Source: Stentor roeselii
Taxonomy: Eukaryota > Ciliophora > Heterotrichea > Heterotrichida > Stentoridae
Length of the DNA stretch: 64,000 nt
Direction of reading: 5' to 3'
NCBI GenBank assembly: GCA_006503475.1
Contig: RSEH01000085.1
Coordinates: 62,001 to 126,000, forward strand
Below the pieces are notes generated by a model. It did no database searches. It saw nothing but the letters and a program-made list of their open reading frames with translations, and was not told the DNA's origin. Position numbers and translations under genes: made by a program. Below, piece by piece: positions 1-64,000 of the stretch; the stretch's first letter is position 1; each line of letters opens with the position of its first letter.

Positions 1-531
1 TTGAAGTTGCCCGTTTTCTTTTTTTACGCTTTCGTATTCTTTACGTAGTTGCTCTTTTTGTGACCTGAACCTGGAGATGTCGTTTGACATGTCTGTCATT
101 TGTTGCTTCATGTCTGTTATGAATAAGTTCTGGTAAAGGGCGTGAAGTTCTCCTCCGTCGAATCCTTTTTCTTCTAGAAGGCTTTTGTTGGCTTGTTTCA
201 TGGTTTCTAGCTGTTGCATTAAGTCTTTTACTTGTCTTTCTAGTTGCTCGATTCGTAGAAGGTCTGCCTTGTGAAGCTTTTCCAGTAATGTCATTTTCTG
301 GAAAATTGATGCCCTTTGATCATCATTGGTCTTAGAGTCGATATTAGAACTAGATGGTAGAGACATGTCAACGTTAGTAAATTTAGGAAGGACATAAGCG
401 TGATTAAGCAAATCAGATGGAAGATTAGTCTCTGAAATCGGTGTCTTACTGGTAAATCCTATCATAGGCGATAGACTTCGAGGACGAAATTTGCTTTTAT
501 CAATTGGAGTTGCTCGAAAAGTGTTTTGCAT
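1..531 (-). CDS. Coiled-coil protein, 3' end outside window (partial)
   Basis: This is the first 177 codons of a gene that runs off the left edge with the frame still open. The start is the ATG at 531, preceded by an A/T-rich leader. The first 85 or so residues are Ser/Pro-rich and probably disordered. From about residue 90 there is a long Glu/Gln/Lys heptad-like stretch (for example KLHKADLLRIEQLERQ), so a coiled coil is expected. It lies only 15 nt downstream of the stop of the next coiled-coil gene on the same strand, and no GT...AG joins the two. I recognise no family; a cytoskeletal or basal-body role is a guess. Confidence 0.75.
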   Translation of the reverse strand, partial: MQNTFRATPIDKSKFRPRSLSPMIGFTSKTPISETNLPSDLLNHAYVLPKFTNVDMSLPSSSNIDSKTNDDQRASIFQKMTLLEKLHKADLLRIEQLERQVKDLMQQLETMKQANKSLLEEKGFDGGELHALYQNLFITDMKQQMTDMSNDISRFRSQKEQLRKEYESVKKENGQLQ

Positions 532-546
532 ATTTATTAAGGTAAG

Positions 547-2826
547 TTATGTTTTTTTATACTGAATCAAAGAACCAGGTCTCAGAAAAGTTGACCTTTT
601 CGCAGAGTCAAACTGAAACTTTTGATTAGAAACTGGAGATTTTGAACTTGCTGTAAACATCCTGCTTGAATTATCAAGATATCTGATTTGAGTTTTAAGT
701 CCTGATATTTCAGATTTTTGTTGTTTTAGAATTTTCGACTTGTAATTTAATTTATAAGTCAAATTTTCAATTGTTGATCCGAGAGTATTGTTTAAATTTT
801 CAATGCCTGTCTTGTACTTGGTCTTTGCCTTTGAAATCTTTTCTGTATGAAGCAAATCGAGGTTGTTTCTTTCTTTTTCAAAAGATTCAATTAAGTCATT
901 TTTTTCTTTTTCATGTTTTTTTTGTGCTTCTGCGAAACGGTTGGCGTAGTCTTTTTGAGTTTTTTCTTTTGATTCGTTGCATTCTTTTTCGACTCGTTCC
1001 AATAGCAGCTCTGTTTCTGTGAGTTGGTTTTGAAGGAAGACGACTCGAGTTTTGAATTCTTCTTCCATGTCGTTGATTAAAAGCTGCTTTTGGAAGTTTT
1101 GACGGTTTATTATGTCGATTTCGAATTTCTGGTCATCGATTTTGTCGGTTAGAACTTTTGCTCTTGCAGCGTTTTCATTTATGGTCTTTTTTAGAAGGTC
1201 TTCGAGATTGGCGAGCTTTTGTAGGTATTGAGCTTCTGATGCTTCGTATTCCTGCTTTGCAAGTTTTTTGTTTTCTTCTATTTTTTTGTCACACATCAAG
1301 TTGAGACTGTTTACCCTTGTACTATACATTAAATCATTTTGTCTTAGTAACTCTTGATACTTCTTATGACGTGTTAGCAGTTTTTGCTTCAACTTCAAAA
1401 CAAACTCCTTTCTCAATTTTTCTTCAGTTTCCTTCCCAATACTTTCAATTTTCTGTTGAAGTTTCAAAATTTCTTCTGAAAGTTGTAAATTTTTCTACTT
1501 ATTTCTTACATCAATAAGTTCATGATTATCAGTTTCAATTTTTTCAATAGTCCTTGACTCAAGGAGTGTTTTTTGAGTTTCAAGAGTTTCGATTTTATTT
1601 AAAAGAAAATCGATTTGCAGTTCATATTTTTGTTTATCTTTATTATTGAGCTCTCCTGACTCAACATGAATTTTTTCTAATTGTGACTTGTGCCTATCTT
1701 GAATACTTTTCAAGGCGATTTGATTATGATCCTGCAGAATCTTCATTTGCCGTTCATAGTCGCTGATTATCTGAGATTTCGTGTCTTCGAACTTGACTTT
1801 CAACGAGTCCAGCTCGATACGATTTAGACTCTTGTCGATTTTTTCATACTGGTCGAGACTTGTTTGCTGTTCTTCGAGTTCTTTTAGTTTAAACTGCAGT
1901 TCTTTTGTTTCTTCAACTTTCAGGTCGACTTTTTCTATTAAAAACTCGTTGATTTGAGATAAGACGTGATTTTGGTTGAGTAGTTCAGAGATTTTTAAGT
2001 GAAGTTTGTTTGTTTGAATTGTGTGTTTCCCTTCGTCGGTGCAGAGTTCATTTATAAGTCTCTTGATTCTATTTTCATAGTAAATTCTCAAGTCCTTTAT
2101 TTTATCATCTGTAAAAATTTTAATGTTTTTCAAGGTTTCCGAATTGAATAAAATCGTTTTTTCTAATTTTTCCGCCTGTTCTTTTTCAAACCTTTTTCTT
2201 TCTTCCAGATGATTTTTCCTGATTTCATCGATTTCCTTACAAGCCCGATCCTGAATTTTTTCAATTAAAATTTTAACAGCTTTATCCTTTTCTCCTTTAA
2301 AAACTTCCAACTGTTGATTTAAAATCTGAAAATTGCTTTTTGCAGTTTCAAGGTGTTCCTCAGTGACTTCTAAGCATTGTTTGTATTTTTCTTTGTGTTC
2401 TTTTTCGATTTCCAGCCAATACCTGGCTTCGTGGTACTCGTGTTGGTATTTTGAGAGGTCGTCTCTGCAGTACTGAAGACTTTGATGCAGGTTTTGGACC
2501 TTGCAGACCAGGTCGTCGATGTAAATAGTTTTTGATGTGATTTCTTCAATCAGCACCTTTTCTTTATTTTTTTTCTTCTGGGTTTTTTTGGTGGATTGCT
2601 TTTTGAGACGCTCGATTTCTTCTCGTAACTCGGTTTCTCTTCGCATTGTGAAAGTGTCGGAGTAGTTTAAAGCGATTTTCATTGACTGGATTTCGGATTT
2701 TTTTGAGGATAACTCGAGTTCTAAGGACTCGCAACGGGATTTCACGGAATTTAGGTCTTTTTCAAGAAGGGTTGAACGGTCTTTCCAGTAGGTTAGGGTT
2801 TCTGTCGAGGTTGTTTTAACTTCCAT
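547..2826 (-). CDS. Long coiled-coil protein, two exons
   Basis: The 754-residue product is coiled coil almost throughout, rich in Glu, Lys, Gln and Leu, with a short non-helical Ser-rich tail. Exon 1 (2826 to 1510) ends in an in-frame stop that disappears when the 15-nt GT...AG intron at 1495-1509 is removed. Exon 2 then continues in frame as KNLQLSEEILKLQQKIE to the TAA at 547. The start ATG at 2826 is the first in frame. Its flank is G-poor on the sense strand, like many genes here. Long coiled coils of this kind in ciliates are commonly basal-body, cortical-fibre or axonemal proteins, but I see no family signature. It may belong with the adjacent coiled-coil gene. Confidence 0.85.
1495..1509 (-). 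other. 15-nt spliceosomal intron
   Basis: On the sense strand the intron reads GTAAGAAATAAGTAG. Removal deletes an in-frame TAG and joins two long coiled-coil frames without a shift. Confidence 0.9.
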
Positions 2827-3281
2827 TTTTAGAATGATTTAGATGAAGGTACGAGAATTTTATGATTTGATGAAAAATTATGGTTGGTTTTGATTTGGGG
2901 CGGTTATAATGGGTTTTGGGATTATTTGATGAGAGGATTAACTGGTTTGAGTAGAAATAAAATTGTTAGAGTTGATTGATTATTAGTAACTGTCTTCAAG
3001 ATTAACGAGGATATTTTAATATCCAACCATTTATTCCAAATGTAACCTGAGCATAAATAATGATACCTTGGCAATATTAATCACTTGAATCATAACTATT
3101 ACAACTTAAGCTCCAAAGACTAAACTATTGAAAATATAATGTGCATCTAAACTTTCTAAATGAAATCTCATTATCCATGATTTTCATAGATTTATAACTT
3201 TCAAGATAACTTTATGATTGAAGTCTAATCACTATCTCCCATCTCTAAACCTTAAAACCTCAAGTATGAAAAAACTATTAT
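2827..3281. other. Intergenic, no gene seen
   Basis: This 455-nt stretch lies between two minus-strand genes. The part next to the coiled-coil start (2827-2950) is G/T-rich on the plus strand. The part next to the RING-CH stop (3000-3281) is C/A-rich. This matches the window-wide flank asymmetry described in the findings. No ORF, RNA gene or repeat is recognised. Confidence 0.7.
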
Positions 3282-4112
3282 CTATAAGGTCATATTATGC
3301 CGATCAAGATCCTCTTGATTTTTACTATCACTATCATCACATCTCACAAGTGCACAACTCATCATATGAACATCTTTAACCTCACTCTTATACCCAATGA
3401 GTTTCTCACCTTCATAACAAGGAATCAAACTAATCGGAACCACTTTCGGCGCCTTGATTTTTTTTCCCTTAATCAAAGCAACCTTCGGCAACACTAAAAT
3501 ATTCCCCGACAAAACTTCATTAGGACTAGTAAAAGCGACATGCTCTTCTAAAGGCTTTTCAGCGATTTCCACAGTGAACTCCTGGTTCTTGATATGCCAG
3601 TCGTCCATTTTGACCTTGATGAAAGTTGACTTGATGATAAAAACAAGTATAATCAAAATGATTCCTCCAGCGAAGGAGCATCCAGCCATTAAAGCCAAAG
3701 AATAAACTTTATCGTCACGATCTGTATCAGGGTCTTCATATTTGACAGCTAAAAAGTAAATAATAACAACGATCAAAGCGAGAATAGAAAGTAAAATCGG
3801 AATAAACATGCAAGTCCCGATGGTTTCATCACAGATTTCACGAAGGGAAAAATAAGAGATTATTTTGTACTCCATTTGAAAGGTGGTATGGCATAACTCA
3901 CATGCCCTGTTGTTTAAGTCTTCGTTTGTTGAGAGTAGCCAGGTTTTAAGACATTCTTCGTGCACGTATTTCACGGAACCTGTGCAGCGACAAGGGTGGA
4001 TCAGCAGGTTGTTTTCTTTTTCTGTGTCGTAACATATGCGGCAGATCGGAAGTTTTAAACTGCTTTCTTCGGCTGGGCGGTCTTGAAAATTCGAGTGTTT
4101 GTTTTCTTCCAT
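3282..4112 (-). CDS. Membrane RING-CH (MARCH-type) E3 ubiquitin ligase
   Basis: This 276-residue protein starts with a RING-CH (RINGv) finger of the C4HC3 type: C24, C27, C41, C43, H51, C54, C71 and C74, with the typical CRCTGSVKYVHEECL segment. Two hydrophobic helices follow at about residues 102-123 and 136-160, and the rest is a hydrophilic cytosolic tail. This is the layout of membrane-anchored MARCH ligases, which take ubiquitin from an E2 and ubiquitinate membrane proteins in the endomembrane system. The E2-binding Trp (WLLS) after the second Cys pair is present. The start is the first ATG. The gene is divergent from the WD40-channel gene across 218 nt. Confidence 0.9.
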   Translation of the reverse strand: MEENKHSNFQDRPAEESSLKLPICRICYDTEKENNLLIHPCRCTGSVKYVHEECLKTWLLSTNEDLNNRACELCHTTFQMEYKIISYFSLREICDETIGTCMFIPILLSILALIVVIIYFLAVKYEDPDTDRDDKVYSLALMAGCSFAGGIILIILVFIIKSTFIKVKMDDWHIKNQEFTVEIAEKPLEEHVAFTSPNEVLSGNILVLPKVALIKGKKIKAPKVVPISLIPCYEGEKLIGYKSEVKDVHMMSCALVRCDDSDSKNQEDLDRHNMTL

Positions 4113-4330
4113 ATAAGGACTGGTTTTGAGGATTTTATTAAGAAATTTAGAGAGATTTATTTTATTATGGAAGGATTTTATAGAGATTTAAATTTTTTGG
4201 GTTTTTTGAGGAGTTTTTGAAGTTAAAATTAGGTTAATGATTTTTTTTAGAGAAATTAATTTTGGACTGGGTTGAGGATTGAACTGGAAAATAGTATTTT
4301 TAAAGGATTTTGAATCATGAATGTTTAGAA

Positions 4331-7300
4331 ATGGATTCTTTTATGCCTAGATTTGAAGCTCTTGAGGATAAACCTTCAAAAGCAAAAACGAGTTCGGTTA
4401 GATGCTGTCAGTCGTTTAGAAAAATTTACTCTGTTGTAGAGCGTTGCGAAATTCTTGAAATCAAGAAATTCTTAAGAGTTTTAAAAAACCGTTCAAAAAT
4501 CGAAGAAAACTATTTTGAGACTTTCTTACCAAACCAGTCCAAACTCTCATCAGTGTCGATCAGTCCTGATAACAATTTACTTCTCTGCACCTTTATCGAT
4601 TCCAGAGCTAAACTTTTTACCTTATCTTCTCCAAATCAAGAATTCCAAGAAATCCTGAGCTTGACTAATTCTTCATCTTCCTGTTTTTCTCCAGATTCTA
4701 AAAGTTTTGCAATAGCTTCTGAAGAAATCCACCTATTTTCATTGTCAATGTCTAAAATTTCTGACTTTCCAGGAAAATCAAAAGTGAAAAAAATAACCTA
4801 TTCAAAAAGCAGTAGATTTCTATTAAGTCTTTATTCCGATAATTTGATAAAAATTTGGAATATTGATAAAAAAGAAGAGTATTTTAATCTGAATTTCAAG
4901 GATTTACTAGTTTTTTCCGTGGCTCTGAGTGTTGATGACAGGACTCTCGCAGTTGGATCAATAGAAAAACATTTAAAACTTTGGAACATTAAAGAAAAAT
5001 CTGAGATTAACGAGATTAATTTTAATTCATCTCCAGTCAGATCTTTAGTGTATAGTCCTGATGGACACTCGCTTGTTATTGGCTCTCAAGACAGAAGTTT
5101 AAAGGTTTTTGATTTGGCTTCACAAGATATAAAAATTGTTTTAAGATGCAAGACAGGTTACTCTGTTTCTTTAGAGTTCAACCTGGACTCTACTCTTTTA
5201 CTTGCAGGACTCAGTAGTTCTTTTATTGACCTTTGGAACTGCAAGAGCTGGACAAAGGTTTTCAATATGTTTCTCAGTTTTTCTCCGGAAATTCCAGTGG
5301 TGATGTCCTTTGACGGGTCAAAGATTCTTTCTGTAAACAAAGATAACACCTTGAAATTAATGAAAATTGATGAAAATAGGATAAGTGAAATTTTCAAGTT
5401 TTCTGATGAAGTCATTTTCGCTGGTTTTAGTTTTGATAAAAAAAATTTTTTTACTTTTGAAAGTAATGGAATCGCAAAAATCTTTTCAATTGAATCTGGA
5501 AAAGAAAGCTTTCAACTTCAATTCAGAAAAAATACTGTCCGTTATTTGGACCTAAGCAGATCAAACAAGTATTTTGCAGTTGTTGATGAATATGAAAAAG
5601 TTATTATATGGAACTTGGAGGAAAAGAGTGAAGAGTTTAGTCTTTCGAAGGATGAAGAAGGTTTTAGTTTAGTTACTTTTACTTGTGAGGACAAAGGAAT
5701 TATTTTAACTGGCAGAAGTGGAAATATTTTAGTCAAGGTTTTTAATAGTTTCGATGATGAAATTTGGTTTAAAGGGCACAAAGAAGCTGTTGTTTGTATT
5801 TCAGTGAAAAATGATAACAGGTGGTTCGCAACGGGGTCTATTGATAGGACAGTACGAGTTTGGGATCTAGAAAATACTAATAAAAAAACAGTGCTCAAAG
5901 GACATGAAAATGAAGTTGTTTGTGTAGGATTTTCAAGTAATCCTAAATATCTTGTTAGCGGCTCTTCAGAAGGATTAATAAAAGTTTGGAACTTGAAAGA
6001 AATGTTTGAAGAATTTTGCTTGAATCCTGAGATTTCAAGTCTTAAACGATTTGAAATTTCTCCTTCAAATCAAATTCTTCTGCTGACAACTGATGGCCAG
6101 TTAAAAATACTAAATCTTGAAGAACGATGCGAAAAGTCGTCATTTTCTTTAATATCTGCTCAAAATAATAATATTGAAATTTTATCTGCTACTTTTTCTG
6201 TCACTGAGGATTCGATTTCATTTATTTATTCAGATGGAACTTTCAATATACTAACACTTAAACAATTGACAACGAGTAGAAACTCTAAAATTTTTCAGAA
6301 ATGTTGCCAAAGTTTTTCTAATGACTGCAAGTTTTACGCTTGCTTAAAAGGAACATCTGAAATCTTGATTTATAATTTAAAAAATAAAGATGTTTTCCAT
6401 CGACTGTCTCATGAAAATAGTGTAATTTTCATAAGATTTACACAAAATAGCGATTTCATGATTGTTGGCTTTACAGACATGCTTTGGGTTTATAATTTAA
6501 AAGAAAAAAAGAAAGAGTTATCAATTATTGGAGAATTTAAGCCTGTTTTAAATGCTTTTTTAATTTATAGTGAGAAAAAAAAATCATGGTTTTTGACCCT
6601 TTGCTATCAAGCTGGATTTGATGTTTATAAAAATGAACAGAATATTTTCCAACTCTCTGATTTCGATATTGATGAAGTGAAAGTAACTTCTGAGTTTAAT
6701 TTGCAGATTAAGAATAAATTTACTCAGCAAGTTATTATATTTGATATTATTACTGAAAGGATAAATGAATTACCGGGGAATGGCATTGATACAGGTGAGG
6801 TACTCTACATGGATCCTGAAAGCATCTATAATGATATGGTTTTAAGGTCAAGAATGTATCTGAATATTTTTTCATCAATTGAGTCAAAAGACTACCAATC
6901 ATATGAGCTTAACTTTGATAAAACTCAAATAAGCAATATAAATTTAACAGTCCTCCATATTCTCTCTTATTTAGACAAGGCAGAAATATGCCAATCTCTA
7001 TTAAAAAAACATAATCCTTTGTTTCTTACTGATATTTTTGGCCATTCTCCTTTATTTTACTCATTGATTAAAAACTATCAAAGAACAGTCGATGTGTTTT
7101 TATTGCATATTTCCTCGACTTCAACTTCGAGCCCAGTCTTTTCCTCGAACATTTTTAGTCTTCGGAATGACTTTCAAATGATCATTAAAAATTCATCTAC
7201 TTTTCTGCAAAACTTTCTTATAATATGCATGGAAATGAACAAGCAAATAAAACCGACCCTGGTAAACATTCCTTCAGGACGATTTGTTCATATTTCTGCT

Positions 7301-8398
7301 AGTTTAAATCCTTTTCCACCTTCTGTTTATACTCAAAAATGGAGGAGTTCAATAAAAATTATCCATCCAAAGACCTGCTACATTCCTTTGCCATTTGGTC
7401 TGGGATCTCATTCTACTTTATCATTAGTTGAAAGTATAGAATCATGCACTAATGATTTGATTTTTAAGACAGAATTTGTTCAGTCATACCTATTAGCTTT
7501 ATGGGAAAAAAACTATTTAATAGTGCTTTGCTACAGTCTTTTACTTTGGGTAAATCTGATCTGGATCGCTTTTATCGTAGAAGATAATTTTTACTTGACA
7601 GTATTTGCAGTTTTATTATTATTGAACAATATTTTACTAATGATTTGGGAAGGTCTTCTGATAAAACACCAAGGTTTAAGATATTATTTAGACGTTTGGA
7701 ATTTACTTGATTTTTTTCGAATAATTTTAACAACCATTTGGGTGATAATGAAGTTCTTTGACAAAGAAAAAACAGGAATAGTTTGGTTTGTTGTCTTGTT
7801 GAATGTGATTCGAGGTCTTATCGGATTTCGAGCTTTCGACTTGACAAGGTTTTACATAAAGTTAATATACAAGTCATTATCAGATATTTCATCATTTATG
7901 CTTATTTTCATTTACAGTATTTTGTCTTTCGGCCTGCTAAACGCGACAACTCAAAATAAATCAATCGGCTTCGAATCGCTTTGGATGGACTCTTTTGCAC
8001 TTATTTATGGTGATAAAGCTGCCATGTATGACAGCGACTTCGGGTTTCAATATGTGACTTTAGTGTTGGCTATTTGGATTAATGTTGTTTTTTTACTAAA
8101 AATCATCATTTCTATCTTTGGAAACTCTTTTTCAGTTTTTAAAGAAAAAGCTGAAATTTATAATTTTCAAGAAATGGCTGAAGTGTTGTTGGAAACTTTT
8201 CAAGTTTTTGTCAGTGCTAAAAAAATTGAGGAAATCGGGTATTTACATGCTGGAGGAATCTGGGGTGGACAAAGTGTTGATGAACAAAAGAGGGGGATTG
8301 ACTCGGAAATTATTAATTTCGCTGAAAAGTTTGAAGGGATTATATCGAGGATTGATGGTTTTGAGAAACAGCTAGGAGAGATTAGGAAAGGTGATTAG
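4331..8398 (+). CDS. WD40-ankyrin-ion channel fusion (TRP/polycystin-like)
   Basis: The 1355-residue product has three regions. Residues ~60-680 hold many WD40 repeats with clear signatures (SVDDRTLAVGSIEKHLKLWN, WFATGSIDRTVRVWDLEN, YLVSGSSEGLIKVWNL). Residues ~855-915 look like one or two ankyrin repeats (VLHILSYLDKAEICQSLLKK). Residues ~1060-1300 hold about six hydrophobic helices with a pore-like segment before the last one, as in six-helix ion-transport domains of TRP or polycystin type. The tail is short and charged. Such large channels with N-terminal repeat domains are plausible ciliate ciliary or mechanosensory channels; selectivity cannot be read. The first in-frame ATG is 4331. A three-codon upstream ORF (4317-4328) ends two bases before it. 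Confidence 0.85.
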   Translation: MDSFMPRFEALEDKPSKAKTSSVRCCQSFRKIYSVVERCEILEIKKFLRVLKNRSKIEENYFETFLPNQSKLSSVSISPDNNLLLCTFIDSRAKLFTLSSPNQEFQEILSLTNSSSSCFSPDSKSFAIASEEIHLFSLSMSKISDFPGKSKVKKITYSKSSRFLLSLYSDNLIKIWNIDKKEEYFNLNFKDLLVFSVALSVDDRTLAVGSIEKHLKLWNIKEKSEINEINFNSSPVRSLVYSPDGHSLVIGSQDRSLKVFDLASQDIKIVLRCKTGYSVSLEFNLDSTLLLAGLSSSFIDLWNCKSWTKVFNMFLSFSPEIPVVMSFDGSKILSVNKDNTLKLMKIDENRISEIFKFSDEVIFAGFSFDKKNFFTFESNGIAKIFSIESGKESFQLQFRKNTVRYLDLSRSNKYFAVVDEYEKVIIWNLEEKSEEFSLSKDEEGFSLVTFTCEDKGIILTGRSGNILVKVFNSFDDEIWFKGHKEAVVCISVKNDNRWFATGSIDRTVRVWDLENTNKKTVLKGHENEVVCVGFSSNPKYLVSGSSEGLIKVWNLKEMFEEFCLNPEISSLKRFEISPSNQILLLTTDGQLKILNLEERCEKSSFSLISAQNNNIEILSATFSVTEDSISFIYSDGTFNILTLKQLTTSRNSKIFQKCCQSFSNDCKFYACLKGTSEILIYNLKNKDVFHRLSHENSVIFIRFTQNSDFMIVGFTDMLWVYNLKEKKKELSIIGEFKPVLNAFLIYSEKKKSWFLTLCYQAGFDVYKNEQNIFQLSDFDIDEVKVTSEFNLQIKNKFTQQVIIFDIITERINELPGNGIDTGEVLYMDPESIYNDMVLRSRMYLNIFSSIESKDYQSYELNFDKTQISNINLTVLHILSYLDKAEICQSLLKKHNPLFLTDIFGHSPLFYSLIKNYQRTVDVFLLHISSTSTSSPVFSSNIFSLRNDFQMIIKNSSTFLQNFLIICMEMNKQIKPTLVNIPSGRFVHISASLNPFPPSVYTQKWRSSIKIIHPKTCYIPLPFGLGSHSTLSLVESIESCTNDLIFKTEFVQSYLLALWEKNYLIVLCYSLLLWVNLIWIAFIVEDNFYLTVFAVLLLLNNILLMIWEGLLIKHQGLRYYLDVWNLLDFFRIILTTIWVIMKFFDKEKTGIVWFVVLLNVIRGLIGFRAFDLTRFYIKLIYKSLSDISSFMLIFIYSILSFGLLNATTQNKSIGFESLWMDSFALIYGDKAAMYDSDFGFQYVTLVLAIWINVVFLLKIIISIFGNSFSVFKEKAEIYNFQEMAEVLLETFQVFVSAKKIEEIGYLHAGGIWGGQSVDEQKRGIDSEIINFAEKFEGIISRIDGFEKQLGEIRKGD

Positions 8399-8514
8399 AT
8401 TAGTAACTGCATTTACATTATATTCCAAAAATTATCTAACATAAATTCTCTCATAATTCAAGTTCATGATTATCTACTATTCTAAATAAAACATCCCTAA
8501 ATTCCAAAAACCTT

Positions 8515-9750
8515 TCATTTAACTTCCTTTAATTTCTCCCTTATCAACTTTTTCATTTTACTTTCAGGAACTTTCTTAACAACTACCTTTTGTCTAACTT
8601 TAATAGACTTGATATTAGGACCCATGAGTAAAGGTCTCACAACTCTAGCACTCGAAGGTGAATTAATCTCTTCATCAACTCTATGCTCCCCATACTCCAG
8701 AAAAGACCCAATTTTTTTAATTTTAGAGTCAGAAACAATAGAATAACTAAATTCTGAAGGGATAGTAGGCTCATTGAATAACTCTTTGTCAATCATCTGA
8801 GAAGTATACTCTTCATCAAAGTTAGATTCAGTAAAAGATGGGCTAATTGATGGTGAATATTCTTTTTTGATGACTTTTTCCCAGTCAACATCATGAAACC
8901 ACTTCGAAGATTTGACTTCTTCTATTCCATTATGAGACCCAAGTCGATTTTCCGGGTCACTTTGAAGTAGCCCAGTCATTAACTCTTTTAAATCCTCAGA
9001 AATCCATCGAGGAAAATTGAAACTTCCTTCAATCCTAACACTATACATCTGCTCTAAATTTCCATCAAATCCAGGAGGTTTCCCAACAACCATTTCATAC
9101 AAAAGTACTCCAAGACTATAAAAATCAACACTTTTTCCATACCCTTCCATCATCAGCATTTCCGGACTAATATATTCGGCAGATCCACAAAACGTAAAAT
9201 TCAATCCAAGGTCTTCTTTGGCAGACCCGAAGTCCGCAAGTCGAACATGTCCAAGTTGGTCAATTAAAATATTTTCAGGTTTCAAGTCACGATGAATAAA
9301 ATTTCTGCTGTGCAAGCATTCAAGAGCGAGAACGACTTCAGAAATAATGACTTTCGCTTCATCTTCAGTAAAGCGAAGCGATTTCCTTAAGTGAAAAAAC
9401 AACTCGCCACCTGAATAGAAGTCAAAAATCATGACAAAATGTTTAGTCTGAATAAATTTTACTGTTTCGAAAGACGAGTGAAGTTTCACGATGAACGGAT
9501 GAGAAAGTTCTTGCATTATTTTCAGTTCGGTTAGGACTTGATTAGTTTTCCCTTTTTCGAAAATCAGATCTTTTTTCATTACTTTCATGGCGAAGGTCTG
9601 TTTAGAGACAGTATTGATGACTTGATAAACACGGCTGTACCCTCCATTTCCGATGACTTTCAGAGGTTTATACTGTCGAAAACTAGGAATTTCTGTAAAA
9701 TCTTCATTAAATAACGAGTCTTGCGATAAGATGCTGGGGTTTAAATACAT
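8515..9750 (-). CDS. AGC-family serine/threonine protein kinase
   Basis: The 411-residue protein has a full kinase domain at about residues 29-290. It has a glycine loop (GNGGYSRVYQV), VAIK-type lysine (FAMKVMKK), HRDLKPENIL catalytic loop, DFGSAK magnesium motif and the AGC activation segment TFCGSAEYISPE, where APE is changed to SPE. The C-terminal extension has an AGC-tail FDEEY element and ends in a very basic stretch. PKA/S6K-like kinases are the closest group; no regulatory domain is present. It lies 30 nt downstream of the anoctamin gene on the same strand, and its ATG is preceded by TATAAA. Confidence 0.9.
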   Translation of the reverse strand: MYLNPSILSQDSLFNEDFTEIPSFRQYKPLKVIGNGGYSRVYQVINTVSKQTFAMKVMKKDLIFEKGKTNQVLTELKIMQELSHPFIVKLHSSFETVKFIQTKHFVMIFDFYSGGELFFHLRKSLRFTEDEAKVIISEVVLALECLHSRNFIHRDLKPENILIDQLGHVRLADFGSAKEDLGLNFTFCGSAEYISPEMLMMEGYGKSVDFYSLGVLLYEMVVGKPPGFDGNLEQMYSVRIEGSFNFPRWISEDLKELMTGLLQSDPENRLGSHNGIEEVKSSKWFHDVDWEKVIKKEYSPSISPSFTESNFDEEYTSQMIDKELFNEPTIPSEFSYSIVSDSKIKKIGSFLEYGEHRVDEEINSPSSARVVRPLLMGPNIKSIKVRQKVVVKKVPESKMKKLIREKLKEVK

Positions 9751-9780
9751 TTTATAACAGTATTAATAATATTCTATTAT

Positions 9781-12123
9781 CTAACTAAGTCTTTTGATGT
9801 GCTTCGACTTCAAAAAGAATTTTTTTAACTTCACGTTTTCTGAAACCAGCTGAGTCAATCGATCGGGGTCGATTCTTCCAGCCATCTTATCCTTTATAAT
9901 CCTTTTCGCCCAAGAGCTTCCTCTTCTAACCAGATCAGGAGTGTCAGGTATCAAGTACCTCAAAATGACAATAACGAGCATTAAAATATGCTCGAAAATG
10001 ATAAAAATCGTGAACTTGTCCTGCCATTCATAACTATCCAGCAAGTTCGAAGTAATAATGATTATTCCAGAATTCGTGAAAACTCCAACTAAAGTAATAA
10101 AAAGAACAAGTTTCTTCCAGATTCCAATGTCTTCAGTCTTTACCGGCTCAGGTCTTCTTACATATTCACAAAGTTTCAAAGCGTCGATTCTGATTTCAAT
10201 GCAAATTTCAAGAAGAGCGAAAGAAGCGATTAATGGAAAAGAAGCTCCGAATAATGCGACGAATCCGTATTGAATACACATTTCCATGTAATCTTCAATG
10301 ACGTAGTCATAAGGCTCGAACTTTGACTGTTTTTCTATTTCTGAACAACTGGAAGTGGTGGGGCTTTGAAGGTTTGAACTTTTTCTCTTGATTTTGAATT
10401 CGACTTTCTTTTCTCGGAACTTGTAAAGAAACCAGGGCAGGCCGAGTTCGATGATGTTGAGGACGATGTTGAGGATAAAGATGATACTGAGTTGGAAGCC
10501 GAGCTCAGATAAACAGCCTTCGAATCCACATTTGCCTTCGAATTTTTCTTTGAAGAAAGCAGTGTAGAACAAGGCAGAGTAGTTATTCACGAATCGGAAC
10601 ATGAAGAGTTTAAGTGCGAATGAATTGTTGTATTCGTTCATAGTCTCATGGTTCTCCCAGATGGTCAGGTACTTGGCAACGAGGGTGTAAATCACATCAA
10701 AGATATTAATCTGAATAGCGTAGATAATCGCCACTATCAACGGAGCCTTGGTCTTCCAATACTCATGAGTTAATAAAAAGATCCGAAGTCGAAAGACTGA
10801 GATAATCACAACGATCACCAAAGCCACAAACATCAAAATCGTGCTGAAACTAAAAATTTTTATCGACTTGTCTTTAACTTTCCTCACTTTCACAGTCTTC
10901 ATACGCCCTGAAACCTCGTCCTTCTCATACATTCCTTTAAAATCCTCTCTTTGTATCTGCTGTTCTCCGAAGTTCAAAGTTCCCCATTCCCAGGCCAGTT
11001 CTTTTTCCTTCCGAATCCAAGCCTGTTCAAAAGTAACAGCCCAAATCGCTAAAAACAAACAAAAAAGTATCTCAAAGAAAAGGGCAATGCTATGATGTCC
11101 AGAAAAATAACTGAAAACATCAGAGGCAAAAACAATAACTCCAAAGATCGCAGCGACAATCATGAACTTTTTATAAATTTCCAGCCAGCAGAAGTAAAAA
11201 GCGACTTGATCACAAAAATAAGTCCGAATTTTTTCAATTGGTTGAGCTTCTGAGATCTTTTTTAATGAAGCCCATTCAGTTTTAAGGGATTTTAAAGAGG
11301 CAGGCTCGTGAGGGACGAAAGAAGTGATGAGGAGGTCGAAGTCTTTTAGTACGTGTAAGTCCATTTTCTGGGTGATTATGTTGTAGGCTATGCGGTACTT
11401 GTCGGTGAAAGTGAAGAGACTTCCGTTTTCCTGGGTTTCATTTCCGTTTTCATCGTATTTGACGAAGAGAGATGAGGATTTTTCGTCGTCTTTTTCTTTG
11501 AGGCTTAGCCAGATCGGTCCATATGGAGGGATTTTTTGGAAGTCTTCTTTCCAGTAGGGTTTTTTTTTGAACTTAAGCCGATAGTTCATCTGTCCTGCAT
11601 GTTCTCTTAAAATGTCTTCAGTCACCAGGATCTTTACAAACATTTCTTCTTCGCTCATGGACTTGAAAAGTTTATAATCATAGCCGAGTTCTCTGATAGT
11701 GAACAAAACGATGGAAATCATCAGAATGTTGAATTCTTTCTTTGTTATTCGGTCTGATCTATTCTTCTTGGATAATGAGTCAGTCAACCAAGTAACTCTT
11801 TCTTTTATTATCGAGGATATGTTTGGGAAGATCAACCTTTGATTTACTCTAGCTTGGGAAAAGGTAAAAGCAGAACCCTTCTTAAATTCTTCACTTTCGG
11901 TATTAACTGAACTTTGTTGTATTTGCTTTTTGGATATCGGCTCACATTTGAACAGTCGAAGAATTTTATTACGAGCGAAATACTTCCTTTTGTACTCGTA
12001 CTCGAGGTGATCGTACTTCTCGTGAAATGGGTTTATGAACTGAAGGATAAACACTTCTGTTGGGGGAAGTGTTGTGACAGTGGCTTTTTTGCGAATTCCG
12101 CGAGGTCTTCCAAAATAAGACAT
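9781..12123 (-). CDS. Anoctamin/TMEM16 family membrane protein
   Basis: The 780-residue protein has a ~290-residue cytosolic N-terminus followed by about ten hydrophobic helices. The TMEM16 signature starts near residue 305 (YFCDQVAFYFCWLEIYKKF). A loop follows with FEQAWIRKEKELAWEWGTL and a membrane core with acidic positions in the later helices (LLEICIEIRIDALKL), where anoctamins bind calcium. Family members are calcium-activated chloride channels or phospholipid scramblases; which one cannot be decided. The C-terminus is short and basic. The start ATG is at 12123. It is divergent from the FHA gene across 303 nt and sits 30 nt upstream of the AGC kinase gene. Confidence 0.9.
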   Translation of the reverse strand: MSYFGRPRGIRKKATVTTLPPTEVFILQFINPFHEKYDHLEYEYKRKYFARNKILRLFKCEPISKKQIQQSSVNTESEEFKKGSAFTFSQARVNQRLIFPNISSIIKERVTWLTDSLSKKNRSDRITKKEFNILMISIVLFTIRELGYDYKLFKSMSEEEMFVKILVTEDILREHAGQMNYRLKFKKKPYWKEDFQKIPPYGPIWLSLKEKDDEKSSSLFVKYDENGNETQENGSLFTFTDKYRIAYNIITQKMDLHVLKDFDLLITSFVPHEPASLKSLKTEWASLKKISEAQPIEKIRTYFCDQVAFYFCWLEIYKKFMIVAAIFGVIVFASDVFSYFSGHHSIALFFEILFCLFLAIWAVTFEQAWIRKEKELAWEWGTLNFGEQQIQREDFKGMYEKDEVSGRMKTVKVRKVKDKSIKIFSFSTILMFVALVIVVIISVFRLRIFLLTHEYWKTKAPLIVAIIYAIQINIFDVIYTLVAKYLTIWENHETMNEYNNSFALKLFMFRFVNNYSALFYTAFFKEKFEGKCGFEGCLSELGFQLSIIFILNIVLNIIELGLPWFLYKFREKKVEFKIKRKSSNLQSPTTSSCSEIEKQSKFEPYDYVIEDYMEMCIQYGFVALFGASFPLIASFALLEICIEIRIDALKLCEYVRRPEPVKTEDIGIWKKLVLFITLVGVFTNSGIIIITSNLLDSYEWQDKFTIFIIFEHILMLVIVILRYLIPDTPDLVRRGSSWAKRIIKDKMAGRIDPDRLTQLVSENVKLKKFFLKSKHIKRLS

Positions 12124-12426
12124 TTATTGGTTTGCTGTATATAACTGAACTGCCCTATAAAAACTTGATAAACTAAAGAAATTTAGAAAAAAATCCTTTT
12201 ATTTGAGAAAATGTTTTAAGGATTTAGAGGCATTGATGAGGAAGATAGAAAAAGTAATAAATGTGCTGAGGACTTGATTATTTTTCTATCTTTTAATTAT
12301 TTTATAATTTTTGAAGAATAAAGCTTCTGTTAATATTCGATATGACTAAAGCATAAGAAACTCTTTACATAGATCTAATCAATTTAAACTCTTGAATTTC
12401 CTGAAATAAAGAACAGTTAAATAAAA
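12124..12426. other. Divergent intergenic region
   Basis: This 303-nt region lies between the anoctamin and FHA start codons and must hold both promoters. It is A/T-rich. No ORF of note, repeat or recognised motif is seen. Confidence 0.6.
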
Positions 12427-13302
12427 ATGATCAACTTAAAGAAGCTATGCTCAGTAATTGCTAAAAAGTGTTGTTTTATAGTCTCAGACCCTCCAGAAAT
12501 GGACGTACTCAACCGAGATCAAGGCAAGACCCCAAGTGTGCATGACTGCACTCAGATTTCAATAGTGAACAGCAAGTCAACAATAATAAACACTCCAATC
12601 GAGATCCTAAAGCTAAACCTATCAGTGATCGACTCAGCAAAGATGACGATAGGCACTCAATACGAGGTCTTCCCATACGGTTTAAAAGGTTCTTCTCGCA
12701 ACTCAAAAGACGGTTGTGTTTACGCCGGAAGTTCAGAAGGCAGTGGGATGTTAAGAGTGAACGACATTCTGCTTCATGAAGAAGAAAAAGGCGTAGGAAG
12801 CAGGCACTTCATGATTCAGTACATCAAGGAAAAAGGAAGCTATATGATCAAAGACATGGGAGAAGGAATGGGCACCTTTATTAGACTCGACAAGCCGTTA
12901 AAGCTGCAGAATAATTTTATTGTCTCATTCGGAGAGTCTCATGTTATCATTCAAGTCGACAGTCAAACTCTCAACCTTCGGTTCATTGACGGACCTAGAA
13001 ATGAGGAAAAGTTGTAAGGTTCATTTAGTGTCTTCAGACCTGAAAATTCACCAATTAAACTTGGAAGAATGGCTGATTGTGATATTCGATTTGATGATAA
13101 TAGCTTGAGTCGATATCATTGTTTAGTCTATTTTGATACCTGCTGGATACTTAAGGATGGAGATGGAGAAAAACTATCAACTAATGGCACCTGGCTATTC
13201 GCGGAAAACTTTTTCGAGGTTTTTGATGGAATGACATTTAAGGCTGCTGAGACTTTGTTTAAAGCGCAGTTATCAAATGAACTTGCGAATATTAAATCCT
13301 AA
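12427..13302 (+). CDS. Tandem FHA-domain protein, two exons
   Basis: The spliced product is 286 residues. A first FHA-like domain lies at about residues 75-185 (VYAGSSEGSGMLRVNDILLH, then GVGSRHFMIQYIKEKGSYMI). The second FHA domain spans the exon junction: after removal of the intron at 13014-13028 the frame reads KFVFRPENSPIKLGRMADCD, followed by NSLSRYHC and LSTNGTWLF. The Gly-Arg, Ser-Arg-x-His and Asn-Gly pattern is the classic phosphothreonine-binding set. It is probably an adaptor in kinase signalling. It is convergent with the CK1 gene with 11 nt between stops. Confidence 0.9.
13014..13028 (+). other. 15-nt spliceosomal intron
   Basis: The intron reads GTAAGGTTCATTTAG. It interrupts a Phe codon (phase 2), and removal restores the N-terminal strands of the second FHA domain. 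Confidence 0.93.
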
Positions 13303-13313
13303 TCTTTAAATAC

Positions 13314-14300
13314 TCAAAAAACCACACATTTCTTTTTTTTCTTTGGTTTTTCTCTAGTGGAGTTCGCCTTCCTCGGCTCAACGACTAGACTTTCAGTTCG
13401 CGGTTCAGTCGAAACTCTCGAAGCCGAAGACCAGTCGAAAATTGAGTCATTTTTGTAATTTTCCTTAATAAACAGTTCTTTAAGCATATTTTTCAGATAC
13501 GCATAATTCGGAGTTTCAGCAAAACTGAGTCCCTTGCAATAAATCAAGTAATTTTTAAGTTCCACAGGAAAACCTTCACAAAGTTCATCAAGACTTGTAG
13601 CCTTTTTCGTTTCATAGATTCTTCTGTACTTTTCATCCTTATTACGAGTGGCGATGCCTTGCCAAGGCAGAGAGCCTCTTAAAAAGTACATCAAAACATA
13701 TCCGATAGACTCAAGGTCGTCCCTTCGACTGAGTTCTTTTCCTTCATGAGCGTTGAGAGAAGCGTATCGCGCGGTGCCTGTTAAACTTTTGCCTTCTCGG
13801 TAAGGAATATGTTGGCCTGTTTTAGTGTCTCGGTACTTTTTCGCCAGGCCGAAGTCGATTATATAAACTGTTTCTCGATGTTCTCGGCCTATTAAGAAGT
13901 TGTCTGGCTTTATGTCTCGGTGGATGAAGTTCTTTGAATGAACGTATTCGATTCTGGATAACATCTGGTCTGCTATCATTAATGTTGACTTCAGGGATAG
14001 TTTTCTATTGCATTTTGTGAATAGATCTTCAAGACTTAAACCTAGAAGCTCCATTATCATTACGTTGTAACTTCCTTCGGTGCCTTGCCAGAAAACCTCA
14101 GGGATTCCGAGTGGACCGTGAAGTAATTTGATCAGTTTTGACTCGTAGACTAGCTGTGGATGTCTGGAATTGATTTTTTCAAGTTTTATTGCAACTTCTT
14201 GACCAGTTGTAATATCAGTTCCTTTATAAATCTCTCCAAAAGATCCAGACCCAAGTTTCTTTCCAAGTTTGAACTTTTCAGCTACAGTAATATCGAGCAT
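13314..14300 (-). CDS. Casein kinase 1 with C-terminal CaaX box
   Basis: The 328-residue protein is a CK1 kinase: [44 protein letters not shown], and the CK1 signature [17 protein letters not shown]. The kinase domain fills residues ~9-285. The tail ends in a lysine run followed by CVVF, which has the form of a prenylation CaaX box with a polybasic membrane anchor. CK1-gamma and yeast Yck kinases are also membrane-anchored, by lipidation at the C-terminus. It starts only 9 nt after the stop of the upstream metal-transporter gene on the same strand. Confidence 0.93.
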
Positions 14301-14309
14301 ATTTAACTA

Positions 14310-15239
14310 TTAGAGCCTAAGACTACTCTCGCAGTTTAAATTCCGACTAGCTTCAGGGTCTTCAACCTGAATAATACTCTGATAAATCCCGAACCGTGAG
14401 CAGATCCCTTTAGCGCCAAGCAAGATATCTTCTCTATTTTTTCCAATAAAATGACAAGAAAGATAAACAGTTCCAAGTCCAATAGTCCAGACATGCAAAT
14501 CATGCATTTCATGAACGCCTTCAACATGTTTAAGCTGACGTCTGAGCTCAACCAAATCGATATGAACAGGAGATTTTTCCATAAGTACTCCAATGATATC
14601 TGAAAACGCTCTAATTGAGGAGTAGACACTAATCAAGCATATTAAAATCGCACATAACGGGTCTAGAATATGCAGAGTCTGATCAAAATAGATCAAAGAA
14701 GCGACTAAAGTAATGATAAAGCTTTCAATTAAATCGACTAACACATGAGTATGTTTTGTCTTCATGTTGATATAAAGAGCCTTGTAAGGGTTTTGTTTAA
14801 ATGTCTGGTTTTTCACTATCAGAGACCAGGTCACAATGTTGTAGACAAGTCCAATTACTGAGCATATCAACATGATAAGGCTGTTGACAGGTCCTGGCTT
14901 AATAATAACCATGAAACTTTCATACATGATCCATAAAAAGATCGGCCATACCAGCGCGATAGTCATCAAATAACTTAATATTTCAACTCTTTGATACCCG
15001 AATGAAAGTCTTTCACTTTTCGTTTTATTCAAAGAACTGCAGATGAAACCGACTAAAAATATTGAAATGTCTGATAAGCAGTTCAAAGCGACTGTCGTAA
15101 TTGCGAGACTTCCTGATAAAAAAGCTCCAACTGCTTCAGCGATAAAAACAAGGACAGCTAAAATGATGCAAATTAATAACTTTACCTTGTCATGCTTTCC
15201 TCCTGTTTTTTGAATCAGGTCTTCCCTCAGGTATTCCAT
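14310..15239 (-). CDS. Cation diffusion facilitator (SLC30/ZnT-type) metal transporter
   Basis: The 309-residue protein has six predicted transmembrane helices and a C-terminal cytosolic domain with the CDF pattern (HVEGVHEMHDLHVWTIGLG). Family members exchange protons for divalent metal ions. The helix-5 metal site is HVLVD (H165, D169). The helix-2 site reads NCLSD (N53, D57), with Asn in place of the usual His, a change known from the manganese exporter ZnT10. The expected His-rich loop between helices 4 and 5 is absent. Its start codon is 17 nt from the divergent WD40 gene, and the CK1 gene follows after 9 nt. Confidence 0.92.
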   Translation of the reverse strand: MEYLREDLIQKTGGKHDKVKLLICIILAVLVFIAEAVGAFLSGSLAITTVALNCLSDISIFLVGFICSSLNKTKSERLSFGYQRVEILSYLMTIALVWPIFLWIMYESFMVIIKPGPVNSLIMLICSVIGLVYNIVTWSLIVKNQTFKQNPYKALYINMKTKHTHVLVDLIESFIITLVASLIYFDQTLHILDPLCAILICLISVYSSIRAFSDIIGVLMEKSPVHIDLVELRRQLKHVEGVHEMHDLHVWTIGLGTVYLSCHFIGKNREDILLGAKGICSRFGIYQSIIQVEDPEASRNLNCESSLRL

Positions 15240-15256
15240 TTCTAAGCATTACAAAC

Positions 15257-16183
15257 ATGGAAAACTATTTTTCTATTCAGTCCTTGCCTGATAAAAGGAT
15301 TACTTTGAAAAGTTATATCGCTGATCTGCCTGCTGTACAGTGTGTCAAGTTTGATGAAGAAGGAGTTTATCTTGCTGCTGGATGTAATGGGAAAATCGCT
15401 ATGATTACGTCGGCGAAAATGCATACGATTAATACGGAGGACTCTGTGACTAGCTTGTGCTGGAAACCTAGAATTTCTACTGCTAAGACTAAAAATGTTG
15501 TTATTGTTGGAGAGTCTCTTGGCGGGATTTCTCAGTGGCATTGCACGTCAAGGAAACAGGTTTATAATATTCAAACTCCTTCTGAAGTGTTTTCTATTGA
15601 TTATCATCGATGGTTTAATTTGGTAGTTTGTGGAGGTAGGGATGGAATTTTAAGGATTTATGATGATATCACCCAATCCCTAGTAACAGAATTCGAGCAA
15701 AAACACACAAACCGTATTTTCTGCGTAAAATCCCACCCAGAAGACGAAAACCTTCTAATAAGCGGAGGATGGGACTCAACAATCCAAGTCTGGGACATCC
15801 GAGTTCCCCAGTCAATCCGAAGTATTTTAGGTCCTCACATATGCGGTGAATCAATAGACCTAAAAAATTCATTCCTATTAGCCGGTTCCTGGCGAGACAA
15901 AAACTCACTTCAAGTCTTCGACTTCGCCTCCGGCCAGCCAATCCGAAATCTTTCTCAAAAGACCCACAGCTGGATTTATTCTTCAAAATTTTCAGAAGAC
16001 GGTGAGTCCTGCGTGGCAGTTGGTTCAAACGAGAACCAGTTGCTTTTATTCGACAACTTCGAACAAACAGGAAACGTTCTGGGCTTTCCCCAGCCAGTGT
16101 TTTCAGTGGACATGAGCAAGAACAAAAAGATGTTGGCTGCAGGTTGTGGTGATGGAAGTGTCGTGATTTTTAATTTAAATTGA
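15257..16183 (+). CDS. WD40-repeat protein
   Basis: The 308-residue protein appears to be a single seven-bladed WD40 propeller covering its whole length. Blades are seen at NLVVCGGRDGILRIYDD, NLLISGGWDSTIQVWDIRVP and MLAAGCGDGSVVIFNLN. The single-propeller size is like Rae1/Bub3-type adaptors, but no diagnostic motif allows an assignment. It begins 17 nt from the divergent metal transporter, and its TGA (16181-16183) directly abuts the stop of the convergent gene. Codon third positions change abruptly from G/T-rich to C/A-rich near 15665. Confidence 0.85.
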   Translation: MENYFSIQSLPDKRITLKSYIADLPAVQCVKFDEEGVYLAAGCNGKIAMITSAKMHTINTEDSVTSLCWKPRISTAKTKNVVIVGESLGGISQWHCTSRKQVYNIQTPSEVFSIDYHRWFNLVVCGGRDGILRIYDDITQSLVTEFEQKHTNRIFCVKSHPEDENLLISGGWDSTIQVWDIRVPQSIRSILGPHICGESIDLKNSFLLAGSWRDKNSLQVFDFASGQPIRNLSQKTHSWIYSSKFSEDGESCVAVGSNENQLLLFDNFEQTGNVLGFPQPVFSVDMSKNKKMLAAGCGDGSVVIFNLN

Positions 16184-16900
16184 TTATCTAGCGCGTTTTA
16201 GAAAATTTTCAATGTCCAGTCCTGACTTGAATGATATTTTTTGTTGATAAGGCGTGAGACTTCTACCTGGATTTGTTTTCTGCTTCTTTTTCGGGTGGTC
16301 GGTTGAGTCTGCGTGAGTTTCAATGCTTTGAGGAGTGTTTGCCTCATCTTTAAACCCTTTTTCTCCACGTTTTAGGGATTTTTTTAACATACCTGGAGAA
16401 AAAGTACATTCAGCTAAAGCGTTTTTTTCGTGAATCATGCGATTTTGACCTATTTTTTCTTTTTTTGCTTTGAGCCATGCTTTAGATCTTTCAATTATTG
16501 AGTGAGGTTGAGCGGACTTAGGCCGTTGAACTTTCAACTGGCTTGGATCAGGTGAACTGTAAGGGACAGACCTGACAGTGATAATGCAAGGCATGTCTTT
16601 TTTATCATTTTCACTCTTCAGGTCCTTATCGTCTGGAGTATTCGTTAAAGTCTTGCAGGGACTCGAGTTTTCAAAAAACTTCTTATCATGAATTTCTGCC
16701 AAGACTCTCGACTTTTTCAGGATTTTCGGTTTGCTTTGAAGTTCTTTCATTTTTTCCTGTTCTAAAGATTGTTTCAAAAGCTCTAGTTTACGAGTCGATT
16801 GGATTTTGTAGTTTAGAAGCTTGTCCTCTACTTTCAGTGATGATCGGTTTAGGGCTTTGGTGCGGGTTGATATTTTTTCATTCATGAGTCTTGGGTTCAT
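16184..16900 (-). CDS. Small basic protein, unknown
   Basis: This is a 238-residue Lys/Ser-rich hydrophilic protein with no membrane segment. It has helical charged stretches (KLELLKQSLEQEKMKELQ) and a C-terminal segment with SLTPYQQKISFKSG. The first ATG giving a protein start is at 16900; the frame is open a little further upstream but without an ATG. The short conserved-looking motifs are of the kind seen in microtubule-associated ciliate proteins, but I recognise no family. Its stop abuts the convergent WD40 stop with no spacer, and its start is 25 nt from the divergent ferredoxin start. Confidence 0.7.
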   Translation of the reverse strand: MNPRLMNEKISTRTKALNRSSLKVEDKLLNYKIQSTRKLELLKQSLEQEKMKELQSKPKILKKSRVLAEIHDKKFFENSSPCKTLTNTPDDKDLKSENDKKDMPCIITVRSVPYSSPDPSQLKVQRPKSAQPHSIIERSKAWLKAKKEKIGQNRMIHEKNALAECTFSPGMLKKSLKRGEKGFKDEANTPQSIETHADSTDHPKKKQKTNPGRSLTPYQQKISFKSGLDIENFLKRAR

Positions 16901-16925
16901 AGTCGAAAAGTGAATAACAATTATA

Positions 16926-17237
16926 ATGTCGAAAGTCACTGTTTTGTTCAAAATCGGACATGGAATTATTGAACAACAAGCAAGAATCGGCTCTCGATTG
17001 GCTAATGTTGTTAGAAAAGCTGGAATTTCTGATAGTGACTTCAGTGAATGTTTTCATAAACTTGAGTGTGGGAAGTGCATTGTTTCGGCTAGTAGTGGGT
17101 TTTGGGGATCTCCTCATTTGGAAGAGGAAAATTTACTTTCGGCGAAAGGAGCTCCGGCTAATTCTAGATGCTCGTGTCAGGTTGTGGTTGATGAGACCTT
17201 TGACAACCAGATCATCAGTATTGTTAACAACAATTAA
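16926..17237 (+). CDS. Adrenodoxin-type [2Fe-2S] ferredoxin
   Basis: The 103-residue protein matches the vertebrate/mitochondrial ferredoxin fold from its first residues (MSKVTVLFKIGHGIIEQQ). The cluster ligands have exact adrenodoxin spacing: CFHKLECGKC (C-x5-C-x2-C), and a fourth Cys in SRCSCQV. Such ferredoxins pass electrons to iron-sulfur cluster assembly or P450s. No mitochondrial presequence is visible: the ATG sits right at the first beta strand, and only 25 nt separate it from the divergent gene. An additional upstream exon would have to overlap that gene. Confidence 0.85.
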   Translation: MSKVTVLFKIGHGIIEQQARIGSRLANVVRKAGISDSDFSECFHKLECGKCIVSASSGFWGSPHLEEENLLSAKGAPANSRCSCQVVVDETFDNQIISIVNNN

Positions 17238-17253
17238 CTACAGGATTAGACTA

Positions 17254-17472
17254 TTATTGTGAAATGTTTTTGAATAGGTCTTCTCTGGTTCTTGTGCTGA
17301 GGATTGACGTGCTTGCCCAGTTTGATATGCATGGAAGGGAATAATTCAAGGAATGGGCATGTTGAAGCGGTGGGCTCTTGAATTTTATTTTGTGGACCAA
17401 ACGTAAGTCTTCTTCGTAGTGCACGGATCTTGAATACTCGCCTGTTAGTCTTAATGAGTTCGATAATGACAT
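17254..17472 (-). CDS. Small hypothetical protein
   Basis: This is a 72-residue frame with an ATG preceded directly by TATAA, as at many starts here, and a double stop (TAA TAG). It is hydrophilic with Ser and Arg scattered through it, and I see no domain. It lies convergent to the ferredoxin with 16 nt between stops. Support comes from the start context and fit between neighbours, so it could still be chance. Confidence 0.5.
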   Translation of the reverse strand: MSLSNSLRLTGEYSRSVHYEEDLRLVHKIKFKSPPLQHAHSLNYSLPCISNWASTSILSTRTREDLFKNISQ

Positions 17473-17716
17473 TTATATGGATGATATTCCACGAATTGAA
17501 GTCATTGAAATGGTGTAGTCCTTATTCTGACTTTTTTACTTTCCAGTTGTGATTTATCGTAGAGGATTTAATTTTAATAAATTAAAGCATTTAGGTATTA
17601 GTTATTAAAGCTGGATGATATTATAAAGCAATCCAGGCCTTCTTATAATTTTATTCAAAAGATTGAGTTCTTTCCAGTCTCTTATGAAAACTATTCTAAA
17701 TTCTTAGAGGATATAA

Positions 17717-18409
17717 ATGAGTTTTAGTCCAAATATTATAAACAAAGGCGGCGAACACATCTTAGAAAACCTTCGGATAAATCACTATTCAGCACTCTTC
17801 AACGTGAAACCTGTTGTAAACTCAAGGATTCCACCAAAAAAATCAGGAGCAAGGCCAAAAAAGCAAGAATCTCCCTTTTTAGAAACTTTAGTCGCAATGA
17901 AAAAGGTAGAAAATGCCAAATCAAACACAGACCATTCCAAGCCAGAAACGATTCAAATGTCACAAAAACTAAGTGAATATAAAAAAAGAAAAAAAAAAAC
18001 CCAGTTCGAATCTCACGCAACCAACCTTCAAATAATGCAGAAAAGAATAGACCGGTATTCAAACGTAATCCTCATTTAGCCAGTTGAACAGAAAAAAAAC
18101 GAATTTAACTACAAAGAAAACCCCGTTATTCTATTCAGACAACAATCCGATGATAAACACGTAAAAACAGTCATCAAATCTAAAAAAGAAGGAGATATTT
18201 ATGCTATCATCCAAAAAAAATCAAAGGCAAAGAAGCAACCCGAAGACCAAGTCAATTTAAAAGAGCTGCTACTTACAGAAATCATTGAAAATCAAATCTG
18301 GACAAATGAAGACCTAGAAGCCTTATTCGAACGAACCCGAGAAGCATACCCATCAAACAAAGACCTGGAATCCGCAATAAACTATGTAAGATCCGAGGTC
18401 CTATCTTAA
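17717..18409 (+). CDS. Hypothetical protein, two exons
   Basis: The spliced product is 225 residues. Exon 1 is basic and Ser/Lys-rich with a lysine-rich helix (KLSEYKKRKKK) and ends in a stop that is removed by the 15-nt intron at 18065-18079. Exon 2 continues in frame as PVEQKKNEFNYKENPVILF. It ends in an acidic helical segment (NQIWTNEDLEALFERTREA) that looks like a compact conserved domain, but I cannot name it. The ATG is preceded by TATAA. The proteasome gene starts 25 nt after its stop. Confidence 0.8.
18065..18079 (+). other. 15-nt spliceosomal intron
   Basis: The intron reads GTAATCCTCATTTAG between codons (phase 0). Removal deletes the in-frame TAG and opens a further 110 codons. 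Confidence 0.9.
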
Positions 18410-18434
18410 TATTCACCTTATCTCATCCATAAAA

Positions 18435-19199
18435 ATGCTTAAAAGTCCCTACGACACCGACTGCATAACATGGAGTCCACAAGGCCGATTATTCCAGATC
18501 GAGTATGCGATGGAGGCAATAAAGCAAGGCTCTCTATGCGTCGGTCTTCGTTCGAGTAACTATGCGATTTTAGCGACTCTCAACAGGTCCCCGTCGAAGC
18601 TGGCCGAGTACCAGCAGAAGATTCATGAAATAGACGAACACCTTGGACTTTGCTTCTCTGGACTTACTGCAGACGGTCGATTGATTTGCAAATTCTTGAG
18701 AACTGAAGCTTTGAACTATAAGTATACCTTTGGAACTAGCATCAACCCGCAAAGACTTATCACTCGACTTAGTGAAAAAGCACAGATTAAAACCCAGAGA
18801 CACTCGAAGAGACCTTATGGAGTTGGATGTATTGTGGCAGGATTTGATGTATGAGATATTTAGGAGAATGGACCTCATATTTACGAAACTAGCCCAGATG
18901 CGAATTTTTATGAGTATTATGCTGTTGCAATTGGAGCTCGTTGCCAAAGTGCAAAGACCTACCTAGAAAAGAACTTCGAGTCCTTCCCATCCAGTAATAA
19001 AAACTCAGTTTCCAAATCCGAGTTAATCCTCCACGCAGTCCGAGCAGTAAAAAGTTCAGCTCAAAGTGAAGTAGACCTAAACGGGCGAAGCGTGAGCGTA
19101 GCAATAGTAGGATACGACACTCCCTTCAAGTTCTTATCAGAGTCAGAAGTAAACGAAGTCCTATCCCAACTATCACAAGCAATGGACGTAGAGCATTAG
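18435..19199 (+). CDS. PSMA1: 20S proteasome alpha subunit (PSMA1-like), two exons
   Basis: The spliced 249-residue protein carries the alpha-subunit N-terminal signature (YDTDCITWSPQGRLFQIEYA) with MEAIKQG. This is followed by LTADGRLICKFLR and RPYGVGCIVAGFD, as in proteasome subunit alpha type-1. Exon 1 ends in a stop within the 15-nt intron at 18849-18863. After removal the frame gives GFDENGPHIYETSPDANFYE and then GARCQSAKTYLEK, exactly where PSMA1 continues. Alpha subunits form the outer gate ring and lack the catalytic Thr. Its TAG is 7 nt from the convergent RCC1-gene stop. Confidence 0.95.
18849..18863 (+). other. 15-nt spliceosomal intron
   Basis: The intron reads GTATGAGATATTTAG. 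Homology to proteasome alpha subunits on both sides fixes the junction (AGFD / ENGPHIY). Confidence 0.96.
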
Positions 19200-19206
19200 T
19201 TAATAG

Positions 19207-21687
19207 TTACTTACGACGTTTAGGTTGTTCTTCAACAGCAGAAGCCCCTAAGTACTTGATGGGCAGTTGTTCTTTGGTGAAGCTTTGTCCATTTAAGCTG
19301 AAATCGAGAAGTACTTCAGTCGGAGTCAACAATTCTCCCAAGTCCGGCACCGCGACTCCAACTTTTTTCGAGTTTTTGAAAATTCCTGAGACTTGAACAG
19401 CAGAAGTGCCGAGGATGAACCTCACGATGATCTCAGGTGTTTTCATTAGACCTTCACTCCAAAGGAAAAGCTTGACGCCTGGTTTACAGGCGGTGAGCAT
19501 TGCCTGGTCTTCTTCTTGTTCTCTTTTTAGTTTCGCTTCTGGTTCTTCCTTTTCTTCAGGGTCTTCTTTTTCCCAAAGGTCTTGTTTTGCTTGTGGGGTT
19601 AAAGTTTCATCGATTTTTGCTTTTGATATGCGAAGAAGGTGGCTGTCATTGTAGAAGAAAGTGGGAAGTAAGGTGTATTCGATGCAGTTTAAAGTAAGTT
19701 CCAGTTTTAAAGGAAGTGATTTCACGTCTTTCGCCTCGAACTGCTCAGTTCCGATAAGCCAGTGAAGTGGAGGGATGACACATTGATAACATTTTAACTT
19801 ACGATCCCAATTCACAGCCACGTCTCTTTCTCCATATTGCGAAGTGATTTTCATTTTTTTCGCAGTACTATCATAAAACCCTTTTCCACATATTTTTATA
19901 TTAGTGCCCGCATCAGAAGAGCCCAGCATAGGCTTTAACTCTGAGACCTCGATATTAAAGAACTTGAAATTCAAAGGTTTTCCTGAAAACTGTTGTCCGT
20001 TAATCGATATGTCTACAACGTACCCTGAGGAGTTGTCGTCGATGTCTTCTGGGACTGGAATCTTGCAGGTTATTTTTCCGTCTTCGTACTTTCCAGCGAC
20101 CATGAGCCAGTCGTGTTCTTCTCCTCTGAGATCATTGGGGTTGGTAGTAGTGCGACTGTCATCCAAGCTCTGTTCTTTTTTTACTCGATTCGGAGTTTCA
20201 GTCCGAGCAGCTCCGCGAGACTTGGGAAGAAAGCCGACAGTTAGAAGCCAAAGCCAAGATTTTTGAATTCCTCTTAAATCTGCAGAGATTTCAAGGGTGC
20301 ATCTTCCATTAACTGAAGCGCATTTAGGGTTCAAGTTTTCTGGATGAATCTCATCAGGGTATATCAGAAATTTTCTTTCACAAGTGACGAAACACTCACC
20401 GTCCATTGTGACATCTATGAAGGCTTCACATGGTAACTGAACCTCGTCCTCATCGTCAACAAATTGAGGAGTAAAGAACTCAAGACTGTTGGAATCTGAG
20501 TCATAATCACAAGAAACTTCACTCATTAGATGTCCATATCGAAATCTTACTTTTAATTTTGAGGTATTCGCTAAAGCTGTTCCTATAATAGTCACTTTTG
20601 TACCACCTCCTGCAGGTCCACAAGAAGGTGATAATGAATAAAGTCTTAAAGGAGAAAATAGTACTAAAGATAAGTCACTTGCGAAAACATCTGAAAAACT
20701 TCTATTTTCCGTGTTGATTGAAATTACTTTAGGACAGTTTTGAATACTTTCCCCAAGATGACCGATGAACCCTTTTCCCCAAGAGTAAGAATTTCCACTT
20801 TTCCCTAGTGCAAAGCTAGCAAAAGCACAACAACAAATTTTTTCAATTTTTTCCAAATCATTTCCAACACTATCCTTAAAAACCTTAACAGGTACCCAAG
20901 TACTCTGAAAGTTTTGACATCCAAGTTGTCCATAATTATTCAATCCCCAAGTCCAAACCTCTCCATTTTCAATAAGAGCGAGTGCATGTCCAGCTCCCGC
21001 CGCGATTTCTTTGACCCTTCCATGAATATCAACAATCTTAGGTCTTTTACATTCTCTTTCCTTTCCATGTCCGAGTTGTCCACATCTTCCTTCTCCCCAA
21101 GAGTAAAGAGTTCCATCAATATCAATAGCGAAGCTAGACCTTTGCCCACAAGCGACGTTCATCACCTGCTTGCTGTAAAAGGTGTCGATGTACTTCGGGA
21201 CAGAAATAGTTTCAATTGATTCACGAATGCCCAACTGGCCTTCGTACCCTCGACCCCAGGCGTAGACTTCGCCTTGTTGGGTAAGGGCGAGGCTGTGGGC
21301 CTCGCCGCAGGCGATTTCTTTGATCACCTTGTCAGAAATCGCCTTGATCAGCGTGGCGCTTGAAGCTGATAAAGCCCCGCCGTGGCCGAGGACTCCGAAC
21401 ATGCCTTGTCCGAAAGAGTAAACGAAGCCGTCTTTCACTAGGACTAAAGTGTGGAACTTTCCGCATTTTAAACTCTTTATTTGACCAAGTTTTTGGATTT
21501 CTTCACGGTCGGATTCGCATAACTCTGTTGAACCGATTGCAGTTACTTTACCTGATGGCTCTAAGATGAATAACTTTGAGTAACCTCCTCCTATGCACTC
21601 TACGGTTTTACCGTTGAAGTAGTCGTGGGTTGAGAGAAGACCTTTGTTTGAAGAACTGCAGAACATCACTTCGCCGACTCGTGCCAT
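19207..21687 (-). CDS. RCC1-repeat and IPT/TIG-domain protein
   Basis: The 826-residue protein begins with about six RCC1 repeats (residues ~1-330) with typical blades such as EIACGEAHSLALTQQGEVYA, WGRGYEGQLG and WGEGRCGQLGHG. It continues with IPT/TIG immunoglobulin-like domains: one near residue 350 (SPSCGPAGGGTKVTIIGTAL), another near 600 (KPMLGSSDAGTNIKICGKGF), and perhaps more. The acidic/Lys segment near 720-750 is low-complexity. RCC1 propellers are often adaptors or exchange factors, but the Ran-specific role cannot be claimed. There is no kinase or HECT domain. Confidence 0.88.
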   Translation of the reverse strand: MARVGEVMFCSSSNKGLLSTHDYFNGKTVECIGGGYSKLFILEPSGKVTAIGSTELCESDREEIQKLGQIKSLKCGKFHTLVLVKDGFVYSFGQGMFGVLGHGGALSASSATLIKAISDKVIKEIACGEAHSLALTQQGEVYAWGRGYEGQLGIRESIETISVPKYIDTFYSKQVMNVACGQRSSFAIDIDGTLYSWGEGRCGQLGHGKERECKRPKIVDIHGRVKEIAAGAGHALALIENGEVWTWGLNNYGQLGCQNFQSTWVPVKVFKDSVGNDLEKIEKICCCAFASFALGKSGNSYSWGKGFIGHLGESIQNCPKVISINTENRSFSDVFASDLSLVLFSPLRLYSLSPSCGPAGGGTKVTIIGTALANTSKLKVRFRYGHLMSEVSCDYDSDSNSLEFFTPQFVDDEDEVQLPCEAFIDVTMDGECFVTCERKFLIYPDEIHPENLNPKCASVNGRCTLEISADLRGIQKSWLWLLTVGFLPKSRGAARTETPNRVKKEQSLDDSRTTTNPNDLRGEEHDWLMVAGKYEDGKITCKIPVPEDIDDNSSGYVVDISINGQQFSGKPLNFKFFNIEVSELKPMLGSSDAGTNIKICGKGFYDSTAKKMKITSQYGERDVAVNWDRKLKCYQCVIPPLHWLIGTEQFEAKDVKSLPLKLELTLNCIEYTLLPTFFYNDSHLLRISKAKIDETLTPQAKQDLWEKEDPEEKEEPEAKLKREQEEDQAMLTACKPGVKLFLWSEGLMKTPEIIVRFILGTSAVQVSGIFKNSKKVGVAVPDLGELLTPTEVLLDFSLNGQSFTKEQLPIKYLGASAVEEQPKRRK

Positions 21688-22250
21688 ATGTTTATTTGAA
21701 TATATTGGTTTAGAGAAGGATTTTTAGATTTTTGGATGGATTTGGAGATCGTGGAAGAGGGTTGTGGAGATTTAGAGATTGGAGAGGGAGGGTTGATAGA
21801 GGATTTTGATTTTTATTGGTGGATGGTTTAATAGGATTGAATGAATGATTCTTGTATGGTTTAAGAGGATGTTATCATATTAATCATTTTTGTATGATTA
21901 GACTGGATTAATTAGCTGAATCACTCTTAAGGTTTAATCAGGATAATATCATTATAATAATTCTTCCATATTAAACAAGGATAAAATGGACCTGATGAAA
22001 ATTTAAATTTGGATAGAAACACTTTTTTCATAATTTTCTGTAGATTAAATCTCCATCGAAAATCTTTAAAAATCTTCAAACTCAAGATATCCTCATCCTG
22101 ATTAACTAAAACCCAAAAGCTACTCACAAATTCTAAATAATCCTAATCTTTTCAAACACCTTGAAGTAAAAATTATATTTAAGACCGACTCCGATATCAC
22201 TAAACTCTTACAAAGTAATAGAAATTATTCCAAACAATGGCTGTAAATAA
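21688..22250. other. Divergent intergenic region
   Basis: This 563-nt region holds the promoters of the RCC1 and first metallo-beta-lactamase-fold genes. The left ~150 nt are G-rich on the plus strand and the right ~150 nt C-rich, so each gene has a C-rich, G-poor 5' flank on its own sense strand. No gene is seen. Confidence 0.7.
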
Positions 22251-22991
22251 ATGCTAACATTAATAACCTGGCTAAGCCATTCGACCTTCAGGATCCAGAC
22301 ACCAGACCCCGTGACAAGCCAACCAAGAATAATTTATATCGACCCCTGGCGAGCATCCCCAAAGTATCCTGAGTCTGAAAAGATCATCGAAGATGCAGAC
22401 GTCATTCTGGTGACTCACGGCCACTTTGATCACTGCACTGACGCCCCATTGATAAGCCAAACGACAGGAGCTTCAGTTGTTTGCTCTTGGGAATTGCAGA
22501 GCTATATGCAAGCTAATGGCGCTGCGAGCATCATTGCTTTGAACAAGGGCGGCAGTATTGATCTTGGATATGTTGAAATCACGATGGTCTCTGCTGATCA
22601 CTCAGGGGATACTCTTGAAGGAGGGTTCAACGGAGGGTTTCCTTCAGGATTTATTTTGAAGTTTAAGGACGGGTCTCCTACTTTGTATCATGCTGGAGAT
22701 ACGAATGTCTTTGGTGATATGAAAATTATTAGTGATCTTTATGCCCCACAAGTTGCTTGCTTGCCGATTGGAGGAGTTGTTACCATGTCTCCTAGAGAAG
22801 CTGCCTATGCTATTAAGAACTTTTTATTTTCAGTCAAAACGGTACTACCCATGCATTACTTAACTATTCCATTACTCGCTGGAACCCCTGAACAGTTGGT
22901 AGAGTTTTTGGATGAACCTCCTAAAAAATCAAAGGTTAAAGTGAAAAATTTAGTTATTGGGCAGGCTGTTCCTTTAAATTCATTAGTTTAG
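22251..22991 (+). CDS. Metallo-beta-lactamase-fold hydrolase, UlaG/UPF0173-like (copy 1)
   Basis: The 246-residue protein has the HxHxDH metal site (VTHGHFDHC), the downstream His (SADHSG), the bridging Asp (YHAGDTNVFGDM) and the final His (PMHYL). The layout matches UlaG/UPF0173-type hydrolases; their substrates are mostly unknown. Relative to copy 2 it has changed conserved loop positions (GGVVTMSP for GGHYTMGP; MHYLTIPLL for MHYGTFPIL) and may have shifted specificity. A six-codon upstream ORF (22237-22257) overlaps the start codon. No intron is present. Confidence 0.9.
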   Translation: MLTLITWLSHSTFRIQTPDPVTSQPRIIYIDPWRASPKYPESEKIIEDADVILVTHGHFDHCTDAPLISQTTGASVVCSWELQSYMQANGAASIIALNKGGSIDLGYVEITMVSADHSGDTLEGGFNGGFPSGFILKFKDGSPTLYHAGDTNVFGDMKIISDLYAPQVACLPIGGVVTMSPREAAYAIKNFLFSVKTVLPMHYLTIPLLAGTPEQLVEFLDEPPKKSKVKVKNLVIGQAVPLNSLV

Positions 22992-23150
22992 GTATTTTAG
23001 AAAAAATTTTATTGATGAACTATTGCGCTCTCTTAACTTTCATGCTAATCCTTAATAATGACCTCAAATTTTTTATATTATTGTGCATTAACTTAATATC
23101 AGTAAAGAGTTTAGAATTTTCCAGAAAAGAAATTATGGAGAGTAAATAAA

Positions 23151-23891
23151 ATGCTAACTTGGCTTAGTCACGCCTCCTTTAAAATCCAAGTCAACGATCC
23201 TCAATCAGGAGAATCAAAAATTCTTTACATAGACCCTTGGTTCGGTAGTCCTGTTTGTCCAGAGTCAGAGAAAAATCCAGAAAAAGCCGACTTAATTTTA
23301 GTGACTCACGGTCACTTCGATCACTGCAACGATGCGCCAGGTTTAAGTGAAAAGACAGGAGCGCCAGTAGTTTGCAACTATGAATTAGGAATTCACATGG
23401 AAGCTCAAAAGGCGAAGTCAGTGACTAGCATGAACAAAGGAGGAACTGTGGACTTTGGCTGGGTCTCGGTCACTATGGTCGGAGCTGATCACTCTGGAGG
23501 TTGTTTTGAAGGAGGAGTCTCTGGAGGACATCCTGCTGGTTTTGTGATTCACTTCAAAGATGGAAGCCCGTCTGTTTATCATGCTGGGGATACTAATGTC
23601 TTTGGGGATATGAAAATTATCAGTGATCTTTATGAACCGAAGATAGCTTTATTGCCGATTGGAGGACATTACACCATGGGACCCAGAGAAGCAGCCTATG
23701 CTTTAAACCAATTCTTGAACAGTGTTCAAACAGTGGTCCCGATGCACTATGGAACCTTCCCAATCCTCAAAGGAACCCCTGAAGAACTGATAAATTTCCT
23801 CGGGAATACATTTAGACCTGAAGGCCGAAATGTTAGAGTTGCAACCATGTCATATGGTCAAACTATTCCTTTGAGAGATTTGTCTAACTGA
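23151..23891 (+). CDS. Metallo-beta-lactamase-fold hydrolase, UlaG/UPF0173-like (copy 2)
   Basis: This 246-residue tandem paralogue of the upstream gene is closer to the family consensus. It has VTHGHFDHC, GADHSGG, YHAGDTNVFGDM, LPIGGHYTMGP and VPMHYGTFPIL, so all metal ligands are present. It should be a two-metal hydrolase of unknown substrate. A four-codon upstream ORF (23135-23149) ends one base before the start codon. The spacer between copies is 159 nt. The family is widespread in bacteria and archaea, so ancient transfer is possible but not shown. Confidence 0.92.
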   Translation: MLTWLSHASFKIQVNDPQSGESKILYIDPWFGSPVCPESEKNPEKADLILVTHGHFDHCNDAPGLSEKTGAPVVCNYELGIHMEAQKAKSVTSMNKGGTVDFGWVSVTMVGADHSGGCFEGGVSGGHPAGFVIHFKDGSPSVYHAGDTNVFGDMKIISDLYEPKIALLPIGGHYTMGPREAAYALNQFLNSVQTVVPMHYGTFPILKGTPEELINFLGNTFRPEGRNVRVATMSYGQTIPLRDLSN

Positions 23892-24099
23892 TCTTAGATA
23901 ATTAATTTCAACCTGTGAGTTTTGAAATCATTTATTAATATAACTATTTAACAAGCTTGTATTTATTGACTATTTACGATAACAATATTTTTAAGTAATT
24001 ATTTGAATCAATCTTACTGTCTATCAACTTCTTTAGTAGAAAAGTTGTAAATCACTCTAGTTGTATATTCCAATTAATCTAATGACTAAAATATATTAA

Positions 24100-24816
24100 A
24101 TGGACGATGATGAGAATATCGTAACCTTCATTCAGGAGTTCTATCCAAGTTCCTGCTGGGGAAAATGCTGCAAAAGAAGGAAATACGCTCTATCCTCAAG
24201 CGAGTTAAGATCTCTAAACTTCCTAAGACTAAAAGTCCGTACAAAATACGACAGTAAAAGCCTATCTCATCAACAAATCTTACTTTCTCTCTGGTCACTT
24301 TCATTCGATTCACCTCCTGAACTAATAAGTGCCGAATGGGTGAAAATAGGTTTCCAAGGTCAAGACCCATCAACTGACTTCCGAGGTGGAGGATTATTCA
24401 GTTTGCAGCAAATGATATACTTCGCCGAGTCATATCCTTCCTTCTACCAAGAGTTCAAATCAGCTGACTACTCATTCGCGATCTGTTCAATAAACCTATC
24501 ACATTTTCTGATGTATTTTTTCCAGCTTCTTCCGAAAAAGTCTCTGGGAACATCAGATAGTCGAAGAGCGAACCCGTGGATAATGAAAATATTTGCAAGA
24601 CTTAATGAAAGTGACCAAGGAGTGATTCATTTCTTGCATGCAGTGGGCATCGTTTTCATGCATCGACATTGGAACCAGGAAAAAGCGACGAAAAACGTGA
24701 CAGTGATGGACTTCATTCAAAGTTTACTTGCAGGAACTCGTTACATTGAGCAACTGCTTGAAAATAACCCTTCAGACTTAAACCACCTTAAAAGACTCAC
24801 AGATATTTTACAATAA
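24100..24816 (+). CDS. ELMO domain-containing protein (ELMOD-type Arl GAP)
   Basis: The 238-residue protein is mostly one ELMO/CED-12 domain with the family core WVKIGFQGQDPSTDFRGGG followed by LFSLQQMIYFAESYP. The Arg in TDFRG is the residue required for GAP activity on Arl GTPases in ELMOD proteins. Length and lack of PH or SH3 regions fit ELMOD1-3 rather than ELMO. It precedes the giant kinase gene by 25 nt on the same strand. Confidence 0.93.
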   Translation: MDDDENIVTFIQEFYPSSCWGKCCKRRKYALSSSELRSLNFLRLKVRTKYDSKSLSHQQILLSLWSLSFDSPPELISAEWVKIGFQGQDPSTDFRGGGLFSLQQMIYFAESYPSFYQEFKSADYSFAICSINLSHFLMYFFQLLPKKSLGTSDSRRANPWIMKIFARLNESDQGVIHFLHAVGIVFMHRHWNQEKATKNVTVMDFIQSLLAGTRYIEQLLENNPSDLNHLKRLTDILQ

Positions 24817-24841
24817 TCCTTTAAATGCTAAGATTATAAAT

Positions 24842-27800
24842 ATGGATCTAGGCGGCAGCCTTGAACACCTTAAACGATTTTCTCAATTAGATGAGTCACT
24901 TAACAGTTTACTTAAAAAGATCTATGAACTTTTAAATGACGTTGAAATTGAAAGCAGCACTTTGAGTATTCATCTTGAACAAGCGATTATTATACTCATT
25001 CCTTTGTGTTGTGATAACAACCAACGCGCATCTAGAAATGTGAGGCAAAAAAGAATTATTATTGATACTGAAAGACTCTCGGATCGTTTAAATGCGGAAA
25101 AAATTCTTGATAACATTTTAGTTGTTCTTTTAAAAATCAGCTATAAAAGTGAATTGGCAATGGTGCTGATATTGGAAACTTTAGTAAAACATCTTGAAAA
25201 TCATTTAGATTGTACTGGAATTCTTTATATCTTCTTGAAATTACTTTACTCTTCTGAGCAGGCGAGATTAGTGGGAAAAGATATGGATCTGGCAAGTATT
25301 CTTTTAGGTCAGCTGGAAATCAAACTTTTGCAGCCAGAGTCTCCAGCAACTCACTCAATAATCCCTCAAATTCACGACCGTAAGCAAAGCGAGATGCTTC
25401 CTCTCTCAAGTTCTCCAGTCCCTCCAGAGCTAAGCCGAATAATCAGCAAATCAATAATGATGGAAAACGAGAGTTTTATCGGTGAGTTGCCAATGCTTCA
25501 CGGTTACACAGTATCATCACGAGAGCTAAGAAGAAACGCAGCAAAGAGAAAAATGGAAGATTCTCGTCCCCGTTCTCCAGTAGTTCCCGTTCTCGCAATT
25601 CCCCAAGAGTCGACAAGGTCAAACAAGAAGTGGGACATGCAGAAGTCAGTCTCATATCGTTCGGGAAGAGTATCAGCGCTTTCAGGGTCTTGGGGAGACA
25701 ACATCTTCTCGCCAATGAGTCCTTATTCAAAAGAAACCACGAAGCCAAGTCAGGCCGTTTTTGATTTTGACAGTTCTTTCGTCGCTGAAGAAGGAACTAA
25801 TTACTGTGAAGTCCTTCCTGCTTCTAGGGTCATGAAAGACTTCGCCTTGCAACTTGGAGAAGCTTGTCTCACTGCTGACCTGACTGCTTTAATTGCCCAG
25901 AAAAGAGACAGTGACTTGGAAAAAAAAGCGAAACAAACTGCTTTTCCAGGACCTGCCATCGCCAAGCCTCGTACCAAGTCTAAAGTGAAAAAACCTTTAA
26001 AAAAAAATGCAAGAAGCTCTTCTCTTAACAACCTGAACTCTCCTCTCGACTCCATCCAAGACTTTTATTGCGGAGAAGAAACAGATAAAGACTCAAAAAT
26101 CACCATTTTTTTACTCAATATTGTTTACAAGTTCTTTGAACAGTACGAGCCTTACGAACTTCAATTTGTAAGAAATCCTGGAAATTTACTCTTCGGTCAC
26201 CTGCTTTCCAGTAAATTTCAAAAGAACTTAAATGTGATCACTTTAAAAAGTCAAGAAAAATTCGAATGTTCTGATGATGAGCAGGAACTTTACGAAGAAG
26301 AACTTTGTTGTCGAGGTGAAAGTCTTGATGAGGTAGTTAATAAAGACTGGGAAAACCTTTTGATGAAAAAAGAAGAAGCTCAAGTCCTGCCAAGTGGAAC
26401 AGTCGCAGGTCACAGTCCAAGAGGCGCAGGGGCTTCAGACCGTGAAAGTCGAGGGTCGTGGGACCTTGACCAAGAAGTAAGTGAATTAGGTCTCGCGTTT
26501 TACAAGGTAAAAAATTCTCGTCTTGAGGACTTTCTGACCCCAGCACATTTGACTATCTTTAAAATCCTTCAACTCTTCAGTCAATACACTGAGTCCATCC
26601 ACCGCCAGGCAGTGACTCCTATTTTCAACCCTTGTCTTCCTTCTTCATCATCTTCACAGCTCTATGAAGTCCTTTCTCCCAAAAAAGGAAAAATGAGAAG
26701 TCCTAATATTTCCATCAGCCTCGTCAATGAAGAATTGAAAGAAGGAGCTTTGTGGATTAATGGAACTTTTTATAAAGAAATGATTGGAAAAGAAAGGATA
26801 CGCAAAAAGACTGACGTCTTTTTGATGAGACTTAGTAAAAGATTGCTATGGGTGCAAGAAACTTATACTGGGCAGCAGTTGTTTTTGATGGAAGCTGGAG
26901 TGCTTGAAATACTGAGTCGGTATTTGAGACTTGCCAGGAGTCGAGTGAGTTTCTTTCAGGCTGTGGATTTGATTTTTGAGTCTCTTATCACTACTAAAAA
27001 AAGGATCATGGAAAGTATTGACTTGCAGGGAACTGGAGAAGCGGATTTGAGACTCTTGGCCGCTGCCTTCTTGGGAGTCTTGACTCAGCTTCTTAGGCAG
27101 TGCCAGACTAATGAAGCTTATAAACTACTTCATGATGTCTTTGTCGGAAATAGCCCCTGGACTGATGTTATCAAAGTCTTAAGTCATAAGGTCTTGGCTG
27201 ATACTGTTAGGAATGAAGCTAGGGCTTTGCTTAAGTATTTGAATAGTGTTACTGTCTTTTGTAGGAAAATTGTAGGAGAAATGAACCTGGATAGCAAAAA
27301 CTCGGAGCTTAATAGTGTGGAAAAGACTTGGAAGGAAAATGTTAGAAGGATACTATCGACTTTGAACTGGCTAGTCGTACCTGTAAGTGGATTAATTCCA
27401 AGGTTCCTACACAAATGTTCCCCCGAAACCAAACCAATGGACATAAAATCAACATCCCCTCCCAGAAACATTCACATAATCCGAGCAGCATTAGAGCTAC
27501 TAATCAACTTTTACTGGTTCAGTTCACGTTTCCACGTAATGAGAAGTGAGAAATACGCATTATTTTACATTCGAATGCACTACATCTCTTTTCTAAAGCT
27601 CTACACTTTCAACAAACCAAAAAAAACCCAAGAAAAAATATCCTTAAACGCAACAGGAGGTCAATCAGCCTCTTTATCTTCAACAATCGACAACAGCAGT
27701 CCATCAGTTTACTCAAAAGCCTGCTTAATTCTCTGCAAAATGCATTTAAAGTGTTTATTCGCCTATGCCCGAAACCGAACTCCCGACGTTACCCGAAAAT

Positions 27801-30800
27801 TCTTCCAATTCCGTATAATCGAGTTCCTGACGCGTGAGATCGACTTGGAATTCGACATCAAGAGCAGCATCGAACTATTCAAAAAGGTCCACATGGCTGA
27901 AAAAAAGAGGGTCACTCGGAAACTGACAGGAAAAATCGACGAAATGAGTCCAGTTCAAAAAACTCCTGAAGTAGAAAAAAAGTCAGTCTTTAGTCTCAAC
28001 TTATTAGGTGTTAAAAAAGAAGGGAATAAAGGTGAAACCGAAGTGAAACCAATGGAAGAACTAAAAGTTTCAGAAGAAAAACCGAAACCCAAGCCACTTC
28101 TTAGTCTTAACTTGATGGGTGTACGAAAAGATGCAGAACCTGCAGGAAAAGCTTTACCACCTGTCGAAGGAAACATTGAACCTGAAAAGCCTTCAAAGCC
28201 TTCATTTTCTTTGAACCTAATGGGTGTTCGCAAGGACTCTCAGCCATTGAAAGAAGAGCAGCCTCTGATACCAGCAAGTCCAGAACTCGAAAACAAAGAC
28301 CTTCTCACAGCTGACGTTGAAGTCTCTGCGAAAAAATCAGTCCCACTTCTGAAACTTGGAGAAAAGTCAAAACTCGGCAAGTCAGACATTCCACCTCTTC
28401 ACTTCTCAGGGTCCAAAGCAGAAGACCTCAGCTCTCCACCAATGAAAAAACCTGCAATTCCAGCATTAAAAATCGCGGTACTCCCGCAAGACCCTGATAA
28501 AAAACAAATCGATCGTATTCAGTTTGAAAAGACTTTAATTCAAGAGGATTCTAAAGCTTTTGAACTGACAAGAATTCAAGAAAATTTAGATAAACAGAGA
28601 AAAACACAACTTTTTACAGAGGATGAAAAAGTCATCTCGGAAAAAATGCTTGAAAGTCAAGACAACGTGCAAGAAAAAGAGTTTTACGAGGAACAGAGAA
28701 AAAGTCGAGAAATTTACTGTGATGAAGAACTGCAGGTTTATATATTAGGACTTATTTTTTGTCTTCTGCTCACTCCGACCAGGGGAACACTAGACGAGCT
28801 TTATTGTTCTCAATTCCCAATAAACAACGGTAAACCCAACGTTTTATTTATTTTGCATTATCACCTGAATCATGAAAGAAATAAAATGATTTTACCAAAA
28901 CTTCAAAAACTAGTGGCTTGCATAACTCCTCCACTTTCAGGTCTTCGTCTTTTAAAGCTGTTGTCAGCTTCTTTTTTCGACCCTTCCATGTACACCGGTT
29001 GGAAGAAAATCGCGGTGGGGGCTTATGGGACTGTTTATGAGTGTCATACTGGTTTAGCTGAACCTGAAAAAGTTGCGATAAAGAAGATGTCAGTGCCGAA
29101 GAGTATCTATGACAGGTGTGTGTTGCATGATATTTTCACTGAAATCGCTTGTTTGGAAGAGTTTCGACTGGAAAGGTGCATCACTGACCTGTACGACTAC
29201 GGACTTGACGACAACGACTACTACATCGTGATGAAAAAGTACCCGCTTAGTCTCAAAGAATGGCGAGAAAAGCAAAAAGGCAGCCTTGAAGAGGTCCTTC
29301 CCAGATGTCTGACTATTTACAAAGAAGTCCTCAAGTCCATGCAGATCATTCACAACCACAACGTCACTCACTACGACATAAAATGTGATAATGTCTTACT
29401 TGATGAACCAGTTGAAGACTGCCAGGTCACCATTGGTGACTTCGGCGAAAGTCGCATGTTTGTCAATTCAGAAGACGAGGTTTGTTTGAGGAATAAAGGA
29501 ACTGAATATATAAAATCACCTGAAATGCTTCTTATCACTGTTGCGGCTAAGAAGGAACATGATAAATACGACCGGAGAAGGAAAATAGGAACAACTCGAG
29601 CTTCTGATATCTGGAGTCTTGGATGTCTTATGTATGAACTACTCACTGGCGAGTTCTTGTTCCTTGAAGCTGACTGGGTTCACTTCTTCTTTCGATGCAC
29701 TTCGCCTAATGAAGACCTACTCACTGAGGACCGAATTGATAAACTTCATCAAAATACTTACTTAATCGATTTTTTGAAGTACATGCTTGTCAGAGACCCT
29801 CGGCATCGACCTACTATTGACAAGGTACTGAAAAGATTTGAACATCTCCATGCTTTGTTAGTCAATTCTCCACCTGCTCCTTATAGACCACCTTCGAGTT
29901 ACTCTATTGGAAGTTTGGTTGAATTTGGAGAAGTTGTTCAGGAATGTCAGAAACTTATGACTACCAGTTCGGTGAAAATCAGGAGGAATAAACCTGCACC
30001 TTCTTTGTTGAGAGTCACTCATGATGTTTATATGTGCTCGCATGCTTACTTGAAATGCAACTTTGATTGGATTATTAGTATTGGGATCACTCATATGGTT
30101 TACTCGGAAGCTGATGAGTCTACACTTAAAAGATTTCAGAATATCATGATTGGACATTTTCCGTTGCAGAGTCTTGCTGGTGTCATGGACTTTTTGCGTA
30201 GTGCCCACATGACCAAAGGAAGAGTACTATTCGTAGAAAACAACAGTTCCAACATCCGAGAATGTCTTCTTCTCTGTCTAAGTGACATATTCCTGACAAG
30301 TTTCTACGAGACCTGGTCCTTAGTAAACAGCCAGACCTTATTTTTCTACATCCCCGTAGAAAGTTTACGTGAGTACTCACGTTACACTCAACTTCAATCA
30401 AAATTAAAGCAATACCTTGCTTTATTCCCAAAGTACCAGTGCCTTTGCGGTAGTTGCACAATAATCCTTCACCGAAAAAAGGCAGATCCAAAGAACCAAG
30501 TGATCCGTCAATGCAGTTGCGCGAAGCAATATCGAAATGTTGACACTTCTGACTGTCCAAGTCCTGGTTGTGGAGACTTTTTGAATACAATAAAAGACAT
30601 GCACTCCATCAACTGGCCCTTCTTGCAATGGGGATTCGCTTCAAAGGACGACTTGCTTTATGTTCTTCATTCTCAGAGTAAAAATGAAGAACAGATTCTG
30701 CTTGGGTCTCTTAATAATGATAGCAACTCTGAACTTGTCAAGTGGATTGAGAAACGGCCTTGGAGAAGTGGAGCTGATCAATGGGCATTGTTTAAATGCA

Positions 30801-31051
30801 AAGTTTGCCATATGTGGATTTATTCACTTTCGAATGATGGAGAAAAAATAGCGTATTTGATGAATATTAATACTACTGGAATACAGAAGGGAATTATGTC
30901 GGGAAGTGGAAAACTTAGTGTTCCTGTACTTAGCAAAATACAGCTACCGCTTGTTATGGTTCAGAAAGGAAATGAAATGGTTAAACCGCAAATTACTGTT
31001 AATTCTTTTGCACCTACTAATAAGGCGAATTCTGGAAGATTGCTGACTTAA
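24842..31051 (+). CDS. Giant kinase with inactive dual-specificity-phosphatase-like domain
   Basis: The 2069-residue protein has a long helical N-terminal half that may be armadillo-like. A disordered linker at ~1045-1135 carries three near-copies of SLNLMGVRK. A protein kinase domain lies at ~1385-1665 (VGAYGTVYE, VAIKKM, HYDIKCDNVLL, GDFGES). A region at ~1720-1855 resembles dual-specificity phosphatases (CSHAYLKCNFDWIISIGITH). There the HCx5R loop reads VENNSSNIREC, so the catalytic Cys is gone. A Cys-rich segment follows (CLCGSC, CSCAKQY, CPSPGCG). The kinase keeps Lys, Asp and DFG, with HRD changed to HYD, and may be active. No intron is needed across 6.2 kb. Confidence 0.87.
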   Translation: MDLGGSLEHLKRFSQLDESLNSLLKKIYELLNDVEIESSTLSIHLEQAIIILIPLCCDNNQRASRNVRQKRIIIDTERLSDRLNAEKILDNILVVLLKISYKSELAMVLILETLVKHLENHLDCTGILYIFLKLLYSSEQARLVGKDMDLASILLGQLEIKLLQPESPATHSIIPQIHDRKQSEMLPLSSSPVPPELSRIISKSIMMENESFIGELPMLHGYTVSSRELRRNAAKRKMEDSRPRSPVVPVLAIPQESTRSNKKWDMQKSVSYRSGRVSALSGSWGDNIFSPMSPYSKETTKPSQAVFDFDSSFVAEEGTNYCEVLPASRVMKDFALQLGEACLTADLTALIAQKRDSDLEKKAKQTAFPGPAIAKPRTKSKVKKPLKKNARSSSLNNLNSPLDSIQDFYCGEETDKDSKITIFLLNIVYKFFEQYEPYELQFVRNPGNLLFGHLLSSKFQKNLNVITLKSQEKFECSDDEQELYEEELCCRGESLDEVVNKDWENLLMKKEEAQVLPSGTVAGHSPRGAGASDRESRGSWDLDQEVSELGLAFYKVKNSRLEDFLTPAHLTIFKILQLFSQYTESIHRQAVTPIFNPCLPSSSSSQLYEVLSPKKGKMRSPNISISLVNEELKEGALWINGTFYKEMIGKERIRKKTDVFLMRLSKRLLWVQETYTGQQLFLMEAGVLEILSRYLRLARSRVSFFQAVDLIFESLITTKKRIMESIDLQGTGEADLRLLAAAFLGVLTQLLRQCQTNEAYKLLHDVFVGNSPWTDVIKVLSHKVLADTVRNEARALLKYLNSVTVFCRKIVGEMNLDSKNSELNSVEKTWKENVRRILSTLNWLVVPVSGLIPRFLHKCSPETKPMDIKSTSPPRNIHIIRAALELLINFYWFSSRFHVMRSEKYALFYIRMHYISFLKLYTFNKPKKTQEKISLNATGGQSASLSSTIDNSSPSVYSKACLILCKMHLKCLFAYARNRTPDVTRKFFQFRIIEFLTREIDLEFDIKSSIELFKKVHMAEKKRVTRKLTGKIDEMSPVQKTPEVEKKSVFSLNLLGVKKEGNKGETEVKPMEELKVSEEKPKPKPLLSLNLMGVRKDAEPAGKALPPVEGNIEPEKPSKPSFSLNLMGVRKDSQPLKEEQPLIPASPELENKDLLTADVEVSAKKSVPLLKLGEKSKLGKSDIPPLHFSGSKAEDLSSPPMKKPAIPALKIAVLPQDPDKKQIDRIQFEKTLIQEDSKAFELTRIQENLDKQRKTQLFTEDEKVISEKMLESQDNVQEKEFYEEQRKSREIYCDEELQVYILGLIFCLLLTPTRGTLDELYCSQFPINNGKPNVLFILHYHLNHERNKMILPKLQKLVACITPPLSGLRLLKLLSASFFDPSMYTGWKKIAVGAYGTVYECHTGLAEPEKVAIKKMSVPKSIYDRCVLHDIFTEIACLEEFRLERCITDLYDYGLDDNDYYIVMKKYPLSLKEWREKQKGSLEEVLPRCLTIYKEVLKSMQIIHNHNVTHYDIKCDNVLLDEPVEDCQVTIGDFGESRMFVNSEDEVCLRNKGTEYIKSPEMLLITVAAKKEHDKYDRRRKIGTTRASDIWSLGCLMYELLTGEFLFLEADWVHFFFRCTSPNEDLLTEDRIDKLHQNTYLIDFLKYMLVRDPRHRPTIDKVLKRFEHLHALLVNSPPAPYRPPSSYSIGSLVEFGEVVQECQKLMTTSSVKIRRNKPAPSLLRVTHDVYMCSHAYLKCNFDWIISIGITHMVYSEADESTLKRFQNIMIGHFPLQSLAGVMDFLRSAHMTKGRVLFVENNSSNIRECLLLCLSDIFLTSFYETWSLVNSQTLFFYIPVESLREYSRYTQLQSKLKQYLALFPKYQCLCGSCTIILHRKKADPKNQVIRQCSCAKQYRNVDTSDCPSPGCGDFLNTIKDMHSINWPFLQWGFASKDDLLYVLHSQSKNEEQILLGSLNNDSNSELVKWIEKRPWRSGADQWALFKCKVCHMWIYSLSNDGEKIAYLMNINTTGIQKGIMSGSGKLSVPVLSKIQLPLVMVQKGNEMVKPQITVNSFAPTNKANSGRLLT

Positions 31052-31433
31052 TGTTTTTTGGATGGTTTTGGATTGAGGGATGGTATAGATTAATGAGAGA
31101 TAATTAAGATATTTTATTAGATGAGAGAGAAGGGAATTTGGCTTGATATTTTAAGTTTTATATATTAATGTCTATTCCTTGCTATGGTGACAAAGAATAT
31201 AATCAAGATACATTTAGTTAATACAGTATATTTTATCAATGCTATCTGAATAGGACTATAATATTGTAGGTAAAAGAAAATGTTTTGTATCTTAAAATTA
31301 TAATTAATTCAAAACTAGTCAAATAGATTAAAGTTTAGTCTTATTAAATAAGTAGGAATAAACTTATAAAGTATATTTATAAGTATTATTCATTGGGTCG
31401 TTATTCATATTATAAAGAAATACTTATTCTAAT
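31052..31433. other. Convergent intergenic region
   Basis: This is 382 nt of A/T-rich sequence between the stops of the giant kinase and the otubain gene. The first 90 nt are G-rich on the plus strand. No gene is seen. Confidence 0.6.
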
Positions 31434-32411
31434 TCAATAATTATTCGGAGAGAAATTCTCATAAAATTGACTCATAACACTTATTTCATCAATATTATCA
31501 GTTTCATCAATCATGTATTTATTTTCACTAAGACAATAATCATCTTTCTCCATGTCTTCAATGCTATAAAGTGAATCATAATGTCCTTTACTCTTACAAA
31601 TAATATGAATGATAAATTTAGCCATTTCATTCTTTTCATTTTCATCTTCAATAGGAAAAGTATTAAAAAGTAAAGTCTCAAAAACATTCACTTGCTTAAC
31701 AAAAATATCTAAAGCCAAAGGACACAAGCTAAGTTCAACTCCTTCAGCTTCAGTTCCCATTGAAAGTATTCTATTCAATATCACTTCAACTTCACTTTCA
31801 TCTAAAAAAGGTTTGATGAAGTCCCCTTCAGGTCCCTTAAATGCACAATATGAAAGAAGCCGACTAACCATGATCAATTTTAAGTCAAACTCATTATCTT
31901 GTAGCAAGTTTGAAATAATGATAAAGTTTCTTAGACTGTTGTTTTTTTCAACGTAAAGATGATTCAAAACTTGAATGATGTAATTAAGTGCATCTCTGTA
32001 GTTTTGGTCGATGTTTCTGTCGTATTGTATACTTTCTGATGACTCTATTTTTCGTAGGATTCCTAATAAGCGAATAACTCTTTGTTGATCATCATTGAAA
32101 TGAAAGATGCGTAGCATGTAGATGGAAATTACTGATCTGTAGTAACAGTTCCCGTCACCTCGAATTTTTCGCCATCCGCAGTACTTGTCTGAAAGGTTTT
32201 GAATGTTTTGCACGTATCTTGGATTGTGCATGTATTCATCTTTTAGTGTTTCGATTGGAAGCCAATGCGGACTTATTGTTTTCACTGGTTGATCGTATGG
32301 GATATTTGGGATAAGTTCTTTTCCTAGTTTATTTTCATAAGATATCTTGATTTTTAACTGATTTGAGACATCATTTGTATAGCTAGTGATGTCAAAAGTG
32401 GGCGATTCCAT
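31434..32411 (-). CDS. Otubain-like deubiquitinase (peptidase C65)
   Basis: The 325-residue protein has the OTU/otubain catalytic box RGDGNCYYRS, with D86 and nucleophile C89. Helical ubiquitin-binding regions follow, and the catalytic His is in KGHYDSLY (H277). Length and the spacing between boxes fit otubains, which cleave ubiquitin chains. Low-complexity acidic residues form the C-terminus. It is the first of three neighbouring genes for Cys-protease-fold ubiquitin or ubiquitin-like handling, and is divergent from the Ulp1-fold gene. Confidence 0.9.
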   Translation of the reverse strand: MESPTFDITSYTNDVSNQLKIKISYENKLGKELIPNIPYDQPVKTISPHWLPIETLKDEYMHNPRYVQNIQNLSDKYCGWRKIRGDGNCYYRSVISIYMLRIFHFNDDQQRVIRLLGILRKIESSESIQYDRNIDQNYRDALNYIIQVLNHLYVEKNNSLRNFIIISNLLQDNEFDLKLIMVSRLLSYCAFKGPEGDFIKPFLDESEVEVILNRILSMGTEAEGVELSLCPLALDIFVKQVNVFETLLFNTFPIEDENEKNEMAKFIIHIICKSKGHYDSLYSIEDMEKDDYCLSENKYMIDETDNIDEISVMSQFYENFSPNNY

Positions 32412-33431
32412 TTACTAAGTATAAAATGTAGATGATTAGTTTAAGTAATTTAAATAAACTTGGTAATAATCATATGAATATTGTAATATTATGATAATAT
32501 TCCAATATTTTCTTAACTATCATGAGGAAAACATATAAGGCTATGTCTCTGAGTCATTATGGGCTTTTGCAAAGTTTTTGGATAAATTTTCCTCATAAGT
32601 AGTCTAAAGATGCAAATCTATTCATTTTTTAGTTATAGTTGATTAATTTTCGTTAATTAAATTAGTATTCGAACTCTTATGATTTCAATTTTAAGTATCT
32701 TATAAAGATTTTTCATTTTCATTAATGGTTTTAAGTATATTTATTCATTTTCGAAATGTCCTCTGTGTAAAATTTAAAGAAGGCTGCGCTACTACAGATC
32801 TTTTCATCTTAAGAGAATTTTGCTTAGTCTCCAAATTTTTTTATAGGGATTTGAACTATAAATATTCTTTTCATCTAAAAATTTTAAGGTATTGGCTATA
32901 CTCGATTCTATATTTTCTAACCCAATTTTGATTTTTAATTGTTTTCAATGATATTTAAGTCAGTCTTGAACAGTTTAATAATGCTTGTGCATAAAACTAA
33001 TTAATTCACTGAAACTTAAATCGAATTAATGCGTGTTTAAATATAGTTAATTGTTTATAAATGACTCGAGATTGCATTTTCATTACTTTTTATTGTTTCT
33101 GAGGTAATCTGTTTACGTTTTACAATTGATTTATTAGGATGATTCATTATTGCATTAGTTATAATTTATCATTTTTGACACACGAAATGAAGATAAACTA
33201 CTTGAATACTTATCTCCTTCAAGAAACACCTTGAATCTAATTTATAACTATACAAAAAACTACTAAATTAAATAAAAATTAATCCTCCGACCAATTTCTT
33301 AGTTTAAAAGAAAAATAATAAAAATCTTAACAATCCTACAATAAAATCAAATTTCCCTTCCATCACCCAACCTTAAACAAATCCCCCACTCTCCTTCCAC
33401 TCCACTATCCTAATCTTATAATAAAAACAGA
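32412..33431. other. Long divergent intergenic region
   Basis: This 1020-nt A/T-rich region separates the otubain and Ulp1-fold start codons. A 68-codon ORF at 32725-32931 is Phe/Tyr/Leu-rich and composition-driven; I do not accept it. The last 190 nt before 33432 are C/A-rich and very G-poor. No tRNA or other RNA gene is recognised. Confidence 0.65.
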
Positions 33432-34439
33432 ATGTCCTCACATTACCAAGGAAATACGAAAAAACGTGACCCAGGAGTAGACAATTTTTCAGTAGCATCA
33501 ATAGCAGAGTCTCAAACCAAGACTCACAACGAGATATCTTCCCCCTACGGTAGAATCTTCCGAAAAAGCAACATTTACGCGTCAATGATTCCGAACTTTC
33601 TGAAGCAACAAGAGCCAGTAAGAGGAATAACAGTAGACGACCTAAGAAGACTCGAGATCCAATCACAGCCGAAGTTCGATCTCGACATTTGCGAAATAAA
33701 CAGCGAGAGATTCCAAGCGAAATTCACTTCATTAATAGAAGAAATTCGTCGCACCTACTTCTTACCCGAGACAAACCCGCGAGACGTGGAGCAGGTTCAT
33801 TCGATGCTGAATGAAATAGTCCGTCGAAACTACAGCCAGATTCGTTTGTCGATAAAAAAATGGGAAATCACTGGCGAAGAGCTTTACAAACTACTTAACA
33901 ACAGAGATATCAACGTCAAGATCATCAATGCTTTCATGCAACATTTGAAACAATTTAACAGATTTCTTATCAAAAAAAGCAGAACTTCTTCGAAGTTCAA
34001 TTTTATTTCTGTGGAATTGGCTGAACTTATATTGATTAAAGGTGGTCTTAAGAAAATACCGAACTTGGGGTTGAATACTTTTGACTTTCATATCTTTCCC
34101 ATTTTTCATCATTATTGGAAACTTGTGGTTTATGCCACTGCTGAAGGGAGTATCAAGGTCTATGATTTGGGAAGAAATTGCAGTGATCGCGTCATGTATA
34201 AGGAAAACCTTGAAAACTTCGTCAAGTTCAATGAACACAATTTAGAAAGTATTAGGGTTGAAGAGATACCCAAAAAAGGAATTAATCTTTGGAATAGTGG
34301 ACTTTATCTGTGCAAAATGGCACAAAATTTGATTAATCGCACTGAGGACTTGCATACCAGTGAAGATATTTCTGAGTTTAGGATCGAGATTCTTGTGGTA
34401 TTGCTTAGGCTTAGTCAAATCAATTTCATTAAGACCTAA
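33432..34439 (+). CDS. Ulp1/SENP-fold (C48) protein with degenerate active site
   Basis: The 335-residue protein has a C48 fold. Its substrate-groove segment is WEITGEELYKLLNNRDINVK followed by IINAFMQHL, and the catalytic core follows. In Ulp1 the His, Asp, Gln and Cys lie at relative spacings 0, +17, +60 and +66. Here the matching positions are Y228 (HHYWKLVVY), D245 (YDLG), G283 and S289 (WNSGLYLC). So His, Gln and Cys are all replaced and only Asp remains. The fold seems intact, so a pseudoprotease that binds SUMO or another ubiquitin-like protein is the likely role. The USP gene follows on the same strand. Confidence 0.85.
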   Translation: MSSHYQGNTKKRDPGVDNFSVASIAESQTKTHNEISSPYGRIFRKSNIYASMIPNFLKQQEPVRGITVDDLRRLEIQSQPKFDLDICEINSERFQAKFTSLIEEIRRTYFLPETNPRDVEQVHSMLNEIVRRNYSQIRLSIKKWEITGEELYKLLNNRDINVKIINAFMQHLKQFNRFLIKKSRTSSKFNFISVELAELILIKGGLKKIPNLGLNTFDFHIFPIFHHYWKLVVYATAEGSIKVYDLGRNCSDRVMYKENLENFVKFNEHNLESIRVEEIPKKGINLWNSGLYLCKMAQNLINRTEDLHTSEDISEFRIEILVVLLRLSQINFIKT

Positions 34440-34589
34440 GATAGGTATTTAAACTTCATTAATCTCAAAAAGTGCCTTATGGATGCGAGTGAAATAATGA
34501 GTTTATATTAAAAAATTGAGTATAAATGCAAATAGTTTAAAATATCGAAAGTGTTTTAATTAAATCACTTAACTTACTAATAAATCAAC

Positions 34590-36260
34590 ATGAATCAAAA
34601 AAATTCAAGAAGAGGTATCAAAAATTTAAGAAACACTTGTTTCATGAACTCGATTTTTCAGGTACTGCTGACTATTCCAGAACTTAAAAAAATACTTGCT
34701 GAGAGAGCTAAACAAGATAAGCAGAGCTCTTTGATTTATCTATTTACATCTACTTTTTGTTCGTCAGAATTACCGCAAATAATATCATTGAGGAAACTTG
34801 TGATTCAGTGTTTTGATTTATTTGAAGGCAGTAAACCGTACACGAAGCAGGATGCTCAAGAGTTTTTTTACCTGTTTTTAAATAAAATTCAATCTGAAAT
34901 CTCTGAGGAAGAAGAGAGGAAAAAGTTAGAAGAACTTTTTCAGGGCCAAACGACGATATCGTCTTCTTGTGGAAATCATATCAATGATATTTTTTATCAG
35001 TTAAGTCTTTCTGTCAATCAAATTGAGTCGAAGTATATTAAAAACAGAAATAATGAAGAAATTTTGGTTACTTCTGGTTTTAAAAGACGATTTTCTCTCT
35101 TATGTTGTAAGAAGCAAGAACCTATCACAATAAACGATTGTCTAAGAAAATACTTTGAAAATTTTTCAGATTATGAAATAAGTAACTGCGAATCATGTAA
35201 AAAAGAGACTTGCTTAAATAAAATACAGCTAAAAGTATATCCAAAATACCTATTCATAAGTCTTAAAAGATTCGAATTCAATGGAAAATTAAAAAAAATA
35301 ACAAGAAAAGTATTTCCATTGAACATCATAGAACTTTATGACAATAAGTATGAACTTATTTCAATTGTTGAACATTGTGAAACTTTCTTCAAGAAACATT
35401 ATCGAGCTTACTGTAAAGATGAAGGAATATGGATGAAGTGTGATGATGACACAGTGACGGAAGTCGATGAAAAGCATATTTTAAACGTGGAGCCTTACAT
35501 AATGCTTTACAAACAAATTCCTAAAGAATTAGTTCAACTCAATCTATATGAAACAGTAAAAATCGATCATATCAAATTTGATTACGAAGACCCTAGGGTT
35601 GACTTAAATATTAAAGATCGAGGCAGCAAAAGAGATGATTTTAAAAGACTTGATAATCCCAATCCTATACTTGAAAACCACTCCCTTTCATTTCAAGCTG
35701 AAAACTCTCTAAAACTAGAACCAAAAGACCTTGAATGTGAAAAATCTCACAATTCAATTCAAAATCATACAAAATTAAATATTTCTTCAGATTCTTCAGA
35801 AAAAAGTGATGCATTTAATGAAAGCCCTATAAAGTCACTAAAAACAGGCAGCATTCAGCCAATGTTTCCTATCCCAAGCAGTAAGAAATTATTTTTAAAT
35901 AGCAGTTTAACATCTAGACACACAAATAGAAATTTCAACTCTTCAGAAATCATTCCATTTAACAACTATCAGACCACAAACGAAAAGTTAAACATTTCAC
36001 CTTTAATAGTAACCCCTGATAATAGCTCACTTTTCGCTAACAAATCAGAAATGCCAAGAATTTCGCCCTTTCCTCAAATTCAGCCTATTCCTCAAAGTCC
36101 TGAAATTTTCTCAAAATCGTTAAGTTCATCAAAAAAACTTGAATTAAAAGTTCTCAATATAAAGGAAATTGATTTTAAAACAACTCCAGATCCTTTTAAT
36201 TGTAGGACTAGCCCTAGGAGTTCTGTCGATGATAAGAAGTACCCGAAAACTAGTCGTTAG
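34590..36260 (+). CDS. Ubiquitin-specific protease (USP, peptidase C19)
   Basis: The 556-residue protein has the USP Cys box at the extreme N-terminus (GIKNLRNTCFMNSIFQVL, C17), the QDAQEFF motif, a zinc-type finger (CESCKKETC) and the His box HYRAYCKDEGIWMKCDD with PYIMLYK. The catalytic core ends near residue 305. The remaining 250 residues are Ser/Pro/Asn-rich and look disordered. All active-site residues are present, so it should be an active deubiquitinase, unlike its Ulp1-fold neighbour. It is convergent with the peroxidase gene across 27 nt. Confidence 0.93.
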   Translation: MNQKNSRRGIKNLRNTCFMNSIFQVLLTIPELKKILAERAKQDKQSSLIYLFTSTFCSSELPQIISLRKLVIQCFDLFEGSKPYTKQDAQEFFYLFLNKIQSEISEEEERKKLEELFQGQTTISSSCGNHINDIFYQLSLSVNQIESKYIKNRNNEEILVTSGFKRRFSLLCCKKQEPITINDCLRKYFENFSDYEISNCESCKKETCLNKIQLKVYPKYLFISLKRFEFNGKLKKITRKVFPLNIIELYDNKYELISIVEHCETFFKKHYRAYCKDEGIWMKCDDDTVTEVDEKHILNVEPYIMLYKQIPKELVQLNLYETVKIDHIKFDYEDPRVDLNIKDRGSKRDDFKRLDNPNPILENHSLSFQAENSLKLEPKDLECEKSHNSIQNHTKLNISSDSSEKSDAFNESPIKSLKTGSIQPMFPIPSSKKLFLNSSLTSRHTNRNFNSSEIIPFNNYQTTNEKLNISPLIVTPDNSSLFANKSEMPRISPFPQIQPIPQSPEIFSKSLSSSKKLELKVLNIKEIDFKTTPDPFNCRTSPRSSVDDKKYPKTSR

Positions 36261-36287
36261 TTTTAATAGTTTTTATCCTAATCTGAC

Positions 36288-37052
36288 TTAGCATAATCCT
36301 AATTCTGAAAGCTTTTGATGAGCTTTTTTGTATTCTTCGAAGAATACTTGTTTGTCCGCAGCGAACCTTTCTACCCATTCTTTCATTCCTGGATCAGTGA
36401 GCAGGGCATCGTCAGTGGGTAATCTTAATAATCCTTGGTGCTTCTTGTACAGTAATTCAATATAATATGAATTATCAAAAACCTCCATGTTAGTAGTCCA
36501 AGGCCCATCAAACCCGCTATTCTGTTTCCATCCTCTTCCTAAAGTATGAGCTCCACTAAGCGTCACAATTTCCAAGTCGCCGAATCCCATCCTATAAAAG
36601 ACATCTCTAAGATGAGGGACCCCTTTACTAGCATCAGGTAGTCTTCCTTCAGGAGTACACTCAGCATCAGAACTCGCATCGACTCTTCCAAATCTAAAAG
36701 GAATGGCAGGTCCTCCAGAGAATTCAATGGCAGCCACTGAAACAGCCTGGATTAAATCAGCGTAAGACACTTGAGTGACTTCTTTTTTAAATTCTTCAAT
36801 GAAGGGCATCGCGAAATTCAGTCCTCTGTTCGCTCCGTGAGCCAGTTCTTTCTCGAATCGAATTGAACCATTTGGACCACCTGTCTTGGTTGTCTTGTCG
36901 TAAGTGCCTGCGTCGTGCCATGCCAATCGCACGAATATTGGCATATAAGGCTTTTCCTTGAAAAATTGGAAAGTGGAATTTTTGATCCTGTTGTAAAGGG
37001 TCTCATTTGATGATAAGCTGCTGAAGTACCGAGACATTCGAATGGTAGCCAT
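36288..37052 (-). CDS. Class I haem peroxidase, ascorbate peroxidase-like
   Basis: The 254-residue protein has distal residues in VRLAWHDAGTYD, the segment GGPNGSIRFEKELAHGAN, the proximal His in TLSGAHTLGRGWK, and GFDGPWTTNMEVFDNSYY. It ends in AHQKLSELGLC. These features are closer to ascorbate peroxidase than to cytochrome c peroxidase, and the size matches cytosolic APX. It reduces hydrogen peroxide. Residues 1-15 (MATIRMSRYFSSLSS) could be a weak mitochondrial signal. The strong plant/algal resemblance is notable for a heterotrophic ciliate. Confidence 0.93.
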   Translation of the reverse strand: MATIRMSRYFSSLSSNETLYNRIKNSTFQFFKEKPYMPIFVRLAWHDAGTYDKTTKTGGPNGSIRFEKELAHGANRGLNFAMPFIEEFKKEVTQVSYADLIQAVSVAAIEFSGGPAIPFRFGRVDASSDAECTPEGRLPDASKGVPHLRDVFYRMGFGDLEIVTLSGAHTLGRGWKQNSGFDGPWTTNMEVFDNSYYIELLYKKHQGLLRLPTDDALLTDPGMKEWVERFAADKQVFFEEYKKAHQKLSELGLC

Positions 37053-37230
37053 TTATTATTTGATAATAAACTCAAATATTAGATGGAGTAAAATGGATAT
37101 CATCAGATAAATTTTATATTCAGAAAAATTAATCTATTGCAAGTTCTTCTTAAATAAATTCATCATCAATTTGTTAAAACTTCAATCCCCTGAATTTTCT
37201 CTACAAACATTCCCTTAATAATAACCCAAA

Positions 37231-38451
37231 ATGGGAGCCAAGAACAGTCGTCGTGAAAAAGTGAAAAAAGAGTACCTAAAAGTGATAGAATCTAAAAAAA
37301 AAGACTACTACCGAAAGCATTCCGACCTAATAAACTCCTGCGACTTTCGAGTAAGTAATAATCAGAACTGGAAAGACTTCATAGTGCAAGAAATAGACCT
37401 GGTGCAAGAAAAGTTTCCTCATTCAGACTGGCCAAAGCATCTAAAACGTCATTCAAAGTCCTGGAGTACAATGAAAGACCATAAATGGAGATCAAACGTG
37501 CTTTGGTACGACTATCTTCAATCCCGCAAGACAATAGTCAATGAAAACAAGCCAACCTTAACAACAATAGACAACGCGCCGATCCCTTCATATCAAAACT
37601 CTTTCGAAGCAACAAACCTTCTAGAGTTCCTTCACGGGCACTTTTCTAATACAAAAGAACATTTCGTCGCTTCCATGATCGTCGTTTTCAATGAATCCTT
37701 TGTAAGTGAGTACATGAAACCAGGAAGCAACAAGGGAAACGATATCGAAGACCATTCAAATCCAGTCCTTTCTGCATTAGTTGATGAAATCAAAGCTTTT
37801 GTCATGTTGGTGCTTCAGTCCATGATTCATTACTATGGAGGAGTCGTTTCTAAGATCATTGAAGAAAAACCTGGAGAAATGTATGACTTGATATTGGAAG
37901 AAGTCTTCACTGACAAGTTGCAAAACTGTCTTTTAACTAGTTTTTCATCAGTGAATCTAGAATACGAAAAAAACTACCGTCAAAAAATAGAAGAATATTC
38001 AGATCTCACCTGTGCAGACCTTGGAATTGAGAGAAAGTTCCAAATTGACTCTGGAGATGCGGATCGGTCTACAGGGTATAAAAAAGCGATCAACAAGTTA
38101 AAAGAACTGGAAATCAACTACTCACCTTTAAAAAAATTAGGAATAATCATCGCGACCACTCGCTTGATCTGTGAATGTGTCGATGACTACTGGAAAGATG
38201 ACTTGAGTATGAGCAAGGAAAACCTCGTGATTGACGCGGATCAGATTTTGAGTATTTTTCTTTATATCGTCATTAAGGCAAAGGTTTTCAACCTTAAAGG
38301 CCATGTAGGGCTTATTTATGACTTTGGAAGGAAAATCGTGCAAAATGGACAGATGGGTTATTATGTCACCACCATTGAAGCTTGCATCATGCAGGTTGAA
38401 AATATGGGAACTGAGTTGCTTACAAGGCTGAAAGATTACTCTGATAGATAA
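37231..38451 (+). CDS. VPS9-domain protein (Rab5-type exchange factor), myristoylatable
   Basis: The 406-residue protein starts MGAKNSRR, a good N-myristoylation signal followed by basic residues. The C-terminal third has the VPS9 pattern: DADQILSIFLYIVIKAKVFN, then LKGHVGLIYDFG and YYVTTIEACIMQVENM. VPS9 domains activate Rab5-type GTPases on early endosomes. The upstream helical part (LLEFLHGHFSNTKEHFVASM) would be the stabilising bundle. Its stop is only 5 nt before the start of the next gene, which is also myristoylatable. Confidence 0.85.
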   Translation: MGAKNSRREKVKKEYLKVIESKKKDYYRKHSDLINSCDFRVSNNQNWKDFIVQEIDLVQEKFPHSDWPKHLKRHSKSWSTMKDHKWRSNVLWYDYLQSRKTIVNENKPTLTTIDNAPIPSYQNSFEATNLLEFLHGHFSNTKEHFVASMIVVFNESFVSEYMKPGSNKGNDIEDHSNPVLSALVDEIKAFVMLVLQSMIHYYGGVVSKIIEEKPGEMYDLILEEVFTDKLQNCLLTSFSSVNLEYEKNYRQKIEEYSDLTCADLGIERKFQIDSGDADRSTGYKKAINKLKELEINYSPLKKLGIIIATTRLICECVDDYWKDDLSMSKENLVIDADQILSIFLYIVIKAKVFNLKGHVGLIYDFGRKIVQNGQMGYYVTTIEACIMQVENMGTELLTRLKDYSDR

Positions 38452-38456
38452 TATAA

Positions 38457-39209
38457 ATGGGAAACTCTGAAGTAACACCACCTCCTCCACCACCTGACCC
38501 CAGAATGATGCAGATTTATAATACTAGTACTGGAATGGCGAGAATTCAAGAGATAAGACCTAGGATCCCTGAAAATACTGATACTGAGATTTTGAAAGTT
38601 AAACTTTTGGCTCTCATTGATAGAAGTAAAGTTAGGCTTGTGATGATACAGGATAAATTTTTTCATGTTAATATTTGGGTGCAAGCTTCTGAGTGGAGTC
38701 AACTTGAAGTACGGTTCTATTGTGAAGCTCTTGATATCCTTGAGAGTAAATTAAATGTTAATGGTTTCAGCCGACAAATCGCTCCAACTCCTGGAATGGA
38801 CGTTTTAGTTGAAATGGATTTAAGGAGTTTACAGTATGATCAAATTTTTTCTAGTCATTTGCATCATATAGGAATTGACTTCTTTGCACTGTCTAATTCA
38901 GGAATTGTTCAGCGGTCGCTGTTTCAGCTTACCAGAGTTCGAGAAGAACTAAAACTAAAGCTAAAAAAACAAGTTCATATATCAAACGGAACCCAATCCG
39001 TGGTTTTAGATTTATACGGAATCGGAGGAAAAGACAGTGAAAACACTTGCTTAATCTGCCTATCCGAAATAAGAGACACAATGATATTACCCTGCAGACA
39101 TGTTTGTCTCTGCAACTATTGCTCAATAGCCCTTTCATCACAAATCCGTAAAAGTTGTCCAGTTTGTCGCGGTAACATCATAGAACTGGTTAGAATAAAA
39201 TCAACCTAA
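38457..39209 (+). CDS. MGRN1/RNF157-like RING E3 ligase, myristoylatable
   Basis: The 250-residue protein starts MGNSEV, a myristoylation signal, followed by a proline run. A C-terminal C3HC4 RING follows the mahogunin form: CLICLSEIRDTMILPCRHVC, then LCNYCSIAL and CPVCRGNI. MGRN1-type ligases act at endosomes, for example on TSG101. Start is the ATG at 38457, preceded by TATAA, only 5 nt after the VPS9-gene stop. The first two thirds of the coding sequence are G/T-rich and the last third C/A-rich on the same strand. Confidence 0.9.
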   Translation: MGNSEVTPPPPPPDPRMMQIYNTSTGMARIQEIRPRIPENTDTEILKVKLLALIDRSKVRLVMIQDKFFHVNIWVQASEWSQLEVRFYCEALDILESKLNVNGFSRQIAPTPGMDVLVEMDLRSLQYDQIFSSHLHHIGIDFFALSNSGIVQRSLFQLTRVREELKLKLKKQVHISNGTQSVVLDLYGIGGKDSENTCLICLSEIRDTMILPCRHVCLCNYCSIALSSQIRKSCPVCRGNIIELVRIKST

Positions 39210-39243
39210 TCCTAAATTTCTCTATAATCTAATATTAAAACTC

Positions 39244-40692
39244 ATGCCAGTCGAAGTCCCAGTCCCTGAAATCAACTCATACGAATTGGCTTCCATTGAA
39301 TGGAAGGTCAAAGAAGGAGACTTTGTCTATCAAGAGTCTTTGCTTTGCTCTTTGATTTACTTTCCGAAAGTGACTAGCGCCCTGGCTTTTCTCATGGGCC
39401 AAGCCGCTGAAAAGCCGATGTCGAAACAAGTGTTCAGTCCTATTAAAGGAACTGTTGAAAGCATCAGTTCGAAGGAAAAGGCGAAATCTTTGAAAATTTT
39501 ATGCAAAATCAATCAGGCAAGTGGAAATTCTTGTAGTCATAATGTTGATGTTGAGTATGGACTTATTTGTGTTTTGTGTGGGGAAGAACTTACTAGTGAT
39601 GTTTATCATAAGATGAATATTCCTGAGAAACAGTCTTGTGCAGTTATTAATAGGAATTTGAAGTTCTCGGAATCTATTGCTTCGAATTTAGAGGAGTCGA
39701 AAAAACAGGCGCTGTTGAGGGATAAAAAATTGATACTTGTGCTTGATCTTGATCATACTTTGATTCACTCATCATCAGGTCATAGCTTCTCCCCAGATGT
39801 TTTCAACTTTACAATCGATGGAAACCAGTTATGCACAAAGCTACGCCCTTACCTTTCAGAATTCCTAACCCGCCTATCCAATCTTTACGAGTTCTGCGTT
39901 TACACAATGGGAGGACACAAATACGCAGACCACATAGTCGAGCTTCTTGACCCAGACCACAAATATTTCAGTAGTCGAGTGATTTCAAAGGAGCAGTCAG
40001 AAAAAATTGACCAAAAAGATTTAAAAATTTTTACAAAGTCCAGTGAGTCAATATTTTTGATTTTAGATGATACCACCAAGGTTTGGAATGATTGCGAAAA
40101 TCTTATTGTTGCTGATAGGTTCCTTCATTTTTCTGATGAACAGTATAGAGAAAGGTTTTCAGGTGAGAATGATTGCTATTTGTTGTATATTTCTGATATT
40201 TTCGAAAAGATTCATGAGAAGTTCTTTGAAAGACCTGCACAGGATGTTAGAATCATTTTAAAACAACTAAGTTTTCCTATCCTAGCAGGTTGCGAAATCG
40301 TATTATCAGGTATCATCGATTCAAGAGAGTCTCTGGAAGAAAACGAGTACTACAAAATAATCCAAAAGTTTGGGGGCCAGTGCAGATCCCAAATAAACGA
40401 CCAAACAACTCATGTAGTCGCCAGATTCTTCGGCACTAAAAAGACAAAAACAGCTAAAAAGCAAGGAAAACATGTTGTTAGTTTCTTATGGCTTCATCTT
40501 AGCGTAATGTACTGGCAGCGACTATCAGAGTCTTACTTCACTTTTGAAAATGTAGAGAACTTTGATATACACATGCTGAAGAACATCTTAAATACTAGCC
40601 GAGAAGACCAACTTATTAAAAAAGCGAAAACTGAAGAGTACTCTGCTGATGACCCGGAGTCTGAAAGTGAGTCGAGTGGTTCAAGTGATTAA
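39244..40692 (+). CDS. FCP1-like RNA polymerase II CTD phosphatase with BRCT domain
   Basis: The 482-residue protein has three parts. An N-terminal lipoyl/biotinyl-like region (residues ~1-85) is as in FCP1. The FCP1 homology domain (~160-320) has the acyl-phosphatase motif LDLDHTLIHS, RPYLSEFLTRL and LILDDTTKVW. A BRCT domain lies at ~335-440 (CEIVLSGIIDSRESLE, then GGQCRSQINDQTTHVVA and HVVSFLWLHLSV). FCP1 dephosphorylates Ser2 of the polymerase CTD. The tail is acidic/Ser-rich. It follows the RING gene by 34 nt. Coding skew alternates between G/T-rich and C-rich blocks. Confidence 0.93.
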   Translation: MPVEVPVPEINSYELASIEWKVKEGDFVYQESLLCSLIYFPKVTSALAFLMGQAAEKPMSKQVFSPIKGTVESISSKEKAKSLKILCKINQASGNSCSHNVDVEYGLICVLCGEELTSDVYHKMNIPEKQSCAVINRNLKFSESIASNLEESKKQALLRDKKLILVLDLDHTLIHSSSGHSFSPDVFNFTIDGNQLCTKLRPYLSEFLTRLSNLYEFCVYTMGGHKYADHIVELLDPDHKYFSSRVISKEQSEKIDQKDLKIFTKSSESIFLILDDTTKVWNDCENLIVADRFLHFSDEQYRERFSGENDCYLLYISDIFEKIHEKFFERPAQDVRIILKQLSFPILAGCEIVLSGIIDSRESLEENEYYKIIQKFGGQCRSQINDQTTHVVARFFGTKKTKTAKKQGKHVVSFLWLHLSVMYWQRLSESYFTFENVENFDIHMLKNILNTSREDQLIKKAKTEEYSADDPESESESSGSSD

Positions 40693-41158
40693 TAATTTTA
40701 TAATCCAAGAAGCAAGTCTCTCATGATGCTTAATAATAGAATAGGATGATTATTTAATCTATGGAAGATTTTTTTGATTTTTGTGGGGTGTTATTTTGAG
40801 GAAATTTACTTTTATAGTCTTGAATCTATTTTATTAGCTTTAGAGTAGGCTTTATTAGTCTTTTTGAATATAAAGTCTGTGATTTTGCGATATTTAATTA
40901 TGATTGAATTTAATGATTGTAAGAACTTTCAGTTAGAATCTAATTAAATACTCCTTATTATAAATGTCAAAATTTCAGTAAACTTCCCAATGCAAAGAAG
41001 ATAATAAACATTCTTTACTTGAAATACTCAAATTTTCACTAAAATGTTGGATATTTGATTTCTAAACTTAAAAACATCCAAAGAAGACCATAAAAAATCA
41101 AATAACTTTCAACTAATTTCTTAATCCTTTCAAGACTTTAAAGTGATTAATTAAATTA
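40693..41158. other. Convergent intergenic region
   Basis: This 466-nt region switches from G-rich near the FCP1 stop to C-rich near the kinase stop on the plus strand. This is the pattern expected if 3' flanks are G-rich on the sense strand of each gene. No gene is seen. Confidence 0.65.
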
Positions 41159-43213
41159 TTATCCCAGATATGTATCCCTAACCATACTAACCCTAATAGC
41201 ATCAGGCATAACTTTTTTATCTTCCACAAGTTTCCAATCAATTCCTTGAAAAAACGGATGATTCTTAATTTCTCCAAAACCAGGTCTCTTAGCAGGTTTC
41301 CTATACATCAATTTCTTAATAAGGTCAAGTGCAGGTTTGCTAAGTTCTTTAGAATATGAAAACTTTCCTTCTTTAGCAGCATAAAAAATCGACTCAATAT
41401 TTTGATGATCAAAAGGCAGCTTTCCAGTAAGAATCTCATGAACCACGACTCCTAAAGAATAAACATCTGCCATTTTATTGAACTTTTCACTTGCAACGAT
41501 TTCAGGCGCGATATAAGCAGGAGACCCGACAAGAGTAGAGACGATGTACATGCTCTGCTCGTAGTTCGTGGCCAAGCCGAAGTCCGCTAGTCTTATATGC
41601 CCGGAAGAGTCGATTAAAATATTGCTCGGCTTCAGGTCACGATAAATGACGTCCTTACTGTGAATGAACTCAAGGCCCAGAACTATTTCGCAGATGATCA
41701 ACTTTGCCACTCCTATCGGAATTCTTGACTTTTCCAGCAAAACTTCTAAATCTCCTCCATCACAAAATTCAAGAATCATGTATAAGTTTGTTGAGTTCTC
41801 AAAAGCGGTTTTTAGGTTTAGTACGAAGGGATAGACTAGTTTTCTCATGATTTTTATCTCGGAAACGGCGTATTTTAGCATTTCTTTACGTTTTAGATAA
41901 GCTTTTGAGAGAGATTTCATCGCGAATACCTGTCCTGAGCTTTTTTCTACTACTTTAAAGACGGTTCCATAGCTTCCTGAACCGATTTCTTTTGAAACTT
42001 GGTAGTTTTGAAGAAGATTTTCGCTGTTTTCTTCAAATCCGAAGTCGATTTCTTCTTCTTGGTAGAAGGAAGGTGTGTAAACATTGACTTGCTTATAAAC
42101 CTGGCAATAGTTAATGGCCTGGCAAAGCTGGTCAACCCACTCGTCACGATTTTGAATGTTTTTTGTGTAAAAAAGATGAGAATTGTTTGCGAAGGTTACT
42201 TCGAAATAGAAATGATTACTGATTGTTCGAAGTCCTCTTGTTCTCGGACCTACAAATTCGATTTGAGCGAGTAAAATTGATGATACTGGGCAGGAATAAT
42301 TGAAACAGTCATCTTTTTTTGTAAATTCTTCTAATTGGCCTGAGTCTAGATTTATGTTCATGAAAATTGTAGAGTCTGTCACTCGGAATGGCCTGTGCTT
42401 TTTAAGTTTACCTGAAAAGTTTTGAGGCTTGTTTTTGTTGGTGTACCTTTCAAGATCTCTCATTCCTTGATACTTAGGAATTAATTCAATAATACTATCA
42501 TCCTGTGCCAATTGCAGAGGAATCAACCCTTTAACATTTTCCAAATCAGTAGCCACCCCACAGTTAAGCAGTAAAGAAACAATATCCAAATTATTATTTT
42601 CAACAGCGATATGCAAAGCCGATCCTCTTCTAGTCATTTTATTAATCTGTATACCTGCACTTTTAAGTAAAATCAAAAGACAAGAAGCCTGACAATTAGC
42701 AGCAGCCAAGCTAAGCGGAGTCCAGTCATCAACAGTCTGCAAGTTAAGATTTGCTCCACTATTAATTAAAAACTTGAGAACTTTATCCTTTCCATAAACA
42801 CTTGAATGATGAATCAATCCCCATCCATTGCTATTGACTTTATTTATAAGCTCTTCACATTCACTCTCTTCAAGAATCTTCTGAAGTTCAGAAGGATTAT
42901 CTTTCATCACTGAAGAAATCGCGTCTTCTAAAAGATTTGAAATTTTTAGCTCTGTTGAATCGAAATGATCGACAACTAGATATAAAGTCGCTTTACTTTC
43001 GGTGAAAAAAAATGAAAGGCTTTTGTCGTCTGAAAGAATGATTTTCTCGGTTTTTAAATTGCACTCGAAGTGGAAGGAGGATGTTGAGAGGTTGAATAGG
43101 TCTGATAGCTTTTGTTTTATTGTTTGGATTGTTGTTGAACGACTTTGGATCAGCTTTAGTACGGTGTTTTGGTGAGATGAAATTAGAGATGTGGTTTTTA
43201 TCTTGAGTCTCAT
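41159..43213 (-). CDS. AGC kinase with Ubl-like, ankyrin and PH domains
   Basis: The 684-residue protein has an N-terminal beta-grasp/ubiquitin-like stretch (~1-85), and ankyrin repeats at ~125-250 (GWGLIHHSSVYGKDKVLKFL, WTPLSLAAANCQASCLLILL, SALHIAVENNNLDIVSLLL). A PH-like domain follows at ~265-375, then an AGC kinase at ~405-665 (IGSGSYGTVFK, YRDLKPSNILI, DFGLATNY, VGSPAYIAPE). HRD is YRD, which AGC kinases tolerate. It ends with the kinase-tail element WKLVEDKKVMPDAIRV. Lipid-controlled membrane recruitment is the likely regulation. The domain order is unusual. Confidence 0.9.
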   Translation of the reverse strand: MRLKIKTTSLISSHQNTVLKLIQSRSTTIQTIKQKLSDLFNLSTSSFHFECNLKTEKIILSDDKSLSFFFTESKATLYLVVDHFDSTELKISNLLEDAISSVMKDNPSELQKILEESECEELINKVNSNGWGLIHHSSVYGKDKVLKFLINSGANLNLQTVDDWTPLSLAAANCQASCLLILLKSAGIQINKMTRRGSALHIAVENNNLDIVSLLLNCGVATDLENVKGLIPLQLAQDDSIIELIPKYQGMRDLERYTNKNKPQNFSGKLKKHRPFRVTDSTIFMNINLDSGQLEEFTKKDDCFNYSCPVSSILLAQIEFVGPRTRGLRTISNHFYFEVTFANNSHLFYTKNIQNRDEWVDQLCQAINYCQVYKQVNVYTPSFYQEEEIDFGFEENSENLLQNYQVSKEIGSGSYGTVFKVVEKSSGQVFAMKSLSKAYLKRKEMLKYAVSEIKIMRKLVYPFVLNLKTAFENSTNLYMILEFCDGGDLEVLLEKSRIPIGVAKLIICEIVLGLEFIHSKDVIYRDLKPSNILIDSSGHIRLADFGLATNYEQSMYIVSTLVGSPAYIAPEIVASEKFNKMADVYSLGVVVHEILTGKLPFDHQNIESIFYAAKEGKFSYSKELSKPALDLIKKLMYRKPAKRPGFGEIKNHPFFQGIDWKLVEDKKVMPDAIRVSMVRDTYLG

Positions 43214-43417
43214 TTTTTATTTAAGGTTTCTTGTATTGCGACGGTAAAGCGAGAAAGAAGTGTTTTTATGAATTCAGAAACTTTTTATGATTTCTCATTG
43301 ACTTCTAGATTTTCATGTCATCAAATCTATTAAAATTAGCAGAAAAACCAACATATCCAATTTCTAACATTAACTCATTCATCTAACAATTATTTTCTCC
43401 ATCTTCAAATCTACCAT

Positions 43418-44080
43418 TCAATCCTGCTTAATTCGGCTCAAGTACTTTTGATTCCCAATAAAAATCGCTTTCAAAGTATTATCTTCATAATCCAAAACCC
43501 TTCTCTTCTTCCTATCAACATTCCAATTCGCTTCCTCAATTTTCCTCTCAATCTCCTCAAGTTCGGTATCATTATCCATACAAAAGTATTCCTGATTGAC
43601 CCGACTTTTCAAAATCTCCAAATTTTTCGTAGGTCTGACAGGTGCAGGTCTAGTTAAAAACTCTCTAACTCCAGGTAAATCCTTCGCAGCTCCATAATAA
43701 AGATACCCTTCAGCTCCAGGTATTTCCTGCCCTTGCATATCAACTTGCCTGACAGTGACTTTTTTGAAGTCCGGTCCTCCAAGTTGCCTGATTCTATCTT
43801 CCCAAAGCGACTTTTCCCTGAGTAGTTTGTTTATCTCGTCGTTTAAGGCTCGCACTTTGTGCTCGCCGAGGGCAGCGTTTTGAATGTCAGTGATGAATAA
43901 GGCCATCTCGTACATTATCTGGTATCGCCAGGACATGCACTCGCTAAGACTGTCAGTGTGGAAAGGGTTCTGAGGCCGACGGGTCAACTCGCCGAGGGCC
44001 ATTTCACGTTTCATGTTGACCCAACGATTTAGCATTGCCTGGACTTTGTCTTCTCCTGGAGGTGGTTTTTTCTCACCCAT
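43418..44080 (-). CDS. ISY1: Splicing factor ISY1 homologue
   Basis: The 220-residue protein carries the ISY1 core MSWRYQIMYEMALFITDIQN with AALGEHKVRALNDEINKLLR and WEDRIRQLGGPDFKK. ISY1 belongs to the NineTeen complex and sits near the first-step spliceosome active site. The C-terminal helix region (NWNVDRKKRRVLDYEDN style) is also family-like. In a genome with 15-nt introns, core spliceosome parts are of special interest. The start is the ATG at 44080. Confidence 0.93.
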   Translation of the reverse strand: MGEKKPPPGEDKVQAMLNRWVNMKREMALGELTRRPQNPFHTDSLSECMSWRYQIMYEMALFITDIQNAALGEHKVRALNDEINKLLREKSLWEDRIRQLGGPDFKKVTVRQVDMQGQEIPGAEGYLYYGAAKDLPGVREFLTRPAPVRPTKNLEILKSRVNQEYFCMDNDTELEEIERKIEEANWNVDRKKRRVLDYEDNTLKAIFIGNQKYLSRIKQD

Positions 44081-44194
44081 GGTTTATTGCAAGATGAAAG
44101 GATTTTAGGAAATTTTTAGTTTTTGTGAAGGAAGGTTTTGTATTGATTTTTAGGAATGTTGGAAGAAGAGAATTTTTGGGTTGGAGTGTTTAGG

Positions 44195-44548
44195 TTAGGA
44201 TTCTGATAATGATTTCATTATTTTCAAGTGGTTTAGAAGGCTGGGAAACTGGTCGCTTTCGTCGGCTGGCTTGTCCCAGTTCCAGTATCTGAGATCTGAA
44301 AATGATCCGGTTACTCGAAGGTCAGTCGCTCCTTCGGATATTAGACCTTTTATTTGATCGGGCAGTTTTATTTCTTGACCTTGGAGCTTTCTTCCTAATA
44401 ATGAACCTTCGCTACCGTCTGGAATGTAACCTTGTGAAGTGACTTCACCATTGAAATCGATTATACAAGGCAAAAACTTTACTTGCTTTTCTGATAGTTC
44501 GCTAAATTTTATAGTTCCTATTTTCATCGGTTTATTATCGCAGTGCAT
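44195..44548 (-). CDS. RNASEH2C: Ribonuclease H2 subunit C
   Basis: The 117-residue protein matches the RNase H2C beta-barrel: VKFLPCIIDFNGEV, a central SLLGRKLQGQEIKLP (family form FRGRxLxGxxVxLP) and the C-terminal WNWDKPADESDQFPSLLNH. RNase H2 removes ribonucleotides from DNA; subunit C is non-catalytic and holds subunits A and B together. The family's acidic insert is missing, making this a compact version. The ATG at 44548 is used; another in-frame ATG at 44527 is possible. Confidence 0.88.
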   Translation of the reverse strand: MHCDNKPMKIGTIKFSELSEKQVKFLPCIIDFNGEVTSQGYIPDGSEGSLLGRKLQGQEIKLPDQIKGLISEGATDLRVTGSFSDLRYWNWDKPADESDQFPSLLNHLKIMKSLSES

Positions 44549-44892
44549 GCATCAAACCAGATTATCATATAAATCTCTCTCAAAGAGCAACAGCAAAAGT
44601 GTCTCCAAAAACTAAACCCGCCTAACCCATATTCGATAAACCTATTCAAACTACCGAAATCTTTCCCTCTAAACCCAAGTAATAATTCAATTCCTTAAAT
44701 CTCTACAAACATAAAATAATCTACATCTAAGCACTTAAACTACTGATTTTCAGTAATTTCTCCAAATCTTTCCAAACTCAAAGCAATTCACAGATTTTCC
44801 AACGATTCCAAATCGTTTCAGTAGTTTTCCATGCGAGCGCCCTATTAAAATGTCTAATTTTCTAATCTGACCAGAACGACATAAATATCGAA
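44549..44892. other. Divergent intergenic region
   Basis: This 344-nt region lies between the RNase H2C and TPR-like gene starts. It is C/A-rich on the plus strand with few G. No gene is accepted. Confidence 0.6.
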
Positions 44893-45642
44893 ATGAAATT
44901 CCAGAATAAAGGCAAATCAAGCCACAACAAACCTTCTGACCCAGAGGCTCCAGAATATTTGAAAGACTTCGACAACAGTCTTCCATTACCGAAAGGAAAT
45001 TCGCCTTATGCCTTGGCGAAAAGGGCGGAATACATACACAAAGACTTAGAACTGGCGAAGCTCTACTACCAACAAGCAATAAAGCAAGGAGACCGCGTGG
45101 AAAGTGCGATCAAGGACATTGCAAGCATCCTTCATCAACTTGGGCAAACATCCCAAGCATGCCAATTTTTATCAGAACATCAGAAATTTTTCAAAGATCA
45201 CAAAAGATTCGAAAACCTGCTGTCAAGCCTCCAGCGGCAAATCGTCCCATCTGAAAACTGCTTGAAACGCATACTGAAACTCTTCCCAGTCGATGAACTT
45301 GCCAAAGAACAAGACGTGAGAGTTCTTTTTAAAAATGTCTCCAGAGTTCTTGAAATGGAATTCCACTATCACAACAATGTCCGATGCGCTTTTTTGAAAT
45401 TTCAAAGTCATTCTTCAGCGAGAAAAACGTTGGAAGGACTTTTGAACTGGGATAATCATCGAGTTGAGTGGGTCTCTTGCCAGGAACTCGAGGATATCAA
45501 GAACTTGGAATTTTGGACTTTCGCTTTGGACACTGCTCAGCCTGCCCTGTCCAGAGGCACTTCTACTGATGAAGATACGGCGAAGAAGTTGATTGGCATG
45601 GAATTGTTCGTGGCTTTGAACGAAGACAATCAGTCTTCATAA
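44893..45642 (+). CDS. TPR-like helical protein with possible RRM-like tail
   Basis: This is a 249-residue protein. Residues ~40-115 form paired helices of TPR type (AKLYYQQAIKQGDRVESAIK, DIASILHQLGQTSQACQFL). Residues ~145-195 look like a small alpha/beta fold with RRM-like spacing (RVLFKNVSRVLEMEF, then CAFLKFQSHSSARKTLEGL). I cannot name the family. An RNA-related adaptor is possible, but this is inference from the fold pattern only. Confidence 0.75.
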   Translation: MKFQNKGKSSHNKPSDPEAPEYLKDFDNSLPLPKGNSPYALAKRAEYIHKDLELAKLYYQQAIKQGDRVESAIKDIASILHQLGQTSQACQFLSEHQKFFKDHKRFENLLSSLQRQIVPSENCLKRILKLFPVDELAKEQDVRVLFKNVSRVLEMEFHYHNNVRCAFLKFQSHSSARKTLEGLLNWDNHRVEWVSCQELEDIKNLEFWTFALDTAQPALSRGTSTDEDTAKKLIGMELFVALNEDNQSS

Positions 45643-45978
45643 TAATTTTCTTAGTATATTCTTTGATAGCAGAAAAAATAGTGTTTTTGGAAGTTTGGTT
45701 TTCCATCATCCTTTTTACGATTATTTTTTAAATTAAACTATGGAAGATGGAAGAGTAGCTCGGGTGGAAAACTGAGGAAATGAGGATGGGATTAGAAAAG
45801 GAAGAAGAAAAGAGGAAATGAAGAGTTGAGGATGAAACTTTGGAGATTAGGGTTTAGAAGTTTTAGAGGTTGAAGGTAGGAAGATTTTAGACAGTTATTT
45901 TCATTCTTTGAATTTTTTGATGTCTAGAGCTGAGTTTCTTAAAAGGTTATCTTTCACTGTATTTAAACTTAATTATCC
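45643..45978. other. Convergent intergenic region
   Basis: This 336-nt region is strongly G-rich and C-poor on the plus strand, especially 45740-45900, with GGAAG/GAGG repeats of low complexity. No gene is seen. Confidence 0.6.
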
Positions 45979-47397
45979 TTATTGAGTATTTCCAAACTTC
46001 TTGGTAATAATGTCTTTGCTTTTGGCCTGGAACTCCTCTACTGAGAGAGGAATTTCTTCGATGTCTCCTTCATCCATGAGGTTATCGCTCTGTAAGAAAT
46101 TATTGATGATTTCATTCATCTTCCCTACGTCCTTTTCATCGAGTCCAGCTACCATCGGAACTTTGGCTCCCTTCTCATAAGCGAGATGAGTGAGAAGAGA
46201 ACTGAGATATTCTTCGAGTTCTCCTAAATACTGCTCTACATTCTGCTCATTCACCACAAAACCTTCATCCTTCGTGAGTTTTTTGTTAAACTCCAAGGTA
46301 AACTGACACTCCTCAAACTCTTTCAGCATTTCCTCAACAGGTTCTTGAATCGAGCTGATTTCTTCTTTCAAGTTCTCAATCGCAGTCAATGTCGCCTGAT
46401 GTTCTGAGTTCAACTCCTGTATCTGATTGTTTAATTCAGAAGCCACTGCAATATTAGAAGACTTTTCTTGATCCAGTAGGTTTCGGAGCTGGTCATAGTG
46501 TTTTGAAAGGTACTGATACCGTTCTTCAAGCGCGTCTAGTTCTGTATTGAGGCTGTTAACATAGCTATAAAGTGTATAATGCTGTTCTTCTGACTTAATA
46601 AATGCAGTCACTATTTCATCTATGTCATCAATTCCAGTCGCTTCTCGTATCTGGTTGAAAGCATCTGAAAGAATGCGAATATTCTTATGATATTGATCTA
46701 CAATCGCTTTTCTCTCTTTACAGGCTTGCACCCATTTCTTGTGTAATGCTTCTAACACCTTATGAGGGTCCACTGCGTCTTCATGACCTGTCTGCCCGCC
46801 AGGACTAATTAAAGTATTAGCGATTTCCTTAACAGCAGCATTTTGTTTTTTCCTATCCTCCTCAATCACATTCTGCATGACACTGAACTGATCCTGTAAC
46901 TTGGCAATGTCCTCTTCAGCCTTAGCTTTAAGTTTAAGCATTTTCATCTTATACTTTTCCTCAATCTTCGCCCCTTCCACATGTTCCCTGTTGCACTTTT
47001 CAGCTTCTTTCGCCTTTTCAGCAAGTTCTTTTTCCATACTCTGAAACATTTCAAGATAAGCTTTTTTTTCGCGCCTTAAAACATTGATGGCTTCTCTCAA
47101 GTCTTTATTTTTTGCTTGAATATCATTTAACTTTACCATTTCCTTCTGAAGGTTGTTTTCTAAAGTTTTTATCTTAAGTTCCAACTTTTTCTCTTCTTTG
47201 ACTGAAGGCAACTTGGCCTGAAGCTCGTCTTTTTTTTGCTTGACTTCAACAGTCATTGACTTGACTTGCTCATCGAGGCTTGCGTTGCGTCTTCGTTGTT
47301 GTTCGAGCTTATGAGTGAAGTTGTCGACTTCTCGTTGAAGACGGTCGCTTTCACTTTCGAGTAACCGTGACTTTCCTAAGGACTGGTCTCGTGACAT
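45979..47397 (-). CDS. Outer dynein arm docking complex coiled-coil protein (ODAD1/CCDC63, DC2-like)
   Basis: The 472-residue protein is almost all coiled coil. The diagnostic region near residues 250-295 reads IREATGIDDIDEIVTAFIKS, then EEQHYTLYSYVNSLNTELDA. It matches the DC2 family (CCDC114/ODAD1 and CCDC63), which ties outer dynein arms to doublet microtubules. The acidic C-terminal segment is also typical. A ciliary role is expected. The ATG is preceded directly by TATAA, and the 5' flank is almost free of G on the sense strand. Confidence 0.88.
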   Translation of the reverse strand: MSRDQSLGKSRLLESESDRLQREVDNFTHKLEQQRRRNASLDEQVKSMTVEVKQKKDELQAKLPSVKEEKKLELKIKTLENNLQKEMVKLNDIQAKNKDLREAINVLRREKKAYLEMFQSMEKELAEKAKEAEKCNREHVEGAKIEEKYKMKMLKLKAKAEEDIAKLQDQFSVMQNVIEEDRKKQNAAVKEIANTLISPGGQTGHEDAVDPHKVLEALHKKWVQACKERKAIVDQYHKNIRILSDAFNQIREATGIDDIDEIVTAFIKSEEQHYTLYSYVNSLNTELDALEERYQYLSKHYDQLRNLLDQEKSSNIAVASELNNQIQELNSEHQATLTAIENLKEEISSIQEPVEEMLKEFEECQFTLEFNKKLTKDEGFVVNEQNVEQYLGELEEYLSSLLTHLAYEKGAKVPMVAGLDEKDVGKMNEIINNFLQSDNLMDEGDIEEIPLSVEEFQAKSKDIITKKFGNTQ

Positions 47398-48152
47398 TTA
47401 TATGGATTTGAATCTTTGAATTCGAGCAATTTGGAAAAGTGGAAGAGAAGAATGGGTTGGAAAAGGGTGATGGAAAAGGAGAGAGAAATTTAGAGGATTT
47501 ATTATTTTGTTTTTAGATGGTTTTGGAATTTTGGCGAGGATTGCAGGATGATTGTATTTTTTTGGGGGTTTTTGAATAACTGAAAATAGGGATTTGGATT
47601 TGGAGTTGATTTGAAGAAGTTTGGTTAGAGTTGATTAATTCGGGTTGGTTTGGGTGAGTTGGGGGAGTTAGGAAAGAGTTGGAAAGAGGGTGATTATTTC
47701 TGGTAATAGATAGATTATTGTTGATCAAAGTGATTTATGTTTGATTATGTATTAGTTTTTTAGGTAGTGTTATTTATTCTTAGAGTATATAAAAGATAAT
47801 CATTGAGGATTCTAGATGATTGATCAATATTCTATTTCTCCAAAAAAATCTTACTGAAATAGTGATCCTAAATCTCTAAAATCTTATAATCTCAAGTCCT
47901 TAAAACCCTAACTTCAGGTCCTTTCCTCAAAACCAAAACTACTCAGTGAGACCCAATCCTCCAAACCCACATAACTAAAAAAACATAAAAATTTATAATC
48001 CAAATCTCTACCTTCTCAAAAAACTCTCTCTTCAAACCTAAACCCAACAAAACATCTCAACCCATTCATCTTCCCACTTTTCACCTAAAAAACCTTCCAA
48101 TATTTTAAATAAAAAATCCTATAACTACTCACATCCTAAATTCCATATAAAT
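47398..48152. other. Divergent intergenic region with extreme strand asymmetry
   Basis: This 755-nt region lies between the ODA docking and Myb genes. By hand count, 47401-47520 has 3 C and 37 G on the plus strand, while 48001-48120 has 39 C and no G. Each gene thus has an almost G-free 5' flank on its own sense strand. A frame at 47513-47728 has no ATG and is rejected. Confidence 0.8.
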
Positions 48153-48713
48153 ATGAAACTAACTCAAGATAAAGACAGTTCCCCAGATCTTCTCAGCCTG
48201 ATGCAAAACTCAAACCTGCTTCTTCTGGCATCAGAGGTAAACAAAACCGACAAAATAAAACACCACAAATACTGGACTTTAGAAGATGATGAAAAACTTT
48301 CTCGAATCGCAAAAGAAAATAATTACGATTGGAAAAAAGTCGCTGAAGAGTTTCAAGGCAGGTCAGTTTCAGATGTTGAACAAAGATGGAGACACAGAAT
48401 CGATCCAAGCACAAGAAAAACTGCTTGGACTAAGGAAGAGGACCAAATCTTGCTAATGATGCATAAAAGATTTGGAGGGAAGTGGAAAATCATTGCAAAC
48501 TACTTGCCAGGAAGACTGTCAAGTAGTGTTAAAAACAGGTTCTATGGGAAACTTTTCAAACAACAGCCGAAACAGCCAAAAGCTATCAGTCAGAAAGAAC
48601 ATTCGATGATTGAGGAAGATGATGAACTGATGATTGAAAGTCTTCTTGACCTGAGTGATAATGAATCTGTCAGCTCTGGAAGCACTTCTTGTATGAGTCA
48701 CAGTTATCTTTAA
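48153..48713 (+). CDS. R2R3-type Myb/SANT DNA-binding protein
   Basis: The 186-residue protein has two Myb repeats. The first is YWTLEDDEKLSRIAKENN then WKKVAEEFQGRSVSDVEQRW. The second is AWTKEEDQILLMMHKRFG then WKIIANYLPGRLSSSVKNRF. Tryptophan spacing fits DNA-binding Myb repeats, so a transcription factor is likely. The tail is acidic/Ser-rich and could activate. The start ATG follows TATAAAT, and the 120 nt before it contain no G. Confidence 0.92.
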   Translation: MKLTQDKDSSPDLLSLMQNSNLLLLASEVNKTDKIKHHKYWTLEDDEKLSRIAKENNYDWKKVAEEFQGRSVSDVEQRWRHRIDPSTRKTAWTKEEDQILLMMHKRFGGKWKIIANYLPGRLSSSVKNRFYGKLFKQQPKQPKAISQKEHSMIEEDDELMIESLLDLSDNESVSSGSTSCMSHSYL

Positions 48714-49101
48714 TTACAATACATAAATTAATTTAAAGTACTTTGCGTTTAGATTTGGATTTTCGGATAAAAAATGAAACCGCTTTTTACCCATTTTAAT
48801 GGTCTTTTTATTTACTTGGAAATTTGAAAAGTTCTGAAAAAGGGATTTGAGGATTTTTAGTTTGGGATTTTAAAAGAATCAATGAGAAATTTATGGGGGT
48901 AAGTATGAATTTAGAGTAAGGGTTTTTAATGAGGAATGTGAAAGTCAGAAAACATTGGATTTTGGATATTGAAGTCTTGTTATCGAAAGTGAAATATTAT
49001 TGATTTTTTATGTTTATTATATTGGGTTTATATCTTTAGAAGTTTTCATATTAATTTGAGAAAAAACTATGAAGAATAATTGAATTTATTATGCTTTAAG
49101 A
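48714..49101. other. Convergent intergenic region
   Basis: This 388-nt A/T-rich region is mostly G-rich and C-poor on the plus strand. No gene, repeat or RNA is recognised. Confidence 0.6.
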
Positions 49102-49998
49102 TTAGTAATTGCCTTTTGTTGGAGTTTTCATACTTATTTGAGAGATATCAGAAATATCTGAGATCAAAGATTCATTATAAATCTTATAATTCAGATAATC
49201 TTTTACTTTTCTCTGTACCGAATTATTTAGCCCATAAATCAAAAAATTAAGGAATCCATGAAAATTCCTCACAATTCCAGCAATCAAGGTAAATTCAAAC
49301 TCTCCAATTTTCGGAAAAAACAACTCAAGGATAGCTTTAACAGTATAAGGCAAGTAGCATAAAACAATAATCAACGGATAAAACAACATCTTATTCTTCA
49401 TTTTCGTTCTCACTTCTTCATTTTCCACTCCGATTAAATCCCTGCTGATTTTTGCCCTAATCTTCAAATAAACGACAAAATTGACAGGAATCAAGACCAA
49501 AACAGGTCCAAACAGCAAACAATCCCTGATTTCAACAAACCGATCCTGAATCCAGCACCATCCTTGAGTCCTTCCATAAGTATTCCCCTGCACCACCAGC
49601 GGAACTACTGTGCAGACAACACAAAAGGCCATCAAGCAAAAGAAACATTTATAAATCGTCTTGATTTCCAGTTTTTTGCTCTTTTTCAATGCAAAATATA
49701 ACAAAAAGGCCATCAATGTAGTCCAGATAATGCTTCCTAGAGTTGAAAAGTTGAGTAGCATCGCTTGAATCAAACATTGAGATGAATGGTCTGATGATGA
49801 ATAAGTTGGGATTAGAAAAGAGATCGAGTTCAGTAAATCCAGTAGAGAAAGAATCACTATCATTTTAAATGAAGTGTTTCGCAAGGCTTTGAAACGAAGG
49901 AACATTAGGAGGATGAAGGAACAGCCTATGAAACTTAGAATGCAGGGACCCATGATTGAGTAGTAAATGATTTGACGATCTTTTTGAGATAGGATCAT
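49102..49998 (-). CDS. Seven-helix GPCR, cAMP-receptor-like (class E/CRL type)
   Basis: The 298-residue protein has seven hydrophobic helices and short loops. The paired cysteines expected in cAR-like receptors are present, at SSQCLIQA before helix 3 and GWCWIQD in the second extracellular loop. The helix-3 stretch LNFSTLGSIIWTTLMAF also fits. Helix 7 ends FLNFLIYGLNNSVQRKVKDY, typical of this group. The ligand is unknown. The cytosolic tail is Ser/Thr-rich and may be phosphorylated. The start ATG is preceded by TATAA. Confidence 0.85.
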   Translation of the reverse strand: MILSQKDRQIIYYSIMGPCILSFIGCSFILLMFLRFKALRNTSFKMIVILSLLDLLNSISFLIPTYSSSDHSSQCLIQAMLLNFSTLGSIIWTTLMAFLLYFALKKSKKLEIKTIYKCFFCLMAFCVVCTVVPLVVQGNTYGRTQGWCWIQDRFVEIRDCLLFGPVLVLIPVNFVVYLKIRAKISRDLIGVENEEVRTKMKNKMLFYPLIIVLCYLPYTVKAILELFFPKIGEFEFTLIAGIVRNFHGFLNFLIYGLNNSVQRKVKDYLNYKIYNESLISDISDISQISMKTPTKGNY

Positions 49999-50124
49999 TT
50001 ATAAATTAGGGTTTCATTAGATCACCTTGGTTTTTATGTTTTATTATGATGAGTAACGGGTAATGAAGAGAAGTGACTGGCTTTCATTTTTGATAGGATG
50101 ATTTTATTATGGGTTTAATAATTA

Positions 50125-50748
50125 ATGATTTCACCTATTCCGCCTGCTTATTCGATTTCTAAAGCCAAGCCCGTTGTTTTTGAAAATAAAGTGCCTGGCC
50201 CTGGAGAGTACAATAGTGATAACATTTTCAAATCAAATCCATGCACATTCTCATTTTCTAGAAGCCCCCGAAAGCTTCATGATCTGTACCAAGTTCCAGG
50301 TGTGGGTCTTTACTCTCCAAACGACATGCGCAAAAGCTCAGGATACAGCATAAGTCGTAGTCCTCGCATCCTAAGCAATGTGAGGATAACTTCTCCAGGG
50401 CCAGGAGACTACAACTATCAATTCTTTGAGAAACGATATCAATATAGCATTAGCAAAGCAAGGAGATCATACAACTCGACATTAGTTCCAGGTCCAGGTT
50501 CATACACCCCGAACATAGACTCAACATTTGAAAGCTCTCCCAGAGTCCAGTTTGCAAAACAGCCTCGAATGCCAAGAGATCACTTCTTGACTCCAGCGCC
50601 AGGACAATACGAAATATCAAGACAAAGGCAAAGCGGATACACTATACCCAAAGCATCAGGAAAGTCCAAGATTTCAGACACTCCAGGTCCAGGTAATTAC
50701 CAAACTCCTCAACTGATTGGATACGCTTCTTTAAAATCCAAACTATGA
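50125..50748 (+). CDS. Sperm-tail PG-rich repeat (STPGR) protein
   Basis: The 207-residue protein is built from about six repeats with P-G-P-G-x-Y cores: VPGPGEYNSD, VPGVGLYSPN, SPGPGDYNYQ, VPGPGSYTPN, APGQYEIS and TPGPGNYQTP. Repeats also carry SISK/SISR-type strands. This family (ODF3/SHIPPO/CIMAP) binds microtubules, often inside axonemal doublets. A ciliary or cortical microtubule role is likely. There is no other domain. Confidence 0.92.
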   Translation: MISPIPPAYSISKAKPVVFENKVPGPGEYNSDNIFKSNPCTFSFSRSPRKLHDLYQVPGVGLYSPNDMRKSSGYSISRSPRILSNVRITSPGPGDYNYQFFEKRYQYSISKARRSYNSTLVPGPGSYTPNIDSTFESSPRVQFAKQPRMPRDHFLTPAPGQYEISRQRQSGYTIPKASGKSKISDTPGPGNYQTPQLIGYASLKSKL

Positions 50749-50986
50749 ATAATCTTAATTCGAATTATATAAACCTAATTTAATTCCATTTCTCTCACAA
50801 AATCTTTAATATCTTCCATCATCTCAACCTAAAATATAAAAATTTCTCTAACAGCACAATTTTTCAAAATATTCAAGAAAAAAACCAAAAACCTTTCTAC
50901 TCTAACAAAAATCAATCAATTTCTTAAAAATCCTTCAAAGATCAATTAAATCCCGGCAGTCCAAATCTAAATCATCAGTCAAATAA

Positions 50987-51496
50987 ATGGCTGCCCGTGT
51001 CTATTTTGACGTAAGTATCGGAGGATCACCTGCAGGAAGGATCGAGTTTCAACTTTACAGTGAAACCCCGAACACTTCTGAAAACTTCAGAGCTCTTTGC
51101 ACAGGAGAGAAAGGAATGGGAAGAGCTGGAAAACCTCTTAATTACCGCGGGTGCGGGTTCCATAGAATCATTCCACAGTTTATGCTGCAAGGAGGTGACT
51201 TTACCAGAGGAGATGGAACTGGCGGTGAGAGCATCTTCGGTGAAAAGTTTAGAGACGAGAATTTCATCAAAAGACATACCAAACCTGGACTGCTGTCGAT
51301 GGCTAATGCCGGACCTCACACCAATGGCTCACAGTTCTTCATCACCACTGTTCCTTGCCCTTGGCTTGACGGAAAGCATGTCGTCTTTGGAGAAGTCACG
51401 AGTGGCATGGAAGTTGTCAGGCAGATCGAAGCGCAAGGCACCAGTCAAGGAAGACCTAGAGTACCAGTTGTTATCACTCAGTGTGGCCAGCTTTAA
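50987..51496 (+). CDS. Cyclophilin-type peptidyl-prolyl isomerase
   Basis: The 169-residue single-domain cyclophilin resembles cyclophilin A in length and sequence. It has [20 protein letters not shown] (catalytic Arg, Phe, Gln), [17 protein letters not shown] and [12 protein letters not shown] (Trp binding cyclosporin). There is no signal peptide, so it should be cytosolic or nuclear. Its insert [15 protein letters not shown] is a divergent-loop type found in plants and protists. The 5' flank is G-poor and the 3' flank C-poor. Confidence 0.97.
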
Positions 51497-51755
51497 TTAG
51501 TTATTCAGGTTAGAAGACTTTTATTTGAAGTTTTTGAGGATTTGGAGAATTATTGGTTTTTTAGAGGTGAGAAATTTATGGGTTTGGAAATTTTTTTAAA
51601 TTGGGCGAATTTAAGTTGTTTTAAGGGGTTTTATTATTTGTTATTAGAGCTTTGAGGATGATTTCTTTTAGTTTGATTGGAGAATTGTAATTTTTTGTTT
51701 TGGGTTTAAAGTAATTTTCAATGAAATGAGAATTTTTGACCATTATTTTAGTTAT

Positions 51756-52793
51756 TTAATAAAACTTATTGATTCTTAATGGTGAAGAATCTCTAAGTCT
51801 CTCTAATTCACTTTTAAATTTTGGTTTTATGTCAGTTGGACTACTTCCAAAACTCTGTCTGAAGTTGAATAATGCGATTTTATTTAAAGTTTTAGGGCTC
51901 GCTAAAGGAAAATTTTTAGCTGGGACTGATAGTGAAGCAACTAGTTTGGGAAATCTTAGGATTTTATCATGCATTTGTTCTTTAATTCCATGCATGTTAC
52001 GAATCCCTGATAGAATGTGTGAAGGAAAATTATTTTTTATATCTGAGTTCTTGAATTTTCCTATTTTTGCTTTTTCAGATGAAACTATCACTGTGTATTC
52101 AGTAGGTCTTCCATAAAATACACTATTTTCCGATACAAAAGATCCCTTACAAAGTTTAGAAATAGTTCTAGCCCTTCCACCATTCAACTTAACAATAGCA
52201 CATTCTCCCTCTAAAACAATCTGCAGCTTATCCGAGTTATTCCCTTCATGACAAATAACACTTCCCTTCGGATACGTGAAAGTATCCATCAAATACGCGA
52301 TTTTTTCCTTCTGCGCATTAGTGCAAGCTGAAATTCCAGGAATAAGCAATTCCACATACTTAATTTTTTCCTTAACATTAGTTTCCAGTTCATCTAAAGT
52401 GACTTCATGGTAAACATCAAGACTAAGTTTTAAAATCACGCAAGGTTCTTTCGCAATCGCATTATTCGGGTGTAATCGAGAGCGAGTCGTAAAAGGGTCG
52501 TTAATAAGTTTCACTGGTTCCAAGTAAAACTCGTTGTGAGCTGAATACTGAAGAATCGACCCTTGAACAAGGACAAGGATCTCATCAAAAAAATCTCCGT
52601 AGTGAAAAATTGTTTCAGACTGTTGATACTCAGAAGTCGTGATATTTGAAATAAGTGAGAGACGAGTCATATAAGAAAAGTTGCGGAAGAGTCTATTGAA
52701 AATCGCGATTGACATCAGCAAATCATGAAGTTCCATACTTGAAGTCTCAGGAGTTTGAAGTAGTTTTAAAACCTGTTTGATAGTTTTATCCAT
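51756..52793 (-). CDS. Protein with two cyclic-nucleotide-binding-like domains
   Basis: This is a 345-residue protein. A first cNBD-like barrel lies at ~50-130 (ETIFHYGDFFDEILVLVQGS) and a second at ~165-255 (YPKGSVICHEGNNSDKLQIV, then GSFVSENSVFYGRPTEYTVI). In the second, the usual PRAAT phosphate-binding stretch reads PTEYT, so the Arg that holds the cyclic phosphate is absent. No kinase, channel or dimerisation domain is attached. It may be a non-canonical regulatory protein rather than a true cAMP sensor. Confidence 0.83.
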   Translation of the reverse strand: MDKTIKQVLKLLQTPETSSMELHDLLMSIAIFNRLFRNFSYMTRLSLISNITTSEYQQSETIFHYGDFFDEILVLVQGSILQYSAHNEFYLEPVKLINDPFTTRSRLHPNNAIAKEPCVILKLSLDVYHEVTLDELETNVKEKIKYVELLIPGISACTNAQKEKIAYLMDTFTYPKGSVICHEGNNSDKLQIVLEGECAIVKLNGGRARTISKLCKGSFVSENSVFYGRPTEYTVIVSSEKAKIGKFKNSDIKNNFPSHILSGIRNMHGIKEQMHDKILRFPKLVASLSVPAKNFPLASPKTLNKIALFNFRQSFGSSPTDIKPKFKSELERLRDSSPLRINKFY

Positions 52794-52898
52794 TTAATAT
52801 AACAGGAGGATTCACTAGAATTAATTTCATTCTTTTCAGCGGAAATTAATGATTTTTAGAATCAAAATCGATTTATAATTTTTCATGTAATATTTTTC

Positions 52899-54251
52899 AT
52901 GTCTCTCGATGACTATGAAATAATCAAACAAATCGGATCAGGGACTTATTCAGTTGTTTTCCAAGTTCGATGCAAATTGACTGGCAATTTTTTCGCAATG
53001 AAAGAGATAAAATTCGACCGCCTTTCATCAAAAGAGAAAGAATACACAAAAACCGAAGTGAAAATCTTGAAAGAAATTCATCATCCAAACCTCATCAGAT
53101 ATGAAAAGTCCTTCACCGAGAACCAGAACTTCTACATCATAATGGAACTCGCGACTGACGGCGATTTACAAAAAAAAATCCAGTTTTTCGAGGAATCCGG
53201 GAAAGTTTTTTCAACTGAATCAATTTTTAAGTTCACTTATCAGATCATTCTTGGACTTTCAGCACTTCACTCAAATAAAATCTTACATCGCGATATTAAA
53301 GCCTCGAATATTCTGCTGATGCAAAATGAAGTTGTGAAAATAGGAGATTTTAATATTGGAAAGGAAATTGATGAAACGACACTGTGCACGAAAATAGGAA
53401 CTCCTGTCATGATGAGTCCTGAGATTTGGAATGGCGAGCCTTATAACTTTAAAACTGATATTTGGTCTTTGGGATGCCTTGTTTTTCAAATGGCTGCATT
53501 GAAACCACCTTTTTTAGCTGATAGTTATGCTGCACTTTATTTGAAAATTTCGAAGAGTAAGGTACCGAATCTTGCAAATTATCCGAAAAGTTTGAACTCG
53601 CTTATACAGAAGTTACTTAAAAAAAAACCGAAACAAAGACCCTCTTGTGAAGAGATCTTGAAATTTGAGGAGTTTAGGAGGTTTGAAGAGAGAAAAGGAG
53701 AAAATTTTAAGGTACCGAAAATTTTGAAGGGTCAGGGATTTGATACTTGCCATGGTCGATTATCTTGTAGGAAACATCATAAGTCTGATTTAAGTCATAT
53801 CATGATTACGAAAACTAATAAAAAGACTATTTCGGAACAGTTTAAAGATACTTATAGCCCTGGACCTTATATCAGAGCGAAGAGCAACAATAGTCCTGCA
53901 CCTGATAAAATCAACATGAACAAAAAAATTTCTGATAATTCTAAGATATTTAAAGACTTTTCTTCGAAACTTTTGAAATCAGAAGTAAGCAAAGTTCGCA
54001 TTTCACATAAAAAAAAAAATGTTTCACCCAGTCAGCTTGAAAGTCCATACCTGGTATATCCCGATTTCGCACCAGTGAACAAACGTTTGAAATCAAATCC
54101 TCAAATAAAAAAATCCTCTCATTTGATATCAGAGTGTTCAATAATCTTAACATCTGGCATAAAGCATCCTTTAAAATCACCAACTCCAAGTGCAAGTCCA
54201 AAGCCATTACAAAGAGTAGCAAGTATGATAAGAGTTGCGAGTCCCTTTTAA
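52899..54251 (+). CDS. NEK-like protein kinase with DFN instead of DFG
   Basis: The 450-residue protein has a kinase domain at residues ~4-265: IGSGTYSVVFQVRCKL, FAMKEIKFDRL, HRDIKASNILL, and GTPVMMSPEIWNG. The closest group is NEK (NIMA-related). The magnesium motif is GDFNIGKE, with Asn for the Gly. The Asp is kept, so activity is possible. The remaining ~185 residues are basic, Ser/Pro-rich and disordered. NEK kinases are expanded in ciliates and act on cilia and cytoskeleton. It is divergent from the cyclic-nucleotide gene across 105 nt. Confidence 0.88.
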   Translation: MSLDDYEIIKQIGSGTYSVVFQVRCKLTGNFFAMKEIKFDRLSSKEKEYTKTEVKILKEIHHPNLIRYEKSFTENQNFYIIMELATDGDLQKKIQFFEESGKVFSTESIFKFTYQIILGLSALHSNKILHRDIKASNILLMQNEVVKIGDFNIGKEIDETTLCTKIGTPVMMSPEIWNGEPYNFKTDIWSLGCLVFQMAALKPPFLADSYAALYLKISKSKVPNLANYPKSLNSLIQKLLKKKPKQRPSCEEILKFEEFRRFEERKGENFKVPKILKGQGFDTCHGRLSCRKHHKSDLSHIMITKTNKKTISEQFKDTYSPGPYIRAKSNNSPAPDKINMNKKISDNSKIFKDFSSKLLKSEVSKVRISHKKKNVSPSQLESPYLVYPDFAPVNKRLKSNPQIKKSSHLISECSIILTSGIKHPLKSPTPSASPKPLQRVASMIRVASPF

Positions 54252-54347
54252 CTTAAGTCACTAAGGTTGTTAAATATTTGAATTATTATAATGAATTTGT
54301 TTGGAATTAATTAAGCAGACACTTCTGAAGTCAGCTCTTGGCTTGAA

Positions 54348-54554
54348 ATGATTTCAAATGAATTAAAAATTTGTTGTCAAGAGAAAAGCCAGCTTTATGA
54401 GTTTGACTTTGGCAGTGGTCAACCAAATGAAAAAATTTCTAGATTTGAATGGGTCGGTTTTTTGGAAACCTATGAAAAGGACCCATCGACTAGACCATCA
54501 AATAATTCATTAGGGTCTGAATTTGACTTAAGAGATTTTTGCTCGGATGATTAA
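54348..54554 (+). CDS. Small hypothetical acidic protein
   Basis: A 68-codon ORF starts with ATG and ends with TAA just after DLRDFCSDD. It has a mixed, protein-like composition (FEWVGFLETYEKD) rather than a Phe/Asn bias. No domain is recognised. It may be a short gene downstream of the NEK-like kinase or a chance ORF. Confidence 0.4.
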   Translation: MISNELKICCQEKSQLYEFDFGSGQPNEKISRFEWVGFLETYEKDPSTRPSNNSLGSEFDLRDFCSDD

Positions 54555-55173
54555 TTTAATTTAGATAACTTGTAAGTACTGTACATATAAATTTGCGGGT
54601 TTTCGGTAGAGAAGTGATTGATTTGGTAATGTTTGGTATTCTTTTAGGTGAGTTAATAATGAACAATAAAAATAGTTGAGTATAATGAATATTTGTCATT
54701 TCTAAAATCTGAGATATATTTGAAAGCTAATCATGCTATTTATATATAATTATACTCACTATTTATTCATTTATACTAGAATTTTAGGAAGCAGTCCAAT
54801 ATAACTGAAATAAACTATAGAATGAGTTAAAATATGTCCATTTTTCTTGATAATTTGATAAATAATGTAATAAAACCATGATGCAAATTATGAAGTAGAT
54901 AAAAACAGTATTAAAATGAATGTCTTTTCAATTAGTCAAAGTAAATATATCAGAATATGCATTAATATAGGTATTTATCAAACCGATTTATCATTCAGTG
55001 TTTTAATAAAAGCCTAGTTCATCAAATAGCCAAAAATATTTATAAAATTCAATTGCAACTCGACTATCAGATTTCAACCAATTAAATAAACAGAAGCTGG
55101 TCAAATAATACTTAAGCTACCCTTTTCAACCCAGTCCCATTCAATTAACCAAAATTATTTAATTAATACCAAT
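54555..55173. other. Convergent intergenic region
   Basis: This is 619 nt of very A/T-rich sequence with no ORF of note. The right end, near the next minus-strand gene, is C-rich on the plus strand. Confidence 0.6.
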
Positions 55174-55491
55174 TTACACACTTTCTACTAGTCTGTCACT
55201 ATCAGATCCAGAATCTTCTGAAGTACTCAAAGAGTATTCCAACTGGACAAACTTTTCATCAAATATCATCGGGTTGGTTTCTGCCCTTGAATCGGAAAAC
55301 TGAAGAGCTGTTGCAGAAAACTCGTTTGTCGTAAGAATTGAAGTCAGTTCATTAATGACTTCATCTTTTTCCGTGTCGCAGCTGTAGCTTCTAGGTAAAT
55401 TGAACATCACTGAACTTGCAAATTGTAGGCCAAGTCTTTTCGGTTGTGGAGAAAGGACGTTTTTCGAGTTAAATCTAGCCTCAACTTCCAT
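55174..55491 (-). CDS. Small hypothetical Ser-rich protein
   Basis: This 105-residue frame has an ATG preceded by TATAA. It is rich in Ser, Glu and Asp, with an acidic tail (STSEDSGSDSDRL) and no membrane helix. There is no recognisable domain. The start context and protein-like composition support a real gene. It is divergent from the next gene across 138 nt. Confidence 0.6.
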   Translation of the reverse strand: MEVEARFNSKNVLSPQPKRLGLQFASSVMFNLPRSYSCDTEKDEVINELTSILTTNEFSATALQFSDSRAETNPMIFDEKFVQLEYSLSTSEDSGSDSDRLVESV

Positions 55492-55629
55492 TTATATACG
55501 ACTGGAATATGGTAATTAGAGTTTGTAATGATAATCTAAAGAACCAACTGTCACTAGTCAATAGTTTTGATTATTCATTCAGTGGCCGCCTTTCTTAACG
55601 AAAACTTTTAACTCAGTCTATAAATCTTA

Positions 55630-56223
55630 ATGCTCAACAACCATTCCTTTAGTTCGACCCCCAGTCGAATGTACCGAGTAAAAAAAAGGCTTATTTTCGA
55701 AGCACCCTCTCAAAAAACCCTAAAAGTTGCTAAAAAATACCCAAGCGCTCCAGGGCTGCCTAAGCCTCTAACTTCCGAAGAAGATTTTATACTAGAGCAA
55801 AACAATTCTTTCATTGAGTACCTCCAACCTGATTCCAGTTTTTACAAACTTCCTCAGGTCCCAGGGTGTAAATTTAATGTGAAATTCGAGGACTACAACC
55901 CTCGAGACATAGTCGGTCCTTTTGAAAACTTCAGAAAACAGTGGAAAAACATGAATGAGCATAAAGAAAAAGATTTGATGAGAAAAGGGAGAAGTTTAAT
56001 TGCTTTTACTAACCCAACACTTGTGAAACAAAACAACTTCTTTAAAACAGAAAATTTTCAAGACAACAAACCCGAAGTTCGGCATAATAAGGTTCATTAC
56101 TTGTTTGAAAAACAGCAGGATTATTGGAAAAGAATAACGCAGAACATTGAAAGAAGAGTAACTGTAAAAAAACCTACAAAAAAGACTAATTTTCTAACAA
56201 TACCTTCAGAAATAGTATATTAA
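55630..56223 (+). CDS. Hypothetical protein
   Basis: The 197-residue hydrophilic protein is basic at both ends. A central segment holds VPGCKFNVKFEDYNPRDIVG and PFENFRKQWKNM, and a later helix reads YLFEKQQDYWKRITQNIER. No family is recognised. The sequence is compact, aromatic and charged, so it is likely a real conserved ciliate protein, perhaps cytoskeletal. Confidence 0.75.
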   Translation: MLNNHSFSSTPSRMYRVKKRLIFEAPSQKTLKVAKKYPSAPGLPKPLTSEEDFILEQNNSFIEYLQPDSSFYKLPQVPGCKFNVKFEDYNPRDIVGPFENFRKQWKNMNEHKEKDLMRKGRSLIAFTNPTLVKQNNFFKTENFQDNKPEVRHNKVHYLFEKQQDYWKRITQNIERRVTVKKPTKKTNFLTIPSEIVY

Positions 56224-56439
56224 GTTAAAATTTAAAAGTCTCGTGCTTGAGAGTAGCGATGAGTAGAGAATATCTAAAAAAACATGAAACAATTTTTAAT
56301 TTTTCTTTAATATCTGACATAATATTCAACCCTAACCAAAAGAAACCAAATTAATTAAAGTTCTTTCAATAAAAGTTCTTTCAAATAAAGTCTCAATCTT
56401 CCCTCCTCTAAATAATCTTCTATATTACCCCAAAACAAT

Positions 56440-57663
56440 CTAAGCATAATAATTCAAGCTACTCTTCTTCTTGGCCTGCACCTGCGCAACACCCTCAACA
56501 TAATCCTCATGTCCAATCCTTTCCGCCCCTCTCTTCAACGCCAACATTCCAGCCTCAACACAAACCGCCTTAAGCTGTGCTCCATTAAAATCATCAGTAC
56601 TTCTTGCAAGTTCCTCGAAATTGACATCTTCTTTATCATAGTTCATTTTTCTTGAGTGAATTTGCAAGATCCTGATCCTTGCTTCCATATTTGGATGAGG
56701 AAACTCGATTTTTCTGTCAAGTCTTCCTGACCTCAACAAAGCCGGGTCGAGAATGTCAGGCCTGTTCGTTGCAGCGACCACCTTTATTCGATCATCGCTT
56801 GAAAAGCCGTCAAGTTGATTTAATAGTTCAAGCATCGTCCTTTGTACCTCCCTTCCACCTGCAGAGTCGGCATCGTGTCGCCTGGCTCCTACTGCGTCAA
56901 GCTCATCGATGAAAATAATCGTTGGAGCCTTTTCCCTTGCAAGGGCAAATGCGTCTCGGACCATCTTGGCACCGTCTCCGATGAACATCTGGACAAGCTG
57001 AGGTCCTGCGAGTTTCAGAAAAGTAGCTGATGTTTGAGCTGCGCAAGCCCTTGCCATCAAAGTTTTACCTGTTCCAGGTGGTCCATACATCAAAAGTCCT
57101 TTCGGAGGACGAATTCCGATGTTATCAAATCGTTCTTTGTGAGTCATCGGGAGGACAATCGCTTCCATGAGTTCTTCAATTTGTTTGTCAAGGCCCCCGA
57201 TGTCGCTGTATCCTTCTGTTGGCTTCTCGTCGAGCTCCATGGCTTTGACTCTAGAGTCATACTCGGGTGGTAGTGTGTCGAGGATCAGGTAAGAGTCTTT
57301 GTTCACTCCAATCAAATCGCCGGGCTTCAGAGTTTCCACGTCCACCAAACCTGGAACCGGCAAAAATATCGTCTGACGAGTGCTGGTCTTTATTGCCACT
57401 GCTTTCGATGTCGTCTTTGAACCTGCTTCTTCATCTTCTTCTGAAATTTCTAGGATTTCGATCACGTTTGAGACTAGGTAAGGAAGTTGTTTACTCATTT
57501 TCAGCTTTTCAAGGTTCTCGTTTATTTTTGGACGCAATTTTTGAGTATTAGAGTTAGCTAGGTTGTACTCTCGTTGTAATACTCGTATGTTGCTCTCGAA
57601 GTTGCTGATGCGGGTTTTGAGCTGATCATTTGAGAATTCTTTCGGATCGTCCGAGGCTGACAT
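56440..57663 (-). CDS. PSMC3: 26S proteasome regulatory ATPase Rpt5 (PSMC3)
   Basis: The 407-residue protein matches Rpt5 along its length. It has an N-terminal coiled coil, the OB segment ([20 protein letters not shown]), [20 protein letters not shown], Walker A GPPGTGKT, Walker B IIFIDELD and [15 protein letters not shown]. It ends in the HbYX motif YYA, which docks into the 20S alpha ring to open the gate. The first in-frame ATG is 57663, preceded by TATAAAA. PSMA1 is in the same window. Confidence 0.97.
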
Positions 57664-57852
57664 TTTTATATTAGTAGGAGGGGTTAGAAGCACATTTGGT
57701 TGGTTTAAATATGAAGAATCTAAAGGTAATTCGAGTTTTGAATTAGTTTAAGATTGTTAAGACTTGATATCAATCTTAATCCATTCTCCAACCCTCTAAA
57801 CAAGACCTCAAAATCCTACAAAACGATTCCACGATACCAAATCAATTCTAAA

Positions 57853-58376
57853 TTAATTAATATCAACAACATTCATAGTAGCACTTCGAATAGTAGCACT
57901 TCTCAAGTTCCATTCTTCAATTAAATTAATAATCTCTTGATTACTAGTCAACCTTGCAAGATCAAGTGGACTTTGTCCTTTCTTAATAAGTCTTACCACA
58001 TTTTTCTGATTCTTTTCAACCGAGTAGCTAACAAGTACCTTGATAGTAGGAAGATGTTGTCGAAAAACAGCGAGATGAAGGGGAGTTTCCAAGTGCTTCT
58101 TAACCTTTACCGAGTCTTTAGCACATGCATCAGCCCCAAGTAAAATAAGTTCCTTGCAAAGCTCTGAGTGTCCATTCCAGCTAGCAAGATGAAGAAGAGT
58201 CCACTGAGTCTACTTATCCTTACATCTGAAATCCTCAAGTCCTTCCAATTCACACTTTTTTCAAGGACCCTCACTGCTTCAGGAGACCCTTCTTTAACAA
58301 CCATGAACAAGGAAAGGTCCTAATTAAATTTCACGTTTTTCGTCTTAATCGTTCTTGTACTGTTGTGACTGCCCAT
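57853..58376 (-). CDS. Small ankyrin-repeat protein, three exons (one candidate 14-nt intron)
   Basis: Spliced length is 164 residues. Exon 1 is MGSHNSTRTIKTKN, a possible myristoylation signal. After the 15-nt intron at 58320-58334, exon 2 reads DLSLFMVVKEGSPEAVRVLE and ends ...KDLRISD. Exon 3 continues as ankyrin repeats (TQWTLLHLASWNGHSELCKE, LILLGADACAKDS, TPLHLAVFRQHLPTIKVLV, GQSPLDLARLTSNQEIINLI). Joining exons 2 and 3 in frame needs removal of 14 nt (58210-58223). That is either a 14-nt intron, a lost base in the assembly, or a pseudogene frameshift. The total fits 165 codons exactly with 15+14 removed. Confidence 0.75.
58210..58223 (-). other. Candidate 14-nt intron or one-base assembly deletion
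   Basis: On the sense strand it reads GTAAGGATAAGTAG. It has GT and AG ends, but 14 nt rather than 15. Removing 14 nt restores an ankyrin repeat (ISD / TQWTLLHLA). A 20-nt alternative ending at the next AG also keeps frame but loses two repeat residues. Confidence 0.55.
58320..58334 (-). other. 15-nt spliceosomal intron
   Basis: On the sense strand the intron reads GTGAAATTTAATTAG. It removes an in-frame TAG and joins a 14-codon first exon to the ankyrin frame. Confidence 0.8.
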
Positions 58377-58439
58377 GTAATAACTGAATTATTGAGTGAA
58401 TTAATCGTCTTTCAACTATTAACTATCTTGATGGTTCTT

Positions 58440-59258
58440 TTAAAGAGTGTCTTTAACCACTTCTAGTTTCAGTCCAAAGCCCATAAAAGCGACGTCTTCT
58501 TGAGCGAGAGACTTGACTGAAATATCATTTCCAAGGCAAACCTGCAGCCATTCCGTTAACTTATGCTTCACTTCAAAGCCGACGAGTCCTTCACTATCAA
58601 GTCGAACTCTGACTCCTTGTCGCTCATTGAGTTGAATCTTATACCCACAGCAGATTCTCACCTTTTCTTTCAAAGCTGTCACCTTCGCTGCCAGTTCTTT
58701 GGACTCAGAGACTTTCCAAAGGAAGTTGCCTTCGAAAAGACCATTCACTTCTTTCGTGATTCCCAAAGAGTACTGATCCCAACGCTTCCAAGCCATGAGC
58801 CTCGCTTTAAACTCAGTCAAGTCCTGAAGAAGTCCTCCATAAGCACCGATGTTGAAACCTCTGATGCAGGTTTTTATGTAAATTCCAATAAATCGGTTCA
58901 TTACTCCGAAGCTACATTTGAAACTTTGATCTTGAAAGAGAATTTCGAAGTGGTTTTTAAAGTCACTTAAAGAAAAATCACTTTTTAACTCTGTCAAAAG
59001 GCAGATCGAGGCCTGGGATTGAGGAGTGAAGAAAAGACTTGCCTTGTAAATCTTTTGAGAGGATAGGGAAATGTTGAAAAAACTCTGAATGTTCCGGAAT
59101 TTTAAAGACTGTCGCATTGAGGAAATTTCGGATGAGGAGAAGGATCCTTTGAAGGTTAGAGGATCGCTGGTTAATAACCACTTCATCCCGAATCCTTTGT
59201 TTAAAGGAGACTCTAGGATTTTTTTGGAGAAATTCAGGTCTTTTAAGTCGAGGTTCAT
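58440..59258 (-). CDS. VDAC/porin-3-like beta-barrel protein (divergent)
   Basis: The 272-residue protein has alternating hydrophobic/polar strands throughout and no long hydrophobic helix, with a length close to VDAC. The N-terminus (LNLSKK-type helix then NKGFGMKWLLTS) and the C-terminal strands (VRVRLDSEGLVGFEVKHKLT, then MGFGLKLEVV) resemble porin-3 repeats. It is probably a mitochondrial outer-membrane channel; Tom40 is an alternative. The first ATG is at 59258. A GTGAGTGAATCTCAG sequence just upstream could be a 15-nt intron in the leader. Confidence 0.55.
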   Translation of the reverse strand: MNLDLKDLNFSKKILESPLNKGFGMKWLLTSDPLTFKGSFSSSEISSMRQSLKFRNIQSFFNISLSSQKIYKASLFFTPQSQASICLLTELKSDFSLSDFKNHFEILFQDQSFKCSFGVMNRFIGIYIKTCIRGFNIGAYGGLLQDLTEFKARLMAWKRWDQYSLGITKEVNGLFEGNFLWKVSESKELAAKVTALKEKVRICCGYKIQLNERQGVRVRLDSEGLVGFEVKHKLTEWLQVCLGNDISVKSLAQEDVAFMGFGLKLEVVKDTL

Positions 59259-60199
59259 CTTGAATTTTACCTGAGATTCACTCACAAGGTAAGATTTTTT
59301 TAGATTTAAGGAAGATTCTTTTTATAATTCAAATAAGGAAAAATTTCTGGGATTGAAAAAAGAAGACATTTTCTTTTCTACTTAAAGGCTCTGTTAAAGA
59401 GAAGAAAAAAATATATTTTTTACCCTTTTTAGAATAGTGGTCAATATTTTTCTAGTTTTTGGCGAATGGTGTTATTTTTCAGGAAAAATTCATTGTTTTT
59501 GAACTTAAAGAGAAAAGATATATTTTTCTTTCCTCACGGAAAACCTAGATGTTTCTAGCTTTTTAGATCTAGGCTTGGAAAAATATCTGATGGTTTTTTC
59601 TATCCTGATTTCGATTTCAAGGGAAAATCAAAGATAATTTTAGCTTTGGGTTCAAGATTGAAAGATATTGTTTGGCTGAGTTTTAATGGAGAAGATTCAT
59701 TTTTTATTATTGAAAAAGATATACAGTAGCTTTCTATTCATCGCTCGATCTGTGAAAATGAAGAAGATACGAAAAGTATGCAAGGGAACATAAGAATAGA
59801 AACTTTTAGCTGGTATCTTTGCTAAATATATTTTATAGAGCACTAAAAGATTTAATTTTTTACTTTAGCGGCTTAAACTATCCAAGATGATGATATTGAA
59901 ACTCACAGTAATTTACTCCTATTAGGTAATCTCTCACTCAAATATAAAGTCATACACAAATAATAGATAAAAATGATTTCCATTTCTACACAAAAAAAAT
60001 AGTCACAACTCATTCTTCTAAACTTTTGTAATTAAAGTAATCCTGCAATTTTCACAGTAATCTCCTTGAAATCCCAAACATAAATCAATCATTTCTTCAC
60101 CATCTATAAGCCAAAAATAATCATTTAAAATCAATTAATTAACCTTCTAAAAAATTTAAGTAAATCGATGTTAAATTCAACAACTTTATTATATTCAAT
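59259..60199. other. Long divergent intergenic region with A/T palindromes
   Basis: This 941-nt region lies between the VDAC-like and MFS genes. Two similar imperfect A/T palindromes occur at 59406-59424 and 59512-59528 (GAAAAGATATATTTTTC). A 7-bp stem (CCTAGAT/ATCTAGG) lies at 59544-59573. The right end is C-rich and G-poor. No gene or known RNA is recognised. Confidence 0.6.
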
Positions 60200-61513
60200 A
60201 TGTTAGATTCCCATCCCTATGAATCAAGTTACAGATGGGTGATACTCTTAATCTTTTCATCAACTTTACTAACAATGGGTCTCCAAACCTACACCTTATC
60301 CTCAATATCATTGCGAATCCAATCAGTAATCAAAATTCAGCTTTACTCAGTCGAAGAAATTTACATAGAGCTCTGCAGTTTTATCTTCTACATAAACTAC
60401 GCATTACTCCTAATCCCCGCTTATTATTTCGATGAATATTTCAACAGTCGAAAATCTTTAATATTAGGAGCTTTTCTGTCATTTTCAGGAGCTTGTCTAA
60501 GAATCGGATGCAATTTTTCCTTTTGGTGGATTGTTGCAGGTTCATTTGTTTCTTCTCTTTCTCAGCCTTTTTTGCTGAATCAAGTAACGAAACTTTCAGT
60601 CCTTTGGTTCCGAGCAGAAAGAGTATTTGGTAAGTAGAGAGCGAATGCCACTTCAATCAGCATGGTTTTTTTCATGCTTGGGGGAGGAGGCAGTTTCGCT
60701 GTAAGTGGTGCCTTCGTCGATGAAAAAAGCGACAAATCTCATGTTTTCTATCTGATGATCTTCGAAGCTTCTTTAAGTTTTATCTCATTTGTGCTAGTTT
60801 ATGCATTTTTTAAAGATAGGTCAAGCAACTCTGAGAGTTTCATGATGTTGATGCACAAAACTGATGTGAAAAATGATTTAAAGGAAGTAATGAGGAATAA
60901 GAACTTTATCTACTTGTTTTTAGCTTCGATTATCAGTTGTGGAAATGCAAATTTCTTTGCAGTCACCATCGCGTTTATCACGGATTTCTTTGGAGTTGGG
61001 GCAAAGGAAGTGTCGATTCTTGGAACTGTATCTACTGTTAGTGGACTTGCCTCTTGTCTCGCTTGTGGATACCTCGCAAGTCTTCTAGGAAGGTATAAAA
61101 AGATCTGCATCGTCACTGTTGGACTTGGAGCGCCTCTTTACGTCGGGTTTTTTTTAGTCCAGGGGCTTCAGGTGTTCGCTCTTTCCATCATTGCCGCGGG
61201 TTTACTTGGAAGTTGCATTTTGCCGATGTACTCTTTGGCTTTAGAACTTGCTTGTGAAGTTGCTTTTCCTGTTAGAGAAGTTATCACTTCTGGACTTATT
61301 AATTGTTTTACGCAGATCTTTGGATTGTTGCCTATTTTTATAGCGTATTGGCTTGGAAATCATGCGATTGTCATTGTTTCAATGTTGTTTTTCTTGCAGG
61401 TCGTCGCTGTTGTTTTGATGGTGATGGTTAGGGAAAATCTTAGAAGACATTTGATGGAAACGATGAGCTTCGAAAGGAATCATTTCGAAGATACGATGAC
61501 TTTGGGTAATTAA
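60200..61513 (+). CDS. Major facilitator superfamily transporter (FLVCR-like), two exons
   Basis: The spliced 432-residue protein has about twelve hydrophobic helices. The helix 4-5 loop reads KLSVLWFRAER, then after the 15-nt intron at 60623-60637 continues as RANATSISMVFFMLGGGGSF. This restores the WF...ER..A motif of FLVCR/DIRC2-type carriers. The second half has ISCGNANFFAVTIAFITDFF and GYLASLLGRYKK. Substrates in the group include haem and choline; none can be assigned here. It is convergent with the next gene across 43 nt. Confidence 0.87.
60623..60637 (+). other. 15-nt spliceosomal intron
   Basis: The intron reads GTATTTGGTAAGTAG. It contains an internal GTAAGTAG that might be mistaken for the donor. 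Only the full 15-nt removal gives the usual size and the family motif ER/RA. Confidence 0.88.
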
Positions 61514-61556
61514 AGATTATTGATGTTAGAAGTGAGGATTAATATTAGATAAAAGA

Positions 61557-62243
61557 TCAGGAATTCGACAGGTTTCCATTTAAAAACATGTCTTTTGGGA
61601 ACTTGTGATGAAGAACTTTTATTTTTTTTACTGCTTTGCTTTGGGGAAAGACTCCTATCAAGTTTTTGAAACGACTCTCTTTTTCAAGTAACTTCTTCTC
61701 AGAAATTGGAAATATCATGGTTTTTTCATTCTCGGGTTTTAGGGTTTTTAGTTCTTTTCGAGATGTGTTTGTGGATGATGAGTTTTGACAAGAAATGTTA
61801 CGAAAAGTTGGAGTAATGATCTCTGTTGAATCGTTTGAATATCTTCGAAGGTGAATGTCGAAATTGTGGTTTTCTTCCAGTTTTGGAAGATAGGTTAGCT
61901 TTGTTCTTCTGATTAGTTTTTCGGATGAACTTTGAAGAATATGGGCTGGGTTTAATTGTTTTGGTTTTAGGGTTATGCTTGACTGTTTAGCTTCGGAATG
62001 GTCTAAACTTAAGTTAATTTCTTTTGAACTACTTCTGGTTTCCAATGGTGGAAGGTAAGTTTTCGAATGATTGATAGTAATTCTTGAATTACTATGATTA
62101 TGTAAATATTGAGGTAAATTACTCAATTTTATTTTATGATCTATACTACCATCAAGAGAATTCCTGATAGGATAAGCAGGGAAAAATTTCAGAATTTTTT
62201 GGGTTTTCAGGTTTTTTCTTGGTGAGTTTGGCAGTACTTCCAT
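61557..62243 (-). CDS. Hypothetical Ser/Asn-rich protein
   Basis: The 228-residue hydrophilic protein is basic, with many Ser, Asn, Lys and Leu and likely disordered. It has short Pro/Tyr-containing motifs (KTYLPPLETRSSSKEI, KLTYLPKLEENHNFDI) that look like a repeated YLPxLE element. No family is recognised. The first ATG is 62243; the frame extends upstream without an ATG. It lies 47 nt after the RWD gene stop on the same strand. Confidence 0.65.
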   Translation of the reverse strand: MEVLPNSPRKNLKTQKILKFFPAYPIRNSLDGSIDHKIKLSNLPQYLHNHSNSRITINHSKTYLPPLETRSSSKEINLSLDHSEAKQSSITLKPKQLNPAHILQSSSEKLIRRTKLTYLPKLEENHNFDIHLRRYSNDSTEIITPTFRNISCQNSSSTNTSRKELKTLKPENEKTMIFPISEKKLLEKESRFKNLIGVFPQSKAVKKIKVLHHKFPKDMFLNGNLSNS

Positions 62244-62290
62244 ATTGCTCTTTATAAATAATGTCAATGCTAATAAAAATTTCACTAACC

Positions 62291-62887
62291 TTAAACTACT
62301 TCAATTTCATCATCCTTAACCTCTTCAATATCCTGCCCCTTCTCAAACAATTCCCTCCCAGTAGGTTTCGCCCAGACTTCAGCATACGTAAGTCCATTAA
62401 TAAAAATTTCATTCTTCAAATTTTCCTGTCTCTCACTTTCACATTCTTTAATTTCCCCATCATATTTTTTTTTCCATTCCAAAAAGCTCTCCAAATTAAC
62501 CTGTGTATAAGTATCATAAACCTTCTTAAAAATCTCAGGAGGCTTTTCCTCAACAGGTGCAGCAAGCATTTCAAGATGATCCCTAATAGCCGTGACAATA
62601 TCAAACATCATAGGTGACCCAATAGACCTAGAAATGACTTCTTCAACAAGTCCACGACTAACTTCCAGTTCCAAGTCACTAGTCATTCCAAAAGACTTAT
62701 AAGAAACAATAGGAGCTTCATCAGGGTAAGCCTCAGGAAAAAGAACACTAAGCCTTACGCCGTCAGTGGCAGAAGCCGCCATTTCAACTGAGATGTAAAG
62801 ATCAAAGCAGCTGTCCATATGTTTTTCTATGCACTCCGGGTAAATCATTTCAAGAGCTGAAAGTTCCTCGGCCTGCTGCTCGTTCAT
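62291..62887 (-). CDS. RWD-domain protein (RWDD1/Gir2-like)
   Basis: The 198-residue protein starts with the RWD motif NEQQAEELSALEMIYPE and continues with LSVLFPEAYPDEAPIVSY and EEVISRSIGSPMMFDIVTAI. The C-terminus is acidic, as in RWDD1/Gir2, which binds DRG-type GTPases and ribosome-stress kinases. The start is well fixed, because the domain begins two residues after the ATG at 62887. Only 7 nt separate it from the divergent Ras start. Confidence 0.9.
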   Translation of the reverse strand: MNEQQAEELSALEMIYPECIEKHMDSCFDLYISVEMAASATDGVRLSVLFPEAYPDEAPIVSYKSFGMTSDLELEVSRGLVEEVISRSIGSPMMFDIVTAIRDHLEMLAAPVEEKPPEIFKKVYDTYTQVNLESFLEWKKKYDGEIKECESERQENLKNEIFINGLTYAEVWAKPTGRELFEKGQDIEEVKDDEIEVV

Positions 62888-62894
62888 TGTATAA

Positions 62895-63455
62895 ATGGTA
62901 GAGACAAAAGGACTCAAAGAGTTTAAAATCGCAGTCCTGGGGTCAACTGGAGTCGGAAAGAGTTCCTTGTGCTCACAGTTCACACAGGATAAATTCTCAG
63001 ATACTTATGAACCGACCATCGAAGACTACTACAGAAAATCAGCAACGCTTGATGGCGAGGAAATCATTTTTGACATCATTGACACTGCTGGGCAGGAAGG
63101 AAATTTGACGAATATTGATCAACTCATTGCACAGTCAACTGGCTTTGTATTGGTTTATGATATTACTCGAAAACAGTCTTTTGAAGAAGTTCAGAATTTT
63201 CACTTGAGGGTCTTGAATATTAAAACTGATAGGCATAAGGCTGTTGTACTTGTTGGAAATAAAAGTGATAAAAGTGCGAAAAGGGAAATTTCTTTTGAAG
63301 ATGGAATGGCTTTAGCGAGAAAATGGAATTGCAAGTTCTGGGAAGTCTCTGCGAAGAATAAGGTGAATATTGATACAGCGTTTTATGAATGTGCTAGAAA
63401 TATTAGAAGTTCTGAAAGGGAAGTGAGGAAGGAAAGATGTTGTCTTTTGATGTAA
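62895..63455 (+). CDS. Ras-family small GTPase with CaaX box
   Basis: The 186-residue protein has P-loop GSTGVGKS (position 12 is Thr), effector loop YEPTIEDYYRK, switch II DTAGQEGNL, NKSD and SAK nucleotide-base motifs, and the C-terminus CCLLM. That tail is a farnesylation CaaX box (CLLM) with a neighbouring Cys that may be palmitoylated. It is closest to Ras/Rap/Rheb, not Rab. The ATG is fixed, since the P-loop follows at residue 16, and it is preceded by TATAA. The promoter must overlap the divergent RWD gene. Confidence 0.95.
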   Translation: MVETKGLKEFKIAVLGSTGVGKSSLCSQFTQDKFSDTYEPTIEDYYRKSATLDGEEIIFDIIDTAGQEGNLTNIDQLIAQSTGFVLVYDITRKQSFEEVQNFHLRVLNIKTDRHKAVVLVGNKSDKSAKREISFEDGMALARKWNCKFWEVSAKNKVNIDTAFYECARNIRSSEREVRKERCCLLM

Positions 63456-63844
63456 TTTAAAAGAATTAGAAAGATAGGAATGGTTTGATGAAAGATTTAA
63501 GATGTTAGATGGCCTGATGATGACATATTTTGAGTATTTATAGATAATCGGCATTTGGATAATAAATAATCAGCCTTCGATAATAAATGATCAGGATAAT
63601 GTTAACCCTTTTAATTATTACAACCTGCTTATTTGAGCATTCTGAGGTAAATTATTACACGAGTTCCTATTCAAGTTTAAAAAAATTCAAGCCACTCACT
63701 AAACCTATTTTATGATTACAAAAGAAAAGATAAAACTCTACCCAAAGTCTCCTAAACCTGATTCCAATCCATCTGATCTAAACGAGAATCATTCATCAAG
63801 AAAGAACCATTTTCTATAATGTAGAATTTAAGTGACTCTATAAT
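63456..63844. other. Intergenic region
   Basis: This 389-nt region is G-rich near the Ras stop and C-rich near the next plus-strand start. This agrees with a G-rich 3' flank followed by a C-rich 5' flank. No gene is seen. Confidence 0.6.
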
Positions 63845-64000
63845 ATGAAAGAAGCAAGTCTCGAATTCGAATCAAGTGAGTCAAGCACTTTTACTCATTC
63901 CCCAAGCAACTCGCCTCATCATTTCCCATTCAAATCAAGTCTTTCAAAGACATCCCGAGTAAAAAACCCTTTAACCCTCTTCAAATCACTCAAACTCGGC
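63845..64000 (+). CDS. Hypothetical Ser-rich protein, 3' end outside window (partial)
   Basis: An ATG-started frame of 52 codons runs off the right edge. It is Ser/Pro/Lys-rich (MKEASLEFESSESSTFTH) and probably disordered. The flank before it is C-rich and G-poor, as for other plus-strand genes here. No family can be named from this fragment. Confidence 0.55.
   Translation, partial: MKEASLEFESSESSTFTHSPSNSPHHFPFKSSLSKTSRVKNPLTLFKSLKLG

Follow-up and report, generated by a model that had tools for sequence, protein, structure and literature searches.

What makes the plus strand of a spacer between two divergent genes run from a G-rich, C-poor tract into a C-rich, G-poor one, and is the pattern peculiar to one place? 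The question is raised by positions 47398–48152 of the window, as the whole 64,000-nt stretch of Stentor roeselii DNA analysed here is called (Table 1). The first-pass annotation had counted C and G in four 120-nt blocks of the plus strand, and its counts were exact on recount: C3/G37 at 47401–47520, C39/G0 at 48001–48120 and, on the two sides of the cyclophilin gene, C25/G3 at 50821–50940 and C3/G30 at 51501–51620. The G-to-C flips that it named in four spacers are likewise real, with z values against mononucleotide shuffles of 26.5 for 47398–48152 (change point 47822), 14.2 for 21688–22250, 11.8 for 2827–3281 and 5.2 for 40693–41158.

The analysed DNA amounted to about 288 kb of the parent assembly (44.4 Mb, 522 contigs) and comprised the 64-kb window, 20 contig starts, 7 gene loci and 16 contig ends. 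Genes were modelled from sequence without RNA by an intron-aware finder built for this analysis, which superseded an earlier gene set, obtained by merging ORFs, whose averages were weaker. Genes with fewer than 240 coding nt were excluded as spacer neighbours, as were spacers shorter than 60 nt or above stated upper limits. Contigs L025 and L034 were excluded from the flank counts in the final averages, the composition classes and the reruns with stricter gene sets, because their inner ‘genes’ are subtelomeric repeats; they were kept in the tract scan, the fourfold profile, the split by thirds of fourfold GC, the orientation-class counts, the flip scores, and the TATAWA, ATG and word counts. 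The two contigs share these subtelomeric repeats (L025:919–2233 and L034:806–2100), which are arranged in tandem and are rich in C on the strand that runs away from the telomere. Loci L001–L014 and L035–L042 enter no count.

The gene models follow the standard genetic code, with long ORFs stopping at TAA (34), TAG (23) and TGA (13; n = 70), and have an A-rich context around predicted start codons. The 16 predicted introns of 15 nt, of the form GTA...A(10)...AG, are joined by one of 16 nt; introns of 15–16 nt are described in Stentor coeruleus (PMC9505925, excerpt). Together with the telomere repeat CCCTAACA at contig ends, these introns and this code are what a Stentor-like heterotrich would show. 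Divergent genes at 15239/15257 in the window have predicted start codons just 17 nt apart, and several further spacers are shorter than 40 nt.

Table 1. Genes and skewed tracts in the window, with plus-strand base counts of the tracts; GC4, fourfold GC of the flanking genes.
Feature	Positions	Strand	Basis
G-rich tract (G44/C3), 5′ flank of minus gene 547–2826	2832–2986		tract scan
G-rich tract (G49/C3) filling divergent spacer; GC4 left 0.41, right 0.23	4122–4334		tract scan
C-rich tract (C41/G4) filling convergent spacer and running into right gene’s 3′ end; GC4 left 0.23, right 0.32	8410–8587		tract scan
G-rich tract (G61/C2), 5′ flank of minus gene 19207–21687	21690–21871		tract scan
C-rich tract (C30/G4), 5′ flank of plus gene 22251–22991	22051–22160		tract scan
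G-rich tract (G31/C1), 3′ flank of plus gene ending at 31051	31053–31170		tract scan
C-rich tract (C63/G7), 5′ flank of plus gene 33432–34439	33209–33447		tract scan
G-rich tract (G48/C5), 5′ flank of Isy1-like minus gene 43418–44080	44081–44245		tract scan
C-rich tract (C59/G10), 5′ flank of plus gene 44893–45642	44603–44814		tract scan
G-rich tract (G55/C4), 3′ flank of plus gene 44893–45642	45742–45890		tract scan
ODAD1-like coiled-coil gene, left partner of divergent spacer	45979–47397	−	gene model; Pfam PF21773, E 3.8e-30
G-rich, C-poor tract (G119/C9), outward from minus gene’s 5′ end	47433–47822	read on +	scan score 96.5
Flip, G-rich to C-rich	47822–47867		change point 47822
C-rich, G-poor tract (C88/G7), plus gene’s 5′ flank	47867–48165	read on +	tract scan
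Myb-like DNA-binding gene, right partner	48153–48713	+	gene model; PF13921, E 1.7e-27
G-rich tract (G63/C10), 3′ flank of 48153–48713, covering most of convergent spacer	48818–49111		tract scan
C-rich tract (C49/G5), cyclophilin 5′ flank, filling tandem spacer	50726–50954		tract scan
Cyclophilin gene	50987–51496	+	PF00160, E 2.7e-48
G-rich tract (G56/C5), cyclophilin 3′ flank, filling convergent spacer	51508–51738		tract scan
C-rich tract (C82/G16) covering 3′ flank and 3′ end of coding sequence, minus gene 56440–57663	56290–56566		tract scan

Outward strand bias at gene ends

On the strand that leads away from a gene, at its 5′ as at its 3′ end, G tends to outnumber C; this is an average and not a rule for every gene. 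Outward skew had a mean of +0.217 in 5′ flanks (63 positive, 21 negative, 1 zero; n = 85, p 3e-6) and of +0.122 in 3′ flanks (44 positive, 20 negative, 3 zero; n = 67, p 0.006); the sign was wrong or the value zero in 22/85 and 23/67, respectively, and 7% and 10% lay at −0.5 or below. An earlier cut of the data gave +0.20 (n = 84) and +0.15 (n = 68), with no difference in strength between the two ends (p 0.67). The description of sense-strand 5′ flanks as nearly free of G and 3′ flanks as nearly free of C thus holds as an average tendency and fails as a feature of each gene, an outward skew of at least 0.5 being reached by 24% of the 85 5′ flanks and 15% of the 67 3′ flanks. The label ‘orientation-dependent’, under which the skew had been reported, is misleading, since a gene in either orientation tends to have C on its left and G on its right when the plus strand is read. 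Taken outward, 5′ and 3′ tracts also use similar words (3-mer rho 0.82, with 0.58 for the reversed words that served as the control).

With outward G at both gene ends, spacers read on the plus strand tend to run from G-rich to C-rich in every orientation class. The left side was the G-richer in 46 of 60 spacers and the right side in 12, with left/right counts of 9/3 for ++, 11/3 for −−, 15/4 for −+ and 11/2 for +−. Within the window the rule held for −+ (9/2) and +− (6/1), the counts for ++ (3/2) and −− (3/1) being too few. Best-flip scores favoured G-to-C over C-to-G in 37/47 spacers (p 4e-7, pooled), and the sign was kept in stricter gene sets (for example, 21 against 5 of 28 spacers). Confinement to the window, the circumstance named at the outset as speaking against a general rule, did not hold, as the left side was G-richer in 25 and the right side in 6 of 32 spacers on the 20 other contig starts.

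A scan of 21 stretches (264 kb) for C-poor G runs and G-poor C runs returned 173 segments, against 24.8 per local shuffle; 101/173 are mostly coding, where codon use adds skew, and 72/173 are not. Of the strong noncoding segments, 31 had known genes to left and right, and these lay nearer the gene end predicted by the outward-G rule in 22/31 cases (16/19 at 5′ ends and 6/12 at 3′ ends) and nearer the other end in 9/31; nine more strong noncoding segments sat at an edge. Strong tracts outside the window include L022:5582–5829 (G73/C7), L022:7796–8037 (G68/C5) and L030:2738–2958 (G73/C9), as well as L028:12–205, 194 nt with G81/C0, whose left neighbour is off the contig and whose next gene is 137 nt away. 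The last of these opens with GGATGGAG/GGATTGAG-like repeats. Chance, or an artefact of assembly or gene calling, is a scarcely credible source of all this: the gene models are self-made without RNA and some small ORFs are doubtful (44195–44548), but change-point z values run as high as 26.5, strong tracts far outnumber those of local shuffles even though many are mostly coding, the sign is stable in stricter gene sets and many genes have Pfam matches.

Flank G+C stays between 0.245 and 0.286 across all skew classes while, with rising skew, C falls from about 0.13 to 0.04–0.05 and G rises from about 0.13 to 0.21–0.25, so that base pairs are turned round, not lost. Cytosine deamination alone, which predicts a drop in G+C with skew, was rejected for this reason. 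The excess of T over A increases with that of G over C (rho 0.48 in 5′ and 0.42 in 3′ flanks), and the outward strand is G+T-rich (keto), not purine-rich.

The G:C bias spills over from the flanks into fourfold sites at gene ends. On the sense strand, fourfold skew was −0.30 in codons 0–20 and −0.25 in codons 20–40, lay between 0 and −0.09 deep inside genes, and was +0.13 and +0.14 in the last 40 codons; the first and last 60 codons differed with a paired p of 0.019 (53 genes). With genes divided at the sample terciles of fourfold GC, 0.25 and 0.32, the skew was −0.04, −0.24 and −0.39 in the first 30 codons and +0.13, +0.33 and +0.07 in the last 30. The 3′ coding effect thus does not track fourfold GC.

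Dominance between neighbouring genes

Two gaps that the first-pass annotation had singled out as exceptions for one partner are real, with G49/C4 in 4113–4330 and C23/G4 in 8399–8514. Both were won by the neighbour with the higher fourfold GC (0.41 against 0.23, and 0.32 against 0.23) and fit dominance by that neighbour. As the stronger neighbour tends to set the sign of the spacer, a weak gene may carry a G-rich sense 5′ flank; gene 4331–8398, beside a stronger neighbour, has a 5′ outward skew of −0.78.

The sign across a whole spacer tends to be set by the neighbour with the higher fourfold GC, an observation that is new here. Outward skew rises with a gene’s own fourfold GC (rho 0.45 at 5′ ends, n = 81; 0.26 at 3′ ends, n = 66), and in spacers of 60–600 nt the difference between the neighbours in inner fourfold GC correlates with spacer sign at rho 0.63, the signs agreeing in 30/41. 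The correlation was 0.65 in the window (n = 22) and 0.55 on other contigs (n = 19); by class it was 0.69 for −+ (n = 15), 0.45 for +− (n = 10), 0.68 for ++ (n = 7) and 0.77 for −− (n = 9), and was not significant in the +− and ++ classes alone. Other limits on gene length and gap gave rho 0.44–0.63 (28–49 spacers), and inclusion of L025 and L034 gave 0.66 (n = 42). Gene length and codon score did not predict spacer sign, and the GC of codon positions 1–2 predicted it weakly (rho 0.32, p 0.03, n = 46). In 17 spacers with a skew of at least 0.3, the winner’s nearest 40 codons were skewed alike (+0.21, p 0.04), with no clear sharing by the loser’s (+0.11, p 0.5). A counter-example is 48714–49101, with a skew of +0.52 and fourfold GC of 0.27 on the left and 0.35 on the right.

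Fourfold GC may stand in for some form of gene activity, as a proxy that is unproven. It was tried on eight genes at seven loci (three tubulin, two H3 and three L7Ae-family genes), drawn from 23 tubulin, 31 H3 and 9 L7Ae-family matches. Fourfold GC was 0.20–0.31 in the tubulins, 0.27 and 0.39 in the H3 genes, and 0.32–0.41 in the L7Ae-family genes, which are of ribosomal type. The H3 gene in L046 has strong tracts on both sides, with C0/G19, C0/G20 and C1/G19 in 60-nt blocks of its 5′ flank and C13/G0 in a block of its 3′ flank; the three L7Ae-family genes, with 5′ flanks of 20, 56 and 134 nt, had no strong skew in 60-nt blocks inspected by eye. The Pfam names of 30 proteins, from 20 genes of high or middle and 10 of low fourfold GC, gave no clear split by expression, as judged from the names.

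Candidate causes

The explanation that we favour, tentatively and at somewhat less than an even chance, is a gene-anchored, strand-asymmetric substitution bias whose strength varies by gene and whose sign in a common spacer is imposed by the stronger gene. Each gene would polarise its flanks and outer codons, chiefly in their G:C pairs and to a lesser degree in their A:T pairs, making the outward strand G+T-rich; the source may be mutation or repair that treats the two strands unequally, either close to gene ends or during transcription that heads outwards. The strength of this bias would differ between genes, and in a common spacer the stronger gene would impose its sign. Substitution bias, which is a likelier driver than selection on RNA, is supported by outward G at both ends, G-to-C flips in all orientation classes, constant G+C, fourfold spill-over and dominance, and the same anatomy is published for unicellular fungi (PMC3315797, excerpt). 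Against it stand the weaker 3′ side (6/12 tracts, compared with 16/19 at 5′ ends), a 3′ fourfold skew that does not grow with fourfold GC, and the flanks of wrong or zero sign (22/85 and 23/67). Transcription-associated bias is usually a G+T excess, and the 5′ coding skew, with C over G on the sense strand, is opposite to it, which counts against the substitution bias. The ciliate germline micronucleus is described (excerpts) as transcriptionally silent; if it is so here, mutations tied to macronuclear transcription should not be inherited, which also counts against substitution bias. Three tandem related genes at L021:568–6240 (arrestin-like where scanned) were considered for polarising substitutions and proved uninformative, the third being scarcely alignable upstream (identity 0.49–0.50); the first two are 0.93 identical, upstream included.

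Selection on RNA or transcription is possible, if on the unlikely side: G-free, unstructured leaders and 5′ codons would serve initiation, and C-free, G/T-rich trailers would serve termination. In variants of it, R-loops would be avoided at 5′ ends and favoured at 3′ ends, or avoidance of C would keep polymerases apart, the adaptive idea of PMC3315797 (excerpt). The rise of 5′ outward skew with fourfold GC, the fourfold skew of −0.39 in the first 30 codons of the top third and a TATA-like word at 47786–47795, close to the flip of the flagged spacer, would suit such selection, as would a silent germline that disfavours inherited transcription-linked mutation. The earlier proposal that a G-free leader excludes upstream ATGs and splice sites is not borne out, because the ATG deficit is not specific to the 5′ flank. 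Sense ATGs numbered 95 in the nearest 100 nt upstream of starts, against 119 expected from composition (ratio 0.80), and 159 against 201 at 250–600 nt (0.79), with ratios of 0.92 at 100–250 nt and 0.83–0.92 in 3′ flanks; moreover, the C-poor trailers mirror the 5′ effect, and start-codon avoidance cannot account for them.

The length of the tracts also counts against selection on RNA. The 25 strong 5′ tracts reach out to 114–492 nt from the start codon, with a median of 228, whereas UTRs elsewhere in ciliates are short: about 10 and 49 nt in Halteria (PMC7858049, excerpt), 8–44 nt for 5′ UTRs in Nyctotherus (PMC2633312, excerpt) and a mean of 53 nt for 3′ UTRs in Loxodes. If UTRs here are alike, the tracts would lie mostly outside the mRNA. 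Some tracts run into coding ends (8410–8587 and 56290–56566), and the sign tends to follow the stronger neighbour, as at the weak gene 4331–8398. Counts of TATAWA were flat over the edges of the 25 strong 5′ tracts (raw counts, no shuffles), and k-mers around 24 flips were weak, with TCATCA in 9 against 2.1 expected; no motif is claimed, and a TATA or other motif at the flip was rejected.

Telomeres offer a further comparison. Contig ends carry the repeat CCCTAACA, which the telomere unit of Blepharisma matches (PMC9942806, excerpt). At 18 telomere-capped ends (L025, L034 and L050–L065), outward skew at 20–150 nt was +0.20 and positive in 14/18 (p 0.003). DNA fragmentation and telomere addition could make each spacer a potential chromosome end, as in nanochromosomal ciliates: outward G-rich 3′ ends have telomere polarity, leaving the left side of a gene C-rich and the right side G-rich, in the related Blepharisma the sites of potential alternative telomere addition number 46,705 (PMC9942806, excerpt), and spirotrichs have a known subtelomeric strand bias (PMC7858049, PMC3558436 and PMC1805493, excerpts). 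We regard this origin as improbable, given that 16/18 capped ends are without a gene model of at least 150 coding nt within about 650 nt, that just 2/18 reach a skew of 0.5, and that the tracts have no excess of telomere 6-mers (23 against 41 in shuffles at 5′ ends, 13 against 14 at 3′ ends). Decayed telomere repeats were rejected as the origin of the tracts because telomere words are not enriched. The strong tracts are internal to contigs, unlike a bias that abuts the telomere. Spacers as replication origins were rejected on sign alone, a typical origin giving C-rich then G-rich sequence, the opposite of that seen; in bacteria the leading strand is G-rich (PMC3315797, excerpt).

A wider formulation, which we consider doubtful, has an outward G+T strand field around every gene, mirror-symmetric about it and of a strength particular to that gene, with neighbours competing for the spacer. 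If the germline is silent it should not record transcription-linked mutation, and such a field would have to stem either from somatic function under selection or from some germline process aimed at gene ends, for which developmental transcription, replication and breakage are candidates.

Relation to known skews

The pattern is of a known kind, being a strong heterotrich-ciliate form of opposite GC skews at gene 5′ and 3′ ends. In unicellular fungi the coding strand is C-biased at 5′ ends, G-biased at 3′ ends and intermediate mid-gene, and the skews extend to promoters, 3′ UTRs and fourfold sites; the 2011 report left mutation versus adaptation open and found very weak correlations with expression (PMC3315797, excerpt). 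The Stentor pattern shares C over G at the 5′ end of the coding strand, a weaker G over C at the 3′ end, the inclusion of fourfold sites and the fading mid-gene. It differs in that T/A co-varies with G/C, whereas AT skew, an accompanying trait rather than part of the definition, is largely constant in fungi, and in that C or G is nearly absent over 100–390 nt in single spacers, the fungal values being species averages whose strengths are not numerically comparable (PMC3315797, excerpt). Dominance by the neighbour with higher fourfold GC is not reported in the excerpt of PMC3315797, and the host here, as a ciliate, keeps its germline and its soma in different nuclei.

In plants and some fungi, C exceeds G around transcription starts (Fujimori 2005; PMC555766, excerpt); more than 70% of Arabidopsis genes lie above 0.33 in a 100-bp window, and the skew is strong in most rice genes too. 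The excess of C upstream of start codons is thus alike and strong there as well, but that skew is centred on mapped transcription starts, with no mirrored 3′ effect named in the excerpt, whereas ours was measured from predicted start codons.

Mirror-image strand bias at both ends is also shared with the subtelomeric regions of Halteria, Nyctotherus and Oxytricha. Prescott and Dizick reportedly described subtelomeric strand bias in ciliate gene-sized chromosomes in 2000. Halteria has GC skew at the coding-strand 3′ end, with the ends of the two strands similar in composition (PMC7858049, excerpt), the bias in Nyctotherus is purine-rich with low G at the 3′ end (PMC2633312, excerpt), and that in Oxytricha has a periodicity of about 10 bp (PMC3558436 and PMC1805493, excerpts). 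According to these excerpts, that bias abuts telomeres over about 50–130 nt and is purine-rich in Nyctotherus and spirotrichs, whereas the G+T-rich tracts here occupy internal spacers of multi-gene chromosomes and reach up to 390 nt.

A literature search, weak on subscription papers, returned no report of the pattern in heterotrichs among the matches listed; what is new is the constancy of G+C, an A/T skew that moves with the G/C skew, and neighbour dominance. Because ciliates split the transcribed from the inherited genome, strong skews in them can help to separate mutation from adaptation. Neighbour dominance is a quantitative prediction that is checkable genome-wide, and the tracts may aid gene finding in gene-dense ciliate genomes.

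Transfer RNA genes, intended as a Pol III control, were scarce: ARAGORN found one in the window and none in the 20 other stretches, and the window had no Rfam match. The candidate, tRNA-Glu (TTC) at 44222–44302, has no Rfam support at the gathering threshold and overlaps the doubtful 118-aa ORF 44195–44548 (minus strand). Elsewhere in the window, the tandem metallo-beta-lactamase-fold genes 22251–22991 and 23151–23891 are 68% identical in DNA over 529 nt, a local duplication.
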